The position numbers and the translations under genes were made by a program. Shown piece after piece: positions 1 through 64,000 of a DNA stretch of 64,000 nucleotides. Positions within the stretch are counted from its first letter, which is position 1. The number at the start of each line of letters is the position of its first letter. Source of the stretch: Procambarus clarkii. Lineage: Eukaryota > Arthropoda > Malacostraca > Decapoda > Cambaridae. The stretch covers positions 1,918,156-1,982,155 of the forward strand of contig NC_091208.1 in assembly GCF_040958095.1 (NCBI RefSeq), written 5' to 3'. The notes beneath the pieces were generated by a model, which saw only the letters and a list, made by a program, of their open reading frames with translations, made no database searches and was not told the DNA's origin.

Positions 1-1355
1 ATATCCTCAAAAAAGCAAGAGTAACGCCAGTCCATAAAGGAGGCAATCCGGCGGACATAAACAATTATAGACCAATATCAAATCTACCCATTCTATCAAA
101 AATATTTGAAAAAATTATTTACAAACAGCTCTATTCCTACCTCGTAAAATTCGACATACTCAGCCCCTGCCAGTTTGGCTTCCGGTGCCAAAAGAGCACC
201 AATGATGCAATCATTAGTCTCCTTGACACTATCTACTCAGCCCTTGACAAAAATGAGTTTCCGATTGGACTCTTCATTGACCTAAGAAAAGCCTTTGATA
301 CTGTTAATCACAACTACCTCTTACTTAAACTCCAGCATTATGGAATCCGAGGCCTTGCCCTTGACTACATCCGATCCTATCCTAGTGACAGACACCAATA
401 TGTAACCATCAATGATACAACTTCCACTCTACCAATTACCGTTGGAGTGCCACAGGGCAGCATCTTAGGACCTCTTCTATTTCTTATATATATAAACGAT
501 CTGCCTAATGTCTCTAATATTCTGAAACCTATATTGTTTGCTGACGATACTACCCTTATCTACTCAAACCTCAACCCACATATACTAAATAATGTTGTGA
601 ATAATGAATTAAAAAAAATCCACTTATGGATGTCAACGAACAAACTAACATTAAACATCGAAAAGACTTACTACATCTTATTTGGAAGCAAATCATCAAA
701 TGCAATTCAGCTACAGATAGACAACATTAACATCAGTAATAAAAATGATGGCAAGTTTCTTGGCCTATTCCTAGACAACAGACTCAACTTCAGCACCCAC
801 ATTCAACACATAACTAAGAAAGTCTCTAAGACAGTTGGTATACTCTCCAAAATCAGATATTATGTTCCTAACTCTGCTCTCCTCTCACTATATTATGCAC
901 TAATCTACCCCTATCTTAATTATGGTATCTGTGCATGGGGGTCTACCACTGCAAACCACCTTAAGCCCATCATCACACAGCAAAAATCTGCTATCAGAAT
1001 AATAACTAACTCTGCTTTCAGACAACACTCAGCTCCCTTGTTTAAATCCCTAAACTTGCTAAATATTAACTCCCTCCACACATTCTCTTGTGTCAACTAC
1101 ATTTACAAAACCCTGTTCTTAAATGCAAACCATGCTCGGAAACTCTCCCTGGACAGATGTAATAGGACCCATTATCACCACACCAGAATTAAATATCTCT
1201 TTGATATCCCCAGGGTCAAACTTAATCTGTGTAAACACTCTATGCAAATTAAGGGACCTAGTCTATGGAACTCACTCCCTAGTGAATTGAAAAACTGTAA
1301 AACTTTTGCCTTATTTAAAAGCAAAACCAAAAAGTACCTAACTTCATCTATTTAG
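1..1355 (+). CDS. LINE reverse transcriptase, 5'-truncated by window
   Basis: The frame is open from position 3 to the stop at 1353-1355. It holds the usual RT landmarks in order: NNYRPISNLPILSKIFEKII near the start, the catalytic block LFIDLRKAFDTVNH, then GVPQGSILGPLLFLIYINDL, and the catalytic FADDTTLIY motif. The C-terminal part has the conserved Trp/Leu block (GPSLWNSLPSEL) seen at the end of many LINE ORF2 proteins. Nearly all residues match copy B, with a 3 bp deletion near 423. No initiation codon is implied here, because the true start lies before the window. Function: target-primed reverse transcription of its own RNA in the nucleus. Confidence 0.88.
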   Translation, partial: ILKKARVTPVHKGGNPADINNYRPISNLPILSKIFEKIIYKQLYSYLVKFDILSPCQFGFRCQKSTNDAIISLLDTIYSALDKNEFPIGLFIDLRKAFDTVNHNYLLLKLQHYGIRGLALDYIRSYPSDRHQYVTINDTTSTLPITVGVPQGSILGPLLFLIYINDLPNVSNILKPILFADDTTLIYSNLNPHILNNVVNNELKKIHLWMSTNKLTLNIEKTYYILFGSKSSNAIQLQIDNINISNKNDGKFLGLFLDNRLNFSTHIQHITKKVSKTVGILSKIRYYVPNSALLSLYYALIYPYLNYGICAWGSTTANHLKPIITQQKSAIRIITNSAFRQHSAPLFKSLNLLNINSLHTFSCVNYIYKTLFLNANHARKLSLDRCNRTHYHHTRIKYLFDIPRVKLNLCKHSMQIKGPSLWNSLPSELKNCKTFALFKSKTKKYLTSSI

Positions 1356-1864
1356 TTTCCTACACTGAGCTTTAAATTTGCTCTGTACCTAGTGTTACCT
1401 AATCTCCTAATTTGTATGTAATATCAAACAACCTTATCATTGTGTTCATTGCTGTCTTCTTTTATGTGCTAGCCATATGCTGTATTGTGACTACCAATTT
1501 TTGTCAACTACCATTCAAGCTGTCATTGCAATCAATCTTATATTGTTTCTGCTGTATTATGCCTACCAATTTGTTGTCAACTACCATTTTAAGCTGTCAT
1601 TGCAATCAATCATAGCTACCTATGTGCTTTAATATACTGTACCTATAATTTTCTCTCATCTTTTTTTTTCATTCCATGTAATCTGTTATCATTTTTTTGT
1701 CTATAAATTTTGCAAGTATTTACCTCCTTAAAATTTTCTTAGATTAAGGACCTGCCCAAAACGCTGCGCGTGCTAGTGGCTTTACAAGACTGTAATTACA
1801 ATATTTGTATCCTCACATTCCTTATGTACATTCTTGTATATGCATAAATAAATAAATAAATAAA
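1..1864 (+). mobile_element. Non-LTR retrotransposon (LINE), copy A, cut by window edge
   Basis: The 3' part of a LINE: reverse transcriptase coding sequence, about 500 bp of 3' UTR, and a terminal (AAAT)n tail near 1845-1864. It is nearly identical to the matching part of the second copy ending near 5968, including the 3' UTR block around 1745-1790. The tail runs directly into a minus-strand reading frame, so the insertion interrupted a gene. The endonuclease-RT layout and short-repeat tail fit the Jockey/CR1-type LINEs; I do not assign a clade. Confidence 0.9.
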
Positions 1865-2227
1865 TGAATTGTTGTTTATAGAGTATAGATCAGTTTCTAC
1901 TGTAAAAATGAAATCGATAAAAGAATGGAGAATATGTTGGGGTATTAAATGTGGATGTGATGTCGATAACATCAGAGGATTTGAAATAACAAAATGACTT
2001 GGGTAAAAACGTAAAATTTCATTATTACCATCCAACCTAGGGAATATATAAACAGGAGATTGATTCAAACTCTCAGACGGAGTTGGATGATGGGGAGTAC
2101 TATCTTCATGAACATGTTGATACATACTAAGATTTAAAGGAAGTTGAGCTTCTAATCTCCAAGAAGTATACCAGTAAATTGAAGTTCCCGAAGGCGGTGA
2201 TATTGTAGGTACACCCTCAGTATTCAT
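1865..2227 (-). pseudogene. Orphan protein, C-terminus lost to LINE copy A
   Basis: An ATG at 2227 opens a frame of about 120 codons that reads into the LINE tail at 1864; the last residues before the stop come from transposon sequence. The native part is rich in Pro, Ser and His with no recognised domain and no signal peptide. It sits between two LINE insertions on the strand opposite to both. It may be a separate gene, or a displaced piece of the gene at 5970-7488 that LINE copy B cut; the stretch 2228-2290 has stops in all minus frames, which favours a separate gene. I cannot assign a function. Confidence 0.35.
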
Positions 2228-2289
2228 TGTTAATTAACCATTAATATTAACCCTGTTAATTAACCATTACTAAGCTAATTATCTTCAAG

Positions 2290-5200
2290 ATCATTTTTTT
2301 ATGATTATTATTTTTCTTATTATTTTTTATTTTACATTTATATTGTCAGTCTCTACTGATTTTTTTTTTTATTTTATGTAACTTCTGTGTCCTCCCTGGC
2401 TATCTATTGGATCTTTATTTAACTTCTAAATTGTTACTTTTTTTAATTATTGTATTTGCTTTTATTCTTGTGTTTTGCTTTATCGTGTATCTTGTATCGT
2501 GATCCCTCTGCATCTCTATGCACACTGATATTGATCCTGATCAAAACCTTCTGTCTCATATCTACACCAACCAGCACATTGATCATCATTATTGCAAGTA
2601 TTTCACAGCACACCAGGCTAAAAACAAACTCCAAAATAGCACCTGTCTATCAGTTTATAACCAAAATGTTAGATCACTTGGTAAACATTTTGACGATTTA
2701 AATGCATTACTCACAGCACTAGGTACTAACCTATCGTTCATTATTTTAACAGAAACTTGGCTAAATAAAGACTATACCCAACTCTACAACTTAGCTGGTT
2801 ATAAAGCCATTCATAACTGTAGGCCTAATAAAAAAGGTGGTGGCACAGCTATATATTACCGAGATACATTTATCTGCATCAGTGTTATTAGTGACAGAGA
2901 TGAATACTGTGAATATACTTTTGCTCAGTTTGCAATTAAATCCCTTAAATCCTCTTTGACTATTGGAGCCATCTATAGATTTCCCAATACTAACATAGCT
3001 TCTTTCTCAGACAACCTAAGGAATCTTATTATAAACAACAATCTCAACAAAAACCACATCATTCTGGGAGGAGACTTTAATATTGACCTGGGTCAACAAA
3101 ATTGCTCTCAAGTTGACTATTTCCTTAACGGCATGAACTCCTGTATGTTAATCCCCACAATCACCAAACCTACCCGAGTCACTCAAACATCAGCCACTAC
3201 CTTGGACCACATATGGACAAACATAACAGCTCCCCTTGTATCTGGTATAATCTACGACAGAACAACTGACCACTATCCTACCTTTCTCATAGCGAACATG
3301 GACATAACACTACCAAAAAGCAAGAAACTTTCATTTAGGCTACACAGTGAATCAGCTTTAGACAATCTTACAGAGGCACTTCACAATATTAACTGGGATT
3401 CTGAATTCAATAATACCCATGATATAAATTCATTAGCTAACCTCTTCCTCTCCAAAACTCTAAGCCTCTACAACCTTCATTGTCCCCTTCTTACCAAGCA
3501 AGTAACTGACAAAAGATTAAACAATCCATGGCTCACAAGTGGCATTCTCAACTCAATCAACAAGAAACATGAATATGAAAAGAAAGTTAGGATTGGCCTA
3601 GTTTCAAAGGAAGTAGCTAAAAGGTACTCATCAATGCTTACCAGTATCATAAGAAAGGCAAAACTTGCATATTATGTGAATAGATTCAATGAAGCAAAAG
3701 GCAACATGAAAAACACTTGGAAAACTATCTCTAGTATCCTAGGAACTAAACAACACTCACATAACCAAATAAAACTCTACAAGGATGGGGATATACCGTC
3801 AACTGATTTAGAAATGGCAAATGAATTTAATAGTTTCTTTTCATCGGTTGGTGCTAATCTTGCCAGTAAAATCCCACAGACTCAGACACATATTAACACA
3901 TATCTCTCAGGCAGCTATCCAAACTCTCTTCTCCTTTCACCAATCAGCCCGGCAGATGTTGTGTCCATCATACACTCTAAAAACCAAGGCAGGGAACACC
4001 AGTGAAATTCCGTCCATTGTGTACAAGAGAGCCTCCCATGCCCTTGCCCCACCCATAGCACTACTGTTCAACAAATCTATAGAGTGTCACACCTTCCCTG
4101 ATATCCTCAAAAAAGCAAGAGTAACGCCAGTCCATAAAGGAGGCAATCCGGCGGACATAAACAATTATAGACCAATATCAAATCTACCCATTCTATCAAA
4201 AATATTTGAAAAAATTATTTACAAACATCTCTATTCCTACCTCGTAAAATTCGACATACTCAGCCCCTGCCAGTTTGGCTTCCGGTCCCAAAAGAGCACC
4301 AACGATGCAATCATTAGTCTCCTTGACACTATCTACTCAGCCCTTGACAAAAATGAGTTTCTGATTGGACTCTTCATTGACCTAAGAAAAGCCTTTGATA
4401 CTGTTAATCACAACTACCTCTTACTTAAACTCCAGCATTATGGAATCCGAGGCCTTGCCCTTGACTACATCCGATCCTATCTTAGTGACAGACACCAATA
4501 TGTAACCATCAATGATACAACTTCTTCCACTCTACCAATTACCGTTGGAGTGCCACAGGGCAGCATCTTAGGACCTCTTCTATTTCTTATATATATAAAC
4601 GATCTGCCTAATGTCTCTAATATTCTCAAACCTATACTGTTTGCTGACGATACTACTCTTATCTATGCAAACCTCAACCCACATACACTAAATAATGTTG
4701 TGAATAATGAATTAAAAAAAGTCCACTTATGGATGTCAACGAACAAACTAACATTAAACATCGAAAAGACTTACTACATCTTATTTGGAAGCAAATCATC
4801 AAATGCAATTCAGCTACAGATAGACAACATCAACATCAGTAATAAAAATGATGGCAAATTTCTTGGCCTATTCCTAGACAAGAGACTCAACTTCAGCACC
4901 CACATTCAACACATAACTAAGAAAGTCTCTAAGACAGTTGGTATACTCTCCAAAATCAGATATTATGTTCCTAACTCTGCTCTCCTCTCACTATATTATG
5001 CACTAATCTACCCCTATCTTAATTATGGTATCTGTGCATGGGGGTCTACCACTGCAAACCACCTTAAGCCCATCATCACACAGCAAAAATCTGCTATCAG
5101 AATAATAACTAACTCTGCTTTCAGACAACACTTAGCTCCATTGTTTAAATCCCTAAACTTGCTAAATATTAACTCCCTCCACACATTCTCTTGTGTCAAC

Positions 5201-5968
5201 TACATTTACAAAACCCTGTTCTCAAATGCCAAACCATGCTCTGAAACTCTCCCTGGACAGATGTAATAGGACCCATTATCACCACACCAGAAATAAATAT
5301 CTCTTTGATATCCCCATTGTCAAACTTAATCTGTGTAAACACTCTATGCAAATTAAGGGACCTAGTCTATGGAACTCACTCCCTAGTGAATTGAAAAACT
5401 GTAAAACATTTGCCTTATTTAAAAGCAAAACCAAAAAGTACCTAACTTCATCTTCTTAGTTTCCTACACAGAGCTTTAAATTTGCTCTGTACCTAGTGTT
5501 ACCCAATCTCCTAATTTTTATGTAATTTTAAATCAACCTTATCATTGTGTTCATTGCTGTCTTCTTCTATGTGCTAGCCATATGCTGTATTGTGACTACC
5601 AATTTTTTGTAAACTACCATTCAAGCTGTCATTGCAACCAATCTTATATTGTTTCTGCTGTATTGTGCCTACCAATTTTTTGTCAACTACCATTCAAGCT
5701 GTCATTGCAATCAATCTCAGCTACCTATGTGCTTTAATATACTGTACCTACAATTTTCTCTCATCTTTTTTTCATTTCATGTAATCTGTTATCATTTTTT
5801 TGTCTATAATTTTTGCAAGTATTTACCTCCTTAAAATTTTCTTAGATTAAGGACCTGCCCGAAACGCTGCGCGTGCTAGTGGCTTTACAAGACTGTAATT
5901 ACCATATTTGTATCCTCATATTCCTTATGTACATTCTTGTATATGCATAAATAAATAAATAAATAAAT
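2290..5968 (+). mobile_element. Non-LTR retrotransposon (LINE), copy B, near full length
   Basis: Contains an AP-type endonuclease, a reverse transcriptase, a 3' UTR matching copy A and a terminal (AAAT)n tail at about 5945-5968. The 5' boundary is approximate: sequence before about 2290 holds the flanking orphan, and 2290-2517 is a T-rich leader without an ORF1. No target-site duplication is obvious, so the 5' end may be truncated. The tail ends inside the minus-strand gene at 5970-7488. Substitutions against copy A are few, pointing to the same recent subfamily. Confidence 0.88.
2518..5459 (+). pseudogene. LINE ORF2 (endonuclease-reverse transcriptase) with two frameshifts
   Basis: Three overlapping frames cover one protein. 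2518-4005 encodes the AP endonuclease: SVYNQNVRSLGKHFDDLN opens the domain, FIILTETWL carries the catalytic Glu, and GGDFNID and TTLDHIW follow. 3821-5266 then gives the RT with IDLRKAFDTVNH, GVPQGSILGPL and FADDTTLIY. 5193-5459 gives the C-terminal tail. The shifts fall near 3975-3990 and near 5230. Copy A is open across the second break, so that shift is private to copy B. The element is not expected to be active as written. It is possible that one shift is a consensus error. Confidence 0.88.
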
Positions 5969-5969
5969 T

Positions 5970-7488
5970 AAAGCAGGTCCCGTCTCACTTTGTTGTAAAT
6001 CTTCTGTTTCTAAAGTGAAAGGGAATATTTGGGTATGATCATTAGGAATGTATCGATGATATAGAATTGTTTTGGTTGAATAATCTAGGAGGTAAGTTGT
6101 TTTTATACAAAGATCACTTCCATCAAGAAAGCTAGCCATACCTACTAACATGCTTTCCCCACTGCTATCATCACTACTATTATGTTGTATATACTGGGCA
6201 TCGTAAAAAGATTCCCCTTCATCACTAATATAAACAAATTCTAATGTGAGGGAATCTAAACGAAAAACCACTTTTTTGTCACGGAATTTCATATATTGAA
6301 TAAAATATCTATTCTGTTGTGGTTCAATAATTAGGCGATAGTCTCCAATCGGCATTTCTAAAACCCTAGAAATATATTGCATGGATAGTTCACTAAGGGA
6401 GCTAAATGAGCTTGAATAAGTGGATGTGCAATATCCACATGACGCCGACATTCACGTTCTTCTACAAAATGAGTATTTTTACAAATTAAATTTTGGTCAG
6501 TATTCTGTCCTACCGTCATTATAACCTCAAATGAAATAGAAATTTTATGAGGGGGTAGGTTACGATTAGTCTTGATACATGAATGTATAATTTCCGTAGC
6601 AGAATACAATTTACCATTGTTTTTAAACATCGAATATTTATGAGCTGCATAGGCCATTAAAATTTTATTTTGTAGAATTTCTCTACCATTTACAAAAATA
6701 GCATTTGCTAATATTTCATTGATTATTAAATTACATTTAACTTTCATTTTCGGGTTTAATTTTAATATCAATACAATTTTGAATTATCCAGTTATAGACT
6801 AGTATACTTAAATGTTTAAGACACTCTAACTGCCGTTTAATATCGTCGCTTGATGATTGATGTCTAAGAAAATATTCAAATAAAAAATATGGATAACTTT
6901 TAGAATTAACTAGCTTAGTTAAATCTTCACAGAGCTTTATTCCATAAACTTCTGTAATTATTTTATGTATTGTTTTCAAAAGGTATTTCAAAACGGTTGA
7001 ATGGAAGGAATTGAAGAGTTTGATCATATCTACAGTTTCATCGTCCTTTAATATTGGTGGTAACTGTATTTTTTGTTTTTTTTTGGCGATTTTGATTTCA
7101 TATGTTGATTTACAATACTATCCTTAATACGATTATATTCATTATGAAGAGAAAAAATGTTTAAAACTGCTTTCCCTAAAATTTCAATTTTAATTAATTC
7201 ATCCTCTTCATTTGATAATATATGTTTTTTTTTTCTTTTTCTTTTGGGTGATGGAACAGTTGACAATGGTACATTTTGACTTCTATTATAATAATAGTCT
7301 AATATATTATTAGTAACAGAATCCAGTAATGTATTTACAAATTTAGAGGGATCTTCTTTCATTTTTAAAACAATAAAATTACTATCAACATTTTTATCAG
7401 ACCCAGAACCTAGATTACTTAATGGTTCAATCACCTCCTGAACTATGTCATCGACAAAGTCTTTACAAATTTGTTGACGTCGATTCAT
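5970..7488 (-). pseudogene. Decayed orphan gene, truncated by LINE copy B
   Basis: Four consecutive minus-strand frames (7488-7048, 7027-6737, 6771-6358, 6451-5970) read as one protein of about 500 residues broken by frameshifts. The N-terminal part has a basic patch (PKRKRKKKH) that could act as a nuclear signal. The middle is helical and Ile/Lys/Asn-rich, and the C-terminal part looks like mixed beta structure. The last frame runs into the LINE tail, so the original C-terminus is missing. ATG at 7488 is preceded by an AT-rich leader. I recognise no domain. Codon use is strongly AT-biased, like the other intronless orphans here, which suggests the same viral source. Confidence 0.55.
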
Positions 7489-7893
7489 TGTTAAGTTTTA
7501 TAAGACTAAAAAAAAAAAAGAATTAATCTCCTTTTATGCCCTTCTAAAAAAAAAATACTATAGAAATTTAGTTTTCTATTTACCATTCCAAATACAATTG
7601 TTTAGGACAAAATTCCAATAAAACCATGATTATATATGTTCGTTGCAATTTATTTAAATTGTTCAATTGTATGCGACCAAACTGCCGAATTTTATATTGC
7701 TTACTAAAATACAATATAACTAGGATGTGGAATGAAATCAGTCTCTCTATTTTTTCAAGCTCCTTCTCTCATATATTAAAAATATTTCTATCAATCTTAA
7801 AGTACTATACAAAACAGTATGTTATCATTCAAATAGCCATTGATTGAGGTGCTTATCAGAGTCAGTCTCTGAAAAATCTTCAAATCAAGTAAC

Positions 7894-8028
7894 ATGAAGA
7901 AAAACACCATAACTAAGTATTTACAATCACATATAGTTGGGAGAAGAGCTGCTTCTGTGAAGTTCGGAAAGACTGTTGTTGGACTTTACATCTTTAACTT
8001 CATCTGTTCACCAATCCCTGAAAATTAA
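7894..8028 (+). CDS. Possible 44-residue basic peptide
   Basis: A short ATG-to-TAA frame with a basic first half (GRRAASVKFGKT) and a hydrophobic end. Nothing supports expression. The complementary strand of the same stretch carries a plausible 3' splice site near 8022, so it may instead be part of a minus-strand gene. Listed because it is the only ATG frame of note between 7850 and 8190. Confidence 0.15.
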   Translation: MKKNTITKYLQSHIVGRRAASVKFGKTVVGLYIFNFICSPIPEN

Positions 8029-8184
8029 AATAATGAATTTATGATTTTTCAAGGATTTTCGTAAACCCATGAAACCAGGAACATTCATTTTTAATAGCTT
8101 AATTTTCAACAAATTTCAAATAATAAATATATTTGGATGTCCAAAACTAAAACTAAAATACACACTTACTTACCACAACCATTT

Positions 8185-8470
8185 CCTTCTGATAAACTTT
8201 CTGTAGCTGAATTCCATAATATCAGTGACGATGAATCTTCTTGGTTCTCTGGCGCAGGGAGAGGGTTGTACTTATCTGATTAATATTGCTGTTGTTTGAT
8301 GCTTTAGGTAAGGTTGTGACGAGCTGCGATGTAAGGTTTTTGGATAATGAAGCTGTCGATTGAAGGTGAAGATCATCATCCTCCCATTTATGAGGGGATG
8401 AAGGTGAGGCAGAATTGGTAATTTTGTTAGAGATGGGGAAAGATTTTGGCACCTTCCCTAGCCCTTACTC
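8185..8470 (-). other. Candidate internal exon of a spliced minus-strand gene
   Basis: Reading the minus strand, a Ser/Thr/Asn-rich frame runs from about 8452 and another in an overlapping frame ends near 8185 in a strong donor (GTAAGTAAG). A 3' splice site (TTTTCAG) follows near 8022 and would lead to a short terminal exon. Frames do not join cleanly, so an indel or a missed intron is likely. No domain is recognised. The rest of 7849-8518 shows nothing else. Confidence 0.25.
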
Positions 8471-8518
8471 AATGATGATAACTTAGAAGATGAGAAAGAA
8501 TATTTGCATTGAGCATCA

Positions 8519-8705
8519 AATAATAAACTTTAACTTTCCTCATCATACCCCTTCTGCCTTCCCACCACCCACACCATCCCTCCTGTCTGCAGCAAGTACA
8601 CACTCGTTTGGGTTCTACCTAAATAATAAACTTTACTTTCCTCATTGTATCCTTCCTACCTACCCACCACTCACACCATCCGTACACACACTCGTGGGTT
8701 CTACG
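8519..8705. repeat. Two-unit direct repeat of about 85-100 bp
   Basis: Two imperfect units, each beginning with an AATAATAAACTTTA-like stretch, continuing with CCCACCAC.CACACCATCC and ending in ACACACTCGTGGGTTCTAC or its variant. The second unit ends 33 bp before the ATG at 8739, so the repeat fills the likely promoter region of that gene. Read on the minus strand it is rich in GGTGGG. Role unknown; could be regulatory. Confidence 0.7.
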
Positions 8706-8738
8706 TAACTTTTTTATACTATAAAAAATAGGAAAACA

Positions 8739-9140
8739 ATGACATTGGACACACTAAGTATACCACCCAATTTAATCCATGAAAATTCTATACGAACAAG
8801 AAAAAGAAATCTCACACAATCTTCATCACTATCGAGAGAAAATGAAGATCCATTAGAGACTGAAATTATAAGTGACCATAAAAATGCTGCAATAGAAACT
8901 GAAATTCCTTCTTTTAAAACAGAAATAAGATCATTAAAAGAAAAGAAAATAACTTCATACATAAATTATCAGATGGAAAAAATATTAATAATAACTATTT
9001 TTATTCTATTTTTAGTAAGTCTTTGGGAAAATAATTGGATTTTGGGAATAATTATTTTACTAACTATATTTTTGATTAAACCTATCCTTAGTAAAATAAT
9101 AGCAGGATGGCTCATTGATATTTCAAATCGTAAGGACTAA
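8739..9140 (+). CDS. Small membrane protein, two C-terminal TM segments
   Basis: 133 residues from an ATG at 8739. The first 75 residues are polar and charged (Thr, Glu, Lys, Asn). Residues of about 79-98 and 100-119 form two hydrophobic segments split by a short Trp-Glu-Asn-Asn-Trp turn, so the protein is predicted as a membrane hairpin with an exposed N-terminus. There is no N-terminal signal peptide. It stands alone, 222 bp before the polymerase gene on the same strand. No family recognised; a virion envelope or organelle membrane role is possible but not shown. Confidence 0.55.
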   Translation: MTLDTLSIPPNLIHENSIRTRKRNLTQSSSLSRENEDPLETEIISDHKNAAIETEIPSFKTEIRSLKEKKITSYINYQMEKILIITIFILFLVSLWENNWILGIIILLTIFLIKPILSKIIAGWLIDISNRKD

Positions 9141-9362
9141 AAATAAAAAAAAAAATACATAATTGTTTATAGGCCGAATTAAAATTAAATTGTTACACTT
9201 TTATTTTATTTACGTTTTAAGACTTTTGTTGTAATAAAAATCTCAACAAAATCTATTTACTATGTATTTCAATTCCAGGGATAAAAGATACTTACAATAT
9301 ATATTTTTTTTATTAACTAAAATATAAATTACATTTCATTTCCATATAATTATTATATAATA

Positions 9363-11072
9363 ATGATTAACACAAGAGGTATTTTCAATTATCGGCATCG
9401 ACAATGGGCTTTACCTGGTGGAAACCTTAAACCCTGTCCTAAATGTTCGATCATTGATTCAGCCGATGCTGAATTAGAATTATTTCTTAGACACAGTCTC
9501 TACAATAAGCTTCAAATCGAAAACGATAGTTTTGAAAAGTTATTTAAAATTTACCCTGGCATAACATTTCATCTGAGTAATCAACCATATCTACTAAAAT
9601 CCAAAAGTGATGAATCCCAATTTATAAAATATTATCTAGATCGCAAATTGGTACTAGGGGTAGGACTACAACTTCCTGAATGGGATAATGACAAGCGACT
9701 AGCAGATTATGCCAAGTATAATTTTGCAGTGCCTGTAATGAAAAGTGGTCAAATGTGGCAAATGTTGGTAGAAGATCCTGAGAGACCTATTTATTATGAA
9801 CAATGGAAGTGCTGGCAAAGTAATCGGCTAATCCCCCCAAATACACATTTCCCGTTTAAATGTCTTATATGTGAAAACTTCCCCTTTGACGTTTATCTGG
9901 GCAATTTCATTGTGAGTGAATCTGTATGTTCCATCAAGTCGATAATATGGCCAGATCGTCGACGTCCTCATTTTAGCAGAAAAGAAAAAGCAGTTATTAT
10001 TTATGAAGAATCTAGGATTAAAAAATGGCCTTTTCTCTCTTCCTATATAAACCAGGATATTAATCATTTAGGAAATATGGCAATCTTTACAACTGGTGAA
10101 ATATTTATTAATTGTTTTTTAAATCTAGCTATACGCAAAGTAAATGCTACACTACTTCATAACAAGGTGGTTAAAATTTTGAAAGATCTTAACCATTCAC
10201 TTTCTCAAGAAAATTTAACAGTTTTAATGGAATATTATCGATTAAAAAGGAGCGATGCTAACAAAAATAATCTTAAAATTCTGGAAAATTATACATCCAA
10301 TCATAATAATATTAATAATAATATTATGAATGAAGGGAACAATGATATAAGATTAAAATTATCAGGACCACAAGTAGCTATGATTGCAATTAATCCTTTG
10401 AAAGTTAAAGCCACTGCTATTCGGTGTGGTCATATTGATGAGAGTATTACGCAAACAAAAATATTAAGCAATTCTGCAAGTATAAATACTTTAAATGAAA
10501 ATAATGGTGGTAATTCATTTAATAATAGCGGGAATAATGAATGGAATAAAATTGGTCGGTTTAGTCGGAATTATTCATCTAATTCATATGCCAATATATG
10601 TCTGGTGGCATGTGGATTACAAAAATTATTGCCTAAAGATTCCAAAGCCAAAGAGCCTAAATCTATAACGGTAAGTGAGGTCGGTTTCATTGATTTACTC
10701 AATACACCTGATACTTCTCAACGATGTGGTATCATATTAGAAATGATACCTGATGTGATAATCGCCTCTACCAGCATGTGTTATTCACAACCTGATAAAT
10801 TCTTATTTACATATCTCCCTCAACTAAGACAAGTGGGAAATCCTTCACAACTTGATCAGTTAGAATCTAAATATGTCTATATAATTATTCATAATAAACT
10901 GTTTAATTTCCCATTAGATTCGATCAAGAATGGTTCTGCAGCTCAACATTTTTTTCCTCATTTGCCTCTAGTTCAATGGAAATATGTTTGTTTATTTGGA
11001 GAAGACAATTTATACCGATTTGTTCAATATATTTTGAAATTAAATATCGCCTGTATAGAATTATTAGAATAA
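9363..11072 (+). CDS. RNA polymerase second-largest subunit-like, N-terminal half
   Basis: 569 residues, ATG at 9363. The first 400 residues are too diverged to place, with CPKC and CLIC pairs that might bind metal. At about residues 441-458, VGFIDLLNTPDTSQRCGIIL matches the (W/Y)G.xxPxETPEGxxCGLV block of RPB2/bacterial beta subunits in spacing and in the Pro-Asp-Thr and Cys-Gly-Ile residues. The part after it fits the region preceding the hybrid-binding domain. The frame ends at TAA 11070-11072; the next 13 codons are open in the same frame and lead straight to the ATG of the C-terminal half. Together the halves have about 1160 codons, close to the usual RPB2 length. Known comparison: LEF-8 of baculo- and nudiviruses is the same subunit class in one piece. 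An Asn-rich insert lies at about residues 310-330. Confidence 0.7.
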   Translation: MINTRGIFNYRHRQWALPGGNLKPCPKCSIIDSADAELELFLRHSLYNKLQIENDSFEKLFKIYPGITFHLSNQPYLLKSKSDESQFIKYYLDRKLVLGVGLQLPEWDNDKRLADYAKYNFAVPVMKSGQMWQMLVEDPERPIYYEQWKCWQSNRLIPPNTHFPFKCLICENFPFDVYLGNFIVSESVCSIKSIIWPDRRRPHFSRKEKAVIIYEESRIKKWPFLSSYINQDINHLGNMAIFTTGEIFINCFLNLAIRKVNATLLHNKVVKILKDLNHSLSQENLTVLMEYYRLKRSDANKNNLKILENYTSNHNNINNNIMNEGNNDIRLKLSGPQVAMIAINPLKVKATAIRCGHIDESITQTKILSNSASINTLNENNGGNSFNNSGNNEWNKIGRFSRNYSSNSYANICLVACGLQKLLPKDSKAKEPKSITVSEVGFIDLLNTPDTSQRCGIILEMIPDVIIASTSMCYSQPDKFLFTYLPQLRQVGNPSQLDQLESKYVYIIIHNKLFNFPLDSIKNGSAAQHFFPHLPLVQWKYVCLFGEDNLYRFVQYILKLNIACIELLE

Positions 11073-11111
11073 AAAAAAAATCAACTGTGGATATGCACCA
11101 GTCTGCCACGT

Positions 11112-12887
11112 ATGTCTTATAAAATTTTACCCAATGGCCAACTCTATACGTCTAAGGAAATAGACACTTTTCAAATGGAGGCTAATCCATTTTTTTATTT
11201 ACCACCTCAAATGCAACCTCAGATTTTTCTCAGAAAAGAAAATAGTGATCTCAAAGAGGATTTTGAATTACTTTATATTGGTTATGACCGGGAAAAAATA
11301 CCTAATATTATGGGGCCAAATGCTCGAGCGATTAGCCGTCCTAATGCTGCCCATCCCCCTCGAATTAGTAACAGTCTGCAATCGTATCGTCATTATGCTG
11401 GTATTTCTGTCAATACTCATTCTGTAGGTGAAATTCATCAAAAGACAGTTATTCATACATTATACACAACATCTCGAATGAGTAAACTTTTACCCATTCC
11501 TTGTCAAAATCCTATGGTGGCAGTAGTAAACTGGCACAATCCCGAAGACAGTATTACAGTAAAACAAGATAGTATAGACCGTGAGATATTTTCAGGTGTT
11601 TCTTATGAAACATCAATTGTTCGATATAATTATGGATCAGGACAGAATGCACTACCAACTTTTTGTCAGACCTATTTTGATCAGCATACCCCACTTCAAC
11701 GTGGTGTTCAGTTGGGAATTTTTAAAGGGGTTAATCCCAAGTGTCAAGAAGATAATAGTTTGCTTAATTTTACAAATGGAGAAATAGAATTCGTTCACAT
11801 AGATGCCAATACTCTTGCTCTTATTTGGAATGGTAAAATTGGGGATTTAAAAGAGCCTATATATGACGATTCTGTTCCAGTATATACAGGGACGAAGAAT
11901 GGAAAAGGGAGTCGAAATGACTACCGAGTTACAGTAAATGATCCACACCACCCTTCCCTTGAACGGCAACAACGGTTGAAGAAATCTCAATATTCTTTAG
12001 CTTTTAAAGAACATCATCCTAATTACATTACATTTAGGTACTTTAAAATAGATAGTGTAGATTTACCAGTACTACAAAGTTGGCGTTTTTCTCTGATAAC
12101 AGTGTCACCATATATACCATCTTTAGGTGATGAGTTACAAACACCCACTTCACAAAAAGGTGTAATTGGGCGATTAGTTAGTGAACAGGATATGCCTTAC
12201 ATTAAATTAATGAGTCAGGGTGATATGTTTTCATCAAATGTACCCATTGATGTTTTAGTTAACCCTCATTCACTTAAAAGACAAGCTCCAGATTTATATT
12301 GCAATACCTTTGATAATTTGAATTACATGGATGCAGCTTTTACTCTCACTTTTGAAAATGTTATTGAACATCTACAGTGGGGTCGAAAAACTTGTACTGG
12401 AATCCTTATGAATCCCTATACGGGTGAACCATATTTAAATAGAGATAATGAGCCAGTTTTAGCTAGTTTATATGAAGGTTCTTATATGTGTGTTACCAAT
12501 CACCGCGCAAATGCTATGATGCACACTTCACGAGCAGATGAAGTTGTATTTTCTGAACTGACCGGAGCACCAGTTCGAGGACGACGTGGTGATCTTTCCA
12601 CAGGACCCATGGAACTTGTATCATTCTGTAGTATAGGAGCTGCTCGAATTCATACAGAATTGACTCAAATACGCTCAGACATGAAACACATTGAATTGGA
12701 AACTATTCAAAATAATGAAACAGAAACAGAAAAAAATGAAAATGAAAGTGGAGTTATCTGTGGATTAAAATACCTTCAACGTTATCATGACGATTTAATG
12801 TTAGCAAATATTAACTTAGCATACAAATGTACATCCATGGTAAATATTGAAGAAATTAAAAAAAAAAAAAAATATTGTTATTGTTAA
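11112..12887 (+). CDS. RNA polymerase second-largest subunit-like, C-terminal half
   Basis: 591 residues. Several RPB2/beta hallmarks appear in order: a Pro-Arg-x-Ser-Asn region followed by Tyr-Arg-His (about 72-95); MVAVVNWHNPEDSITVKQDS (about 137-156), equivalent to the (N/H)QEDS.(I/V) block with the following IDREIFSGVSYET; GDELQTPTSQKGVIG (about 339-353), equivalent to GDKFSSRHGQKG; IDVLVNPHSLKRQ, matching the D(L/V).(V/I)NPHA(I/L)PSRM segment; and NPYTGEPY then HTSRADEVVFSELTGAPVRG and STGPMEL, matching the anchor region. The second of the two active-site lysines (in QKG) is kept, but the first (in GDK) is Glu. The protein ends in a Lys run without the Zn clamp of cellular RPB2. It would form the catalytic RNA polymerase core with a beta'-like partner, which is not in the window. 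Confidence 0.88.
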   Translation: MSYKILPNGQLYTSKEIDTFQMEANPFFYLPPQMQPQIFLRKENSDLKEDFELLYIGYDREKIPNIMGPNARAISRPNAAHPPRISNSLQSYRHYAGISVNTHSVGEIHQKTVIHTLYTTSRMSKLLPIPCQNPMVAVVNWHNPEDSITVKQDSIDREIFSGVSYETSIVRYNYGSGQNALPTFCQTYFDQHTPLQRGVQLGIFKGVNPKCQEDNSLLNFTNGEIEFVHIDANTLALIWNGKIGDLKEPIYDDSVPVYTGTKNGKGSRNDYRVTVNDPHHPSLERQQRLKKSQYSLAFKEHHPNYITFRYFKIDSVDLPVLQSWRFSLITVSPYIPSLGDELQTPTSQKGVIGRLVSEQDMPYIKLMSQGDMFSSNVPIDVLVNPHSLKRQAPDLYCNTFDNLNYMDAAFTLTFENVIEHLQWGRKTCTGILMNPYTGEPYLNRDNEPVLASLYEGSYMCVTNHRANAMMHTSRADEVVFSELTGAPVRGRRGDLSTGPMELVSFCSIGAARIHTELTQIRSDMKHIELETIQNNETETEKNENESGVICGLKYLQRYHDDLMLANINLAYKCTSMVNIEEIKKKKKYCYC

Positions 12888-12939
12888 ATATGCTTGTTTA
12901 ATAATATACATTCACCTAAGCCTTATTATTTATTAAACT

Positions 12940-13297
12940 GACTCTTTGCCACAGGGAAATAATTGTTGTGACACTAGTAAACTAGCTCTCTATAACTGCA
13001 GTGACTGGAAATCACCTCAGCCATAAAAAAACTGGCTCTTTGCCACAAGGAAAAATAACTGCAGTGACTGGAAATCACCTCAGCCATAAAAAAAACTGGC
13101 TCTTTGCCACAAGGAAAAATAACTGCAGTAACTGGAAATCACCTCAGCCATAAAAAACTGGCTCTTTGCCACAAGGAAAAATAACTGCAGTGACTGGAAA
13201 TCACCTCAGCTATAAAAACTGGCTCTTTGCCACAAGGAAAAATAACTGCAGTGACTGGAAATCACCTCAGCTATAAAAACTGGCTCTTTGCCACAAG
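12940..13297. repeat. Tandem repeat, 61-64 bp unit, five copies plus a diverged one
   Basis: Units beginning ACTGGCTCTTTGCCACAAGG start at 13031, 13095, 13157, 13218 and 13279 (the last partial); a diverged and expanded unit precedes them from 12940. The unit carries CTGCAGTGACTGGAAATCACC followed by a short A run whose length sets the period. It lies 50 bp after the polymerase stop codon and right before a candidate minus-strand gene ending near 13311. No open frame runs through it. Possible roles: homologous-region-like origin or enhancer (seen in baculoviruses), or plain satellite. Confidence 0.9.
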
Positions 13298-13310
13298 GAC
13301 ATAACCTGTG

Positions 13311-13808
13311 TTAGAATTGGAGTAAGTGAAGAATGTGTGTTATGCAATCGGTAAATAACTTTATTCTTCCTTCTTCTTCTTCTTCTTTTGCACTGGGGAA
13401 GCCGGCAGAGTGACTGACCAGAGAGACAGAATCATACGTTGCTGATAGAAACAGTCCTGTAAAACAGATAATAAGGCGTAAGTAAGGTTAATATTTTGTG
13501 TCTCCTATATAGAAATTACCACTTGATTTGTGTTATCTTACTTAATGTGTCTAAGAATCTGGTCATAACTATTGACTTTAAATAAACTTTCAATTGGAGT
13601 ATGTGTGTATATATGGATGACTGATCTTACCTGCAGCTGATTGTTGGTTCTGATGTCCAACAATGAGGTTATTATTAGCAGAGATCTGGATGTAATCGGC
13701 AGTGTCTCCCTTGACCTTGATCTTCTCGGAACCGACCATTGTGTCAGCCTCAACTCTCGTGGAAACTAGTAGACACAAGACTATTATCTTGAATACTTCC
13801 CCTTCCAT
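13311..13808 (-). CDS. Candidate two-exon secreted peptide
   Basis: Exon 1 (13808-13631) starts with ATG and encodes a classic signal peptide: MEGEVFKIIVLCLLVSTRVEA, with cleavage likely after Ala. It ends in CAG followed by the donor GTAAGATC. A good acceptor (TTTTACAG) at about 13457 opens exon 2 (13456-13311), which keeps frame and ends in an acidic Glu run and a TAA. The mature part would be about 85 residues with one Cys, no family recognised. GC content is higher than in its neighbours and the gene resembles host rather than viral genes. A TATATAAG box on the minus strand near 14073 could be its promoter. An AATAAA inside exon 2 near 13360 conflicts with this reading, so the 3' end is uncertain. 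Confidence 0.4.
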
Positions 13809-13838
13809 GCTCTTCTGTACACATACAAAACCCAGCAC

Positions 13839-14789
13839 GAGATGCCGTCAGAGTAGCAGGCGCCCGCCCTGTCAAACGTGTATGAGCAGTTTTTTTTTTT
13901 TTGCCTGCTCTCTCCACGGTGTGGGTATTCTTATTATATTCTACTGCTGATAATTAATTCTCTCAAATAGCGGGTGCTGGAGAATGAGTTTTCTTGTAGG
14001 ATTTTGGTTAGACTGCTGTGGTTTTGAACACTGTGGTGGCGACGACGGCGACACGCGCCATCTTATATACAGCGAGGTTACCTCAGCCAGACTCCAGGGC
14101 GTAATATAAGCTTAGGTTGACTTATTCAGCTTGTCTTATCAGCCATAATGTTTATTATTTTTTTTTAGATCAGGTGACCCAGAGTACATCATCAACATTA
14201 AGAAAGAAGTACCCCCTAATAAACTTCGGTCACACTTACTTCACACTACCATGCATGTTCACTGGTCCAGATCCTAAAAATCGTGTAAATTATTACTCTT
14301 GTTAACTACTGATTTTAAATCTTCCACAGCTTTTAGATTTTCAGGACCTTCAGTGAGTGTGAGTATATCAATCTCTTTATACAGTCTATTTCAGCATCAC
14401 TACAAAAATTATACAATTACAGAGTGCAAACTATAACTTATCCTCTGAGATGATAATATACCTTTATCTTATAAGATAAAACTATAAATTATATCCTTTT
14501 CCCCAATTTGAATTATATCATAATGAGTTGTGGATTACAGATTACTTTTCTCCCTGAAACACCAATTATTCATCTACTAGCTAGGATATAATTCAAAATT
14601 TAAAATAATATACAAACTATATTATAATGTTATTGATGAAAAGATTTTTATCACATCAGTTGCTAAAAGAAGATAATCAAATTTTATTTTCACCACACAT
14701 ATATATATTTAAGGAATCTGATATAGATTTATGTTAATTATACTTTTGTATAAGAGGAGGCAGGAAGTTCCAAGGCAATCATAAAAGTC
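13839..14789. other. Mostly non-coding stretch with promoter-like and splice-like signals
   Basis: Contains the TATATAAG-like box near 14073 in a GC-rich patch (13990-14110), and on the plus strand a long pyrimidine tract ending in TTTTTTTTAG near 14168, followed by about 130 bp open in two frames. These could be an exon of an unidentified gene. From 14310 to 14789 I see only AT-rich sequence with no supported feature. Confidence 0.3.
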
Positions 14790-15335
14790 ATGGTATCATC
14801 ATCAAAAAAAAAACAACAACAAAAAATTGTCAAGAAAAAATGTATCCATAATGAGAAATTCTTCAGAGAAATAATTACAGACAAAGTGAAGAAAATAGTG
14901 GACATGCTTATTAATGTCCATGGTAAAGGAGATAAAATGATTTATAACCTCTTCAATTTAGATAGGTATTGGGAAAAAGTATCCACGGTTCCTTTAACCC
15001 AAAATACTTATGTAAACGCCTGTTTGTCTTACTTGAGAGATCCAGTGCACACATATGACGCTCTCATCAGAATGAATGTTTTATCTCATAATGAAAAAGG
15101 TGATTACATGTTTGGTCATCCAGTAATATTACATGATAATCATCTTGCTGGACGACAGCTTCTAATTAAACGTTCTCATGTGGATATGATTATTGGGACT
15201 GTGACAACTGAACAAGGATTGCTAAATGGTATCTATAATACTGGGCCGATTACTTGCCAATCAGTCACATGTAGCTTCTGTGAATATCTGATAGCTAAAA
15301 ATTTTTATAATAAATTTGTACAAAATTGTATTTAA
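14790..15335 (+). CDS. Orphan protein with C-terminal Cys pair
   Basis: 181 residues from ATG at 14790. The N-terminus is strongly basic and Lys/Gln-rich (residues 5-19), which could be a nuclear signal or DNA-binding tail. The rest looks globular, with no TM segment or signal peptide. A block around residues 108-131 (GHPVILHDNHLAGRQLLIKR) has several His and Arg residues, and CQSVTCSFC near the end could bind metal. I do not recognise the family. It is intact and isolated from its neighbours by 600 bp on the 3' side. Confidence 0.5.
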   Translation: MVSSSKKKQQQKIVKKKCIHNEKFFREIITDKVKKIVDMLINVHGKGDKMIYNLFNLDRYWEKVSTVPLTQNTYVNACLSYLRDPVHTYDALIRMNVLSHNEKGDYMFGHPVILHDNHLAGRQLLIKRSHVDMIIGTVTTEQGLLNGIYNTGPITCQSVTCSFCEYLIAKNFYNKFVQNCI

Positions 15336-15629
15336 TAAATCAAATTATAAAAACTGAAATGTATTTTTGTTATGAAGGTATCCATCTCTTTATACAAAGT
15401 AGCTACATTCCAACATTCGGTTTCAGTATCCCCAAAATTTTATCCTTTTCCCCAGTTTGAAATATTTTCATAAACAGTTGAAGATTTCAGGTCCAAAAAA
15501 AATAAATAATACATTCGCTATTATTCCAAGAAAAAAAATGCTTTATAATCATTTCTAAATAAATGGATCCATATTTTTGGCTGTGTTTGGCACAACCCAG
15601 CCATTGTTCGTAAATTTCATATTCTCTTG

Positions 15630-15745
15630 TTCAGCTGACACATTGCTGCATCTGCTCTGGGCAACCAGCTAGCTATGTCGCAACCTTATTATTTAGAACG
15701 GGAACTTTAGTTTAGGTGGACGTCACCATGAATTTAATGAATAGT
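15630..15745 (-). promoter_or_regulatory. Decayed copy of a shared promoter cassette
   Basis: Read on the minus strand, AGCTGGTTGCCCAGAGCA followed by TGTGTCAGCTGA matches the core of the promoter cassettes at 30.8, 39.8, 48.0 and 19.6 kb. An upstream piece (TAGGTGGACGTCACCATGAATTT on plus) matches TAGGTGGACTTCGCCGCCATGAG at 39.87 kb. Its TATA position reads AGAATATGAAAT, so it is probably dead, and no gene follows it. The rest of 15336-15941 shows nothing. Confidence 0.5.
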
Positions 15746-15941
15746 TCAGATTGGAGAATTATCAATTACCACAATACCATCATTACAGCATGAGGCGAAT
15801 TTTTGTTTTAAGTAAAACGAAAGATATAAAAGATTAGTTAGTTAAACCAAAAAATATATTTCATTTGTTGTTTTATAAATCAAAGAGATATATATTTTTT
15901 ATTTCATTTTTAATAACTCCTTTACTCTAAATTATTTCAGA

Positions 15942-17273
15942 TTAAGAAAAATATACTTTAGTTACGTGACTAATTAAATTGCGACATATTGGACAGTTAC
16001 TAAGTTGTAAAAGACACAATTCACAGACACAAAAATGTTGGCAGGGTAAAATAAGAACACAACGTTCTTTATCTTGGCAGATATTACAGCGTGTATTCAT
16101 TAAATTCTTATCATGTTGACAATCAGATGAAACTGTGGGTTGTTGACGTCCTAAATTCTTTATAGTAAAGCTCAATATCTGATCACATTTGGGATCAGAT
16201 ATACAATAAGTAGTTGTATTAGGCTCATTATTAGTCCTGGTTAATGTTACTGTGTCATTATTCATTAAGGTTAAACATATATTTTCAACTTCATCTTTTT
16301 CGTTTTGATTATTTTCTTCTATGATTTTAACCCTTTTAAATTTTCTTTGGTTAATATATAAATATCTTGTTATAATAGTTATAGCTTGATCATATGATTT
16401 AAATGATCGTCCAGAGTATATTACTACCTCTTTAAATACTCTTTTAACAATATCGCATTTGTAACTTTTAGATAAAGTTACTAAAATATCTAATTTGTTC
16501 ATCATTTGCATAATTATATCATTAGAAAATATTTGGGGGGGATATTTAGTGATTGTAGATGAACGTATATTTTTAATAAAATCAGGCCCTTTCATGACCA
16601 ATATATAATAACATTGTGTTGACCAACGCCCATGTTCTATCCATGGATCATGACCTTCTTTCCAATTTCGAAAATGCATATTGCAATAGAAACAGATTAC
16701 TTCATCTCCACGAGGTGGTTTTTTTATAAAAAAAAACCCAGCTTGGGCTAACTCTTTTGGGCTGGGATGTTTTATTGAAAGTGGCCACGAGTCTTTGAAA
16801 CTAGACAAGCGAACTCTAACCTCACTATATTTTTCATGATGTGGAGTTTTATGCAAGAGTATCCCCTTGGGTAATTTGTTTTTTTGATCTAATTCAAATT
16901 CCAAATCTTTATTATACTTAATATACTTGGGTTCTATGAGATAAGATGAAAATTCAATAGGAATATTACCTACTGGTTCGCCCTTCAAAAATGGACATTC
17001 AGGGCTTATTCTCCTATGAAATTCACTAAGTTTAATAGTGCTGTTATTTAAAATGAGTATTATATCTTCATTGAAATAATCGTCATCATTTAAAATATCA
17101 TCCCAAGAATTTACATAGACATAACAAAATGCACAAGCGCATTCTATTCCTTTTTTCAGATAGAAGAAGCCATTAGTTACCAACTCTTTGGGCTTTGGAT
17201 TACTTACAGGCCAATTAATAAATGTTTCTAATTGCTCTTGCTCGTATTTTAAATCATTGTCTATACACAGCAT
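15942..17273 (-). CDS. Inhibitor of apoptosis protein (BIR-BIR-RING), intronless
   Basis: 443 residues, ATG at 17273. BIR1 (about 10-95) has CAFC and ends HRRISPEC, but carries a long acidic insert between the Cys pair and the His. BIR2 (about 155-225) is canonical: GFFFIKKP, CFYC, 16 residues, His, six residues, Cys. The C-terminal RING (about 395-435) has CNICQDKERCVLILPCQHFC and CPICRN. The family binds caspases or their activators through BIRs and acts as an E3 ubiquitin ligase through the RING; many insect DNA viruses carry it to block apoptosis. It has no intron and no UBA domain, unlike the IAP at 24-26 kb, so the two have separate histories. A 170-residue Lys/Asn-rich linker separates BIR2 from the RING. 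Confidence 0.9.
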   Translation of the reverse strand: MLCIDNDLKYEQEQLETFINWPVSNPKPKELVTNGFFYLKKGIECACAFCYVYVNSWDDILNDDDYFNEDIILILNNSTIKLSEFHRRISPECPFLKGEPVGNIPIEFSSYLIEPKYIKYNKDLEFELDQKNKLPKGILLHKTPHHEKYSEVRVRLSSFKDSWPLSIKHPSPKELAQAGFFFIKKPPRGDEVICFYCNMHFRNWKEGHDPWIEHGRWSTQCYYILVMKGPDFIKNIRSSTITKYPPQIFSNDIIMQMMNKLDILVTLSKSYKCDIVKRVFKEVVIYSGRSFKSYDQAITIITRYLYINQRKFKRVKIIEENNQNEKDEVENICLTLMNNDTVTLTRTNNEPNTTTYCISDPKCDQILSFTIKNLGRQQPTVSSDCQHDKNLMNTRCNICQDKERCVLILPCQHFCVCELCLLQLSNCPICRNLISHVTKVYFS

Positions 17274-17338
17274 CTTTTATACTGATTAATCCTTGTGTCT
17301 TTTCTTCTATATATCAACATAAAAGAATTTTTTTTTTT

Positions 17339-17482
17339 TTACTGAATAGTTAAAATAGCTTTTATTTCATCACTAGTAGTTAAAAAATGTATTTTTAATT
17401 TGGTTGATTCTTTATTTTTTCTTAGTAAACCTACCTCCACATATGAATTTATATTAAATATATTTATTGGCAGAGGTTTATA

Positions 17483-17523
<41 letters not shown>

Positions 17524-17725
17524 CATTATTATCTATTACATATATATTTGCTTGATTTACATTAGCTTCACTAAATATTTTTTGAACTAAAATACTCACA
17601 GAAGCCATAATATTTTTCATATCTTGATTAAAAGGTGAGGAATATGATGATGGGGGAAAAATATAACAAAATTTATTGGTTATATCGATTAAATCTGGAA
17701 TAGTTTGCCCAGATATATACTGCAT
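17339..17725 (-). CDS. Orphan protein with poly-Asn tract
   Basis: 128 residues from ATG at 17725, just upstream of the IAP on the same strand (65 bp gap). A run of about 15 Asn codons (ATT/TTA microsatellite on plus, about 17485-17525) splits an N-terminal half from a C-terminal half with beta-like pattern. No motif recognised. The repeat length is likely polymorphic. Confidence 0.4.
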
Positions 17726-17927
17726 ATTAATATTTTTTATATACTATTAATGAAACTTGGTTCAACTAGAACCATACACACAAATCTACATTCACATTAC
17801 AAAGTAATATAAATGACACAGCATAAAGTATTCTGTGATAACATATGCTATTGACCTCAGAAACATTGACAGAGTTTATCATGTTATGAATTCAAAAAAA
17901 AATCATCTTAAATAATCATATAATTAT

Positions 17928-18722
17928 TTATGCAACCTTTATTCCCATTTTCTTAATAATAGAAATTAATTTCTCCTTGTTTCTAAAGATTTCCTGATAA
18001 AGTGACACTTTATGTTGAAGAACATTGTTTTCTTGGATCAGATTATTCATATCCAGCACAAGTTGTTCTGTGGTCAACGTATTGGCAAGTAATTGATGAA
18101 CCTGTTGGTGGGTCAAGATTAAAATACGGGACCCTTTACTTGCAAGAAGAATTTCCTTCATTGTTGTTATGGGTTGATTTTCTTCACTTGGGTCTTGGGG
18201 ACAAGGACGCTTTTGGGAAGTTGAAACAGTCTTTACTCCAATCTCGTTTCCTTGGGAAATTCTGGTACGTCCATAGGTTCTGGGTCTGGCGGGTCTGGTA
18301 CTACTTCCAGCATTTTCTTGACCTATTGCTCCAGTTGAATTTACTCCAATGTCGCTTCCTTGGGAAATACTGATAGGTCCATGTGTTCTGAGTCTGGCGG
18401 GTCTTACACTTCTACTGGCATTTTCTGCACTGAGTTCATGGGAAGTTGTTGCAACAACAGTCTGACCTACTGTGGAAGATGATGGAGTTGCCGCTCCAGT
18501 TGAATTTACTCCAATGTTGCTTCTTTTAGATAATTGCTGTTGTGTTCTGGGTCCTGCTAATTTCGGAGGCAATGGGTCCACTGTAACTCTAGCAGCGAAA
18601 GTATATGTTCTGCCTAAGTCTAAACAAACCGAACCATCAGTTGTTCTGTTATAGCCACTGCCTCGGACACGTACTAAAGACCTTATTAGCAATTTCATGT
18701 CAAATTCATATGGTGCAACCAT
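17928..18722 (-). CDS. MVAPYEF-family protein with coiled-coil C-terminus
   Basis: 264 residues from the ATG at 18722; an upstream GTG in frame is not needed. The first 60 residues (MVAPYEFDM, SLVRVRGSGYNR, PLPPKLAGPRTQQQ) are shared with the gene at 23126-23386. The middle holds three imperfect repeats of a 25-40 residue unit with IGVNSTGA and RPAR.RT, Ser/Thr/Pro-rich and probably disordered. The last 60 residues form a Leu-rich coiled coil (QQVHQLLANTLTTEQLVLDM). Upstream sequence is also shared with the second copy, then carries 35 bp tandem repeats. It belongs to a local duplicated family; function unknown. Confidence 0.55.
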   Translation of the reverse strand: MVAPYEFDMKLLIRSLVRVRGSGYNRTTDGSVCLDLGRTYTFAARVTVDPLPPKLAGPRTQQQLSKRSNIGVNSTGAATPSSSTVGQTVVATTSHELSAENASRSVRPARLRTHGPISISQGSDIGVNSTGAIGQENAGSSTRPARPRTYGRTRISQGNEIGVKTVSTSQKRPCPQDPSEENQPITTMKEILLASKGSRILILTHQQVHQLLANTLTTEQLVLDMNNLIQENNVLQHKVSLYQEIFRNKEKLISIIKKMGIKVA

Positions 18723-18818
18723 TATGAAAAACACTGTGCGCTCTCTTATTTTATATGATCAATTGTTATCCACTTCCCTAGAAAGAAACTTCCAACAGAC
18801 AAAGGGTGGTTGTAGACT

Positions 18819-18975
18819 AGTTGATGGATAGGTTGGTTGGGTGGCTGTTGACCAGTTGATGGATAGGTTGGTTGGGTGGCTGTTGACCAGTTGATGGACA
18901 GGTTGGTTGGGTGGTTGTAGACCAGTTGATGGACAGGTTGGTTGGGTGGTGGTTGAGCAGTTGATGGACAGGTTA
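18819..18975. repeat. 35 bp tandem repeat upstream of the MVAPYEF gene
   Basis: Four units of 35 bp beginning AGTTGATGGAYAGGTTGGTT start at 18819, 18854, 18889 and 18924, with a partial fifth at 18959. Two degenerate units of the same motif lie at about 23485-23560 upstream of the paralogue. The unit is G/T-rich (GGTTGGTTGGGTGG) on plus and could form G-rich structures. Its position, about 100 bp 5' of the start codon in both copies, suggests a regulatory role. 18985-19257 holds only low-complexity sequence, including a C run near 19204. Confidence 0.9.
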
Positions 18976-19257
18976 CTACCGTGAAAGAAAAAAAAAAATA
19001 TTTGAAAAAGAATAAGACACATACACACATACATTAGTATATTAAATATCTCTGTAGCTGAGAGAGCCATCTATAATAACCTTTCGATATGATGCGTAGC
19101 CTGGCCCGAAGGTGTGGACCTCTTAGCAGGAGTTGAATAAGACTAACTGCAGTGTTTCCGTCGCCCCCTAGCATCACTCGTTTATCTTTTGCCCTTCTAG
19201 CTCCCCCCCCCCCCCCTCATCCCCAAACTCAGCATTGTTGTATATTGCAGTTGTGAC

Positions 19258-19638
19258 TCAATAATTAGATCGCTTAGTTGAATGCCGCCATACCATCTTC
19301 AAAACTACACTGGCTATAACTTCATTAAAGTAATCGACATATATAAGCTCACCTTTACGATGGATGTGATTGATCAGAAGCTCATGTTCATTTTCATAAT
19401 AAATATATTTTTGTGATAACTGAAGAATCATCATTTTATACAATTGCCATTTTGATATAGGATATGACATAAAATAAAGCTTGAAAATATCAACAATGTT
19501 TTCATTGCTTTTTGGGAATTGCCTGCTGATCTTCCTTAGACTAGTACCACGTAAAGTCCCAGTTCTGACTAAGCACTGTGTCAGCTGAGCCATATATAAG
19601 TATTCGTGGCCGCCGGCCATCCACTGACGGCCAGCCAC
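19258..19638 (-). CDS. Possible orphan; 5' part overlaps a promoter cassette
   Basis: The frame runs 126 codons to a TGA at 19258, but its first 30-35 codons lie in a promoter cassette on the opposite strand and start with GTG. The credible part is about 19258-19540, beginning after a possible splice acceptor (CTAGTCTAAG). It encodes about 90 residues rich in Tyr, Ile and Lys with no motif. May be the last exon of a gene or a relic. Confidence 0.25.
   Translation of the reverse strand: MAGRQWMAGGHEYLYMAQLTQCLVRTGTLRGTSLRKISRQFPKSNENIVDIFKLYFMSYPISKWQLYKMMILQLSQKYIYYENEHELLINHIHRKGELIYVDYFNEVIASVVLKMVWRHSTKRSNY
19535..19625 (+). promoter_or_regulatory. Shared TATA promoter cassette, plus orientation
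   Basis: GTACCACGTAAAGTCCCAGTTCTGACTAA, then CACTGTGTCAGCTGAGCC, then the TATA box CATATATAAG (19591-19600), then ATTCGTGGCCGCCGGCCATCC and GCTGCTCTTCCAAAGAAAAA. The same order and spacing occurs at 47990-48150 and, on the minus strand, at 30741-30905 and 39715-39885. It precedes a short ORF at 19676. Confidence 0.7.
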
Positions 19639-19675
19639 ACACCCTTCGCTGCTCTTCCAAAGAAAAAAAAGTGGT

Positions 19676-19822
19676 ATGAAAAGCTCTCTTCAGAAAGAAC
19701 TCACGCTGTTTCCTCAGATGGAATTAGAATGTAAGCTTATTCCTCATATAAATATAATATGTGATATTTTTTTTTCTCAAAAGTATCAGACACCTGATCT
19801 AGATGAAATCCAAAACAATTAA
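19676..19822 (+). CDS. Short ORF downstream of shared promoter
   Basis: 48 codons from the first ATG after the cassette, 76 bp past the TATA box, the same distance class as in the other cassette genes. The product has no motif. AGAAT followed by GTAAGC at about 19730 could be a splice donor, in which case only the first 17-18 codons form exon 1. No coiled coil, unlike the other cassette genes. 19823-20096 shows nothing firm. Confidence 0.3.
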   Translation: MKSSLQKELTLFPQMELECKLIPHINIICDIFFSQKYQTPDLDEIQNN

Positions 19823-20096
19823 AATATACCTTGTCATTTGAAATCTCGGTTAATTACAAGGTTAGTAATGCCTGTGTGAAAATTGGCCATAACACCAAAG
19901 ATCCTCATCAAGTTGATTTGGCTTATTACACGCTGGAGAATGGTGGCAAATCTTTACAAACTCACACTTACTATGAACTTGAACCCCTTTTCCAATCTCT
20001 GATGTCTCTTATTTTTTATTTTTTTTTGAGGGGGGGGGGGAGGTATTTACAAAATTCCTTTCTCTAATGAGTTGACTGCTTACCATCGACATCCTC

Positions 20097-22829
20097 TTAT
20101 TTATTTTCAACTATTCCTCCCCTTATAGTGTTTATATGTCTATCCTTTAGATTCTTTTTCTCTGTTAATGCCTCGACTTGTCGCCTGCCTTGAGTCTTAT
20201 CTTTTGCCCTTTGTTTTGCGTCTTTTAAGTTCGTTTTATCTCTTTTTTGTGTGGTTGTTTTCTCAAGAGTTTCAGGCGAAGAAACTTTCTGAGAGGCGAT
20301 TGCTTTTAAAATGCTGTCATCACCCAATACACTTTCGTACTTAACTTTTAGGTTTTTAAGGAACCAAGATTTTTCTGCTTCCATATTAGCCTCGTGTAAT
20401 AACGCAATCGATTTTAAATTCTTCTTTTCGTTATCGATAGACACTATTTGATTATTATCCTCATTGTTGCTTATAGAATACGTACCATTTATCAGGGTTA
20501 ATTTACTAATATTGTATAGAATTGGGAAAACGGGTGCTATTTCTATAGCTTCATTTATCATCGGTATGTTCAATATTTCAGATAGCATATCTTGGTGGTT
20601 ATATATTTCTCTTGAAAAATAAAGGTTTAATTGAATGGAACGCCGAAGAATATTATCGTTTATTACCATGACAAGATTCTTATAGAACTGGGCGCAGAAT
20701 ATAAATTTGAAGATATGATTTGAAAGTGAAATAAATAATTGCATCATTTCAGATTTCGCCATTTCATTCTTGCAAAACATTTTTCTCATTGAGTTTTTCG
20801 AATGCTGATCTTAAATACTTATTGTTGCATGTCCCGGCCAAGTAAGCATCGAGCTGAGTAGTGACAGCTTGGATGATTAATGTGAATTTATTCATTTGAG
20901 TTTTTCATATTCTATGGGGTCCACCGAAGTCTCATCATGGTTAATCATCGACAAATGCATTCTTGTCTCACTTAATTCTGAAAGCATTTGTTTGTTGGAA
21001 TCCTGGAGACTAGCATTTGTCTGTTGAATGGTCAACAGGTTAGAAGTTATTGTTTCATTTTCTTCTTGTAAGGTCTTAACATGTAAATCATTTTGTTGTT
21101 GTAAAGCCAGTATTTCATGAATATTATCAGAAGGGAACTTACGAATCACGTTCAAGATAATGTAATAAAAGCGTTGTACATTATTTACATTCAAATCTTG
21201 CCTTATTTCCTTCTGGAATAATGTATATAGAATAGTAACGAATGCATAAACTTTTATAACTTCCTCATTCGTTCCTTTATGATCTTTTTCCAGGTCAACA
21301 ATTCGTTTGGTTATAATTTCTTGAACTAAAACTATTGATGCCACCGCATCTATTAACAGTTTAGCAAGATAATTAGGTTCGTCTAATTGGCGTTTTAAAT
21401 GATCATTTTCATTTACATAGGGCATTATTTGACGTTCGTGTTCATATACTGTTTCATCAATAATATTAGTTTTAAATTTTTCTAATATTTGATTAAATAA
21501 ATTTCTTTCTTCCTCGTTAGTAAAAATATTAAGTAAATCATTATTTTGGAGTGGTTCAATATTAATAATATAATAATTTAAACGGGAAATCCTGTCTTTA
21601 ATGTCCTTTTCACGTTCTTGGTAAATGTAGTTATCGCGTTCGGTATTCAACTGACTACTGAACCGATTTATTATTGCTTCAATTTGTGATTTTCTTGTTT
21701 CCTTTGATTCATCATCATCATCTAAAGGAAATATGCTTGAAAAACAATGAATTATATCGCTATTCGATAATGTAGGTTTTGTATAAAGTCGCTCTAATGT
21801 TTCAATATTATATTTATTTACTTCATTTATATTCTTTACTAATATATTATATTCATCATACTAAATTTGTTTAGAATTTTCACAATCAAGTAGTTTTTGT
21901 TCGCATTCCTCAAGATAATGTTTTTGGGATACTAATAGCTTATTATATTCTTCTTGGTCTGATTGTTTATCATAGTTGCATTTTTGTAGGGCTTGTTGGC
22001 ATTCCAGAAATTGCATTTTCTGGATCCTTATATCGTTTTCACATGCGGCTAATTTCCTATTTAATTCTTCTTGTTGTTGACGACTTATAGTTAATTGTTC
22101 ATGTGCACTTTTTAGTTCCTTTTCGAGTGCAACGTATTTGGATCTTATTCTAGTATTATTTGAATTTATTAAATCGGTTAGTTTTTCTTTTTCATCAGCT
22201 AAGTCTTTTATTTGTTTGTCTTTGTCTTCAGAGATATGTTGAATTTGTCTATCTTTCTCATTTACCAAAAATGCATATTCTGTTTCATACTTTTTCTTTT
22301 CATCATCGTATTGGATTCTAAGCTTCATTAATTCAGTATTATTTCGATCTTCTAGATTATTTTTCAATTTATTTTGATTATCTTGAAGAGTTAAATTTTC
22401 CTTCTTTAAATTCTCTATTTCATTTTCTTGGTCTCCTAATTTCTTTGTAAGCTGCACAATAGTAAGTTCTAAATCTCTCACACTTGTATTTAAATCTGTT
22501 ATTGTGGCATCTTGATATCCACATTTAATTTCTAATTCACTTTTTTCATTCTCGCATTCATTACATTTTTTATTCAAATGAGCTATTGTTTGTTTTTGTT
22601 GATTCTGACTCTTAAGAGGATATGTTTCAGTTATTAATTTAATATATCGATCAGAGATAGTAAACAAATGAAGCATTTTATTCAATAATAAAATTATTCT
22701 TTTATCATCATCATTCACAACAACAAAATTGTTAATAAGAGTTTTTATGAATATACGTTCTCTCAAACCCGAGGAACCATTGTCTAGGAATGTTATAGTA
22801 TTCACGATTATTTTAACAATTTCACTCAT
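20097..22829 (-). pseudogene. Large coiled-coil protein (MSEIVK family), broken copy 1
   Basis: One gene of about 910 codons from ATG at 22829. Residues 1-85 form a helical head (MSEIVKIIVNTI, SGLRERIFIKTLINN), residues 90-320 a long Lys/Glu/Gln coiled coil, and residues 330-800 a mixed helical region with FCAQFYKNLV and IQLNLYFS, ending in a basic tail. Breaks: a single in-frame TAG at 21861-21863 with open frame on both sides, and two frameshifts near 20893 and 20790. A paralogue at 42225-45094 covers the same length and reads through the TAG position. No known domain beyond the coiled coil; size and shape suggest a structural or scaffold protein. Confidence 0.7.
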
Positions 22830-22964
22830 TTTTTTTTAAATTATTGATTTAATATAATTCTACGATCAGGTGACAAAAGTTAAGCAAGAAAAAGAAGGAT
22901 GAGTGGGGCTTCATTTTCAAACAGGTAAAAGAAATTATTTATTTATTTACCTGATACTCATAGA

Positions 22965-23386
22965 AATTGTAGGGGACGATGGATTGAGAGAATTAATTGG
23001 AGGAGGAGGAGGAGATGGTGGGTGTGTTGAGTAAGTAGGAGGAGATAGTGGTTTCGGAAAAGGAACTTTTTTGGATGCTCCATTCCCTTATACCCCCTTC
23101 TCAACATAGAAATTTGTCTCTCCTGTTATTTAAACATTTTATACAAAACTGACAAATTTTGTTGAATAATATGGTTTTCATGTTTCAGCTTATTAATATT
23201 CAGCAATAGTTGCTGTTGTGTTCTGGGTCCTGCTAATTTCGGAGGCAATGGGTTCACTGGAACTGTAGCAGCGAAAGTGGATGTTCTGCTTAAGTCTAAA
23301 ATGACTCCTCTGTTATAGGCACTGCCTGAGACACGTACTAAAGACCTTGACAATTGCATATCATCAAATTCATATGGTGCAACCAT
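22965..23386 (-). pseudogene. MVAPYEF-family paralogue, shortened
   Basis: ATG at 23386 gives 86 residues to a stop at 23126. Residues 1-55 match the gene at 17928-18722; the Ser/Thr repeat region is missing and a short coiled coil (LLLNINKLKHENHIIQQNLS) follows at once. Beyond the stop another minus frame from about 23060 to 22965 encodes a Pro-rich stretch that ends in a GTAAAT donor, so the original gene may have been longer and shifted. Upstream about 90 bp are nearly identical to the other copy. Confidence 0.45.
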
Positions 23387-23817
23387 TATGAAAAACAGTA
23401 TGTGCTCTCTTATTTTATATGATCAATTGTTATCCACTTCCCTAGAAAGAAACTTCCAACAGAAAAAGGGTGGTTGTAGTCCAGTTGATGGACAGATTGG
23501 TTGGGTGGTTGTAGATCAGTTGACAGACAAGTTGGTTGATTGGCTTGACCAGTTTGTGGAATGGTTGTTTGCTTCTTCAGTTCCGCCAGAGATTGAGTAG
23601 TACTGCTTGTTTTTTCACTTTCACTGTCTAGAAAGTTATATCAAGAGGTAGTATGTAGTGTAGTGTGCTTGGATGGCGACTCTACCACTAATTAATCCAT
23701 AAACTGTGTTCTGCTGCAGGCTACCTTAGTGACACTTTTATACTACCTTAAAGACAAAAAAAAAAATAGAAATATCTATTTTGAAAGGATACACACACAC
23801 ATATTGGTATAACTAAA

Positions 23818-24152
23818 CTACAACTTTTCCTCATCTGAGATTATATCTGGGGAAAGGAATAATATTTCGTCAATAATAATTATAAGGTATTTATTATAGG
23901 AATAATAAGATTTAAAATTCATATATTTCCAGCCGGGTTGATAGATAGGATACATTATGTTATGCAAATGGTCTAAAATCATCCTTATTACTGTAGGTGT
24001 GGACATATTTTTGTATCCAACACAACTTTCTTGACAATGATGTTTTCTAATTTCTTAGAAGAGTCTTGGGTACGAAGTATTTTCAATATAGTCTCCCTCA
24101 GCACCTTCAGCCGCCAGCACATCTGCACGTTCATTTCCATAAATTCCAACAT
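23818..24152 (-). pseudogene. Orphan fragment with frameshift
   Basis: A 54-codon frame from ATG at 24152 (to 23988) and a 62-codon frame from ATG at 24006 (to 23818) overlap and probably form one broken protein of about 110 residues: helical and Leu/Val-rich first, Tyr/Ile-rich second. It lies 70 bp downstream of the IAP stop codon on the same strand. Not recognised. 23601-23817 shows nothing. Confidence 0.3.
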
Positions 24153-24222
24153 GTTAGGTTTTGCAGTATTGCTCTCAAATCGTACATATCATATCATTAT
24201 CACACATCTAAAACATTCTTTA

Positions 24223-26164
24223 CTAGGATATAATTACTTTAAAAGTATATTTTATCTCAGCTCTGCAAATTGGACATGTGGATATGTTTGATGCACATTT
24301 GAAACAAGTGCACATGTGATTACAAGGAAAAAACATTAACTCACTCTCATTCTCCATACAAATCTTACACTCAATCACTCTGTGTCTAATTTTACCTTCT
24401 GATTTTGGGAGAGCGGCAACTTGATCACTTATTCTACCAAATAATGGTTGTGGGTTAGAATCACCTGACATTGGTGGGCTTGGGACAACATCAACTTCAG
24501 TCAATGTCAATTCATCAACTATTGTAGATTCTACTTGCTGATTGGGGTAAGACGCCAACTCAGTTCCATCAGACATTGGTTGGCTTGGAACAACATCAAC
24601 TTCAGCTAATGCCAATTCATCTACTATAGGCTGTATTAAAGTTGTAGATGATTCTACTTGTTGGTTTTGGTCAGAAGCCAACTCATTTCCATCAGACATT
24701 GGTTTGCTTGGGACAATATCAACTTCAGCCAAGGCTAATTCATCTACTATAGGCTGTATTAAAGTTGTAGATGATTCTACTTGTTGGTTTTGGTCAGAAA
24801 CCAACTCATTTCCATCAGACATTGGTGGGCTTGGGACAACATCTTCAGCCAATGTCAATTTATTTACTATAGGCTGTATTAAAGTTGTAGATGATTCTAC
24901 TTGTTGGTTGGGTCAGAAACCAACTCTTTTCTAACTTCGTCTTCTATGTACTGTAAGACTGCTTCAATAAATGACTCAATGTTAAAGAAAGGTAACCCCT
25001 TCTCTTTGAGTTGATTATGATACGTTGTCATCACATGATCTTCCTGGAAACCCATTGAAATAAGGTGCTTAGTCATGTCTAGTTCCTTAATAAGTTTGTG
25101 TTGATCTTCATTGATATGGGTTATTGAAGGGTTTGTCTCATAAGGTGGCCTTTCTCCTTGAACCTGAAAAAAAAGAATAAAGTTAATGTTACAAATGGCT
25201 TTTATAAAGATTACAATAATAATAGTCAACCTTCATTTCAAGTTACTGTAACTCATCTAGCTGACATACCTGATCAATGAATTCTTTTCCTTTCGTCAAG
25301 AAGAGGAAGGTACACTCTGGGTACCAGGGAGCATGTTCATCCCAAGGTATATCATCAGTTTCCCAGTTTCGAAGTCCATTCCCACAATGATAAAAGCGCA
25401 CATGATCACTTAAACCACAATAGAAGAATCCAGCTTCTGACAATTCAGTTGGTTTCTGTGTTACACGTTCAGGCCAATTGTTAAAGCTTGCTAGGCGACT
25501 TTCAAGTGTTAAGTAGTCTTTTCGCTTGGCGATGGTATGCTGGTGAACTCCATTGTTTGTCATAGGACTTAGACCACAGACATCTATTCCTTGTGTATAG
25601 GACGAATTTTTACTATTTCTCAGTGGAACGGAATAACCCATTGAATTTTTCATTAAATAGTAGTGGAAAATTTCCCACTGGTTGGTTTCGAATGAATGGA
25701 CAATGGGGAAAGTGAAACTGATGTTCGCCTCTGGGAGTGTCTCCTCTTTCCCAGGCACCAAGAATGCCTCGACAAAAGACACAAGCAACGTGGTCATTTG
25801 TTCGCAGGTAGTAAAAGCCATCACGAGCCAAATCAGATGGTTCTAACCATTCAAGTGGCCAATCTATGTAGGTATCCAAACGTTCCTTTTCAAACCGTAA
25901 ACTGTCATATGAATCAAACTTCTTAGAAATAGATCTTTTCACGTTCTGATTAAATGTGCATTCTGGTTTCTCTTTCTTATGTAAAGCAATGATTCTATTT
26001 TCATCTTGGTTTACGTTCGTGGCATCAATTTGAAAATGGCACATTGAACATTCTAAAAGATTTGCTTTATGAGTATAATAGAAACCCGCCTTTGCAAGTA
26101 CATGACTGTTTACACTGAAGTTACAGTCCTTAAAAGTCTCCAAACGATTTTTTTCTTCTCTCAT
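24223..26164 (-). CDS. Inhibitor of apoptosis protein (BIR x3, UBA, RING), spliced, copy 1
   Basis: Exon 1 is 26164-25270, exon 2 25163-24223, separated by a short intron with GTATGT and a pyrimidine-rich TTTTTTTTCAG. Exon 1 encodes three BIRs: a degenerate BIR1 (CSMC with a long spacer), a canonical BIR2 (CVFC, 16 residues, His, six, Cys) and BIR3, where the first zinc Cys is Phe although GLRNWE and the His-x6-Cys half remain. Exon 2 encodes a UBA domain (ISMGFQEDHVMTTYH region), a repeat linker and a RING (CKICMENESELMFFPCNHMC, CPICRA). This is the layout of animal cIAPs. Each exon has one single-base indel against copy 2 (in the run near 25637 and in a T run near 24907), so the frame is broken here but open in copy 2. 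This copy alone keeps the RING. Confidence 0.88.
24463..24930 (-). repeat. 126 bp coding tandem repeat in the IAP linker
   Basis: About four units of 42 codons, with recurring VESSTTLIQPIVDELALAEVD and VPSPPMSDGNEL elements, between UBA and RING. Units differ by a few codons and small deletions in multiples of three, which indicates selection on the frame. Likely a flexible spacer. The gap in copy 2 begins at the border of this repeat. Confidence 0.85.
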
Positions 26165-26219
26165 TGCTATGAAAACAAAATGTGAGTGTTGTATTAGACT
26201 GACTAGTTAGTGACTGAGA

Positions 26220-26300
26220 GAGGCATCTCTCTCTCTCTCTCTCTCTTTATATAATACACAATCTCCCTCCCCCATCCTCCCCCTCCTCCTTCTCCTCGTC
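26220..26300 (-). promoter_or_regulatory. Likely IAP promoter: TATA box with purine-rich upstream element
   Basis: On the minus strand a GGAGGAGG-rich stretch (26268-26306) is followed by TTATATAAAG (26245-26254) and a (GA)n run (26223-26246), about 80 bp before the ATG. A possible 5' UTR acceptor (TTTTCATAG) lies just before the ATG. 26300-26960 holds no gene except downstream ligase sequence: a second coding-like frame after the ligase stop reaches about 26865. Confidence 0.55.
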
Positions 26301-26960
26301 CTCTTCCTGTTGACTCATAGACTTAAAATTGGGACTATAGAGTTTATCAGCTGAAATCCTTTACCAAATCCCTTAGTAAAAAGCTGAAATAATGGTAAGA
26401 AAAATATAGGGAACCAAGTGGAAATTCTGTGATAAAAATAGAAATTTAATTGTGGAAATTTTACTACATTTTTTACACAGATTCTTTTCTCAACCTGGGC
26501 GCCCCCCCCCCCCCAAAAAAAAAATAAATAAATCACGTCCCAGATAAAAAAATACTACTACCTAACTACTTACTTATTTTTATTGATGAACACTTTATAT
26601 ATCATATGTAAATCAATACAAACTCCAGTCTAAAAGATGTCATCCCTACCACAGGTGTTACTAGAAAACATATTTTAATTAATTGTCCCTAGTCCACTTC
26701 TCGACAGTAATGAAGACGGTAATTTGTCTCTATAGACTTCTAAAGATGATCAAGACGAAAATGTGTAACTGAGTTGGTTGTTTTCCCAATGCCTTCCACT
26801 ATATAATAAAGTTAATGGTAACTAACCACCTAATTCTTCTTCATCATCTTCAAAATTGTCGGTCAAATTTTTTTTCAAAAAGAAACCTGCTCCATATTGT
26901 TGGAAATTGGGGCCTAATATCTTCCACGGCAATATGTTTTTTTTCTACTTTTTCATTTAG

Positions 26961-28470
26961 TCACTGTAGAAAACTTGTCCCCATTTCCTGAAAGTAATGA
27001 TAATTATTTATTAGTGTTATAAATCCCTTATTTTTCAACCTAATTTTTCAAATAATTAATTTCTTAAGAGGGTCTTTTATGAAAACAAAGTAGGTAGGTG
27101 CTTTACCCATCATACTCACCTTACATCTTTGTAAAATATAAATCGAAAACTTGAGCCATTTCTGAATTTCATTTAGTCGTAATTGAGTTAAGTGAATATT
27201 ATTCTCTAAACTCCAATTTTGCTTGTTTTTTTTCTTGGATAAAAAACAATAAACTGCTTTTTCCCTCAAGGCTCTAAGTATTACATACCATCTTGTTTTT
27301 ACTTTTATCATTCCAATTGTTTCTTCATTCTCATTTAGAAAATAAAAAACTTCACCTTCTTTGTAAAGATCACTTTGCACCTGTAAAAATAATTTAATAA
27401 TATAGTTTCATAAAAGAAATTGTATTGAAAAATGTGACAATATAAATTGGCACTTCCTTGTACAATAGACTTTTTGTTTGCCTACCTTATTCTGTGTTTC
27501 ACTACATCTTTAGCTTCAATTATTGAATAGGCAGGAGATGTAAAGCCTAATGCCGTAAACAGGTTGAGTGTGTAGTGTGGAGGTAATGCAAGAAGGCTAG
27601 TCTCTTCATATTCGTTGTACAATGGAGTAAAACAGATAACGTTGAGTTGATGCTTATCCAAGTGACTGAGGTTAACAATATGTTGGTTGTCAGGTTGAAG
27701 AAGCTCACACACAGCTGTACATTTAGTATAGTGTAAGATACTATATACCAAATGTCGATTCATAATATCCATATTATTCAATTGTATCCCACAGTGATCT
27801 GGCCACAACTTTAGCAACAACATAACGTTCTCCATCATACCGCTCAATGTCTTCCCTTTCTCCAATTAACATACGAACACTTTTACTCCCAGTAATTAAA
27901 AAAAAATTTACCATTAATGTATCTGCCACTGAAATGAGCTGATTCACCATTCACTTTAGTCATACAAACTACTTTAGAAGTAGTAGTACTGGGATCTTCT
28001 AAGCAATATTGTTTCCATAGATCATTTGTTTCCGGTTGTTTATCATCCTCATCACCAATACCACCAGTAAATTTTTTATTGGCAAAGATCACTAAATCAA
28101 ACTGTCCCTTAAACTCCAAGAGTGTTACACCACGAGGAACATTTTTTCGAACTTCCGGATCATTGTTGTAGATTGTGTCATCAGGGCCATAGCAGTTGAC
28201 CTTTATGTCATGAAGAATAGCAGGGTCGTCTTCAGGGAATAGGATTCCATGTGGGACATTTGCACTTATTCTTTTTATCTTCTTTTTTTCTTGCAATGTT
28301 TTTAAAAAGATTTTCATACCTACAAACAAAAGAAAAAAAAATAAGAAGTAATAATTTATTGGGGTATGGATATTATAAAAAATATATATATGATATATAT
28401 TATTAACATATTATAATAATGATACTTACAATTCCGAAGACTTTAAACTGTTTTCAGCATAACAAATCAT
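26961..28470 (-). pseudogene. RNA-ligase-like nucleotidyltransferase, copy 1 with indels
   Basis: Same four-exon gene as 35930-37438. Exons here are 28470-28430, 28319-27486, 27380-27120 and 26987-26961. Exon 2 is 834 instead of 832 nt, with one-base indels in a T run near 28308, in an A run near 27900, near 27785 and near 27494, so it is frameshifted. The splice sites are identical in both copies. The motif KVNGE and the GSKSVRM block are present. These differences are most simply consensus errors or allelic variants of one locus. Confidence 0.75.
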
Positions 28471-28689
28471 CTTCTGAAATGAAAATCTTCTGCTCCAAAT
28501 GTATCTGGAAGTTTTTCTTTCATCTTTTTTTGGAATATGTTATCAAGGGTCATCATTAACATATTTATAGAAAGTGGTGAATCCATAGTTGTTGTATATG
28601 TCAACAATTAAATAATATTAAATAGTTATCACTATGGACATATGCATGCTGCATCATACCACTTAACACTGAGGTAATAATACTGGGCA

Positions 28690-28770
28690 TAACGCTTTTA
28701 TATACTTGAAGGCGATTTAACTCACCCCTCCCCCTCCTCCTCCTCCTCATCCTCCTACTCCTCAAGTCAG
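28690..28770 (-). promoter_or_regulatory. Likely RNA-ligase-like gene promoter
   Basis: On minus, GAGGAGGAGGAGGAGG (28732-28755 and around) is followed by TATATAAAAG (28696-28705), about 230 bp before the proposed ATG. The same purine-rich block plus TATA arrangement precedes the spliced IAP. 28471-29052 otherwise has only AT-rich sequence and a pyrimidine tract with CAG just before the next plus-strand gene, possibly a 5' UTR splice acceptor. Confidence 0.45.
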
Positions 28771-29052
28771 AATTGAAAAGATAGATATAAAAGAATTCAA
28801 CTGTCAGTTACAACCCTAGTCCTGTGCTGTATCTAGTGAGTCCACTTTGATAATATTATAATATAATAAGATAATATAATTATATTGACTTAGTTTGGGT
28901 AAGGTAGGGTTTTGTTTGGTCTTACTCTAATTATTAATCCTGCATCACCTTATACTATCTTAGATAAAAATGTTGATTGAGCAGTTAAGTTACATATGCC
29001 TTAACATATTTTTTTTTTTTTTACATTCACAGATTTGAAATAAATCACCATT

Positions 29053-29475
29053 ATGACTGATATTAACGAGACAACAGCAAATTTTGAAAATGATAAGACT
29101 TCGAGTGAACCCAACCCTACAGGCAAAGCAATGAACCCCAATGAAATATGGGAAGCTGAATCTGTTAAGACTGAACCCAACCCTACTAACCCCAATGAAA
29201 TATGGGAAATTGAATCTGTAAAGATTATGTTAATAAAACTTGAAGAAATACTACTAAAGTGGGGAATAAAATATGAATTATTCATGAGACAAAATAATGG
29301 AGTCAAGCTTGAAAATACCTATCAAGTGATTTTGATGTCGAAGGCCTCATCACAGGAAAACATTGAAATAAACCATATTAAAGTAGTATTTCAAGATGAT
29401 GAATTGGTTTTGTTTAATGGGTGTGATGACAACTTAAGTTACCACCTGAAAAAAACACAAATATGTTGTGTGTGA
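29053..29475 (+). CDS. Orphan acidic protein, copy 1 (frameshifted end)
   Basis: Same gene as 38023-38535; identical ATG and 130 of the codons. One extra A in the run near 29452 shifts the frame and ends the protein 30 residues early. See copy 2 for the description. Confidence 0.55.
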   Translation: MTDINETTANFENDKTSSEPNPTGKAMNPNEIWEAESVKTEPNPTNPNEIWEIESVKIMLIKLEEILLKWGIKYELFMRQNNGVKLENTYQVILMSKASSQENIEINHIKVVFQDDELVLFNGCDDNLSYHLKKTQICCV

Positions 29476-30324
29476 GTATACCCTCATCCAATTAACTATC
29501 CATAGTTTTTTTAAATATGAAGAAAATTACCCACTACTTTGTACATACGAATTTTTAAAGATGAATGGGCATCCAGCCCAGCGTGGGATAATCGGGTGAA
29601 GTAACTTTACACACAAAATTTAATGATTATTTCCTCGGCTCCAAATAGATGTTTTCCTCCTCCCCAACTTCAATGGAAGAATCACTTGATATATCAATGA
29701 GATAGCTTAACAAAAAGCTATAATGTCTCCTGTCCCTCCTCCCCTCTATTTGGAGGAGGTGGGTGCAAGGCGTCGTCCTCATTCACTCCAAACCCACCTT
29801 CACGTATCTAGACAGTCTTCACAATACCGACATATGACAACTTGTACTGACACTCACCGGAACTAGTGCCAGCCATACTGACATTATCATCTTACTTTTT
29901 AATTATACTACATCTGTTCCCATTCTGGGCTCACTTTTTATTTAGTGAAAAATTACAGTGAAATTAAAAGGTGGCCCCCATTCCCCTACCTATGTACACT
30001 AGAATAATAAAGGCAAAATTAAAAAAAAAATAAAGCAATATATTTTATAATTCATACACACTTTTATTTAGTGAAAATTACAGTGGAATTAAAAATGAAA
30101 TGAGGCAGCCTTCAACTGTTCGAAAGTTTTTTTTTTTTAAATCAGCAATCTCCTGCCAGAGGTTTGTATTCTTCTTCTTCAGGTCGGTGATGTACCCACG
30201 TCACTCACTATGTCAGTCACTGTGCGGAAGTTTTGAATAACATTGGCACTTTGGTCCCATTATAAATTAAGATGACTTCCAAGTGGGTGCACATATCAAT
30301 TCCTCAAAAGAAAGGCGCGTTGTT
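29476..30324. other. Intergenic, with coiled-coil gene remnant
   Basis: Between about 30115 and 30200 the minus strand encodes a short stretch (ITDLKKKNTNLWQEIADLKK) like the heptads of the neighbouring gene at 30325-30740, either a lost 3' exon or a relic. Otherwise non-coding, with an A/T-rich palindrome-like CCTCCTCC/GGAGGAGG pair near 29735-29765. Copy 2 (38536-39297) is the same. Confidence 0.4.
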
Positions 30325-30740
30325 TCAGCCTTCCAACTCTTTAATTTCATTTTTTAAATCATCAATCTCCTGCTTGAGGTCGGTGTAGTTCTGCTTCAGG
30401 TAAGTGATTATTTTTAATAACTCTTGCTCTATCATCTTCAATAGTGTGTTGTTCTGATTGATGTCGGTGTTGTTCTGCTTGATGTTGGTGATTATTTTGC
30501 TGATTAATTGTAACAACTCTTGGTCTGTCTTCAAAATATTGTCTCATTCTGCTTGATGATGTCGGTGTTGTTCTGCTTGAGGTTGGTGTTGTTCAGCTTG
30601 ATGTGGAATATTTGTAACAACTCTTTCTCTATATTCAATATTAGTGTCTCCTCTTCCTCTTCCCAGCATAGTTTCAAGGTTTTTTTCAGCGTATCTTGTG
30701 TCCTATTCTCCATCCTGGGGTTCATCTGAGGAGAGAGCAT
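30325..30740 (-). CDS. Small coiled-coil protein (MLS family), copy 1
   Basis: Same as 39298-39714. The ATG at 30740 follows the shared promoter cassette at the conserved distance. One A missing near 30532 breaks the frame after about 69 residues; copy 2 is open throughout. Confidence 0.55.
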
Positions 30741-30905
30741 CTCGGACAACTTTTTCTTTGGAAGAGCAGCGAAGCTGGCCATCAGTGGATGTAATATAAG
30801 AGTGAGAGTGGTCGGCGGCAACGAATATTTATATATATGGCTCAACTGACACAGTACTGCTCCGGACAACCAGCTATTACATTACTAGGTGGAACTTCGC
30901 CGCCA
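30741..30905 (-). promoter_or_regulatory. Shared TATA promoter cassette, copy 1
   Basis: On minus: AGCTGGTTGTCCGGAGCAG, CTGTGTCAGTTGAGCC, TATA box CATATATATAAATA (30826-30839), ATTCGTTGCCGCCGACC, then GCTGCTCTTCCAAAGAAAAA to the ATG. See the entries at 19535 and 47990 for the matching cassettes. Confidence 0.7.
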
Positions 30906-31686
30906 TGAGTTTGATCACAAGGTTTTCAACACTTTATCTAAAATATCACTTTTAAAATGTTGACTTCAACCTTCAAACGGTCCAAAAATTTTTTATTAAA
31001 TCAGTATTCTTCTGCTTGAGGTTGGTGGTGTTCATCGTTTTTTCTAATCAATATTCTTTTGATGAGGTGTATTGATGTTCTCTCTGTGACATCAATAAGC
31101 ATTGTTTCAATTTTTTTTTTCAGCGCAGCTTCTTTACCCTAACTTGTGGGTTACAGAAGTTAATGAAATTGGGGAGTATGACTGCTACGGGATGCCCACT
31201 CACGGATGCGATCCCACTATTTCTTGACACGGGTGCTTTTGGCTGCTGGGTTGAAGAAGTTACGTAAAAAAGTGAATTTGAATTAAAAATTGCCCAAATA
31301 CTAGAAAAAGGTGGGGGCCTGGGAGCCTTTTGGAAAAATTTGGGTTGGGGTAGATAATAAAATAAATTAATTTGTGGAAATAATATAATATATTCAGTAT
31401 CTCATTCTTTTACCTTTTTTTACCCCAATTATTTATTTAGAGTGACTAACAACTACTACTATTTTCTGATTGAACTGTCCATTCATGCTTATTTTGTAAA
31501 AGTATTTTCTTGGGGAAATAAGCCACCACAATGCAGCCAACAAACATTCAGAAACCGGTTTCAAGGTTCTGCTATACAGGCATTCCTCATTTTTTTCTCC
31601 AGTCTGTGTGATTTTATCCATGATGGCTTCGGTAAAAAAAAAAAAAGGTAACTTCCGAATGGTCCTGAACAACTTCTATCTTCCAT
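30906..31686. other. Intergenic, with second coiled-coil remnant
   Basis: At 30990-31040 the minus strand encodes MNTTNLKQKNTDLIK, clearly related to the heptad repeats of the gene at 30325-30740, followed by stops. No other gene visible. Equivalent positions in copy 2 are 39844-40661. Confidence 0.4.
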
Positions 31687-32384
31687 TTAGTGTCTGTCAC
31701 TTCGACATCTCTTTTTGGGAAGTTGCGGAGCTGTGTAGTAGCAAATAAGAAAGACATTAATATATTCTCTACCGAATAAATTTTACAGAGCATAGGAATT
31801 CACAGATTTAAAAAAAAAAAACTTTTAATCACAAAAAAATAAATAACATACACTGAAATTAAAAGGATTAATTTCAGTCCATCCTAGACTAACTAGGTCA
31901 GACCTAAAACGTCATAATTTTCACTTATTAGTAAAGTTAATTACAAATACATACCTGTGCCTGTTGTTGTTTCCTGACCGAAGACACGTTCCTCCACATT
32001 CTCCTGCTTCTCCCATTCCTCCCCTGACTTGGTGTCATCATCTCCATCTGAAGACCATGGCCATTTGATTTTTCTAGAATCAAGCTTCCTTAGTGCCTTT
32101 TCTTTCTTCTTCATCTTTCTCTTTATGGCCTTATTTAGTACCAAGCCCTTTAGTTTGTCAATCAACCGGTCACTTTCGAATGCGTCTGAGGACGACGATA
32201 AGGACGACGATGAGGACGACGATAAAGACGATAATGAGGAAGAAGATGAAGAAGATGACCTTGCTTTTACCGTTGATTCAACCAAACAAGACATTTGCTC
32301 AAGTAAGACAGATGCAGCTTGACCTCTTTCAGCTTGTTCTTTTGCTTCCCCAGAAGAGTTAGTAGTTATCTCGAAACCCTTCAT
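31687..32384 (-). CDS. Ser-rich acidic/basic protein, two exons
   Basis: Exon 1 is 32384-31955, ending in ACAG followed by the donor GTATGTATT; exon 2 is 31730-31687 after the acceptor CTACTACACAG, in phase. The product has about 157 residues: a polar start, a Ser run of about 30 residues (SSSSSSSLSSLSSSSSSS), a Lys-rich segment (KAIKRKMKKKEKALRKLD), an acidic patch (DGDDDTKSGEEWEKQE) and a basic tail (PKKRCRSDRH) that looks like a nuclear signal. Probably disordered and nuclear. Function unknown. The 5' region 32385-32929 has a TATTTAAG box near the gap and splice-like sites, so a leader exon is likely. Confidence 0.5.
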
Positions 32385-32929
32385 CAGTTCGGAAACAAGG
32401 GGTGGGGGAGGATAGAGGGAGGAAAGAACGAATAACAATAAATTAAAATTACTATTATAATTGTGTTTTACTGTAGTATAATGAATAAAAAATCAATCTC
32501 TAAATGTTAATTTACCTGAAAGAGACAAATAATTACAAGTCAATCATTTTACACTATACTCTCTTTATATGTTTCCAAATGGCTTAGGAAGTGGTATATT
32601 CTGACTTGTTTCCTTCAGCTGAGATAGCTGGCTGTACCTGATCATTGCGCACATAAGTAGTTATGTAGGTACTATAACAATAAGAAATAGAGTGTGTGGT
32701 TTTTTTATGATTTGATTCATAAACTGAACTGGTAAGGAATTGATTATTGAAGCTTGTTGTTATGTAATTCTTGATGGACTAGATGACTGCATATGGATCA
32801 ACAGTTAAACTGTAATGACGCCCGCCACTACCCTACTGAATGATAAACTGCTTAATTTCAGTAGACTATTATACACCTGACACTGGAGCTGGAGAGAGAG
32901 CAAGGGTTTGTGACTCTTAAATAGGCAGA

Positions 32930-33429
32930 NNNNNNNNNNNNNNNNNNNNNNNNNNNNNNNNNNNNNNNNNNNNNNNNNNNNNNNNNNNNNNNNNNNNNNN
33001 NNNNNNNNNNNNNNNNNNNNNNNNNNNNNNNNNNNNNNNNNNNNNNNNNNNNNNNNNNNNNNNNNNNNNNNNNNNNNNNNNNNNNNNNNNNNNNNNNNNN
33101 NNNNNNNNNNNNNNNNNNNNNNNNNNNNNNNNNNNNNNNNNNNNNNNNNNNNNNNNNNNNNNNNNNNNNNNNNNNNNNNNNNNNNNNNNNNNNNNNNNNN
33201 NNNNNNNNNNNNNNNNNNNNNNNNNNNNNNNNNNNNNNNNNNNNNNNNNNNNNNNNNNNNNNNNNNNNNNNNNNNNNNNNNNNNNNNNNNNNNNNNNNNN
33301 NNNNNNNNNNNNNNNNNNNNNNNNNNNNNNNNNNNNNNNNNNNNNNNNNNNNNNNNNNNNNNNNNNNNNNNNNNNNNNNNNNNNNNNNNNNNNNNNNNNN
33401 NNNNNNNNNNNNNNNNNNNNNNNNNNNNN
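32930..33429. other. Assembly gap of exactly 500 Ns
   Basis: 500 consecutive Ns, a conventional scaffold spacer rather than a measured length. Any reading frame drawn across it is meaningless. Confidence 1.
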
Positions 33430-35131
33430 ACCTGACATTGGTGGGCTTGGGACAACATCAACTTCAGTCAATGTCAATTCATCAACTATTGTAGATTCTA
33501 CTTGCTGATTGGGGTAAGACGCCAACTCAGTTCCATCAGACATTGGTTGGCTTGGGACAACATCAACTTCAGCTAATGCCAATTCATCTACTATAGGCTG
33601 TATTAAAGTTGTAGATGATTCTACTTGTTGGTTTTGGTCAGAAGCCAACTCATTTCCATCAGACATTGGTTTGCTTGGGACAATATCAACTTCAGCCAAG
33701 GCTAATTCATCTACTATAGGCTGTATTAAAGTTGTAGATGATTCTACTTGTTGGTTTTGGTCAGAAACCAACTCATTTCCATCAGACATTGGTGGGCTTG
33801 GGACAACATCTTCAGCCAATGTCAATTTATTTACTATAGGCTGTATTAAAGTTGTAGATGATTCTACTTGTTGGTTTGGGTCAGAAACCAACTCTTTTCT
33901 AACTTCGTCTTCTATGTACTGTAAGACTGCTTCAATAAATGACTCAATGTTAAAGAAAGGTAACCCCTTCTCTTTGAGTTGATTATGATACGTTGTCATC
34001 ACATGATCTTCCTGGAAACCCATTGAAATAAGGTGCTTAGTCATGTCTAGTTCCTTAATAAGTTTGTGTTGATCTTCATTGATATGGGTTATTGAAGGGT
34101 TTGTCTCATAAGGTGGCCTTTCTCCTTGAACCTGAAAAAAAAGAATAAAGTTAATGTTACAAATGGCTTTTATAAAGATTACAATAATAATAGTCAACCT
34201 TCATTTCAAGTTACTGTAACTCATCTAGCTGACATACCTGATCAATGAATTTTTTTCCTTTCGTCAAGAAGAGGAAGGTACACTCTGGGTACCAGCGAGC
34301 ATGTTCATCCCAAGGTATATCATCAGTTTCCCAGTTTCGAAGTCCATTCCCACAATGATAAAAGTGCACATGATCACTTAAACCACAATAGAAGAATCCA
34401 GCTTCTGACAATTCAGTTGGTTTCTGTGTTACACGTTCAGGCCAATTGTTAAAGCTTGCTAGGCGACTTTCAAGTGTTAAGTAGTCTTTTCGCTTGGCGA
34501 TGGTATGCTGGTGAACTCCATTGTTTGTCATAGGACTTAGACCACAGACATCTATTCCTTGTGTATAGGACGAATTTTTACTATTTCTCAGTGGAACGGA
34601 ATAACCCTTGAATTTTTCATTAAATAGTAGTGGAAAATTTCCCACTGGTTGGTTTCGAATGAATGGACAATGGGGAAAGTGAAACTGATGTTCGCCTCTG
34701 GGAGTGTCTCCTCTTTCCCAGGCACCAAGAATGCCTCGACAAAAGACACAAGCAACGTGGTCATTTGTTCGCAGGTAGTAAAAGCCATCACGAGCCAAAT
34801 CAGATGGTTCTAACCATTCAAGTGGCCAATCTATGTAGGTATCCAAACGTTCCTTTTCAAACCGTAAACTGTCATATGAATCAAACTTCTTAGAAATAGA
34901 TCTTTTCACGTTCTGATTAAATGTGCATTCTGGTTTCTCTTTCTTATGTAAAGCAATGATTCTATTTTCATCTTGGTTTACGTTCGTGGCATCAATTTGA
35001 AAATGGCACATTGAACATTCTAAAAGATTTGCTTTATGAGTATAATAGAAACCCGCCTTTGCAAGTACATGACTGTTTACACTGAAGTTACAGTCCTTAA
35101 AAGTCTCCAAACGATTTTTTTCTTCTCTCAT
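33430..35131 (-). CDS. Inhibitor of apoptosis protein, spliced, copy 2 (RING lost in gap)
   Basis: Exon 1 35131-34238 (298 codons, open) and exon 2 34131 into the gap. The splice sites and domain order match copy 1: degenerate BIR1, good BIR2, BIR3 with Phe in place of the first zinc Cys, then UBA and the 42-residue linker repeats. The protein is open in frame through both exons, which shows that the gene was recently functional. The C-terminal RING lies in the missing part and is visible only in copy 1. TATA box at 35212-35221 in the same promoter arrangement. Confidence 0.9.
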
Positions 35132-35929
35132 TGCTATGAAAACAAAATGTGAGTGTTGTATTAGACTGACTAGTTAGTGACTGAGAGAGGCATCTCTCTC
35201 TCTCTCTCTCTCTTTATATAATACACAATCTCCCTCCCCCATCCTCCCCCTCCTCCTTCTCCTCGTCCTCTTCCTGTTGACTCATAGACTTAAAATTGGG
35301 ACTATAGAGTTTATCAGCTGAAATCCTTTACCAAATCCCTTAGTAAAAAGCTGAAATAATGGTAAGAAAAATATAGGGAACCAAGTGGAAATTCTGTGAT
35401 AAAAATAGAAATTTTAATTGTGGAAATTTTACTACATTTTTTACACAGATTCTTTTCTCAACCTGGGCGCCCCCCCCCCCCCCAAAAAAAAAAAAAATAA
35501 ATCACGTCCCATATAAAAAAATACTACTACCTAACTACTTACTTATTTTTATTGATGAACACTTTATATATCATATGTAAATCAATACAAACTCCAGTCT
35601 AAAAGATGTCATCCCTACCACAGGTGTTACTAGAAAACATATTTTAATTAATTGTCCCTAGTCCACTTCTCGACAGTAATGAAGACGGTAATTTGTCTCT
35701 ATAGACTTCTAAAGATGATCAAGACGAAAATGTGTAACTGAGTTGGTTGTTTTCCCAATGCCTTCCACTATATAATAAAGTTAATGGTAACTAACCACCT
35801 AATTCTTCTTCATCATCTTCAAAATTGTCGGTCAAATTTTTTTTCAAAAAGAAACCTGCTCCATATTGTTGGAAATTGGGGCCTAATATCTTCCACGGCA
35901 ATATGTTTTTTTTCTACTTTTTCATTTAG

Positions 35930-37438
35930 TCACTGTAGAAAACTTGTCCCCATTTCCTGAAAGTAATGATAATTATTTATTAGTGTTATAAATCCCTTAT
36001 TTTTCAACCTAATTTTTCAAATAATTAATTTCTTAAGAGGGTCTTTTTATGAAAACAAAGTAGGTAGGTGCTTTACCCATCATACTCACCTTACATCTTT
36101 GTAAAATATAAATCGAAAACTTGAGCCATTTCTGAATTTCATTTAGTCGTAATTGAGTTAAGTGAATATTATTCTCTAAACTCCAATTTTGCTTGTTTTT
36201 TTTCTTGGATAAAAAACAATAAACTGCTTTTTCCCTCAAGGCTCTAAGTATTACATACCATCTTGTTTTTACTTTTATCATTCCAATTGTTTCTTCATTC
36301 TCATTTAGAAAATAAAAAACTTCACCTTCTTTGTAAAGATCATTTTGCACCTGTAAAAATAATTTAATAATATAGTTTCATAAAAGAAATTGTATTGAAA
36401 AATGTGACAATATAAATTGGCACTTCCTTGTACAATAGACTTTTTGTTTGCCTACCTTATTCTGGTGTTTCACTACATCTTTAGCTTCAATTATTGAATA
36501 GGCAGGAGATGTAAAGCCTAATGCCGTAAACAGGTTGAGTGTGTAGTGTGGAGGTAATGCAAGAAGGCTAGTCTCTTCATATTCGTTGTACAATGGAGTA
36601 AAACAGATAACGTTGAGTTGATGCTTATCCAAGTGACTGAGGTTAACAATATGTTGGTTGTCAGGTTGAAGAAGCTCACACACAGCTGTACATTTAGTAT
36701 AGTGTAAGATACTATATACCAAATGTCGATTCATAATATCCATATTATTCAATGTATCCCACAGTGATCTGGCCACAACTTTAGCAACAACATAACGTTC
36801 TCCATCATACCGCTCAATGTCTTCCCTTTCTCCAATTAACATACGAACACTTTTACTCCCAGTAATTAAAAAAAATTTACCATTAATGTATCTGCCACTG
36901 AAATGAGCTGATTCACCATTCACTTTAGTCATACAAACTACTTTAGAAGTAGTAGTACTGGGATCTTCTAAGCAATATTGTTTCCATAGATCATTTGTTT
37001 CCGGTTGTTTATCATCCTCATCACCAATACCACCAGTAAATTTTTTATTGGCAAAGATCACTAAATCAAACTGTCCCTTAAACTCCAAGAGTGTTACACC
37101 ACGAGGAACATTTTTTCGAACTTCCGGATCATTGTTGTAGATTGTGTCATCAGGGCCATAGCAGTTGACCTTTATGTCATGAAGAATAGCAGGGTCGTCT
37201 TCAGGGAATAGGATTCCATGTGGGACATTTGCACTTATTCTTTTTATCTTCTTTTTTTCTTGCAATGTTTTTAAAAGATTTTCATACCTACAAACAAAAG
37301 AAAAAAAAATAAGAAGTAATAATTTATTGGGGTATGGATATTATAAAAAATATATATATGATATATATTATTAACATATTATAATAATGATACTTACAAT
37401 TCCGAAGACTTTAAACTGTTTTCAGCATAACAAATCAT
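35930..37438 (-). CDS. RNA-ligase-like nucleotidyltransferase, four exons
   Basis: Exons 37438-37398, 37287-36456, 36350-36090 and 35956-35930, all with GT-AG borders and matching phases, total 387 codons. CMTKVNGESAHFSGR (exon 2) fits motif I of covalent nucleotidyltransferases (KxNGE, the Lys forming the AMP adduct); GKFFLITGSKSVRM fits motif III, CELL motif IV, and MIKVKTRWYVILRALRE (exon 3) motif V. This set points to the T4 Rnl1/tRNA-ligase-like RNA ligases found in fungi and animals; expected role is RNA end joining or repair. The last exon is uncertain: the same frame after its stop continues open for about 35 codons with a plausible ligase-like end (FPTIWSRFLFEK). Spliced structure suggests acquisition from a eukaryote or a host gene. 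Confidence 0.7.
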
Positions 37439-38022
37439 CTTCTGAAATGAAAATCTTCTGCTCCAAATGTATCTGGAAGTTTTTCTTTCATCTTTTTTTG
37501 GAATATGTTATCAAGGGTCATCATTAACATATTTATAGAAAGTGGTGAATCCATAGTTGTTGTATATGTCAACAATTAAATAATATTAAATAGTTATCAC
37601 TATGGACATATGCATGCTGCATCATACCACTTAACACTGAGGTAATAATACTGGGCATAACGCTTTTATATACTTGAAGGCGATTTAACTCACCCCTCCC
37701 CCTCCTCCTCCTCCTCATCCTCCTACTCCTCAAGTCAGAATTGAAAAGATAGATATAAAAGAATTCAACTGTCAGTTACAACCCTAGTCCTGTGCTGTAT
37801 CTAGTGAGTCCACTTTGATAATATTATAATATAATAAGATAATATAATTATATTGACTTAGTTTGGGTAAGGTAGGGTTTTGTTTGGTCTTACTCTAATT
37901 ATTAATCCTGCATCACCTTATACTATCTTAGATAAAAATGTTGATTGAGCAGTTAAGTTACATATGCCTTAACAAATTTTTTTTTTTTTTTGACATTCAC
38001 AGATTTGAAATAAATCACCATT

Positions 38023-38535
38023 ATGACTGATATTAACGAGACAACAGCAAATTTTGAAAATGATAAGACTTCGAGTGAACCCAACCCTACAGGCAAAGCA
38101 ATGAACCCCAATGAAATATGGGAAGCTGAATCTGTTAAGACTGAACCCAACCCTACTAACCCCAATGAAATATGGGAAATTGAATCTGTAAAGATTATGT
38201 TAATAAAACTTGAAGAAATACTACTAAAGTGGGGAATAAAATATGAATTATTCATGAGACAAAATAATGGAGTCAAGCTTGAAAATACCTATCAAGTGAT
38301 TTTGATGTCGAAGGCCTCATCACAGGAAAAAATTGAAATAAACCATATTAAAGTAGTATTTCAAGATGATGAATTGGTTTTGTTTAATGGGTGTGATGAC
38401 AACTTAAGTTACCACCTGAAAAAACACAAATATGTTGTGTGTGAGTATACCCTCATCCAATTAACTATCCGTAGTTTTTTTAAATATGAAGAAAAATTAC
38501 CCACTACTTTGTACATACGAATTTTTAAAGACTGA
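38023..38535 (+). CDS. Orphan acidic protein
   Basis: 170 residues from ATG at 38023, intact here. Residues 10-60 contain two copies of a NPNEIWE.ESVK element within EPNPT-rich sequence; residues 60-170 look globular with alternating beta pattern (YQVILMSKAS, KVVFQDDELVLFNG). No signal peptide, TM or known motif. A pyrimidine tract and CAG 20 bp before the ATG could be a 5' UTR splice acceptor. It is the only plus-strand gene among minus-strand neighbours. Confidence 0.6.
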   Translation: MTDINETTANFENDKTSSEPNPTGKAMNPNEIWEAESVKTEPNPTNPNEIWEIESVKIMLIKLEEILLKWGIKYELFMRQNNGVKLENTYQVILMSKASSQEKIEINHIKVVFQDDELVLFNGCDDNLSYHLKKHKYVVCEYTLIQLTIRSFFKYEEKLPTTLYIRIFKD

Positions 38536-39297
38536 ATGGGCATCCAGCCCAGCGTGGGATAATCGGGTGAAGTAACTTTACACACAAAATTTAATGATTA
38601 TTTCCTCGGCTCCAAATAGATGTTTTCCTCCTCCCCAACTTCAATGGAAGAATCACTTGATATATCAATGAGATAGCTTAAACAAAAAGCTATAAATGTC
38701 TCCTGTCCCTCCTCCCCTCTATTTGGAGGAGGTGGGTGCAAGGCGTCATCCTCATTCACTCCAAACCCACCTTCACGTATCTAGACAGTCTTCACAATAC
38801 CGACATATGACAACTTGTACTGACACTCACCGGAACTAGTGCCAGCCATACTGACATTATCATCTTACTTTTTAATTATACTACATCTGTTCCCATTCTG
38901 GGCTCACTTTTTATTTAGTGAAAAATTACAGTGAAATTAAAAGGTGCCCCCATTCCCCTACCTATGTACACTAGAATAATAAAGGCAAAATTAAAAAAAA
39001 AATAAAGCAATATATTTTATAATTCATACACACTTTTATTTAGTGAAAATTACAGTGGAATTAAAAATGAAATGAGGCAGCCTTCAACTGTTCGAAAGTT
39101 TTTTTTTTTTTAAATCAGCAATCTCCTGCCAGAGGTTTGTATTCTTCTTCTTCAGGTCGGTGATGTACCCACGTCACTCACTATGTCAGTCACTGTGCGG
39201 AAGTTTTGAATAACATTGGCACTTTGGTCCCATTATAAATTAATATGACTTCCAAGTGGTTGCACATATCAATTCCTCAAAAGAAAGGCGGGTTGTT

Positions 39298-39714
39298 TCA
39301 GCCTTCCAACTCTTTAATTTCATTTTTTAAATCATCAATCTCCTGCTTGAGGTCGGTGTAGTTCTGCTTCAGGTAAGTGATTATTTTTAATAACTCTTGC
39401 TCTATCATCTTCAATAGTGTGTTGTTCTGATTGATGTCGGTGTTGTTCTGCTTGATGTTGGTGATTATTTTGCTGATTAATTGTAACAACTCTTGGTCTG
39501 TCTTCAAAAATATTGTCTCATTCTGCTTGATGATGTCGGTGTTGTTCTGCTTGAGGTTGGTGTTGTTCAGCTTGATGTGGAATATTTGTAACAACTCTTT
39601 CTCTATATTCAATATTAGTGTCTCCTCTTCCTCTTCCCAGCATAGTTTCAAGGTTTTTTTCAGCGTATCTTGTGTCCTATTCTCCATCCTGGGGTTCATC
39701 TGAGGAGAGAGCAT
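39298..39714 (-). CDS. Small coiled-coil protein (MLS family)
   Basis: 138 residues from the ATG at 39714, chosen over two upstream in-frame codons because the homologous gene at 48171 begins MLSQINPRQ where this one begins MLSPQMNPR, and the leader before both is alike. From residue 40 on the protein is built of heptads rich in Asn, Asp, Leu and Lys (LKQNNTDI, INQNNTLL, LKQNYTDL), a long parallel coiled coil. Intronless as far as visible; possible extra exons downstream. Likely oligomeric; no known family. Confidence 0.6.
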   Translation of the reverse strand: MLSPQMNPRMENRTQDTLKKTLKLCWEEEEETLILNIEKELLQIFHIKLNNTNLKQNNTDIIKQNETIFLKTDQELLQLISKIITNIKQNNTDINQNNTLLKMIEQELLKIITYLKQNYTDLKQEIDDLKNEIKELEG

Positions 39715-39885
39715 CTCGGACAACTTTTTCTTTGGAAGAGCAGAGAAGCTGGCCATCAGTGGATGTAATATAAGAGTGAGAGTGGTCGGCGGCAACGAAT
39801 ATTTATATATATGGCTCAACTGACACAGTACTGCTCCGGACAACCAGCTATTACATTACTAGGTGGACTTCGCCGCCATGAGTTT
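39715..39885 (-). promoter_or_regulatory. Shared TATA promoter cassette, copy 2
   Basis: Same elements as at 30741-30905; TATA box TATATATAAAT at 39801-39812, ATG 87 bp downstream. Confidence 0.7.
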
Positions 39886-40661
39886 GATCACAAGGTTTTC
39901 AACACTTTATCTAAAATATCACTTTTAAAAATGTTGACTTCAACCTTCAACGGTCCAAAAATTTTTATTAAATCAGTATTCTTCTGCTTGAGGTTGGTGG
40001 TGTTCATCGTTTTTTCTAATCAATATTCTTTTGATTGAGGTGTATTGATGTTCTCTCTGTGACATCAATAAGCATTGTTTCAATTTTTTTTTTCAGCGCA
40101 GCTTCTTTACCTTAACTTGTGGGTGACAGAAAGTTAATGAAATTGGGGAGTATGACTGCTACGGGATGCCCACTCACGGATGCGATCCCACTATTTCTTG
40201 ACACGGGTGCTTTTGGCTGCTGGGTTGAAGAAGTTACGTAAAAAAGTGAATTTGAATTAAAAATTGCACAAATACTAGAAAAAGGTGGGGGCCTGGGAGC
40301 CTTTTGGAAAAATTTGGGTTGGGGTAGGATAATAAAATAAATTAATTTGTGGAAATAATATAATATATTCAGTATCTCATTCTTTTACCTTTTTTTACCC
40401 CAATTATTTATTTAGAGTGACTAACAACTACTACTATTTTCTGATTGAACTGTCCATTCATGCTTATTTTGTAAAAGTATTTTCTTGGGGAAATAAGCCA
40501 CCACAATGCAGCCAACAACATTCAGAAACCGGTTTCAAGGTTCTGCTATACAGGCATTCCTCATTTTTTTCTCCAGTCTGTGTGGTTTTATCCATGATGG
40601 CTTCGGTAAAAAAAAAAAAAAAGGTAACTTCCGAATGGTCTGAACAACTTCTATCTTCCAT

Positions 40662-41361
40662 TTAGTGTCTGTCACTTCGACATCTCTTTTTGGGAAGTTG
40701 CGGAGCTGTGTAGTAGCAAATAAGAAAGACATTAATATATTCTCTACCGAATAAATTTTAACAGAGCATAGGAATTCACAGATTTAAAAAAAAAAAACTT
40801 TTAATCACAAAAAAATAAATAACAGTACAGCTGAAATTAAAAGGATTAATTTCAGTCCATCCTAGACTAACTAGGTCAGACCTAAAACGTCATAATTTTC
40901 ACTTATTAGTAAAGTTAATTACAAATACATACCTGTGCCTGTTGTTGTTTCCTGACCGAAGACACGTTCCTCCACATTCTCCTGCTTCTCCCATTCCTCC
41001 CCTGACTTGGTGTCATCATCTCCATCTGAAGACCATGGCCATTTGATTTTTCTAGAATCAAGCTTCCTTAGTGTCTTTTCTTTCTTCTTCATCTTTCTCT
41101 TTATGGCCTTATTTAGTACCAAGCCCTTTAGTTTGTCAATGAACCGGTCACTTTCGAATGCGTCTGAGGACGACGATAAGGACGACGATGAGGACGACGA
41201 TAAAGACGATAATGAGGAAGAAGATGAAGAAGATGACCTTGCTTTTACCGTTGATTCAACCAAACAAGACATTTGCTCAAGTAAGACAGATGCAGCTTGG
41301 CCTCTTTCAGCTTGTTCTTTGCTTCCCCAGAAGAGTTAGTAGTTATCTCGAAACCCTTCAT
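40662..41361 (-). pseudogene. Ser-rich protein, copy 2 with one-base deletion
   Basis: Exon 1 41361-40933, exon 2 40705-40662, same borders as 31687-32384. A T run near 41322 is one base shorter than in copy 1, breaking the frame after about 15 codons. Here copy 2 is the broken one, so neither copy is uniformly better. Confidence 0.5.
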
Positions 41362-41889
41362 CAGTTCGGAAACAAGGGGTGGGGGAGGATAGAGGGAGGA
41401 AAGAACGAATAACAATAAATTAAAATTACTATTATAATTGTGTTTTACTGTAGTATAATGAATAAAAAATCAATCTCTAAATGTTAATTTACCTGAAAGA
41501 GACAAATAATTACAAGTCAATCATTTTACACTATACTCTCTTTATATGTTTCCAAATGGCTTAGGAAGTGGTATATTCTGACTTGTTCCTTCAGCTGAGA
41601 TAGCTGGCTGTACCTGATCATTGCACACATAAGTAGTTAATGTAGGTACTATAACAATAAGAAATAGAGTGTGTGGTTTTTTTATGATTTGATTCATAAA
41701 CTGAACTGGTAAGGAATTGATTATTGAAGCTTGTTGTTATGTAATTCTTGATGGACTAGATGACTGCATATGGATCAACAGTTAAACTGTAATGACGCCC
41801 GCCACTACCCTACTGAATGATAAACTGCTTAATTTCAGTAGACTGTATTGAATCTTACTTGACACCTGACACTGGAGCTGGAGAGAGAG

Positions 41890-41960
41890 CAAGGGTTTGT
41901 GACTCTTAAATAGGCAGAAATTCTCCTTTTATACCACTATCCCATCCCCCTCCCTCCACC
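41890..41960 (-). promoter_or_regulatory. Candidate promoter of the Ser-rich gene
   Basis: On minus a GGAGGGAGGGGGATGGG block (41944-41960) is followed by TATAAAAGG (41926-41934) and TATTTAAG (41907-41914), then CAAGTAAGATT, a possible donor of a leader exon. 41961-42224 shows no gene. Confidence 0.4.
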
Positions 41961-42224
41961 ATAGGTTGTTGAATCTATACAAGTTATTTTCATTAATATT
42001 TTCTATATTTTTATTAATATAGGCCGATTACTAAATTCTAATTCTGATTATTTTGTTAGATCATAAACACATAATTTAATGGATAAGTAGTATATAATCA
42101 AAGGCTGAATGTTTTCTTAAAATCTTTCTATTCTCTTTCCCTCTTTTTTTGGAGTTGAGTTAATTTGCCTACTCCCCGACCTGCTACTCCTTTTTTTAAT
42201 TTTTTTATTATTACCCCCCCCCCC

Positions 42225-45094
42225 AAAAAAAGTCCTTTTTATCATCCTTCTTTTCGTCTAGCATTATTACATCCTCTTCTATTTCCTTTTCATCCTCCTT
42301 CTTTTCTTCTAGCACTATTGAACTAGTGTCATTTATTGGTCTAATATCCTCATTCTTTTCCTTCAACTGATGAAATGGTGTCATTTATTGGATTAATATC
42401 AACTTCCTCTTCCAATTGCTTTCCATCTGTTCCTCTACTATTCATGAACTGTTTTCCTCTTTGATTCTTTTTCAGAGTCAATATTTCATTTTTTCGTCTG
42501 TCTTGGGTATTTAATTTTGATCATTGTTTGGCATCTTTTTGTTTTGTCCCCGATTCTGTTGTTTTATATGTTTTTGATGTTTTTGTTGTTTCCTGTGATG
42601 AAACTTTCTGAGAGGAAATTGTTTTTAAAATGATTTCATCGCCGATTACATTTAAATACTTCTTTATTATTTGTGTTTCAATAAACCATTTCTTTTCTTG
42701 TTCAATATCATCACTGTTCAATAATGTAAGTAATTTTAAATTGTTATCCTTGTTATCAATAGACACTATTTGGTTTTTGTAAATTTCATTGTCGTTAATG
42801 TTAATTTTTTCTCCAATCAGTGTTAAACCCTTAATATTATATATAATGGGAAAAACAGAAGGGGTTTTAATAGCTTTCTTTATATTTTGGGAGTTTAATA
42901 AAGCTGTTTTCATAGTATCGATGTCATATAGGTTTTGTGAAAAATATAGGTTTAATTGAATAGAAGGCATAAGAATTTTATCGTTTATTACCGTAACAAG
43001 ATTTTTATAGAACTGGGCGCAGAATATAAATTTAGAAATATGATTCGAAAGAGAATAGAATAATTGTTTCATTTCATTTTTGGCAACACTATTCCTACAA
43101 AATATTTCTTTTACTTTAATCTGATCGAATGCTAATAACAAATACTTTTTTCGGCACTTCTCTGATAGGTAAGCATCGAGTTCATTAATAATAGTTCTGA
43201 TAATAGAAGTGAACTTTTCTACTAGAGTTTCATCATAGTCTGAAGAAACGTCAATTGTATTAATCATCGACAAATGTATTTTCGATTCTTTTAATTCAGA
43301 AGTCATGACTAACATTTTAGAATTCATTTCTTTATTTGTTTGTTTTAATATCGAATTTTCTCATTCCTGCATTTGTTGAATGGCTAATATTTTAGAAGTA
43401 TCACCATATGATTTGCGAATCACTTGCAAGATAATTACATAAAAGTGTTTTATATTTCGTATGCTAAAATCTTTTTTAAGTTCGTTCTGATAAATTGTAT
43501 ATATAATTGTAATAAAAGTATATACCTTTATAACTTCATAATTTGTTTCTTTTGTATATTTGTATAAATCCGCAAGTGGTTCTATTATCTTTTCTTTAAC
43601 TAAATCCATAGATGCAAGTTCATCTACTAACATTTTAGCCAAATAATTTGGTTCTTGTAACTGACGCTTTAAAACAACATTTAAATCAACATAAGGCATT
43701 AATTCTTTTTTGTGTTTTTCTACTATTTCATCAGTAATATTATTTTTGAAACTATTTAGTATATGATTAAATAACCCTCTTTCTTCCTCGTTAGTAAATA
43801 ATATATTTGCTATATTTTCCAGTTGTAGATCATTATTATTATAATTACTATTGTTAATAATGTCATTTAACTTAGCCATTTTATTTGTGTGTTCTTGTTG
43901 AATATAATTCTTGTGTTCTGTATTAAAATGATCAATAATCTTTATTATTATTTCTTCAATTAGTTTATTTGTTTCACTTGAATAACTATTATTTATAAAC
44001 AATATATTTGAAAAACATTCAGTTATATCATCATTTGATAATATAGATTTTTTTTTTAAATTATTAAATAATGTATTATTAAAATTATTTATTGTGTTTA
44101 TATTCGCCAATAATTCCTTATATTTATTTAGCATTTGGTCCTGAAGTTGTTTATAAGTTTCTTCTTCTTCTTGATGTTTCTCAAGTTCTTTTGTTTTGAG
44201 TGATAATAACTCCTCATATTGCCGTTGATGGGCTTGTTTTTGTTCCTCAAGTTGTTTCATATAGGTTTTTTCTAGTTCATGTTTTTCATAGTTACATTTC
44301 TCAAGTTCATTTTTGTAAGTTTCTTCTAGTTGATGTTTTTCAATTAATATGTCTATAACTTTGAGTTAATTCTTCATTTATTCTATTTATTTCTTGTTTT
44401 TGTTCAGATAATTGTGTGGTACATAGTTGTAGGTTTTTATTGAGTTCAACGTTTTTAGATTTTATTTCAGTATTATTTGAATTAGTTAGAATATTTTACT
44501 GTTTAATTTGATTATCTAATTTTGTTATTTGTTTGTCTTTTTCAGTTAGTTGTTTATCTTTTTCTATATTTCTATTATCTAATTCTTTTATTTGTTTGTC
44601 TTTTTCCTCAATTTTATCTTCACATTCATTAAATTGATCTAAATTAAATATTTGGGTTTTCAATACTTCTTCATATTTATTGTTTTCAATTTCTAAATTG
44701 TTTATTATATTTTTTTTTTCTATTTCAGTTGTAAACTTATCAACTTGTTTATTTAAATCGAGTATTTCGCGTTCTTTTTCTGCTATCGCAGTCTCTAGGA
44801 AAAATTTTTCCATATTACACTCATCATATTGTTTATTTAATAAAGCTATGGTTTTCTTTTGTTGATATTGCCTTTATTAGGAGGATATGTTTTAGTTATT
44901 AATTTTATGTATCGATCAGATAGATCAAATAAATGAAACAATTTATTTAGTAATATGATTGTTCTTGTTTCATCATCATCTTTAGCAGTAACATTGTTTA
45001 AATAAGTTTTTATATTTATACGTTCTCTTAAACCTGAGGTCCCATCCTCAGGGAAATGTACCATACTCAAGATTGTTTTAACAATTTCACTCAT
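42225..45094 (-). pseudogene. Large coiled-coil protein (MSEIVK family), broken copy 2
   Basis: ATG at 45094. The head (MSEIVKTILSMVHF, SGLRERINIKTYLNN) and the C-terminal helical region (FCAQFYKNLVTVINDKIL, IQLNLYFS) match the gene at 20097-22829; the central coiled coil is richer in Glu/Lys/Gln and differs in length. It is broken by several frameshifts (near 44846, between 44496 and 44260, near 43345 and near 42520). Beyond the stop near 42521, coding-like acidic sequence in shifted frames continues to about 42225 and matches the basic tail of copy 1 in part. Two diverged copies keep the same plan, so the gene was under selection after duplication. Confidence 0.65.
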
Positions 45095-45270
45095 TTTTTA
45101 TGGGGTGAGAAGAAAATACCTATTTTGAAGTCCAATGTTAACTTTATCTTATTGAAATGAAATGAAACAGTCCATCAACCAATACACATTATTTTGAATA
45201 GGACATTCAATGTTGATTTTTCAGCATTCAAAATAATTATTTCTTGCATTGAATACACGATACCATAATT

Positions 45271-46312
45271 TTACATTCTCTCGAATATTACGTTTCTGGA
45301 CTCATAATCGGAAACCATATCAGGGAGGAGTCCTGATCTTCCTCCTGTTTCTTGTTCTTCTTCCGAGATTTCCACATAGATATTAAATTTAATGCTAGCA
45401 AAGGTTTCTGAGGAATTAATGTTCTTAGCCACCATTTTACATTCCACCTCATTATTACCATCTTGAAGTTCAAGTTTCATTACCACAAATGGTGGTAATG
45501 AATTTTCTTTAATTGGAAAATCATACTTAGAGAATCCCTGAATAAATATATCTTGACTTGCCGCATGCGTACATGATATCCACAATCTGTCCATGTCGAT
45601 TTTTTTTCTTTTATTATGTGATTTGGTCCGTACTGCATTTATATGGTTTTGTAATTTAACATCTTGTATTTCACTTTGATCTGTATAAACATTAGGTTTC
45701 AAATCATTAATATTCCAAGGAAATATTAAAATAATTGGATTTTTGGTATAATATCCCTTGTCGTAACTAGAATTTTGCCATACATAATTTGCGTTATTTG
45801 AGACAATATTATTATCTAAATATCTTTGGATTTTATTGTAATTTAAAAGGAAGCTATTAAAAGGCTTAATGATTGTATTCTCACTTTCGATTCTATTCTT
45901 AGGATTATACGAAATTGGTGGTTTAGGAATAATTACGAGACCTTTATAGGTATTTATATCTCTGATAAACGGGGGAGAATAATGATTCCAACTTTGAGAC
46001 GATTATATTAGATTCTTCAGAGGACTCTGTTGTTGTTGTTGTTGTTGTTGAACTGATGGTGGATGGTAATGTTGTTTCTTGAAGTACTTCAGAGGACGTT
46101 GTTGTTGTTGTTGTTGTTGTTGGACTGATGGTGGTTTGTAATGTTTCAGAGAATTTTGTTGTTGTTGGACTGATGGTGGATTGTAATGTTGTTTCATGAA
46201 TCGGATCATGTCTGATAGCCTTACTGACATTGATACGTTTTCCGCGTAAATAAATAATTATTATAACGACTATAATTAGGATTATAGCAACTAAAATTCG
46301 TATTAACCCCAT
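45271..46312 (-). pseudogene. Membrane-anchored protein with Thr-rich stalk, frameshifted
   Basis: ATG at 46312; residues 3-22 are a strong N-terminal TM anchor (LIRILVAIILIIVVIIIIYL) followed by RGKR, so the bulk is predicted on the luminal or virion surface. Residues 40-105 hold three imperfect TTxSPTTTTTTTT repeats, likely a glycosylated stalk. A shift in a C run near 45973 separates this from the rest (45960-45271), which is globular with beta-strand pattern (FVVMKLELQD, SIKFNIYVEI). About 345 residues in all. The layout is like that of viral envelope proteins, including entry-complex members, but I find no diagnostic motif. Confidence 0.55.
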
Positions 46313-46590
46313 TACTACTTTTTTCTTTTTTTCCTATTGTTTTTTAGTTATAATAAATTCATAAAATTTTTTATTTTAACAGAATATCAAACATATGCTG
46401 GTTTGAACCCAAAAAAGCATTGATTAACAGGTTATACTTATAATTTTTGAACAATAAGTTTTACAATTAGACCACCAGGTATTGTTATTATAAACAACGC
46501 TATGAACAATAAACTAAACTATATCATCTGATAATATTAAACTATACTTGTATACATTTGTTTCTTTAAAAAAATAGAAGTTTAATAATA

Positions 46591-47658
46591 ATGGAAAATT
46601 GTTTTTATTAGCTTTTAATTATATACAAACTTTTTCTGAATCGAATGGATATGTCCATAAACGACATATCCTATACGAAGCCTCTGCTTCAGTAGTAAAT
46701 ATGGCTAATGGTTATTGTTATGTAGATAAATCGGTCTTTCATTTCCCCTTCAAATGCATTGATAGGTATCTAGATATAAATACAAAAACGAACAAAGATG
46801 AAATAACAGATGAAGAATTAAACCAAAATCAAGAAGAATTAAATAACTTAAGCGAATGTCTAGAAACTCTGGTGTCAGAATATGATATAAAATATGTCTG
46901 GGTCTATGGAAATAATCAAATCTTATTCCAATTACCTGTTTTACAAAATCTGGCAGTCTTCGATATCCGAAATAAGAACATCCACACATTTGGAGACAAA
47001 ATAACAATAAATAAATCTTTTAATGAATCTCGAAATGTATTATACCGTCTGGGTAATATTTGTACATTTCCACCAGTTTTACATAGTATTACAAATCTTT
47101 GTCATTTACTCGCCCAAAATTTGATTAATGGATACCCGGATTCCACAAAGAGTATTACCATCTATACCAAAAATAAAAACAGCAATAATGATCAACAGTG
47201 TAATTTTCATTTAGAAGGTGAGAGTAGTTCAACTTGTGCTTGTCTGTTGAATGAAATAAACCTGCCTTACTCTTATGTTCATATCGGCTAGTCAAGAGCT
47301 ATATACGACAGAATATAAAGATTACATTAATAGTAATCATAGGGATAAGGAACGAATGTGCCAATATATGGCTGAACGTGAAGTCAAATACAAACTGCAA
47401 GCGCTGTTGCTCAGTATGGTTTGGCCCGAGAAAATACATTGGCAATGTAGGAGAAACATAAATGGAATGGATGTAGGCGTAACAATTCTAAACTCTCTTG
47501 TTAAAAATAAATATAACTGGATTCAATGGGAGGTTAGGAATTTTAACAAACACATAATGAAGCAAAGAAGGGTGAATCATCAAGATTCATATATCATAGC
47601 AAATATTCTGATCTTTTTAGGGTATGAAGAAACACATAATATATGTAAACTACCATAA
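46591..47658 (+). pseudogene. Paralogue pair member A (HILYEAS family)
   Basis: ATG at 46591, shifted within five codons by a T run (46601-46605) one base short, then open 46599-47291 and 47275-47658 after a second shift. About 350 residues. Conserved with 53631-54703: LLAFNYIQ, HILYEAS, VVNM.NG.C.VDKS.FHFP, KY.WVYG.NQILF.LPVLQ, STCACLLNE, (W/Y)PEK.HW.C and INHRDS/VNHQDS. The order of a short acidic beta-rich start, a WVYG..Q block and a Cys/His-rich part faintly recalls DnaQ-like exonuclease relatives in arthropod elements; this is only a suggestion. Confidence 0.6.
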
Positions 47659-47989
47659 CAACAATCCTGAAACATTTCATGCTAAAGAAGATAATAAAAC
47701 TAAATTATTTTCAAATGCATGACTTAGGAAAGAACCTGGGACATTGTTTAGCTTAACAATATGAAAGATGCAAGAAAAAGGATTTTTTTTTTCAATGGTC
47801 ACAAAGGGTTGACATGTTTCATTCCATATTAATTCCACTGTAATTTTCATTAAATAAAAGTGTGCATGTCTTTATTTTTTTAAATTTTGCCTTGGTAATT
47901 ATTATTCAGTGTAGGTTATCGAAAGGGCAGGACTGTATGGGACATATGTTGTTTTCGTTGTGTTTGTGAATTGCCTAGATAAACTAGAT

Positions 47990-48150
47990 AGTAATAAGTA
48001 CCACATAAAAGTCCCGGTTCTGACTAATAGCTGGTTGCCGGAAGCACTGTGTTAGCTGAGCCACATATATAAATATCCGTGGCCACTCTCACTACATCCA
48101 CTAACGGACGGCCATCCAGCCAGCCCACCACACACGCTTTGCTGCCCTTC
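47990..48150 (+). promoter_or_regulatory. Shared TATA promoter cassette, plus orientation
   Basis: GTACCACATAAAAGTCCCGG, AGCTGGTTGCCGGAAGCA, CTGTGTTAGCTGAGCC, TATA box CATATATAAATA (48064-48075), TCCGTGGCCACTCTCACTAC, and GCTGCCCTTCCAAGAAAAAG before the ATG at 48171. Nearly the same as the cassette of the MLS gene at 39.7 kb. 47659-47989 shows nothing else. Confidence 0.75.
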
Positions 48151-48170
48151 CAAGAAAAAGTTGTACGAAG

Positions 48171-48419
48171 ATGCTTTCCCAGATTAACCCTAGGCAGAGA
48201 CAAGCTGAGTTGATTAAAAACTTGAAAAGAATGGAAACACACTTGAAGAAGAAAAAGAAAGAGTTGATTTACCTCAAGAACGAGAATAAGATGTTAACAC
48301 AGAAGAAAGATGTTATCTACCAGAAGTTTCCACCAACCAACAAGAGAGTGAACTCGAAAATAGAACATATAAGGGGGGAAGAAAAAGAAAGAGTTGATTT
48401 ACCTCAAGAACGAGAATAA
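48171..48419 (+). CDS. Small coiled-coil protein (MLS family), second member
   Basis: 82 residues, ATG 96 bp after the TATA box. N-terminus MLSQINPRQRQAELIKNLKR resembles the MLS gene at 39298-39714; then Lys/Glu/Leu heptads (KKKKELIYLKNENKMLTQKK). The stop at 48417 arises because a 130 bp duplication, not a multiple of three, throws the second unit into another frame. The ancestral protein was probably longer. Confidence 0.55.
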   Translation: MLSQINPRQRQAELIKNLKRMETHLKKKKKELIYLKNENKMLTQKKDVIYQKFPPTNKRVNSKIEHIRGEEKERVDLPQERE

Positions 48420-48603
48420 GATGTTAACACAGAAGAATGTTGTTATCTACCAGAAGTTTCCACCAACCAACAAGAGAGTGAACTAGAAAATAGAATATAT
48501 AAGGGGGGAAGAAAAAGAAAGAGTTGCTTTACCTCAAGAACGAGCGTAAGATGTTAACACAGAAGATTCCACCAACCAACAAGAGAGTGAACTAGAAAAT
48601 AGA
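48251..48603 (+). repeat. 130 bp tandem repeat derived from coding sequence
   Basis: Units start at 48251, 48381 and 48511 with GAAAAAGAAAGAGTTG; the third lacks about 20 bp after TAACACAGAAGA. Units 1 and 2 differ at a handful of positions. The repeat is part of the coiled-coil gene. Confidence 0.9.
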
Positions 48604-48670
48604 ATATCCACTATTATTAAAGTGTTTATAATAAATAAACATTGTTTATTTGAATGCCTTAATGTTTGTT

Positions 48671-48739
<69 letters not shown>

Positions 48740-49121
48740 CAGATTTAACCTTGTTTGTGTTAATATGCTATAAAGTTTGTGTGAAGAGGCTCTGGGAAAA
48801 TGAAGGAAATCAACCATTCCAATAAATATATTTTTCTAACTACATACATAAATACAATAATTATATTATATAAAAAAAAACAGTACCACCCAATTTAATA
48901 TCATAAAATTGTGTAGTGTGAGTACAATAGGGCATGAATGCTAGATACTACTACTAACGTTAAATAAGGCATGAGCCAAGTTTAATTAATAAAGCTTAGG
49001 TAGGGGAAAATCAACAGGGGTGGTCACGGCATATGGCACTTGGGTGGCCACAGCAATAATAACAATTGAGTTGGCCCACCCACATCGGGTGGCCCTGGAT
49101 GAATTATTAAATAATTAATCA
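48604..49121. other. Non-coding, with (TG)n microsatellite
   Basis: A (TG)n run occupies about 48675-48738. 48960-49110 holds GGGTGGCC/GGGTGGTC-like short repeats and the end of the vWA gene region. No gene seen. Confidence 0.8.
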
Positions 49122-52100
49122 TCAGTAGGGGGCCATTTCTCGATATATATTTTGTAAAAATGTAAGGTCCTCAATGAAAGCATTGTCTAATTGAGACTTA
49201 CTAATAGACTCTTGGTACAAGATAGCATCTGGTATGTCTTCATGCCTGCAAAAATAGGCTGCCGAGTGCAAATAATGAGGATAATTTGAAGAATAATGAC
49301 GTGCTAAATATAAGTGTTGATTATACCTTTTACTGGGTATCAGGTAAAAAGGACAATTTCGACATTGACAAGCATTACCCAACAGCCCTACATTTGGTCG
49401 GTATTTCTTATATACTTCTTCAAAAGTATCATTTGTTACCTGAACTCCTCGTCCAGAAGCCTCTATTAGGATTTGTGACCTTGTCATGGGGAGCACAATT
49501 TCTCTGTGTGTTGATAAATATTCCTGCAACCACAATCCTTTTTATGTTGAACAATTATATTTTCAAACTCCTTGTAAATATTGAGACAATTCTCCTGGTG
49601 AATCCGCTGAGTCACTAAAGCTTGGACGTTATCACTAACATTTGAAGTTAGCCGTTCACGAGAGTCTCTATACTGTAGGGCATGTGCAGTATAAATAAAC
49701 ACGTTGTGTTCATTAAACATATTGTCAATAACCTCTTCCTTTAGACCAACTTCTTTAGCAAAATTTCGCAATGAAAACCAAGATATATCTCCAGCCAGAA
49801 AAACATCCCGTAGCTTCTCTACCTTCTTCATATCCACAGCTATGGGGATCTGTTCAATTAACTTTTCCTTAATATTTTGCATGTCCTCGTCTTTAAAATG
49901 TTTTCTGGCTGTCTTCTCAACCTCTTCTAAGGTATAAAAATCCTTAAGGGTTAGGTTTTCTGAGGTCGCAATGTAGTTCATCACCCATTCTTCTTTAAGC
50001 TTTTCATCAACAAGTGTTTTGGCAAAGAAATCAGTGAAGGGTGTGGAATTCTTTTCCTGTTTCTTATATTTAGAAAGGCAACGACCAATGTATTCTAAGA
50101 GAATCATTCTCACAACTTTGATAACAACTTTATCTTCTAGAGGAGTTTCATCACTTCGTTGATGTAAGTAAAGTATAAACATAGGTTTAATTAGTGACTC
50201 ACATTTTATGGGTTTTTCCCCCAAATTTCTTTCAAAACTCTCTGTCATGAGTGCTTGGGCCGTGTCATTGATAAGCACTTGCCAATATTTCTTAAAACTT
50301 GGTCGGTGGAGATACCCGAATGTTGCTGTTGCTTCTATGTGTGCAATACGCAATCGCACAAACTCGGGCCTAGGCTGAGTTGGGTTTTCAAACAGAATCC
50401 TCATCCAGGTCACTCCTAAAGCTGCCATGTGAATGTCAAAATCAATAATGTGTGGATTTTTTGTGATTGCATAAGTCGCACACATCGCATAGAGTCTTCT
50501 ACTCATTAATGGGGCCATAAATTGGAAAGCATCTTGAGAAAAGATCGGGATTATGGCATTAAAGCTATTATCAGATACCAACTCCACTACTTTGCTCTTT
50601 TCTATGGCAACCTGGCTCATGATAGTATATGACCATTTCAGTATACTTCTAACACTATATGACCATGGATTGATTGTTACAGAGTCACTATGTGGAGCAT
50701 ACACGGGAATGCCAGAGATCGTAAACAGTTTTAAAAACTCATATTTATTATTACTATTCAACATTGTGGGGAAATCTCGATCTTGCAAGTCAGATATAGT
50801 GGAGGTCATTGTTACTTGACAATAATCATCTGGATCATTTTTAATGCGCATTATCAACTTTTTTTGTTCATCATAAATCTCCATGAACATTTTACAATTA
50901 TTTCTATAATCTTCATCTGAATGACCTTTCATCTGAAGACAGTTAGTTTCATATTTTCCACCTCTTACTGTTGTACTCAGAATAGTTTCAGCCAGATCTA
51001 TTTCATTTTGGAATTTTTCAGTGGTTAATATTACTCTTATTTTTATTAAGCAAGGATCTTAACTCTAATTCATATTTTTGAAATTCTTTTTGTTCTAACC
51101 GATCTCGAATAGATCTACTACTGAGTTTCTCACTAGCTTGAATTGATTTAAAAATTCTTTCCATTACGAGGTAATACATCTGAAGGAACTGATTCTTTCT
51201 TATTATTAATTTGAATAATAACAGAATTCCATTGTCGAAATACTTCATTCAACTCAAATAATGATATACGACGAAACTGGGGTGAAATGTGACATCCATT
51301 ATTACCATATATTAATCTAAGTTGTTTCACTTGTTCTTGTTCACAGGGAAAATATACCCACTCATTCAGGTAGAATTTGTCCTTGGCTATACCCCCTGGC
51401 AGTAAGAAACCTTTCACTGACAACTTCAGGATCGGTGAAATTCCATCAGATATGTATCCACCAATTTTCTTCATCTCTTCCTCTAATTCATCTGACGTTT
51501 TCGCCCAGAAAAGTGAAGGCATATTGGTACTACCATTGTGCAAACGCGACCTTATATCCAGACTATACTGAACGGGAAAGTCACATCCCACACCTTAACA
51601 CAAAAACCTCACAAATCTTATTCTCAACCTCATTCATTTTGTCAATAACATGACTTGGCTCAATAAATGTTGTATTATGATGGCCGTCAGTAATAAGAAA
51701 CACTTTGATATACCTCTCCTTACATTGGTAAACTTCATGTACAATAGTTTGTAGGGCACCAGTCAAATCTGTACGACCATTAGCAAAATCACTATTTATT
51801 AGGTTTGTTTCTGATCGTTTTAATTCAACTTTACTGCCAAACACGAACAGATTCATTCTCCCTACCAAATGAGGTGCCACATATTCGTTCCACCCTGTCA
51901 TTACACCATTCCAGTAAATGAACATGGATCCTGACACATCTGCCATGAGAATATTGTAGGTACTTGCTTGATGAGACACATTATTCTTTGGATCCGCTCC
52001 CGTTAATAATAAATCTGGTACTTTAGATGGCATCTGGAACACTATGTGAGTCTTCTCTTCACCTTCGACATTCTTCTCTTTAATAATACAGAGTTCCATT

Positions 52101-52391
52101 TCCAATATCCCAAGATCATTCGTCTCTTGTTCATCATCTTCCTCTATTATAACCATTTCAGGCGGGAGGGGGGACAACATTAACTGCTGTGTAGATTGTT
52201 CTAAAATAAAAATAAAAAAAAACAAACATAAACATATATTAAAATAAGAAAAAAAAGGTATATTGTAAAAAATGTATATAAACATCTATATATTCGTATT
52301 ATTACCTACCATCCATTGTTTCCTCTTCTAAAAAGGGACTTGGACTTCTAGATTTGGCGTTCGTTTCAGCTTTCTCCAAGTAATTTCTCAT
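49122..52391 (-). pseudogene. von Willebrand factor A-domain protein, spliced, frameshifted
   Basis: Exon 1 52391-52310 (ATG at 52391) joins in phase to exon 2 from 52200 through GTAGGT and TATTTTAG borders. The vWA domain (about residues 55-260) has a complete metal site: DVSGSM (51922-51945), the Thr of NGRTDL and ITDGHHN. After it comes about 700 residues of helical sequence without a known domain, then a Cys pair region (CQCRNC). Frameshifts near 51585, 51180, 51035 and 49510 split the frame; each is near a short homopolymer. About 1050 codons overall. vWA domains mediate metal-dependent protein binding, and cytosolic forms often act with ubiquitin or ligase systems. Its intron suggests a host-type origin. 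Confidence 0.7.
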
Positions 52392-52469
52392 TATGTCAGT
52401 TTGTCTTTAAGGAGAGGATGCAGAGGGCATCCTGACTGCTAATAAACTGAAGGCTCAGATGATATTCAA

Positions 52470-52490
52470 CTCCTTTTATATAATCATACA
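52470..52490 (-). promoter_or_regulatory. TATA box of the vWA gene
   Basis: TTATATAAAAGG on minus at 52472-52483, about 85 bp before the ATG at 52391. 52486-52616 shows nothing else. Confidence 0.5.
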
Positions 52491-52616
52491 ACATGCACTT
52501 CACTTCTGTTTCATTGTCACTGATGTATCCAAGATGGACTGTATAGTAGGATAATGTATTGTAAGATTTTTCTAAGGTACCTGATGTTTGAACACATACG
52601 ATGTTTAAATATTTTT

Positions 52617-53621
52617 TTATGAAGAAGGTTTGAATCTTTTTCTTATTGGATTATCATCATTGTCTTCAACATTTTCCATTAATTCTTCATCATGTTCTTT
52701 TAAATTAAAGAATTGATTGGCATCGTATTCTGCCTGAACCTTACCCCGATTATTAATAAATTCTATTATACCACACATAATTAAACTTATTCCAGTTTGA
52801 ACCAAGGCATGTATTATTATTGTACTAGAAGAAGTTGGTTGATAGTGTTTCATATCTTTCATGTCTAATGAAAGAAGCATTAATAATTTGTCAACATGTT
52901 CATTCTTGTTATTTTCAATGCGTTGTAAACTAATTAAAATCTGCTTAAAAATCAGGTTTATTGACGATAAATACTGAGGATATTTCTGGAGAGCAATGTC
53001 TTTAATTTGTTCAGAAACATTTTTAAATAATTGAAAGAAGTCTTTAACATAAGAGTGATTTGATAATATATTTTGTACCAAAGTTATCATATTTATAATA
53101 TTTCTCAATTCTTCATCGTCCATATCCTCTAGATTTTGATTACCAAATTCATAAATAAATTTAGACATTTCATCATCATTGTTTTTAGGAGAACATTTTT
53201 GTTGAATGTATATTTTCAATAGATATCGTCGTAATTCTTTATTATTCTTTTTCACTTTATAATCAAATACATGACTATATAAACTACCTCTATCTTTTTT
53301 TGGGAAATGTGGTCTAGGAGATGGCAAATCTGTTAGTTCTGGTTGTTTTTGTTGTTCTAGTTTTGATTCTGATTCCATTTTAGGTTTAGGTCTTGGTTCA
53401 AGTTCAAGTATGGGTTCAGGTTCAAGTATGGGTTCGGGTTCAAGTATGGGTTCGGGTTCAAGTATGGGTTCAGGTTCAAGTATGGGTTCGGGTTCGGGTT
53501 CGGGTTGTAAAGAAATTTGTGAAAATAAAGGTAATGACGATATTGAATCTGAAGATAGTATTCTTGAGTAATCATCAGATGATGTAGGTAAATATAAATT
53601 ACTATTAATAATAGATTCCAT
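52617..53621 (-). CDS. Orphan with EPEPIL repeats
   Basis: 334 residues, ATG at 53621, intact. Residues 40-80 are a tandem (EPEPIL) repeat with variants, coded by an 18 bp unit GAACCTGAACCCATACTT-like at about 53393-53510. After a basic, Pro-rich linker the remaining 230 residues are helical and hydrophobic in pattern, with an acidic then basic end (IRKRFKPSS), which could be a nuclear signal. No TM or known motif. Same strand and close to the next gene (10 bp), so co-transcription is possible. Confidence 0.6.
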   Translation of the reverse strand: MESIINSNLYLPTSSDDYSRILSSDSISSLPLFSQISLQPEPEPEPILEPEPILEPEPILEPEPILEPEPILELEPRPKPKMESESKLEQQKQPELTDLPSPRPHFPKKDRGSLYSHVFDYKVKKNNKELRRYLLKIYIQQKCSPKNNDDEMSKFIYEFGNQNLEDMDDEELRNIINMITLVQNILSNHSYVKDFFQLFKNVSEQIKDIALQKYPQYLSSINLIFKQILISLQRIENNKNEHVDKLLMLLSLDMKDMKHYQPTSSSTIIIHALVQTGISLIMCGIIEFINNRGKVQAEYDANQFFNLKEHDEELMENVEDNDDNPIRKRFKPSS

Positions 53622-53630
53622 TTTTATTTA

Positions 53631-54703
53631 CTAAGGTAATAAATGTACATTATATATTTCATCAAACCCCAAAAATATCATAATATTTTGAATGAAATTA
53701 GAATCTCGATGGTTGATTGATTTTTCCGTCATAATAAGCTTAGAAAATTGACTAGTTTGCCATTTAATTAATTTATATTTATCTATATTTTTCCTTGGAT
53801 AATCTATTAGTTTTACTGACACATAAATCCCATTTTCATTTCTATAACAGTCCCAATGAAATTTTTCGGGATAAATCATACTGAGTAGTAGCGTTTTAGT
53901 TTGAATTCAACTTCACGTCCAGCCATGAATTGACAGAAGCGTTCATTGTGATTTGGATTGCATTTAATATATTCTTTGTATTCGGTTAAATATAGATCTT
54001 GACTGGCGGATAAAAACATGAGAATGAGGCGATTTACTTCATTTAATAAACATGCACACGTTGAATTACTCTTGGTGGCTTTGAAATGTAAAGAACAATG
54101 TAAATGTCTACAATCTGGGTTCTTTTTACTATCTGCATAAAAATTAATAGTCTTCAAAGAATCTTGATATCCTCTAATTAAATTTTTGGAGAGCATTTGA
54201 CAAAGATTAGTTATACTATGTGAAGGTGGTGGAAAATTATTACGTTTATTATAAACTTGTATAGGTCTTGGTATGGAATATTCATCTAATTTAATTTCTT
54301 CTCCAAATTTATAGATAGTTGAACTCCTTATATTAAAGACAGTAAGATACTGCAATACCGGTAATTTAAAAAGGATTTGATTAATTCCATAAACCCAAGC
54401 ATATTTTACATTAAACTTGGTTACTAACAATTCTAGGCACTTATTCAAATCATCATCGTCATCATCACTAATCATTTCATCTTCATCTGCCTTTAAATGT
54501 AGAGATGTATAAATATTTTTAAGAGGGAAATGAAAAGCTGATTTATCTACATTACAAAAACCATTAGACATATTTACTACTAAAACAGAAGCTTCATAAA
54601 GAATATGATTTTTATAAAGATGGGGATTATAGTAACTATCATTTGGTTCATAAGATGTTTTTTGAATGTAGTTGAAAGCTAACAATAAACAATTATTGTC
54701 CAT
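53631..54703 (-). pseudogene. Paralogue pair member B (HILYEAS family)
   Basis: ATG at 54703 (MDNNCLLLAFNYIQ), open to 53876, then continues in a shifted frame to 53631. About 355 residues, aligned end to end with 46591-47658 at roughly 40-45 percent by eye. Shared motifs are listed there. It carries an acidic DDDDDD insert (about residue 85) where the other has a Gln/Glu-rich stretch. The shift lies at the same relative place as the second shift of copy A only approximately, so the two breaks look independent. Confidence 0.65.
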
Positions 54704-54797
54704 TTTATATATATATATATATTATAAATGTTAGAAGATTGCATGTTATATATATATATAATATATATTTAATTATTTATTTACATATTTTTGTTAT

Positions 54798-56599
54798 TTA
54801 TATATACACGATTCGATTATTATTATTATTATTATTAATATTATCATTATTATTATTATTAATAATATTATTATTAATATTATTAACTGTAGCATTAGTC
54901 CTAGCAGTATCAATAGTAATAGTTGTACCAATATTATCAATAGGGATATTTGTAATTGTATTAGTAAGTATATTATTATTATTATTATTATTATTAGATA
55001 TTGATAGAGAATTATTATTTATGGTTGGTGAAGCTTCTTTAGATGCCAATGGGTAAGTGTGATCTTCCAAATTAGAGATTGTATTTACATTCATATGACG
55101 ATAACGGTGTCGTAGGGCCATTCGTGCATTGCTACCCCAGTGAATACTTTCATCATTTGTAAGCAATTGGTTAACTTCACCAACGCCACCCTCACCACTA
55201 AATTCTTCATCTTCTTCATTTCCACCTTCCATTATTATTTCACCTTGATTAATATAACTTTTTAAAAATTCCTTAACGTTTGAATGTCCTAAAATTTCAC
55301 TAATGATTTTAAAAGGTAAAATATGATTCTTACCTAATTGTCTTGAAAGACTGTTAAAAGTACGTGTAGCAAAATCAGCTCGTAGTGAATGGAGACCTGC
55401 CCCTTTTAAATCTTCTTGAACACTATATTCTTCATTAGGGGATAATTTCTGATTTCTTTCTTTAGCAACTTTCCAAAGATAACTCTTAAAAACTTTATGT
55501 GTACTCTGGTAACTAGAATCAAAAATAGGTTTATCCAAATGATCAGCTATATTTGTGTCTGTGTCAATTGTTGAATCCTCTTAGCCTTTTGGATATAGTG
55601 GCTTACAACCGTTTTCATAATTAATGACAGTCATAGAAAGTACTCTCCAAGTCAAGCAATGTTTCTTGCCTCGTTGCTTGATATAGTTTCAATGGTCAAA
55701 GGCAGATGGTGGCAGCGTATTTAATCCTTGTGTTAGCATTTCCTTATTGGCAGTGTATCTTTTGGTTCCGGTGTAACCATCATATGTCCGCTCATAATAG
55801 TGTTATCAAGTGCAACCAATGGGGAAGTGTTACTCAGGATAAGTAGTGTTCCATTATAGTGGTGTTCCATCATTATAGTGGTACATTTTAGGGTGGCATT
55901 CAATAGAGCGGTGTTACACTTACCGTGTTTACTGTATACTACTGGCAAAACTACAGTCTGAGTGGCTGGGTAATATGCATCTACAACATTACGATAAGTT
56001 ACATTGTTGGCTTCTTTGGCTCGAAGACCTGTATGGTATATAAGTAAAATTTTGTAAGCATGTTCAGACTGAGAAAAATTCCATATTCTAGCAACTGTCT
56101 GAGCGATCAAACGGATATCTAAAATAGGCTTATTGTTACGGCGTAAATTAACAGATGTACGAGGAAGACGCATTTCTTGTCCAAGAATGGGACCTACGAT
56201 GTACTTGTTTAGTGTTCGAACGTTGGTTAGACGCGTCATATATTTTAAATTGGCATCCCGATTTAAATATACATTATATATATTTATCAAATCTGGTGTA
56301 ACCGGTGCCTCCCGACCGACTTGCTGAAGCTTAAAACGGCCAAATTTTGCAAACGTACACTTGTAATTCTTCAAACTAGATGGGTTAAGTAATAAACGTT
56401 TTTTGCGCCTTTGTAGTGTGGATATAGGAGGAGAAGATTGTTGTTTATTGGTTTCTTCATCTTCATTTTCGACATATGTTATAATTTCTCGTTGCGTACG
56501 TGGATTAAAAATAGGACGATTGAATTCCTGTTTTATGCATTCCAAATCACTTTTGTTTAGGTATTTACTAAATATTTGATCAATAACATGTTCATCCAT
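54798..56599 (-). pseudogene. Tyrosine recombinase/integrase, broken
   Basis: N-terminal frame 56599-55733 and C-terminal frame 55538-54798. The first has a SAM-like core-binding region (about 70-150) and box I with the catalytic Arg in HTGLRAKEA (about residue 192), then the beta-hairpin Lys in YSKHGK. The second has box II, LHSLRADFATR (His and Arg), LGHSNVKEFLKSYI with the last His and the Tyr nucleophile. All six catalytic positions are therefore present. Between the frames about 200 bp holds stops in every frame, so at least two lesions are needed. The C-terminus is Asn-rich, coded by (ATT)n. The enzyme class performs site-specific strand exchange; VLF-1 of baculo/nudiviruses and Crypton-type transposases are members, and I cannot tell which is nearest. 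Confidence 0.8.
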
Positions 56600-56623
56600 T
56601 TTTTTATATATTTACCAAAAATT

Positions 56624-57280
56624 TTATATTAGAGGGGGTAAGTATATGTGTATTAGAGGAATAATAATAAATAGGAATATATATGTGCTGAAGCACAATA
56701 TAATACTTGTATAATTTACATAAGTTAAGCTTACAGGCACAGAAAACATTTCACCCATATATTTTGTATAATTATTTGTTATAATTTCTTTCATTTGAGC
56801 AATTTTATCTAAACAAGAAAGACTAGGATTATTATTATTATTGTTAATATTACTAATTTTGTTATTAATTTTCCCTGCAGTTATCTCATGTTGAAAATTC
56901 CGAATTTGTCGTATATCTTTGCTTATATTATCATAAATAAACTTTTCTAAATCAGGAATAATATAGAGATAATATACAGATACAATTTGTTGAAGTTTTT
57001 CTTTACGCAAATCAATACTAAACATGCTATTTAATGATATACCGACTAAACTAAAAATTAAACTATAATTTTGTGATGGTAATAAAATAGATAAAAATAT
57101 AGAGGCTATATTAAATATATTCATAATTTTAGAACATAACGAATATAATCGAGATATTGAACAAAAAATTTCATAATTTTTATAAATTTTAACAATTTCA
57201 TCAATATATTGTTCAATTATTAAATTATCTAATTCTAAAAGTATGTTATTTTCATGTTGTAAGCCGTTATTACTATTCAT
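56624..57280 (-). CDS. Membrane protein, SLATT-like architecture
   Basis: 218 residues, ATG at 57280, 24 bp upstream of the recombinase ATG side and on the same strand. A helical N-terminus is followed by two close TM segments (about 55-90: IFNIASIFLSILL and LIFSLVGISLNSMF), a long amphipathic helical region with a poly-Asn loop, and a third TM at the C-terminus (IILCFSTYIFLFIIIPLIHIYL). The 2-TM plus long helix plan resembles SLATT-type membrane effectors, but no sequence motif proves this. Could equally be an envelope protein. Confidence 0.5.
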   Translation of the reverse strand: MNSNNGLQHENNILLELDNLIIEQYIDEIVKIYKNYEIFCSISRLYSLCSKIMNIFNIASIFLSILLPSQNYSLIFSLVGISLNSMFSIDLRKEKLQQIVSVYYLYIIPDLEKFIYDNISKDIRQIRNFQHEITAGKINNKISNINNNNNNPSLSCLDKIAQMKEIITNNYTKYMGEMFSVPVSLTYVNYTSIILCFSTYIFLFIIIPLIHIYLPPLI

Positions 57281-57313
57281 TGTAGTTATTTTTTGTATTA
57301 TTTAAAAAATATA

Positions 57314-58025
57314 ATGTTGGATATATCTAATCCAAAAATTTACTATTGTTTACAATGTTCAGGATTTTTCTGTTGGATTCTTAATATTCCCATCGAGTAT
57401 AAATATTGTCCCAAGTGTTTGTCAACAGCCACAATTAATGTCTACATTCAAGATGCCAAGTTCTTATTGGACGCGTCAATTACTAATGAAATTTGCGAGC
57501 GAGGAAATACTAATAAAGAATTCAAACTTCATGAATGTACTAAACACTCAGATTATACCTCATTTATGGAAAAAAGTTCCCAATCTGGAAGAAGAATGTT
57601 TTCTCTTATTCTCATCCCTCCCTGTAGCACCTGAGGGTAGATTAAAATTTCAACAGAATGTGGTAACACAACCAAATTTATCCTCATTACAAACAATATC
57701 TGTAATCTATTTAAATAAAAGTGATACAAATATGTTGAGTATCACCAGTAACGGTATTTTAAAAATAAATGTTTTTCAGGAAATTGGAGAAATTTTATTA
57801 GTAGCTATACTATTTATTAAATCAATTGGAAAAACATATGTTATTATATCGGTCGAAGATAATAGTATTAGTGTAGTATGTATTTTAAAAAATCATATTA
57901 AAAGAGGAAAATTTTTTAATCAACAACTTTCCCAAATTCGTAAAAGCTATATCTATACCAACTTTTCAGTATACAGCCACTTGGAAATATTTAAACAATT
58001 ATTGAGAGGAACCAATACCCTTTAA
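57314..58025 (+). pseudogene. Zinc-ribbon protein, frameshifted
   Basis: ATG at 57314. CLQC (about residues 13-16) and CPKC (about 36-39) form a zinc-ribbon-like pair near the N-terminus. The frame shifts near 57480-57500 into 57438-58025. About 235 residues; the C-terminal half is beta-rich (ISVIYLNKSD, TYVIISVEDNSISVVCIL). Small zinc ribbons at the N-terminus occur in transcription factors of the TFIIS/TFB type, which would fit a virus with its own polymerase; not proven. It overlaps convergently with the RING gene by 27 bp. Confidence 0.5.
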
Positions 58026-58585
58026 AACTTGTGGATTATAACATCGACATATGGCACAAAATAACTTGTCAAAGTTATCCATCTGGTAACAAGAAATACA
58101 TATACCATGACCACAATGTAACATTATAAGATCTTTATCGCTATTTTCATTTAAACAAATTGGACAAGTAAAGCGGACATATTTGGAATATATGGCTAAA
58201 GCTTCTGGAAGATTTTGCTGTTGGAGATAACAGTCTTCCTGGTCTTCATTTTTTATAGTGATGTGATCATAATTCCATAAAATATATACTTCAGCTTCTA
58301 CCAAGTTTTTATTATCAACATAACAATTATTGATGTTAGATAATTCATGGAATTTACTGTACATTTGTAATGATGATCTTTTTTTATCCTTATTACGTTT
58401 TTTCTTTTTCGTTTCCGTTTTCGTTTAAGATAATGTCGATTTCTTTTGGGATCTTGTAAATAAAGTAAATAAATATTTTCTCCTTTAGTTATCATTTTTA
58501 TTAATTTTATACGTCCTGTGAGTGCAAGATGATGGAGAAGTTTTAGTGGATTTTTTAAATGGTGTGTCTGTAAACGATATGTCAT
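57999..58585 (-). pseudogene. RING-finger protein, frameshifted
   Basis: ATG at 58585; a basic segment (RNRHYLKRKRKRKRKN) leads to a shift in the T run near 58380 and then to 58364-57999. The RING is complete: CPICLNENSDKDLIMLHCGH, CISC, CAIC, a C3HC4 pattern. About 195 residues. Likely an E3 ubiquitin ligase in the nucleus, given the basic stretch. Small RING proteins are common in large insect DNA viruses. Confidence 0.65.
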
Positions 58586-58613
58586 TAGTGTATATATGTT
58601 ACTTTTTAAATAC

Positions 58614-58868
58614 TCAAGAGGTCAGCGACACATTTTGTTTTTTTGGGGAATAGTTAAAGAAGTAGTTGATTCTTCCATAGAAAAAAACATATGCTATTTC
58701 AGGAAATTCTGATAATGTACAACATATATTATTCTTTGGGGGGGAAGTAGGATGGTAGATGAGTTGGCCTTGTTCTACGAAAAAATGATAATTTTGAGGC
58801 ATAATATGAACAAAAACATTTTCACGTTCATTTTTAGTATTTTTATTATTATGTTTATATACAGCCAT
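58614..58868 (-). CDS. Small orphan
   Basis: 84 residues from ATG at 58868, 28 bp upstream of the RING gene on the same strand. Aromatic-rich C-terminal half (FFYGRINYFFNY); no motif. Confidence 0.4.
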   Translation of the reverse strand: MAVYKHNNKNTKNERENVFVHIMPQNYHFFVEQGQLIYHPTSPPKNNICCTLSEFPEIAYVFFYGRINYFFNYSPKKQNVSLTS

Positions 58869-59052
58869 AGAGTATGGTATGAGTGGTAAAGATTCTTTTT
58901 CTATTGTCTTTCTTTTATTGTTTAGTATCAGATTTTTACTTCAATCTGATTTGGTGAAAAATATATAAATAAATAAAACCAAATAATAATACTAAGAATA
59001 GTAAGAATAACGAAAAATAAAATATCATAATACATACACATTTTTTGTATAA

Positions 59053-59538
59053 TTAAATATTTAGTCTAGTGACTATTCTTCGCGATGGTAAATCTGGAGA
59101 GGTAAGACTTTTTAAAAATAATTGATAAAATATATTATCATTATCATTAGCATTACATGATGATATATCTGATAATACCATTTGAGCTTCTCGTGGAGTT
59201 AACTGTAATCCCTCTTTTTTTTCTCCATTCTCTCTCTCATGTGTAGGACAATTGTTTTTATTCATAGCACATCTCACACTCTCTATATCCCATTGCACTG
59301 TACTAGGTGGACTAATAATAGGGAAGTGTTCCAACGAAGTTTGAATCATAGTTGTAGATAAATGTTCAATACCCTCCTTTATTTTCAATTCATTATCTTG
59401 GAAAAGTTTTTCAAATATTTTAGTTATATTTTCATCATATTTTGTAATTTTTAAAAACTTCTTTGGATTCCCTAATATCGACTGTGAGGTGGTGAGATTA
59501 GATGACCCAAAGGCTGGAGGAGGTGGTAACACTTTCAT
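59053..59538 (-). CDS. Orphan, possible virion-type small protein
   Basis: 161 residues, ATG at 59538, intact. Pro-rich start (MKVLPPPPAFGSS), helical middle, Ser/Leu-rich end. No known motif. Divergent from the next plus-strand gene with 36 bp between the start codons, so the two share a promoter region. 58869-59052 shows nothing. Confidence 0.45.
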   Translation of the reverse strand: MKVLPPPPAFGSSNLTTSQSILGNPKKFLKITKYDENITKIFEKLFQDNELKIKEGIEHLSTTMIQTSLEHFPIISPPSTVQWDIESVRCAMNKNNCPTHERENGEKKEGLQLTPREAQMVLSDISSCNANDNDNIFYQLFLKSLTSPDLPSRRIVTRLNI

Positions 59539-59574
59539 ATTTCAAATATAAAAATAATAAGATCAAATAAGACA

Positions 59575-60261
59575 ATGATCAGTTTATCAAAGTGTGATAT
59601 TTTAAAATTACACGAGGCACAGAAACATCAAAATGTCAATACCCATTTGTTACATTTATACAATCCCCAAAATATTGGAAATAAAAAAAATAGGGATTTG
59701 GAAGAATTTCCGTTAGTTTATGATTCAAAGTTATATAAGTTTATCACATATGTAAAATAATACAAATCTGAATTAGGAAGTAATGTAGCTATTATTGAAA
59801 AATTTGATAAACATTTTTTATCTTGCTCACCTCAGTATGTATTAGGACATTACCTCATGGGTGATACAGGTGTTAACAGATATTATCAAGAATTTAAAAA
59901 AAAATTAGGTGATATTAGCCATATATCGGGAAGTTTTGCCCTAGGTAATATGTTAACTCCAAATTTGGATTATACAATGTGGATTAGGTCTGAAGATTTA
60001 CAGCTCCATCGTATATTTGTTGGTCAAGTATTTCTGACAGTTTCACAAATGCGTCAACTAATAAGTCAGTCTCCATACAGAAAACATCAAATACTAGGTT
60101 TCAGTGATGTTACTACACCTTCGAATTTTGAAAAATTGGTTAACGAAGAAAATGCTGCTCAGTTCTTTGATTTTATTCCATTTCTTCGTAACCATTCAAA
60201 AACAGTTCTTGAAAAAGATATGGTATATATTACTGAAAAAATTGTATATTGTAAAACTTAA
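59575..60261 (+). pseudogene. Orphan interrupted by one in-frame stop
   Basis: ATG at 59575, TAA at 59758-59760, then open in the same frame through the ATG at 59857 to the stop at 60261; 228 codons in total. No frameshift is involved. The second part could initiate on its own at 59857, but 32 open codons between the stop and that ATG speak for a single gene. No TM or motif; moderately hydrophobic globular protein. Confidence 0.5.
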
Positions 60262-60284
60262 AGTAATGTAATTTCAAATAAAAT

Positions 60285-60535
60285 ATGAATAAACAGAAAG
60301 AAACTAAAATTATTAATACCTTGGATCAATTATTATTGCTTCCTTTAGGTAAATTATATGGACAAATTCAAGATATAAATGACACAGCTATTATAAAGAA
60401 GATTTTAGATGATTTTAATGATATTATTTTTAAAGGAGATGAAAATATTCAAAAATCATTGATCCAAATCTCTTAGCATTTTCTAACAAAACTAATATTC
60501 AAAATTTCAAAGCAAATATAGAAGCACTTCTTTGA
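60285..60535 (+). pseudogene. Small helical orphan, shifted near its end
   Basis: ATG at 60285, 22 bp after the previous stop; the frame ends at 60476, but a one-base shift near 60455 would extend it to a TGA at 60535 with similar composition. About 80 residues, Leu/Ile-rich, amphipathic. Same strand series as its neighbours (59575-62004). Confidence 0.35.
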
Positions 60536-60592
60536 GGTGACCTTTATTTTTTAAGAAAATTAACATTTATATATGGAACAAAAGTACGATAA

Positions 60593-61426
60593 ATGTTCCA
60601 GATACATATTCAGACTAAATATCCATATTATATTTATTGTAATTATTTACAAGAGTTAAATATGTTGCTTACGTGTCTTAATGATTGTGAAATATATGAT
60701 GAAAAATCTATATGTACAATATTTAATGATGATAATATATATAATAATATCCAGGCAATTCTAATTTGGACAAGATTTAAAGAGTGGTTTAAAATTTATC
60801 CATACTGTTCCATTCTAAAACAAATTTCCAAATTAGAAACAAGTGAGAGTTTTATAGAATTTATGCGTTTACATAATAAAATTAATACTGGATGTTTTCG
60901 ATATAGTCTTGTAAATTTTGGAGATCGAATTTTTCTCATAAGAGACAAATATAAACAAAGATTTTGTAATGAAAGTTTAGTAGACAATGAAAAAAAAAAT
61001 ATTATAGAAGATGCTTCCCATCCTTTAGCTACCATTCCAGATGAGCAGTTATATTGGAACTGTAGTAATTCAATGGATATTGAAAGTTTATTGGAAACTT
61101 CATCTTTTGAGAAAGCAGTTTTTAATAAAGGATGTAAAGCTCTATGTAATCCACATAATTATAATTTAGCTAAAACCTACTTATATCCTAATTCAAAAAT
61201 ACATCCCATTGACCCAAATTTTAATAAAAAATTTATTTATGTTTGTGAAACTGGGTCGATTTTGAGGTTAATATCATTGGAACTTCAAGAACATTCTCTT
61301 AGACATTACACCATTATACATCCCACAAATATATTTAATTACCATAATACTATTATACTTTTGTTATTTATCATAATAATAATATTAATTGTTTACTTTT
61401 ATTTATACAAATATAAAAATATATAA
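60593..61426 (+). CDS. Tail-anchored membrane protein, Cys-rich
   Basis: 277 residues, ATG at 60593, intact. Eleven or so Cys residues are spread over the soluble part (for example CLNDCEIYDEKSIC and GCKALCNP), suggesting disulfides. The last 30 residues are one TM segment (IILLLFIIIIILIVYFYLYK) with a short basic end, so it is anchored by its C-terminus. Its stop overlaps the ATG of the next gene (TAATG), a sign of tight viral packing. Candidate envelope or entry-complex protein; no diagnostic motif. Confidence 0.6.
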   Translation: MFQIHIQTKYPYYIYCNYLQELNMLLTCLNDCEIYDEKSICTIFNDDNIYNNIQAILIWTRFKEWFKIYPYCSILKQISKLETSESFIEFMRLHNKINTGCFRYSLVNFGDRIFLIRDKYKQRFCNESLVDNEKKNIIEDASHPLATIPDEQLYWNCSNSMDIESLLETSSFEKAVFNKGCKALCNPHNYNLAKTYLYPNSKIHPIDPNFNKKFIYVCETGSILRLISLELQEHSLRHYTIIHPTNIFNYHNTIILLLFIIIIILIVYFYLYKYKNI

Positions 61427-62004
61427 TGACTATAGTTAGTATAGAAACTATTACCCCCAGCAACGACCCTAACCCCAGCAACACCCCTAACCCTAACCCC
61501 AGCAACAACCCTAACCCTAACCCCAGCAACAACCCTAACCCTAACCTCAGCAACAACCCTAACCCCAGCAACGACCCTAACCCTAACCCCAGCAACAACC
61601 CTAACCCTAACCTCAGCAACAACCCTAACCCCAGCAACGACCCTAACCCCAGCAACACCCCTAACCCTAATTCTAGCAACAACCCTAATAATTCAAGTGA
61701 CAACCCTAATAATTCCAGCAACAACCCTAATCCCAGCAACACCAACCCGATCTCAAGTCCTACCTCCAACTCCACCAACCTTAACCAACCTAATAATCAA
61801 AATTCAAATAACATTATAAATAATCGCCAAACAAAAGTTATATTAAAACTAATTACAATTACACTTATGACATCTGTTTTTGGTACAGATTTATATATTC
61901 TTGGAGATAACATGGTAAATAGAAAAATTTATGAATGCATAACCCCTTATTTGTTATCTCATATACAAAATAATTTGAATAATTATTCGATAATTTCTAA
62001 TTAA
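61426..62004 (+). CDS. Asn/Pro repeat protein with hydrophobic C-terminal segment
   Basis: 192 residues. Residues 12-110 are tandem NPNPSN and NPSND units from an 18 bp repeat (AACCCTAACCCCAGCAAC and variants, 61450-61750). The C-terminal 65 residues are not repetitive, with a weak hydrophobic stretch (ILKLITITLMTSVFGTDLYIL). Substitutions between units mostly keep Asn and Pro, so the frame seems selected. Function unknown; may be a surface spacer. 62005-62241 is AT-rich and empty. Confidence 0.55.
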   Translation: MTIVSIETITPSNDPNPSNTPNPNPSNNPNPNPSNNPNPNLSNNPNPSNDPNPNPSNNPNPNLSNNPNPSNDPNPSNTPNPNSSNNPNNSSDNPNNSSNNPNPSNTNPISSPTSNSTNLNQPNNQNSNNIINNRQTKVILKLITITLMTSVFGTDLYILGDNMVNRKIYECITPYLLSHIQNNLNNYSIISN

Positions 62005-62241
62005 AAACATGCAGAGTCAGTACCTGATGTGAATTCAATTTTAATATTTAAAATAATTTTAAACACTTATAATTTCTAATAAAAAAAAAAAAAAAAGTGT
62101 GTCATACTTCTCAAATTTAGGTAGGCTATGATATAAAAACAGCATTTATTACACATTTTTACACATCCAAAGTATAATAATAGCATTAAACTTCTAGTTA
62201 AAAACTAATCCTTAATAATATAGTCTATTAGAACAGTTTGA

Positions 62242-62988
62242 TCAATTTGTTGGTTTCCTGATATAGAAGTGAATTTTGGATAATGTAATTCCACTATTCA
62301 CCTTTTCAAAATTTTCCTCTAGATAATGGGAAAAAAGAGCATTACACTCACAACAAAACATTTTATCTCCAACATAAATGAACTTGTTTCCCTTAAACTC
62401 TTTAATAGCATATAAGGCATCACTATAATATTCATACTTTAAAGGTTCTCTTTCACTTAGGTTGAGTTCATCTATCATTTCACAATATCCTGAAGTGCTC
62501 ATATAAAAACTACCCTCAGCCATTGCACTTGGGATTGAACTCTTTTTTTCTAGTGGCCATGTCATTAAAAGAACATCTGGATGATATTTATTATTAAATG
62601 CCTCAGAGATATTTATATTATCAACCTCCATCCATGATATAGAATTTATGTTTGAGTAATTATCAGTAGCTTTCACATCCACATTTCTTAATCTCAATAG
62701 ATTTTCAATGAATGCAGTGCCAGCAAAAACACTTACAAGAGAACCTTCACCTGTGAATTTAATAATTGCATCTATTTCTATTTCTAGTGGCAAATAATGA
62801 TCAAATACTCCTCGTAGCATTCTACACAAATCAGGAAAAATATGAAGACAGTTAATTATATACAAAATTTCTTCTTCCAATGGGTAAATTGAAGAAAACT
62901 TCTCAGATATTTTATTCCTTTTTACATCTAGTGAGAAATTAATCTGTTTCTCCAACTGCCATTTTTCTTCATCTGGTGTTATTATTGT
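62242..62988 (-). CDS. Methyltransferase-like domain, downstream part of an interrupted frame
   Basis: The frame is open from 62988 just after a TAA (62989-62991) and in the same phase as the upstream ORF; its first possible non-ATG start is at 62955, so it probably is the C-terminal part of one protein. GEGSLVSVFAGTAFIENLL fits the glycine-rich SAM-binding motif I, VDVKATDNY the acidic end of strand 2, and PDVLLMTWPLEKKS motif IV with a DxxLxxWP pattern typical of an uncharacterised class I methyltransferase-like family of eukaryotes. About 240 residues. Substrate unknown. Confidence 0.5.
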   Translation of the reverse strand, partial: TIITPDEEKWQLEKQINFSLDVKRNKISEKFSSIYPLEEEILYIINCLHIFPDLCRMLRGVFDHYLPLEIEIDAIIKFTGEGSLVSVFAGTAFIENLLRLRNVDVKATDNYSNINSISWMEVDNINISEAFNNKYHPDVLLMTWPLEKKSSIPSAMAEGSFYMSTSGYCEMIDELNLSEREPLKYEYYSDALYAIKEFKGNKFIYVGDKMFCCECNALFSHYLEENFEKVNSGITLSKIHFYIRKPTN

Positions 62989-63880
62989 TTATATCTTCTT
63001 TTCATCTGCATTCAAGATAAAGTTCCACCACTCTGCAGCGTTCGAAGATGATATTTTATCTTTGAATTTTCTTATAAATAACTTTGGTAACTTTCCACCA
63101 CGAGTGGGAATTTCATCAAATTCTGAAAAAAGACTATCAAAAAGGACTTTTCGACAGCCTCTGTTCAATAAAACTGTCCCACACACATGGCATGGTATTT
63201 CACATGCATGTTGTGTTTTGAAATGTATTACTAAGTAGTACATTGCAAAGAACTTTTTCTGGCAAATATCACAGGCAAAAAATTTTCTTGTCAAAATTTT
63301 GGACAGATAATTACCATTGCAGATTTCTCTCTCACACCGATCACATTTTGTATGGGTCAGGTAAGACTGATGATCAAATAAAAAAATAACTTTATCACCC
63401 TTGTATGTTGAAATATTCTTAAAAAAACTTTTAGGAGATGTCATTATCAGCACTTGATTATAACAGTCAGTTCCACCACTAGTAATCTCTTCATTCACAA
63501 AGGCTTCACCTCTCCATTCCAACTGACGTAGTTCTTGTTCAAGTTGAGTCCAACCATTAGAGGGTGATGATATGAGTAGTCGAACATTTTGATCCATAAT
63601 AAATTTTTGTATGGTTGAACCCATCTCATATTCTGGTTTTGTGTCTGGTCTCACTATATATTTTTTTTGTTCATAAGTCAGATTTCGCCACATAATCTTT
63701 GCAACTGGACTTTCCCATATTTTGCTAGTGTCTGTTATTTGGGTTATAATATCATTGCCTAGTGGCCTAAACTGATGATTTTCATTTTCAATAAACTTGT
63801 TAAAAACAGAAATTACTTTTCTCCATATGTTGGTGCCAGTCATAATGTTCAATCCAATCTACCACCTGTAAAATCAAATG
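62989..63880 (-). CDS. Zinc-finger protein, upstream part; likely spliced at its 5' end
   Basis: Open from an acceptor (GATTTTACAG) near 63869 to the TAA at 62989; the first ATG is 63843. A zinc-binding block lies in the middle: CDRCEREIC, then CDICQKKFFAMYYLVIHFKTQH (C2H2), then CHVCG. The N-terminal part is globular. It ends in SSNAAEWWNFILNADEKK and continues, after one stop codon, as the methyltransferase-like frame; together about 545 codons. An upstream exon probably lies beyond the window. Not a typical viral gene; host or captured. Confidence 0.5.
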
Positions 63881-64000
63881 TATGATAGGTTAAATTTTTA
63901 CAGACATATTGTGCAAATTAATGTTTATATATATTTCATATTTCAATCAGAGAAAAAAAAAGATAAGCCTTATCATTTTGTGCTGAAGGTCGGTTATTTG

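What the first reader, a model, noticed from the sequence alone, without database searches (positions are those of the whole stretch)
9363..12887. RNA polymerase RPB2-like subunit split into two same-frame halves
Hallmark beta-subunit blocks run in order across two ORFs separated by one TAA and 13 open codons in one phase. The split falls before the region that forms the separate C-terminal B subunit in some archaea. In the GDK...QKG active-site block the first Lys is Glu. Nimaviruses of the WSSV type are, to my knowledge, without their own polymerase, so a crustacean-type locus with one would be a different or ancestral lineage. The split could be real, readthrough or decay.
Basis: partly seen in the sequence, partly recalled or inferred. 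Interest (0 to 1): 0.88.

Follow-up and report, generated by a model that had tools for sequence, protein, structure and literature searches.

The report
Decayed viral RNA polymerase gene, crayfish
A crayfish genome appears to carry a broken copy of a gene for part of an RNA-making enzyme, from a large DNA virus group that has no name yet; the apparent two-part gene is best explained as decay, but the enzyme family itself looks new.

Summary
ORF1 (9363-11072) and ORF2 (11112-12887) share one frame, separated by one TAA and 13 open codons, and together read as an RPB2/beta-type RNA polymerase subunit. The nearest database proteins are two uncharacterized Procambarus clarkii (crayfish) proteins, one on a 50.9 Mb contig, so the window is probably an endogenous viral copy in that or a near crayfish genome. 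Twelve metagenomic relatives that span the split site are all single uninterrupted proteins (856-1198 aa). The 13 codons between the ORFs keep the family's W-x-C-x-S block (0 of 54,744 other open stretches score as high). The split is best read as a nonsense lesion in a decaying gene, not a two-piece polymerase. The odd Glu in the GDK block is private to this copy: 12 of 12 relatives that cover it, and both other crayfish sequences, have Lys. The likely new thing is the family: a divergent RPB2-like lineage whose active-site loop reads GDKLQTPTSQKG or close to it, without the usual Arg-His, and none of whose 14 profile hits bears a viral name. Pfam's LEF-8 did not appear. No beta' partner or nimavirus core gene was recognised in the window, so the nimavirus reading is undecided.

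The parts
9363..11072 (+). ORF1: N-terminal half of an RPB2-like RNA polymerase subunit, ending at TAA 11070-11072
11070..11072 (+). in-frame TAA stop, in a poorly conserved linker of the family; it opens a run of ten A's
11073..11111 (+). 13 open codons that still encode the family's W-x-C-x-S block
   Evidence: 0 of 54,744 other 13-codon open stretches of the window reach its profile score
11112..12887 (+). ORF2: C-terminal half with the ED and GDK...QKG blocks (GDE in this copy)
12992..13299 (.). 61-bp tandem array, 5 copies, just after ORF2 (not shown to belong to the gene)

Best explanation
This is a decaying copy of a gene for the second-largest (RPB2/beta-type) subunit of a virus-encoded multisubunit RNA polymerase, carried in a crayfish genome as part of an endogenous large DNA virus. 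In the viral ancestor the gene was one open frame (inferred from relatives). Its product would have paired with a beta'-type subunit to transcribe viral genes (inferred from the family, not shown). In this copy a stop codon stands in a poorly conserved linker and the active-site loop has Glu for its first Lys. The ATG of ORF2 is an inherited internal position, not an evolved start.
Against: The excess of private changes at invariant sites is not significant by itself (p 0.11), and in the ORF1 part P0002 also departs at two sites conserved in 11 of 12 and 9 of 10 relatives, one of them by its model's exon edge. No DNA of the other crayfish sequences could be read, so whether they share the stop is inferred only. 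Both public proteins jump over the stop region as if by GT-AG introns, so a shared, older split or host splicing is not excluded. An AATAAA hexamer overlaps the ORF1 stop, which a real gene end could use. The frames are long and otherwise open. Structure support is weak: mean pLDDT 57 and 48, Foldseek TM-scores of 0.12-0.16 and rmsd above 21 A in the listed rows, no Foldseek hit at 0.001 for ORF1.
Confidence: 0.8

Rival explanations
1. The split is real: two genes make two polypeptides that assemble, as in archaea with separate B'' and B' subunits.
For: Both frames are long. The stop falls within some 40 residues of the archaeal boundary by a crude estimate. An AATAAA overlaps the ORF1 stop. 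Both public crayfish proteins also avoid this spot, so the stop may be shared (inference).
Against: 0 of 12 viewed relatives are split. Starting at the ORF2 ATG would drop the W-x-C-x-S block that the 13 codons still encode. The active-site Lys is lost in this copy.
Confidence: 0.06
2. The stop is bypassed: spliced out as an intron, or read through.
For: P0001 and P0002 lack the stop region, and the window has GT and AG at both inferred borders. Some eukaryotic-like genes of majaniviruses contain introns (PMC10871703, abstract).
Against: Between the flanking conserved residues the window has at most one codon more than relatives, so no intron fits there without removing conserved blocks: the P0001 jump removes the GFIDLLNTPDT region, and both jumps remove W-x-C-x-S. 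That TAA followed by A is not a leaky context is recalled.
Confidence: 0.05
3. The stop is a sequencing or assembly error at the A-run.
For: The TAA opens a run of ten A's. The window has an assembly gap elsewhere. Reads were not available.
Against: Run-length errors shift the frame unless they come in threes, but both sides are in one frame with aligned codons. The same copy has other private changes at invariant sites.
Confidence: 0.08

Closest known systems
RPB2 / archaeal Rpo2 / NCLDV and poxvirus second-largest RNA polymerase subunits
   Same: Pfam RNA_pol_Rpb2_6; ED, GDK...QKG and GG..GPxE blocks in order; RPB2-like best fold matches
   Different: The active-site loop is GDKLQTPTSQKG or close to it, without Arg-His before it ends (0 of 12 relatives that cover it); that RHGQKG is near-universal elsewhere is recalled, though the archaeal chains show it. 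No Rpb2 domain 1, 2, 4, 5 or 7 was listed by Pfam for the ORFs or for 8 relatives. One RPB2-named protein among the 14 profile hits, at 7.2e-4.
LEF-8 of baculo-, nudi- and hytrosaviruses
   Same: Arthropod-virus RNA polymerase subunit of RPB2 type (recalled; PMC10271883 for its role)
   Different: Pfam LEF-8 was not listed for either ORF (E up to 10) or for 8 relatives (E up to 1); no direct comparison was possible
Endogenous nimaviruses (Nimaviridae; Kawato et al., PMC10871703)
   Same: Viral-type element in a decapod genome, AT-rich, BIR genes, tyrosine-recombinase-like motifs
   Different: Nimavirids are reported to lack lef-4/8/9 homologs (PMC10271883). No nimaviral core gene was recognised here. 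The held main text of PMC10871703 has 0 occurrences of 'RNA polymerase' and 'Procambarus'.
Uncharacterized Procambarus clarkii proteins P0001 and P0002
   Same: Over 489 shared positions 8 and 13 differences from the window, 98% and 97% identity
   Different: They skip the stop region and keep the GDK Lys; copies or alleles, not known which

Membership tests
RPB2/beta-type RNA polymerase subunit (by descent) | Rpb2 domain 6 profile above curated cut-off | tested here: met
   ORF2 44.4 bits vs 23.4; 7 of 8 relatives scanned are above it, P0005 only just (23.5); the eighth, P0016, ends before the loop
RPB2/beta-type RNA polymerase subunit (by descent) | Two active-site Lys (GDK...KG) in the family | tested here: met
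   12 of 12 relatives that cover the block, and P0001/P0002
Working RNA polymerase subunit (the window copy itself) | Two active-site Lys and an uninterrupted frame | tested here: not met
   First Lys is Glu and a TAA interrupts the frame; so it is filed as a decayed homolog, not as a working subunit
RPB2/beta-type RNA polymerase subunit (by descent) | Glu-Asp pair of the NxxED block | tested here: met
   HNPED in ORF2; ED in 12 of 12 viewed relatives that cover it
RPB2/beta-type RNA polymerase subunit (by descent) | N-terminal half with RPB2 fold | tested here: inconclusive
RPB2/beta-type RNA polymerase subunit (by descent) | A beta' partner in the same genome | tested here: inconclusive
   No DxDGD motif in 395 stop-to-stop frames of 45 aa or more; only 64 kb seen
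LEF-8 | Match to the LEF-8 profile | tested here: inconclusive
   Not listed; that Pfam holds such a model is recalled
Archaeal-type split B''/B' | Both halves kept as separate genes in relatives | tested here: not met
   0 of 12 viewed relatives split
Archaeal-type split B''/B' | Same split position | tested here: inconclusive
   Crudely estimated about 40 residues inside B'
Nimaviridae | Nimaviral core genes (such as DNA polymerase wsv514, helicase wsv447, wsv360, pifs) | tested here: inconclusive
   None seen among Pfam families listed for 59 distinct window ORFs; window is partial, and how many nimaviral models Pfam holds was not checked
Nimaviridae | Integrase of tyrosine recombinase type (many endogenous members) | tested here: inconclusive
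   Motifs by eye at 54798-55538 and 55733-56599 (-), weak Phage_int_SAM_5 E 0.041; no PDB sequence match

The most novel reading that the evidence does not exclude
A lineage of large DNA viruses related to nimaviruses, endogenous in crayfish and perhaps present as free virus in metagenomes, encodes its own multisubunit RNA polymerase of a new RPB2-like family, which would bridge the polymerase-bearing Lefavirales and the polymerase-less nimaviruses.
Probability: 0.2. Interest if true: 0.8.

Novelty: new variant of a known kind. Interest (0 to 1): 0.5.

Why it matters
Own-polymerase genes help define virus orders: nimavirids stand outside Lefavirales, whose members carry them (PMC10271883, passages). 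A crustacean viral element with a deep-branching RPB2-like gene, and twelve uninterrupted metagenomic relatives, gives a starting point for finding that virus group and asking when such polymerases were gained or lost. The family's departure from the usual RHGQKG loop could also be tested by enzymologists.

Tried and rejected
Searches that found nothing: IMG/VR scans with ORF2, ORF1, alignments A3 and A5, and three other window ORFs; GTDB genome contigs with A5; PDB by sequence with ORF1 and with the two recombinase-like ORFs; Rfam at gathering thresholds on the whole window. Foldseek with the ORF1 model gave no hit at E 0.001 or better; only the second-look aligner showed RNAP B. The model of P0007 has pTM 0.37 and was used only for its top matches.

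Rejected: archaeal-type functional split (0 of 12 relatives); an intron confined to the stop (no room in the alignment); LEF-8 as nearest family (no profile hit, though not compared directly). Nine paper searches, judged by their listings, plus passages of PMC10871703 and PMC7016691, showed no report of a polymerase subunit in an endogenous nimavirus or of a Procambarus endogenous nimavirus. They cover only open-licence PMC papers, no preprints, and the 2019 J Virol paper of Kawato et al. was not held.

P0013 and P0017 were listed but not aligned; P0013 was only looked at by motif, where the pattern for the block around the stop did not match it and the GDK and ED patterns did. Pfam was run on 8 of the 13 viewed metagenome relatives. 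P0001 and P0002 were left out of A3-A6 because their models skip parts; in the tree they were cut to their C-terminal parts.

Full report
What is there. ORF1 (9363-11072, 569 aa) and ORF2 (11112-12887, 591 aa) lie on the + strand in one frame. TAA at 11070-11072 ends ORF1; 13 open codons follow before the ORF2 ATG. ORF2 matches Pfam RNA_pol_Rpb2_6 (1.6e-11) and, weakly, archaeal and eukaryotic RPB2 chains of the PDB (best 2.3e-4). ORF1 has no significant Pfam or PDB sequence match alone.

Relatives. ORF2 found six proteins: two uncharacterized Procambarus clarkii proteins (P0001 on a 50.9 Mb contig, P0002 on a 36 kb contig) and four ENA metagenome proteins. ORF1 found four, all among those six. 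In a tree of the ORF2 part (15 rows) the three crayfish sequences form one side of a branch (100/100) and join P0003-P0005 (100/100), with midpoint rooting. ORF1 shares with P0007-type relatives a stretch that P0003-P0005 lack. P0001 and P0002 may be copies, alleles or different assemblies; this was not resolved.

The split. Twelve viewed relatives span the split site and none is split. The 13 inter-ORF codons align to them without internal gaps, except that P0014 has one residue more. W and C of the block are in 12 of 12, S in 11 of 12 (P0016 differs). A profile of those columns, made from the 11 such relatives in A5, gives the window segment 14.7 bits. Of 54,744 other stop-free 13-codon stretches in six frames of the window, 0 reach it, though the best comes close at 14.2. 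ORF2's ATG sits at an internal place where P0005 and P0016 also have Met. Codons that keep conserved residues but would be left untranslated by a functional split point to a recent lesion (inference).

The active site. The first Lys of GDK...KG is present in 12 of 12 relatives that cover it and in P0001 and P0002; only the window has Glu. Over 489 positions shared by the three crayfish sequences the window has 8 private changes (3 at the 75 family-invariant positions), P0002 has 5 (none there) and P0001 none. The window's enrichment is not significant (hypergeometric p 0.11). Outside that range, in the ORF1 part, P0002 departs at two well conserved sites. The Glu is best read as decay of this copy, not as a feature of the enzyme.

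Other crayfish sequences. Both public proteins jump over the stop, and the window has GT and AG at the inferred borders. Each jump deletes blocks conserved in the relatives, so neither is likely to give a working enzyme. A gene predictor would add such an intron if the frame is broken there, so the stop may be shared; this is inference, since their DNA and gene models were not available. P0001's last six residues match a different frame of the window, which suggests a lesion of its own.

What kind of element. The window holds reverse transcriptase and endonuclease ORFs at one end (non-LTR type is my inference), BIR and RING genes, an ORF with sub-threshold DUF7920 and RNA-ligase matches, and tyrosine-recombinase-like motifs spread over two ORFs (by eye). 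With the crayfish match this fits an endogenous large DNA virus. Nimaviruses are the described group of that kind in decapods, and some carry BIR genes and tyrosine recombinases (PMC10871703: abstract, sections 5, 6, 8 and 15 and passages read). But no nimaviral core gene was recognised here, and nimavirids are said to lack polymerase homologs (PMC10271883, passages). The virus is best called unassigned.

Verdict. The gene identity is solid; the two-piece polymerase is most likely a pseudogene; the protein family is probably a new deep RPB2-like lineage with an unusual loop sequence and no virus-named member found.

Noticed in passing
24463-32929 and 33430-41918: A direct duplication of about 8.5 kb, 99.2% identical, on either side of a 500-N gap; an IAP and a DUF7920/RNA-ligase-like ORF are longer in one copy and broken in the other. 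It may be a real duplication or an assembly artefact.
   Followed up: partly
54798-55538 and 55733-56599, minus strand: Two neighbouring ORFs carry what look by eye like the two halves of a tyrosine recombinase (TGLR..E; HSLRADFATR...LGHS...Y); only a weak Phage_int_SAM_5 match, E 0.041.
   Followed up: partly
1-1865 and 4101-5968: 97% identical pieces overlapping reverse transcriptase ORFs, next to an endonuclease ORF at 2518-4005.
   Followed up: no
12992-13299: Five copies of a 61-bp tandem repeat directly downstream of ORF2.
   Followed up: no
46599-47291 (+) and 53876-54703 (-): Two ORFs look by eye like paralogs of one another; no Pfam match above cut-off.
   Followed up: no
21139-21529 and 43413-43804: 74% identical stretches in two ORFs without a known family, so perhaps a diverged duplicate pair.
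   Followed up: no
proteins P0003-P0012, P0014, P0015: The polymerase family has TPTSQKG-like letters where archaeal chains have SRHGQKG; seen in all 12 viewed relatives that cover the loop.
   Followed up: partly
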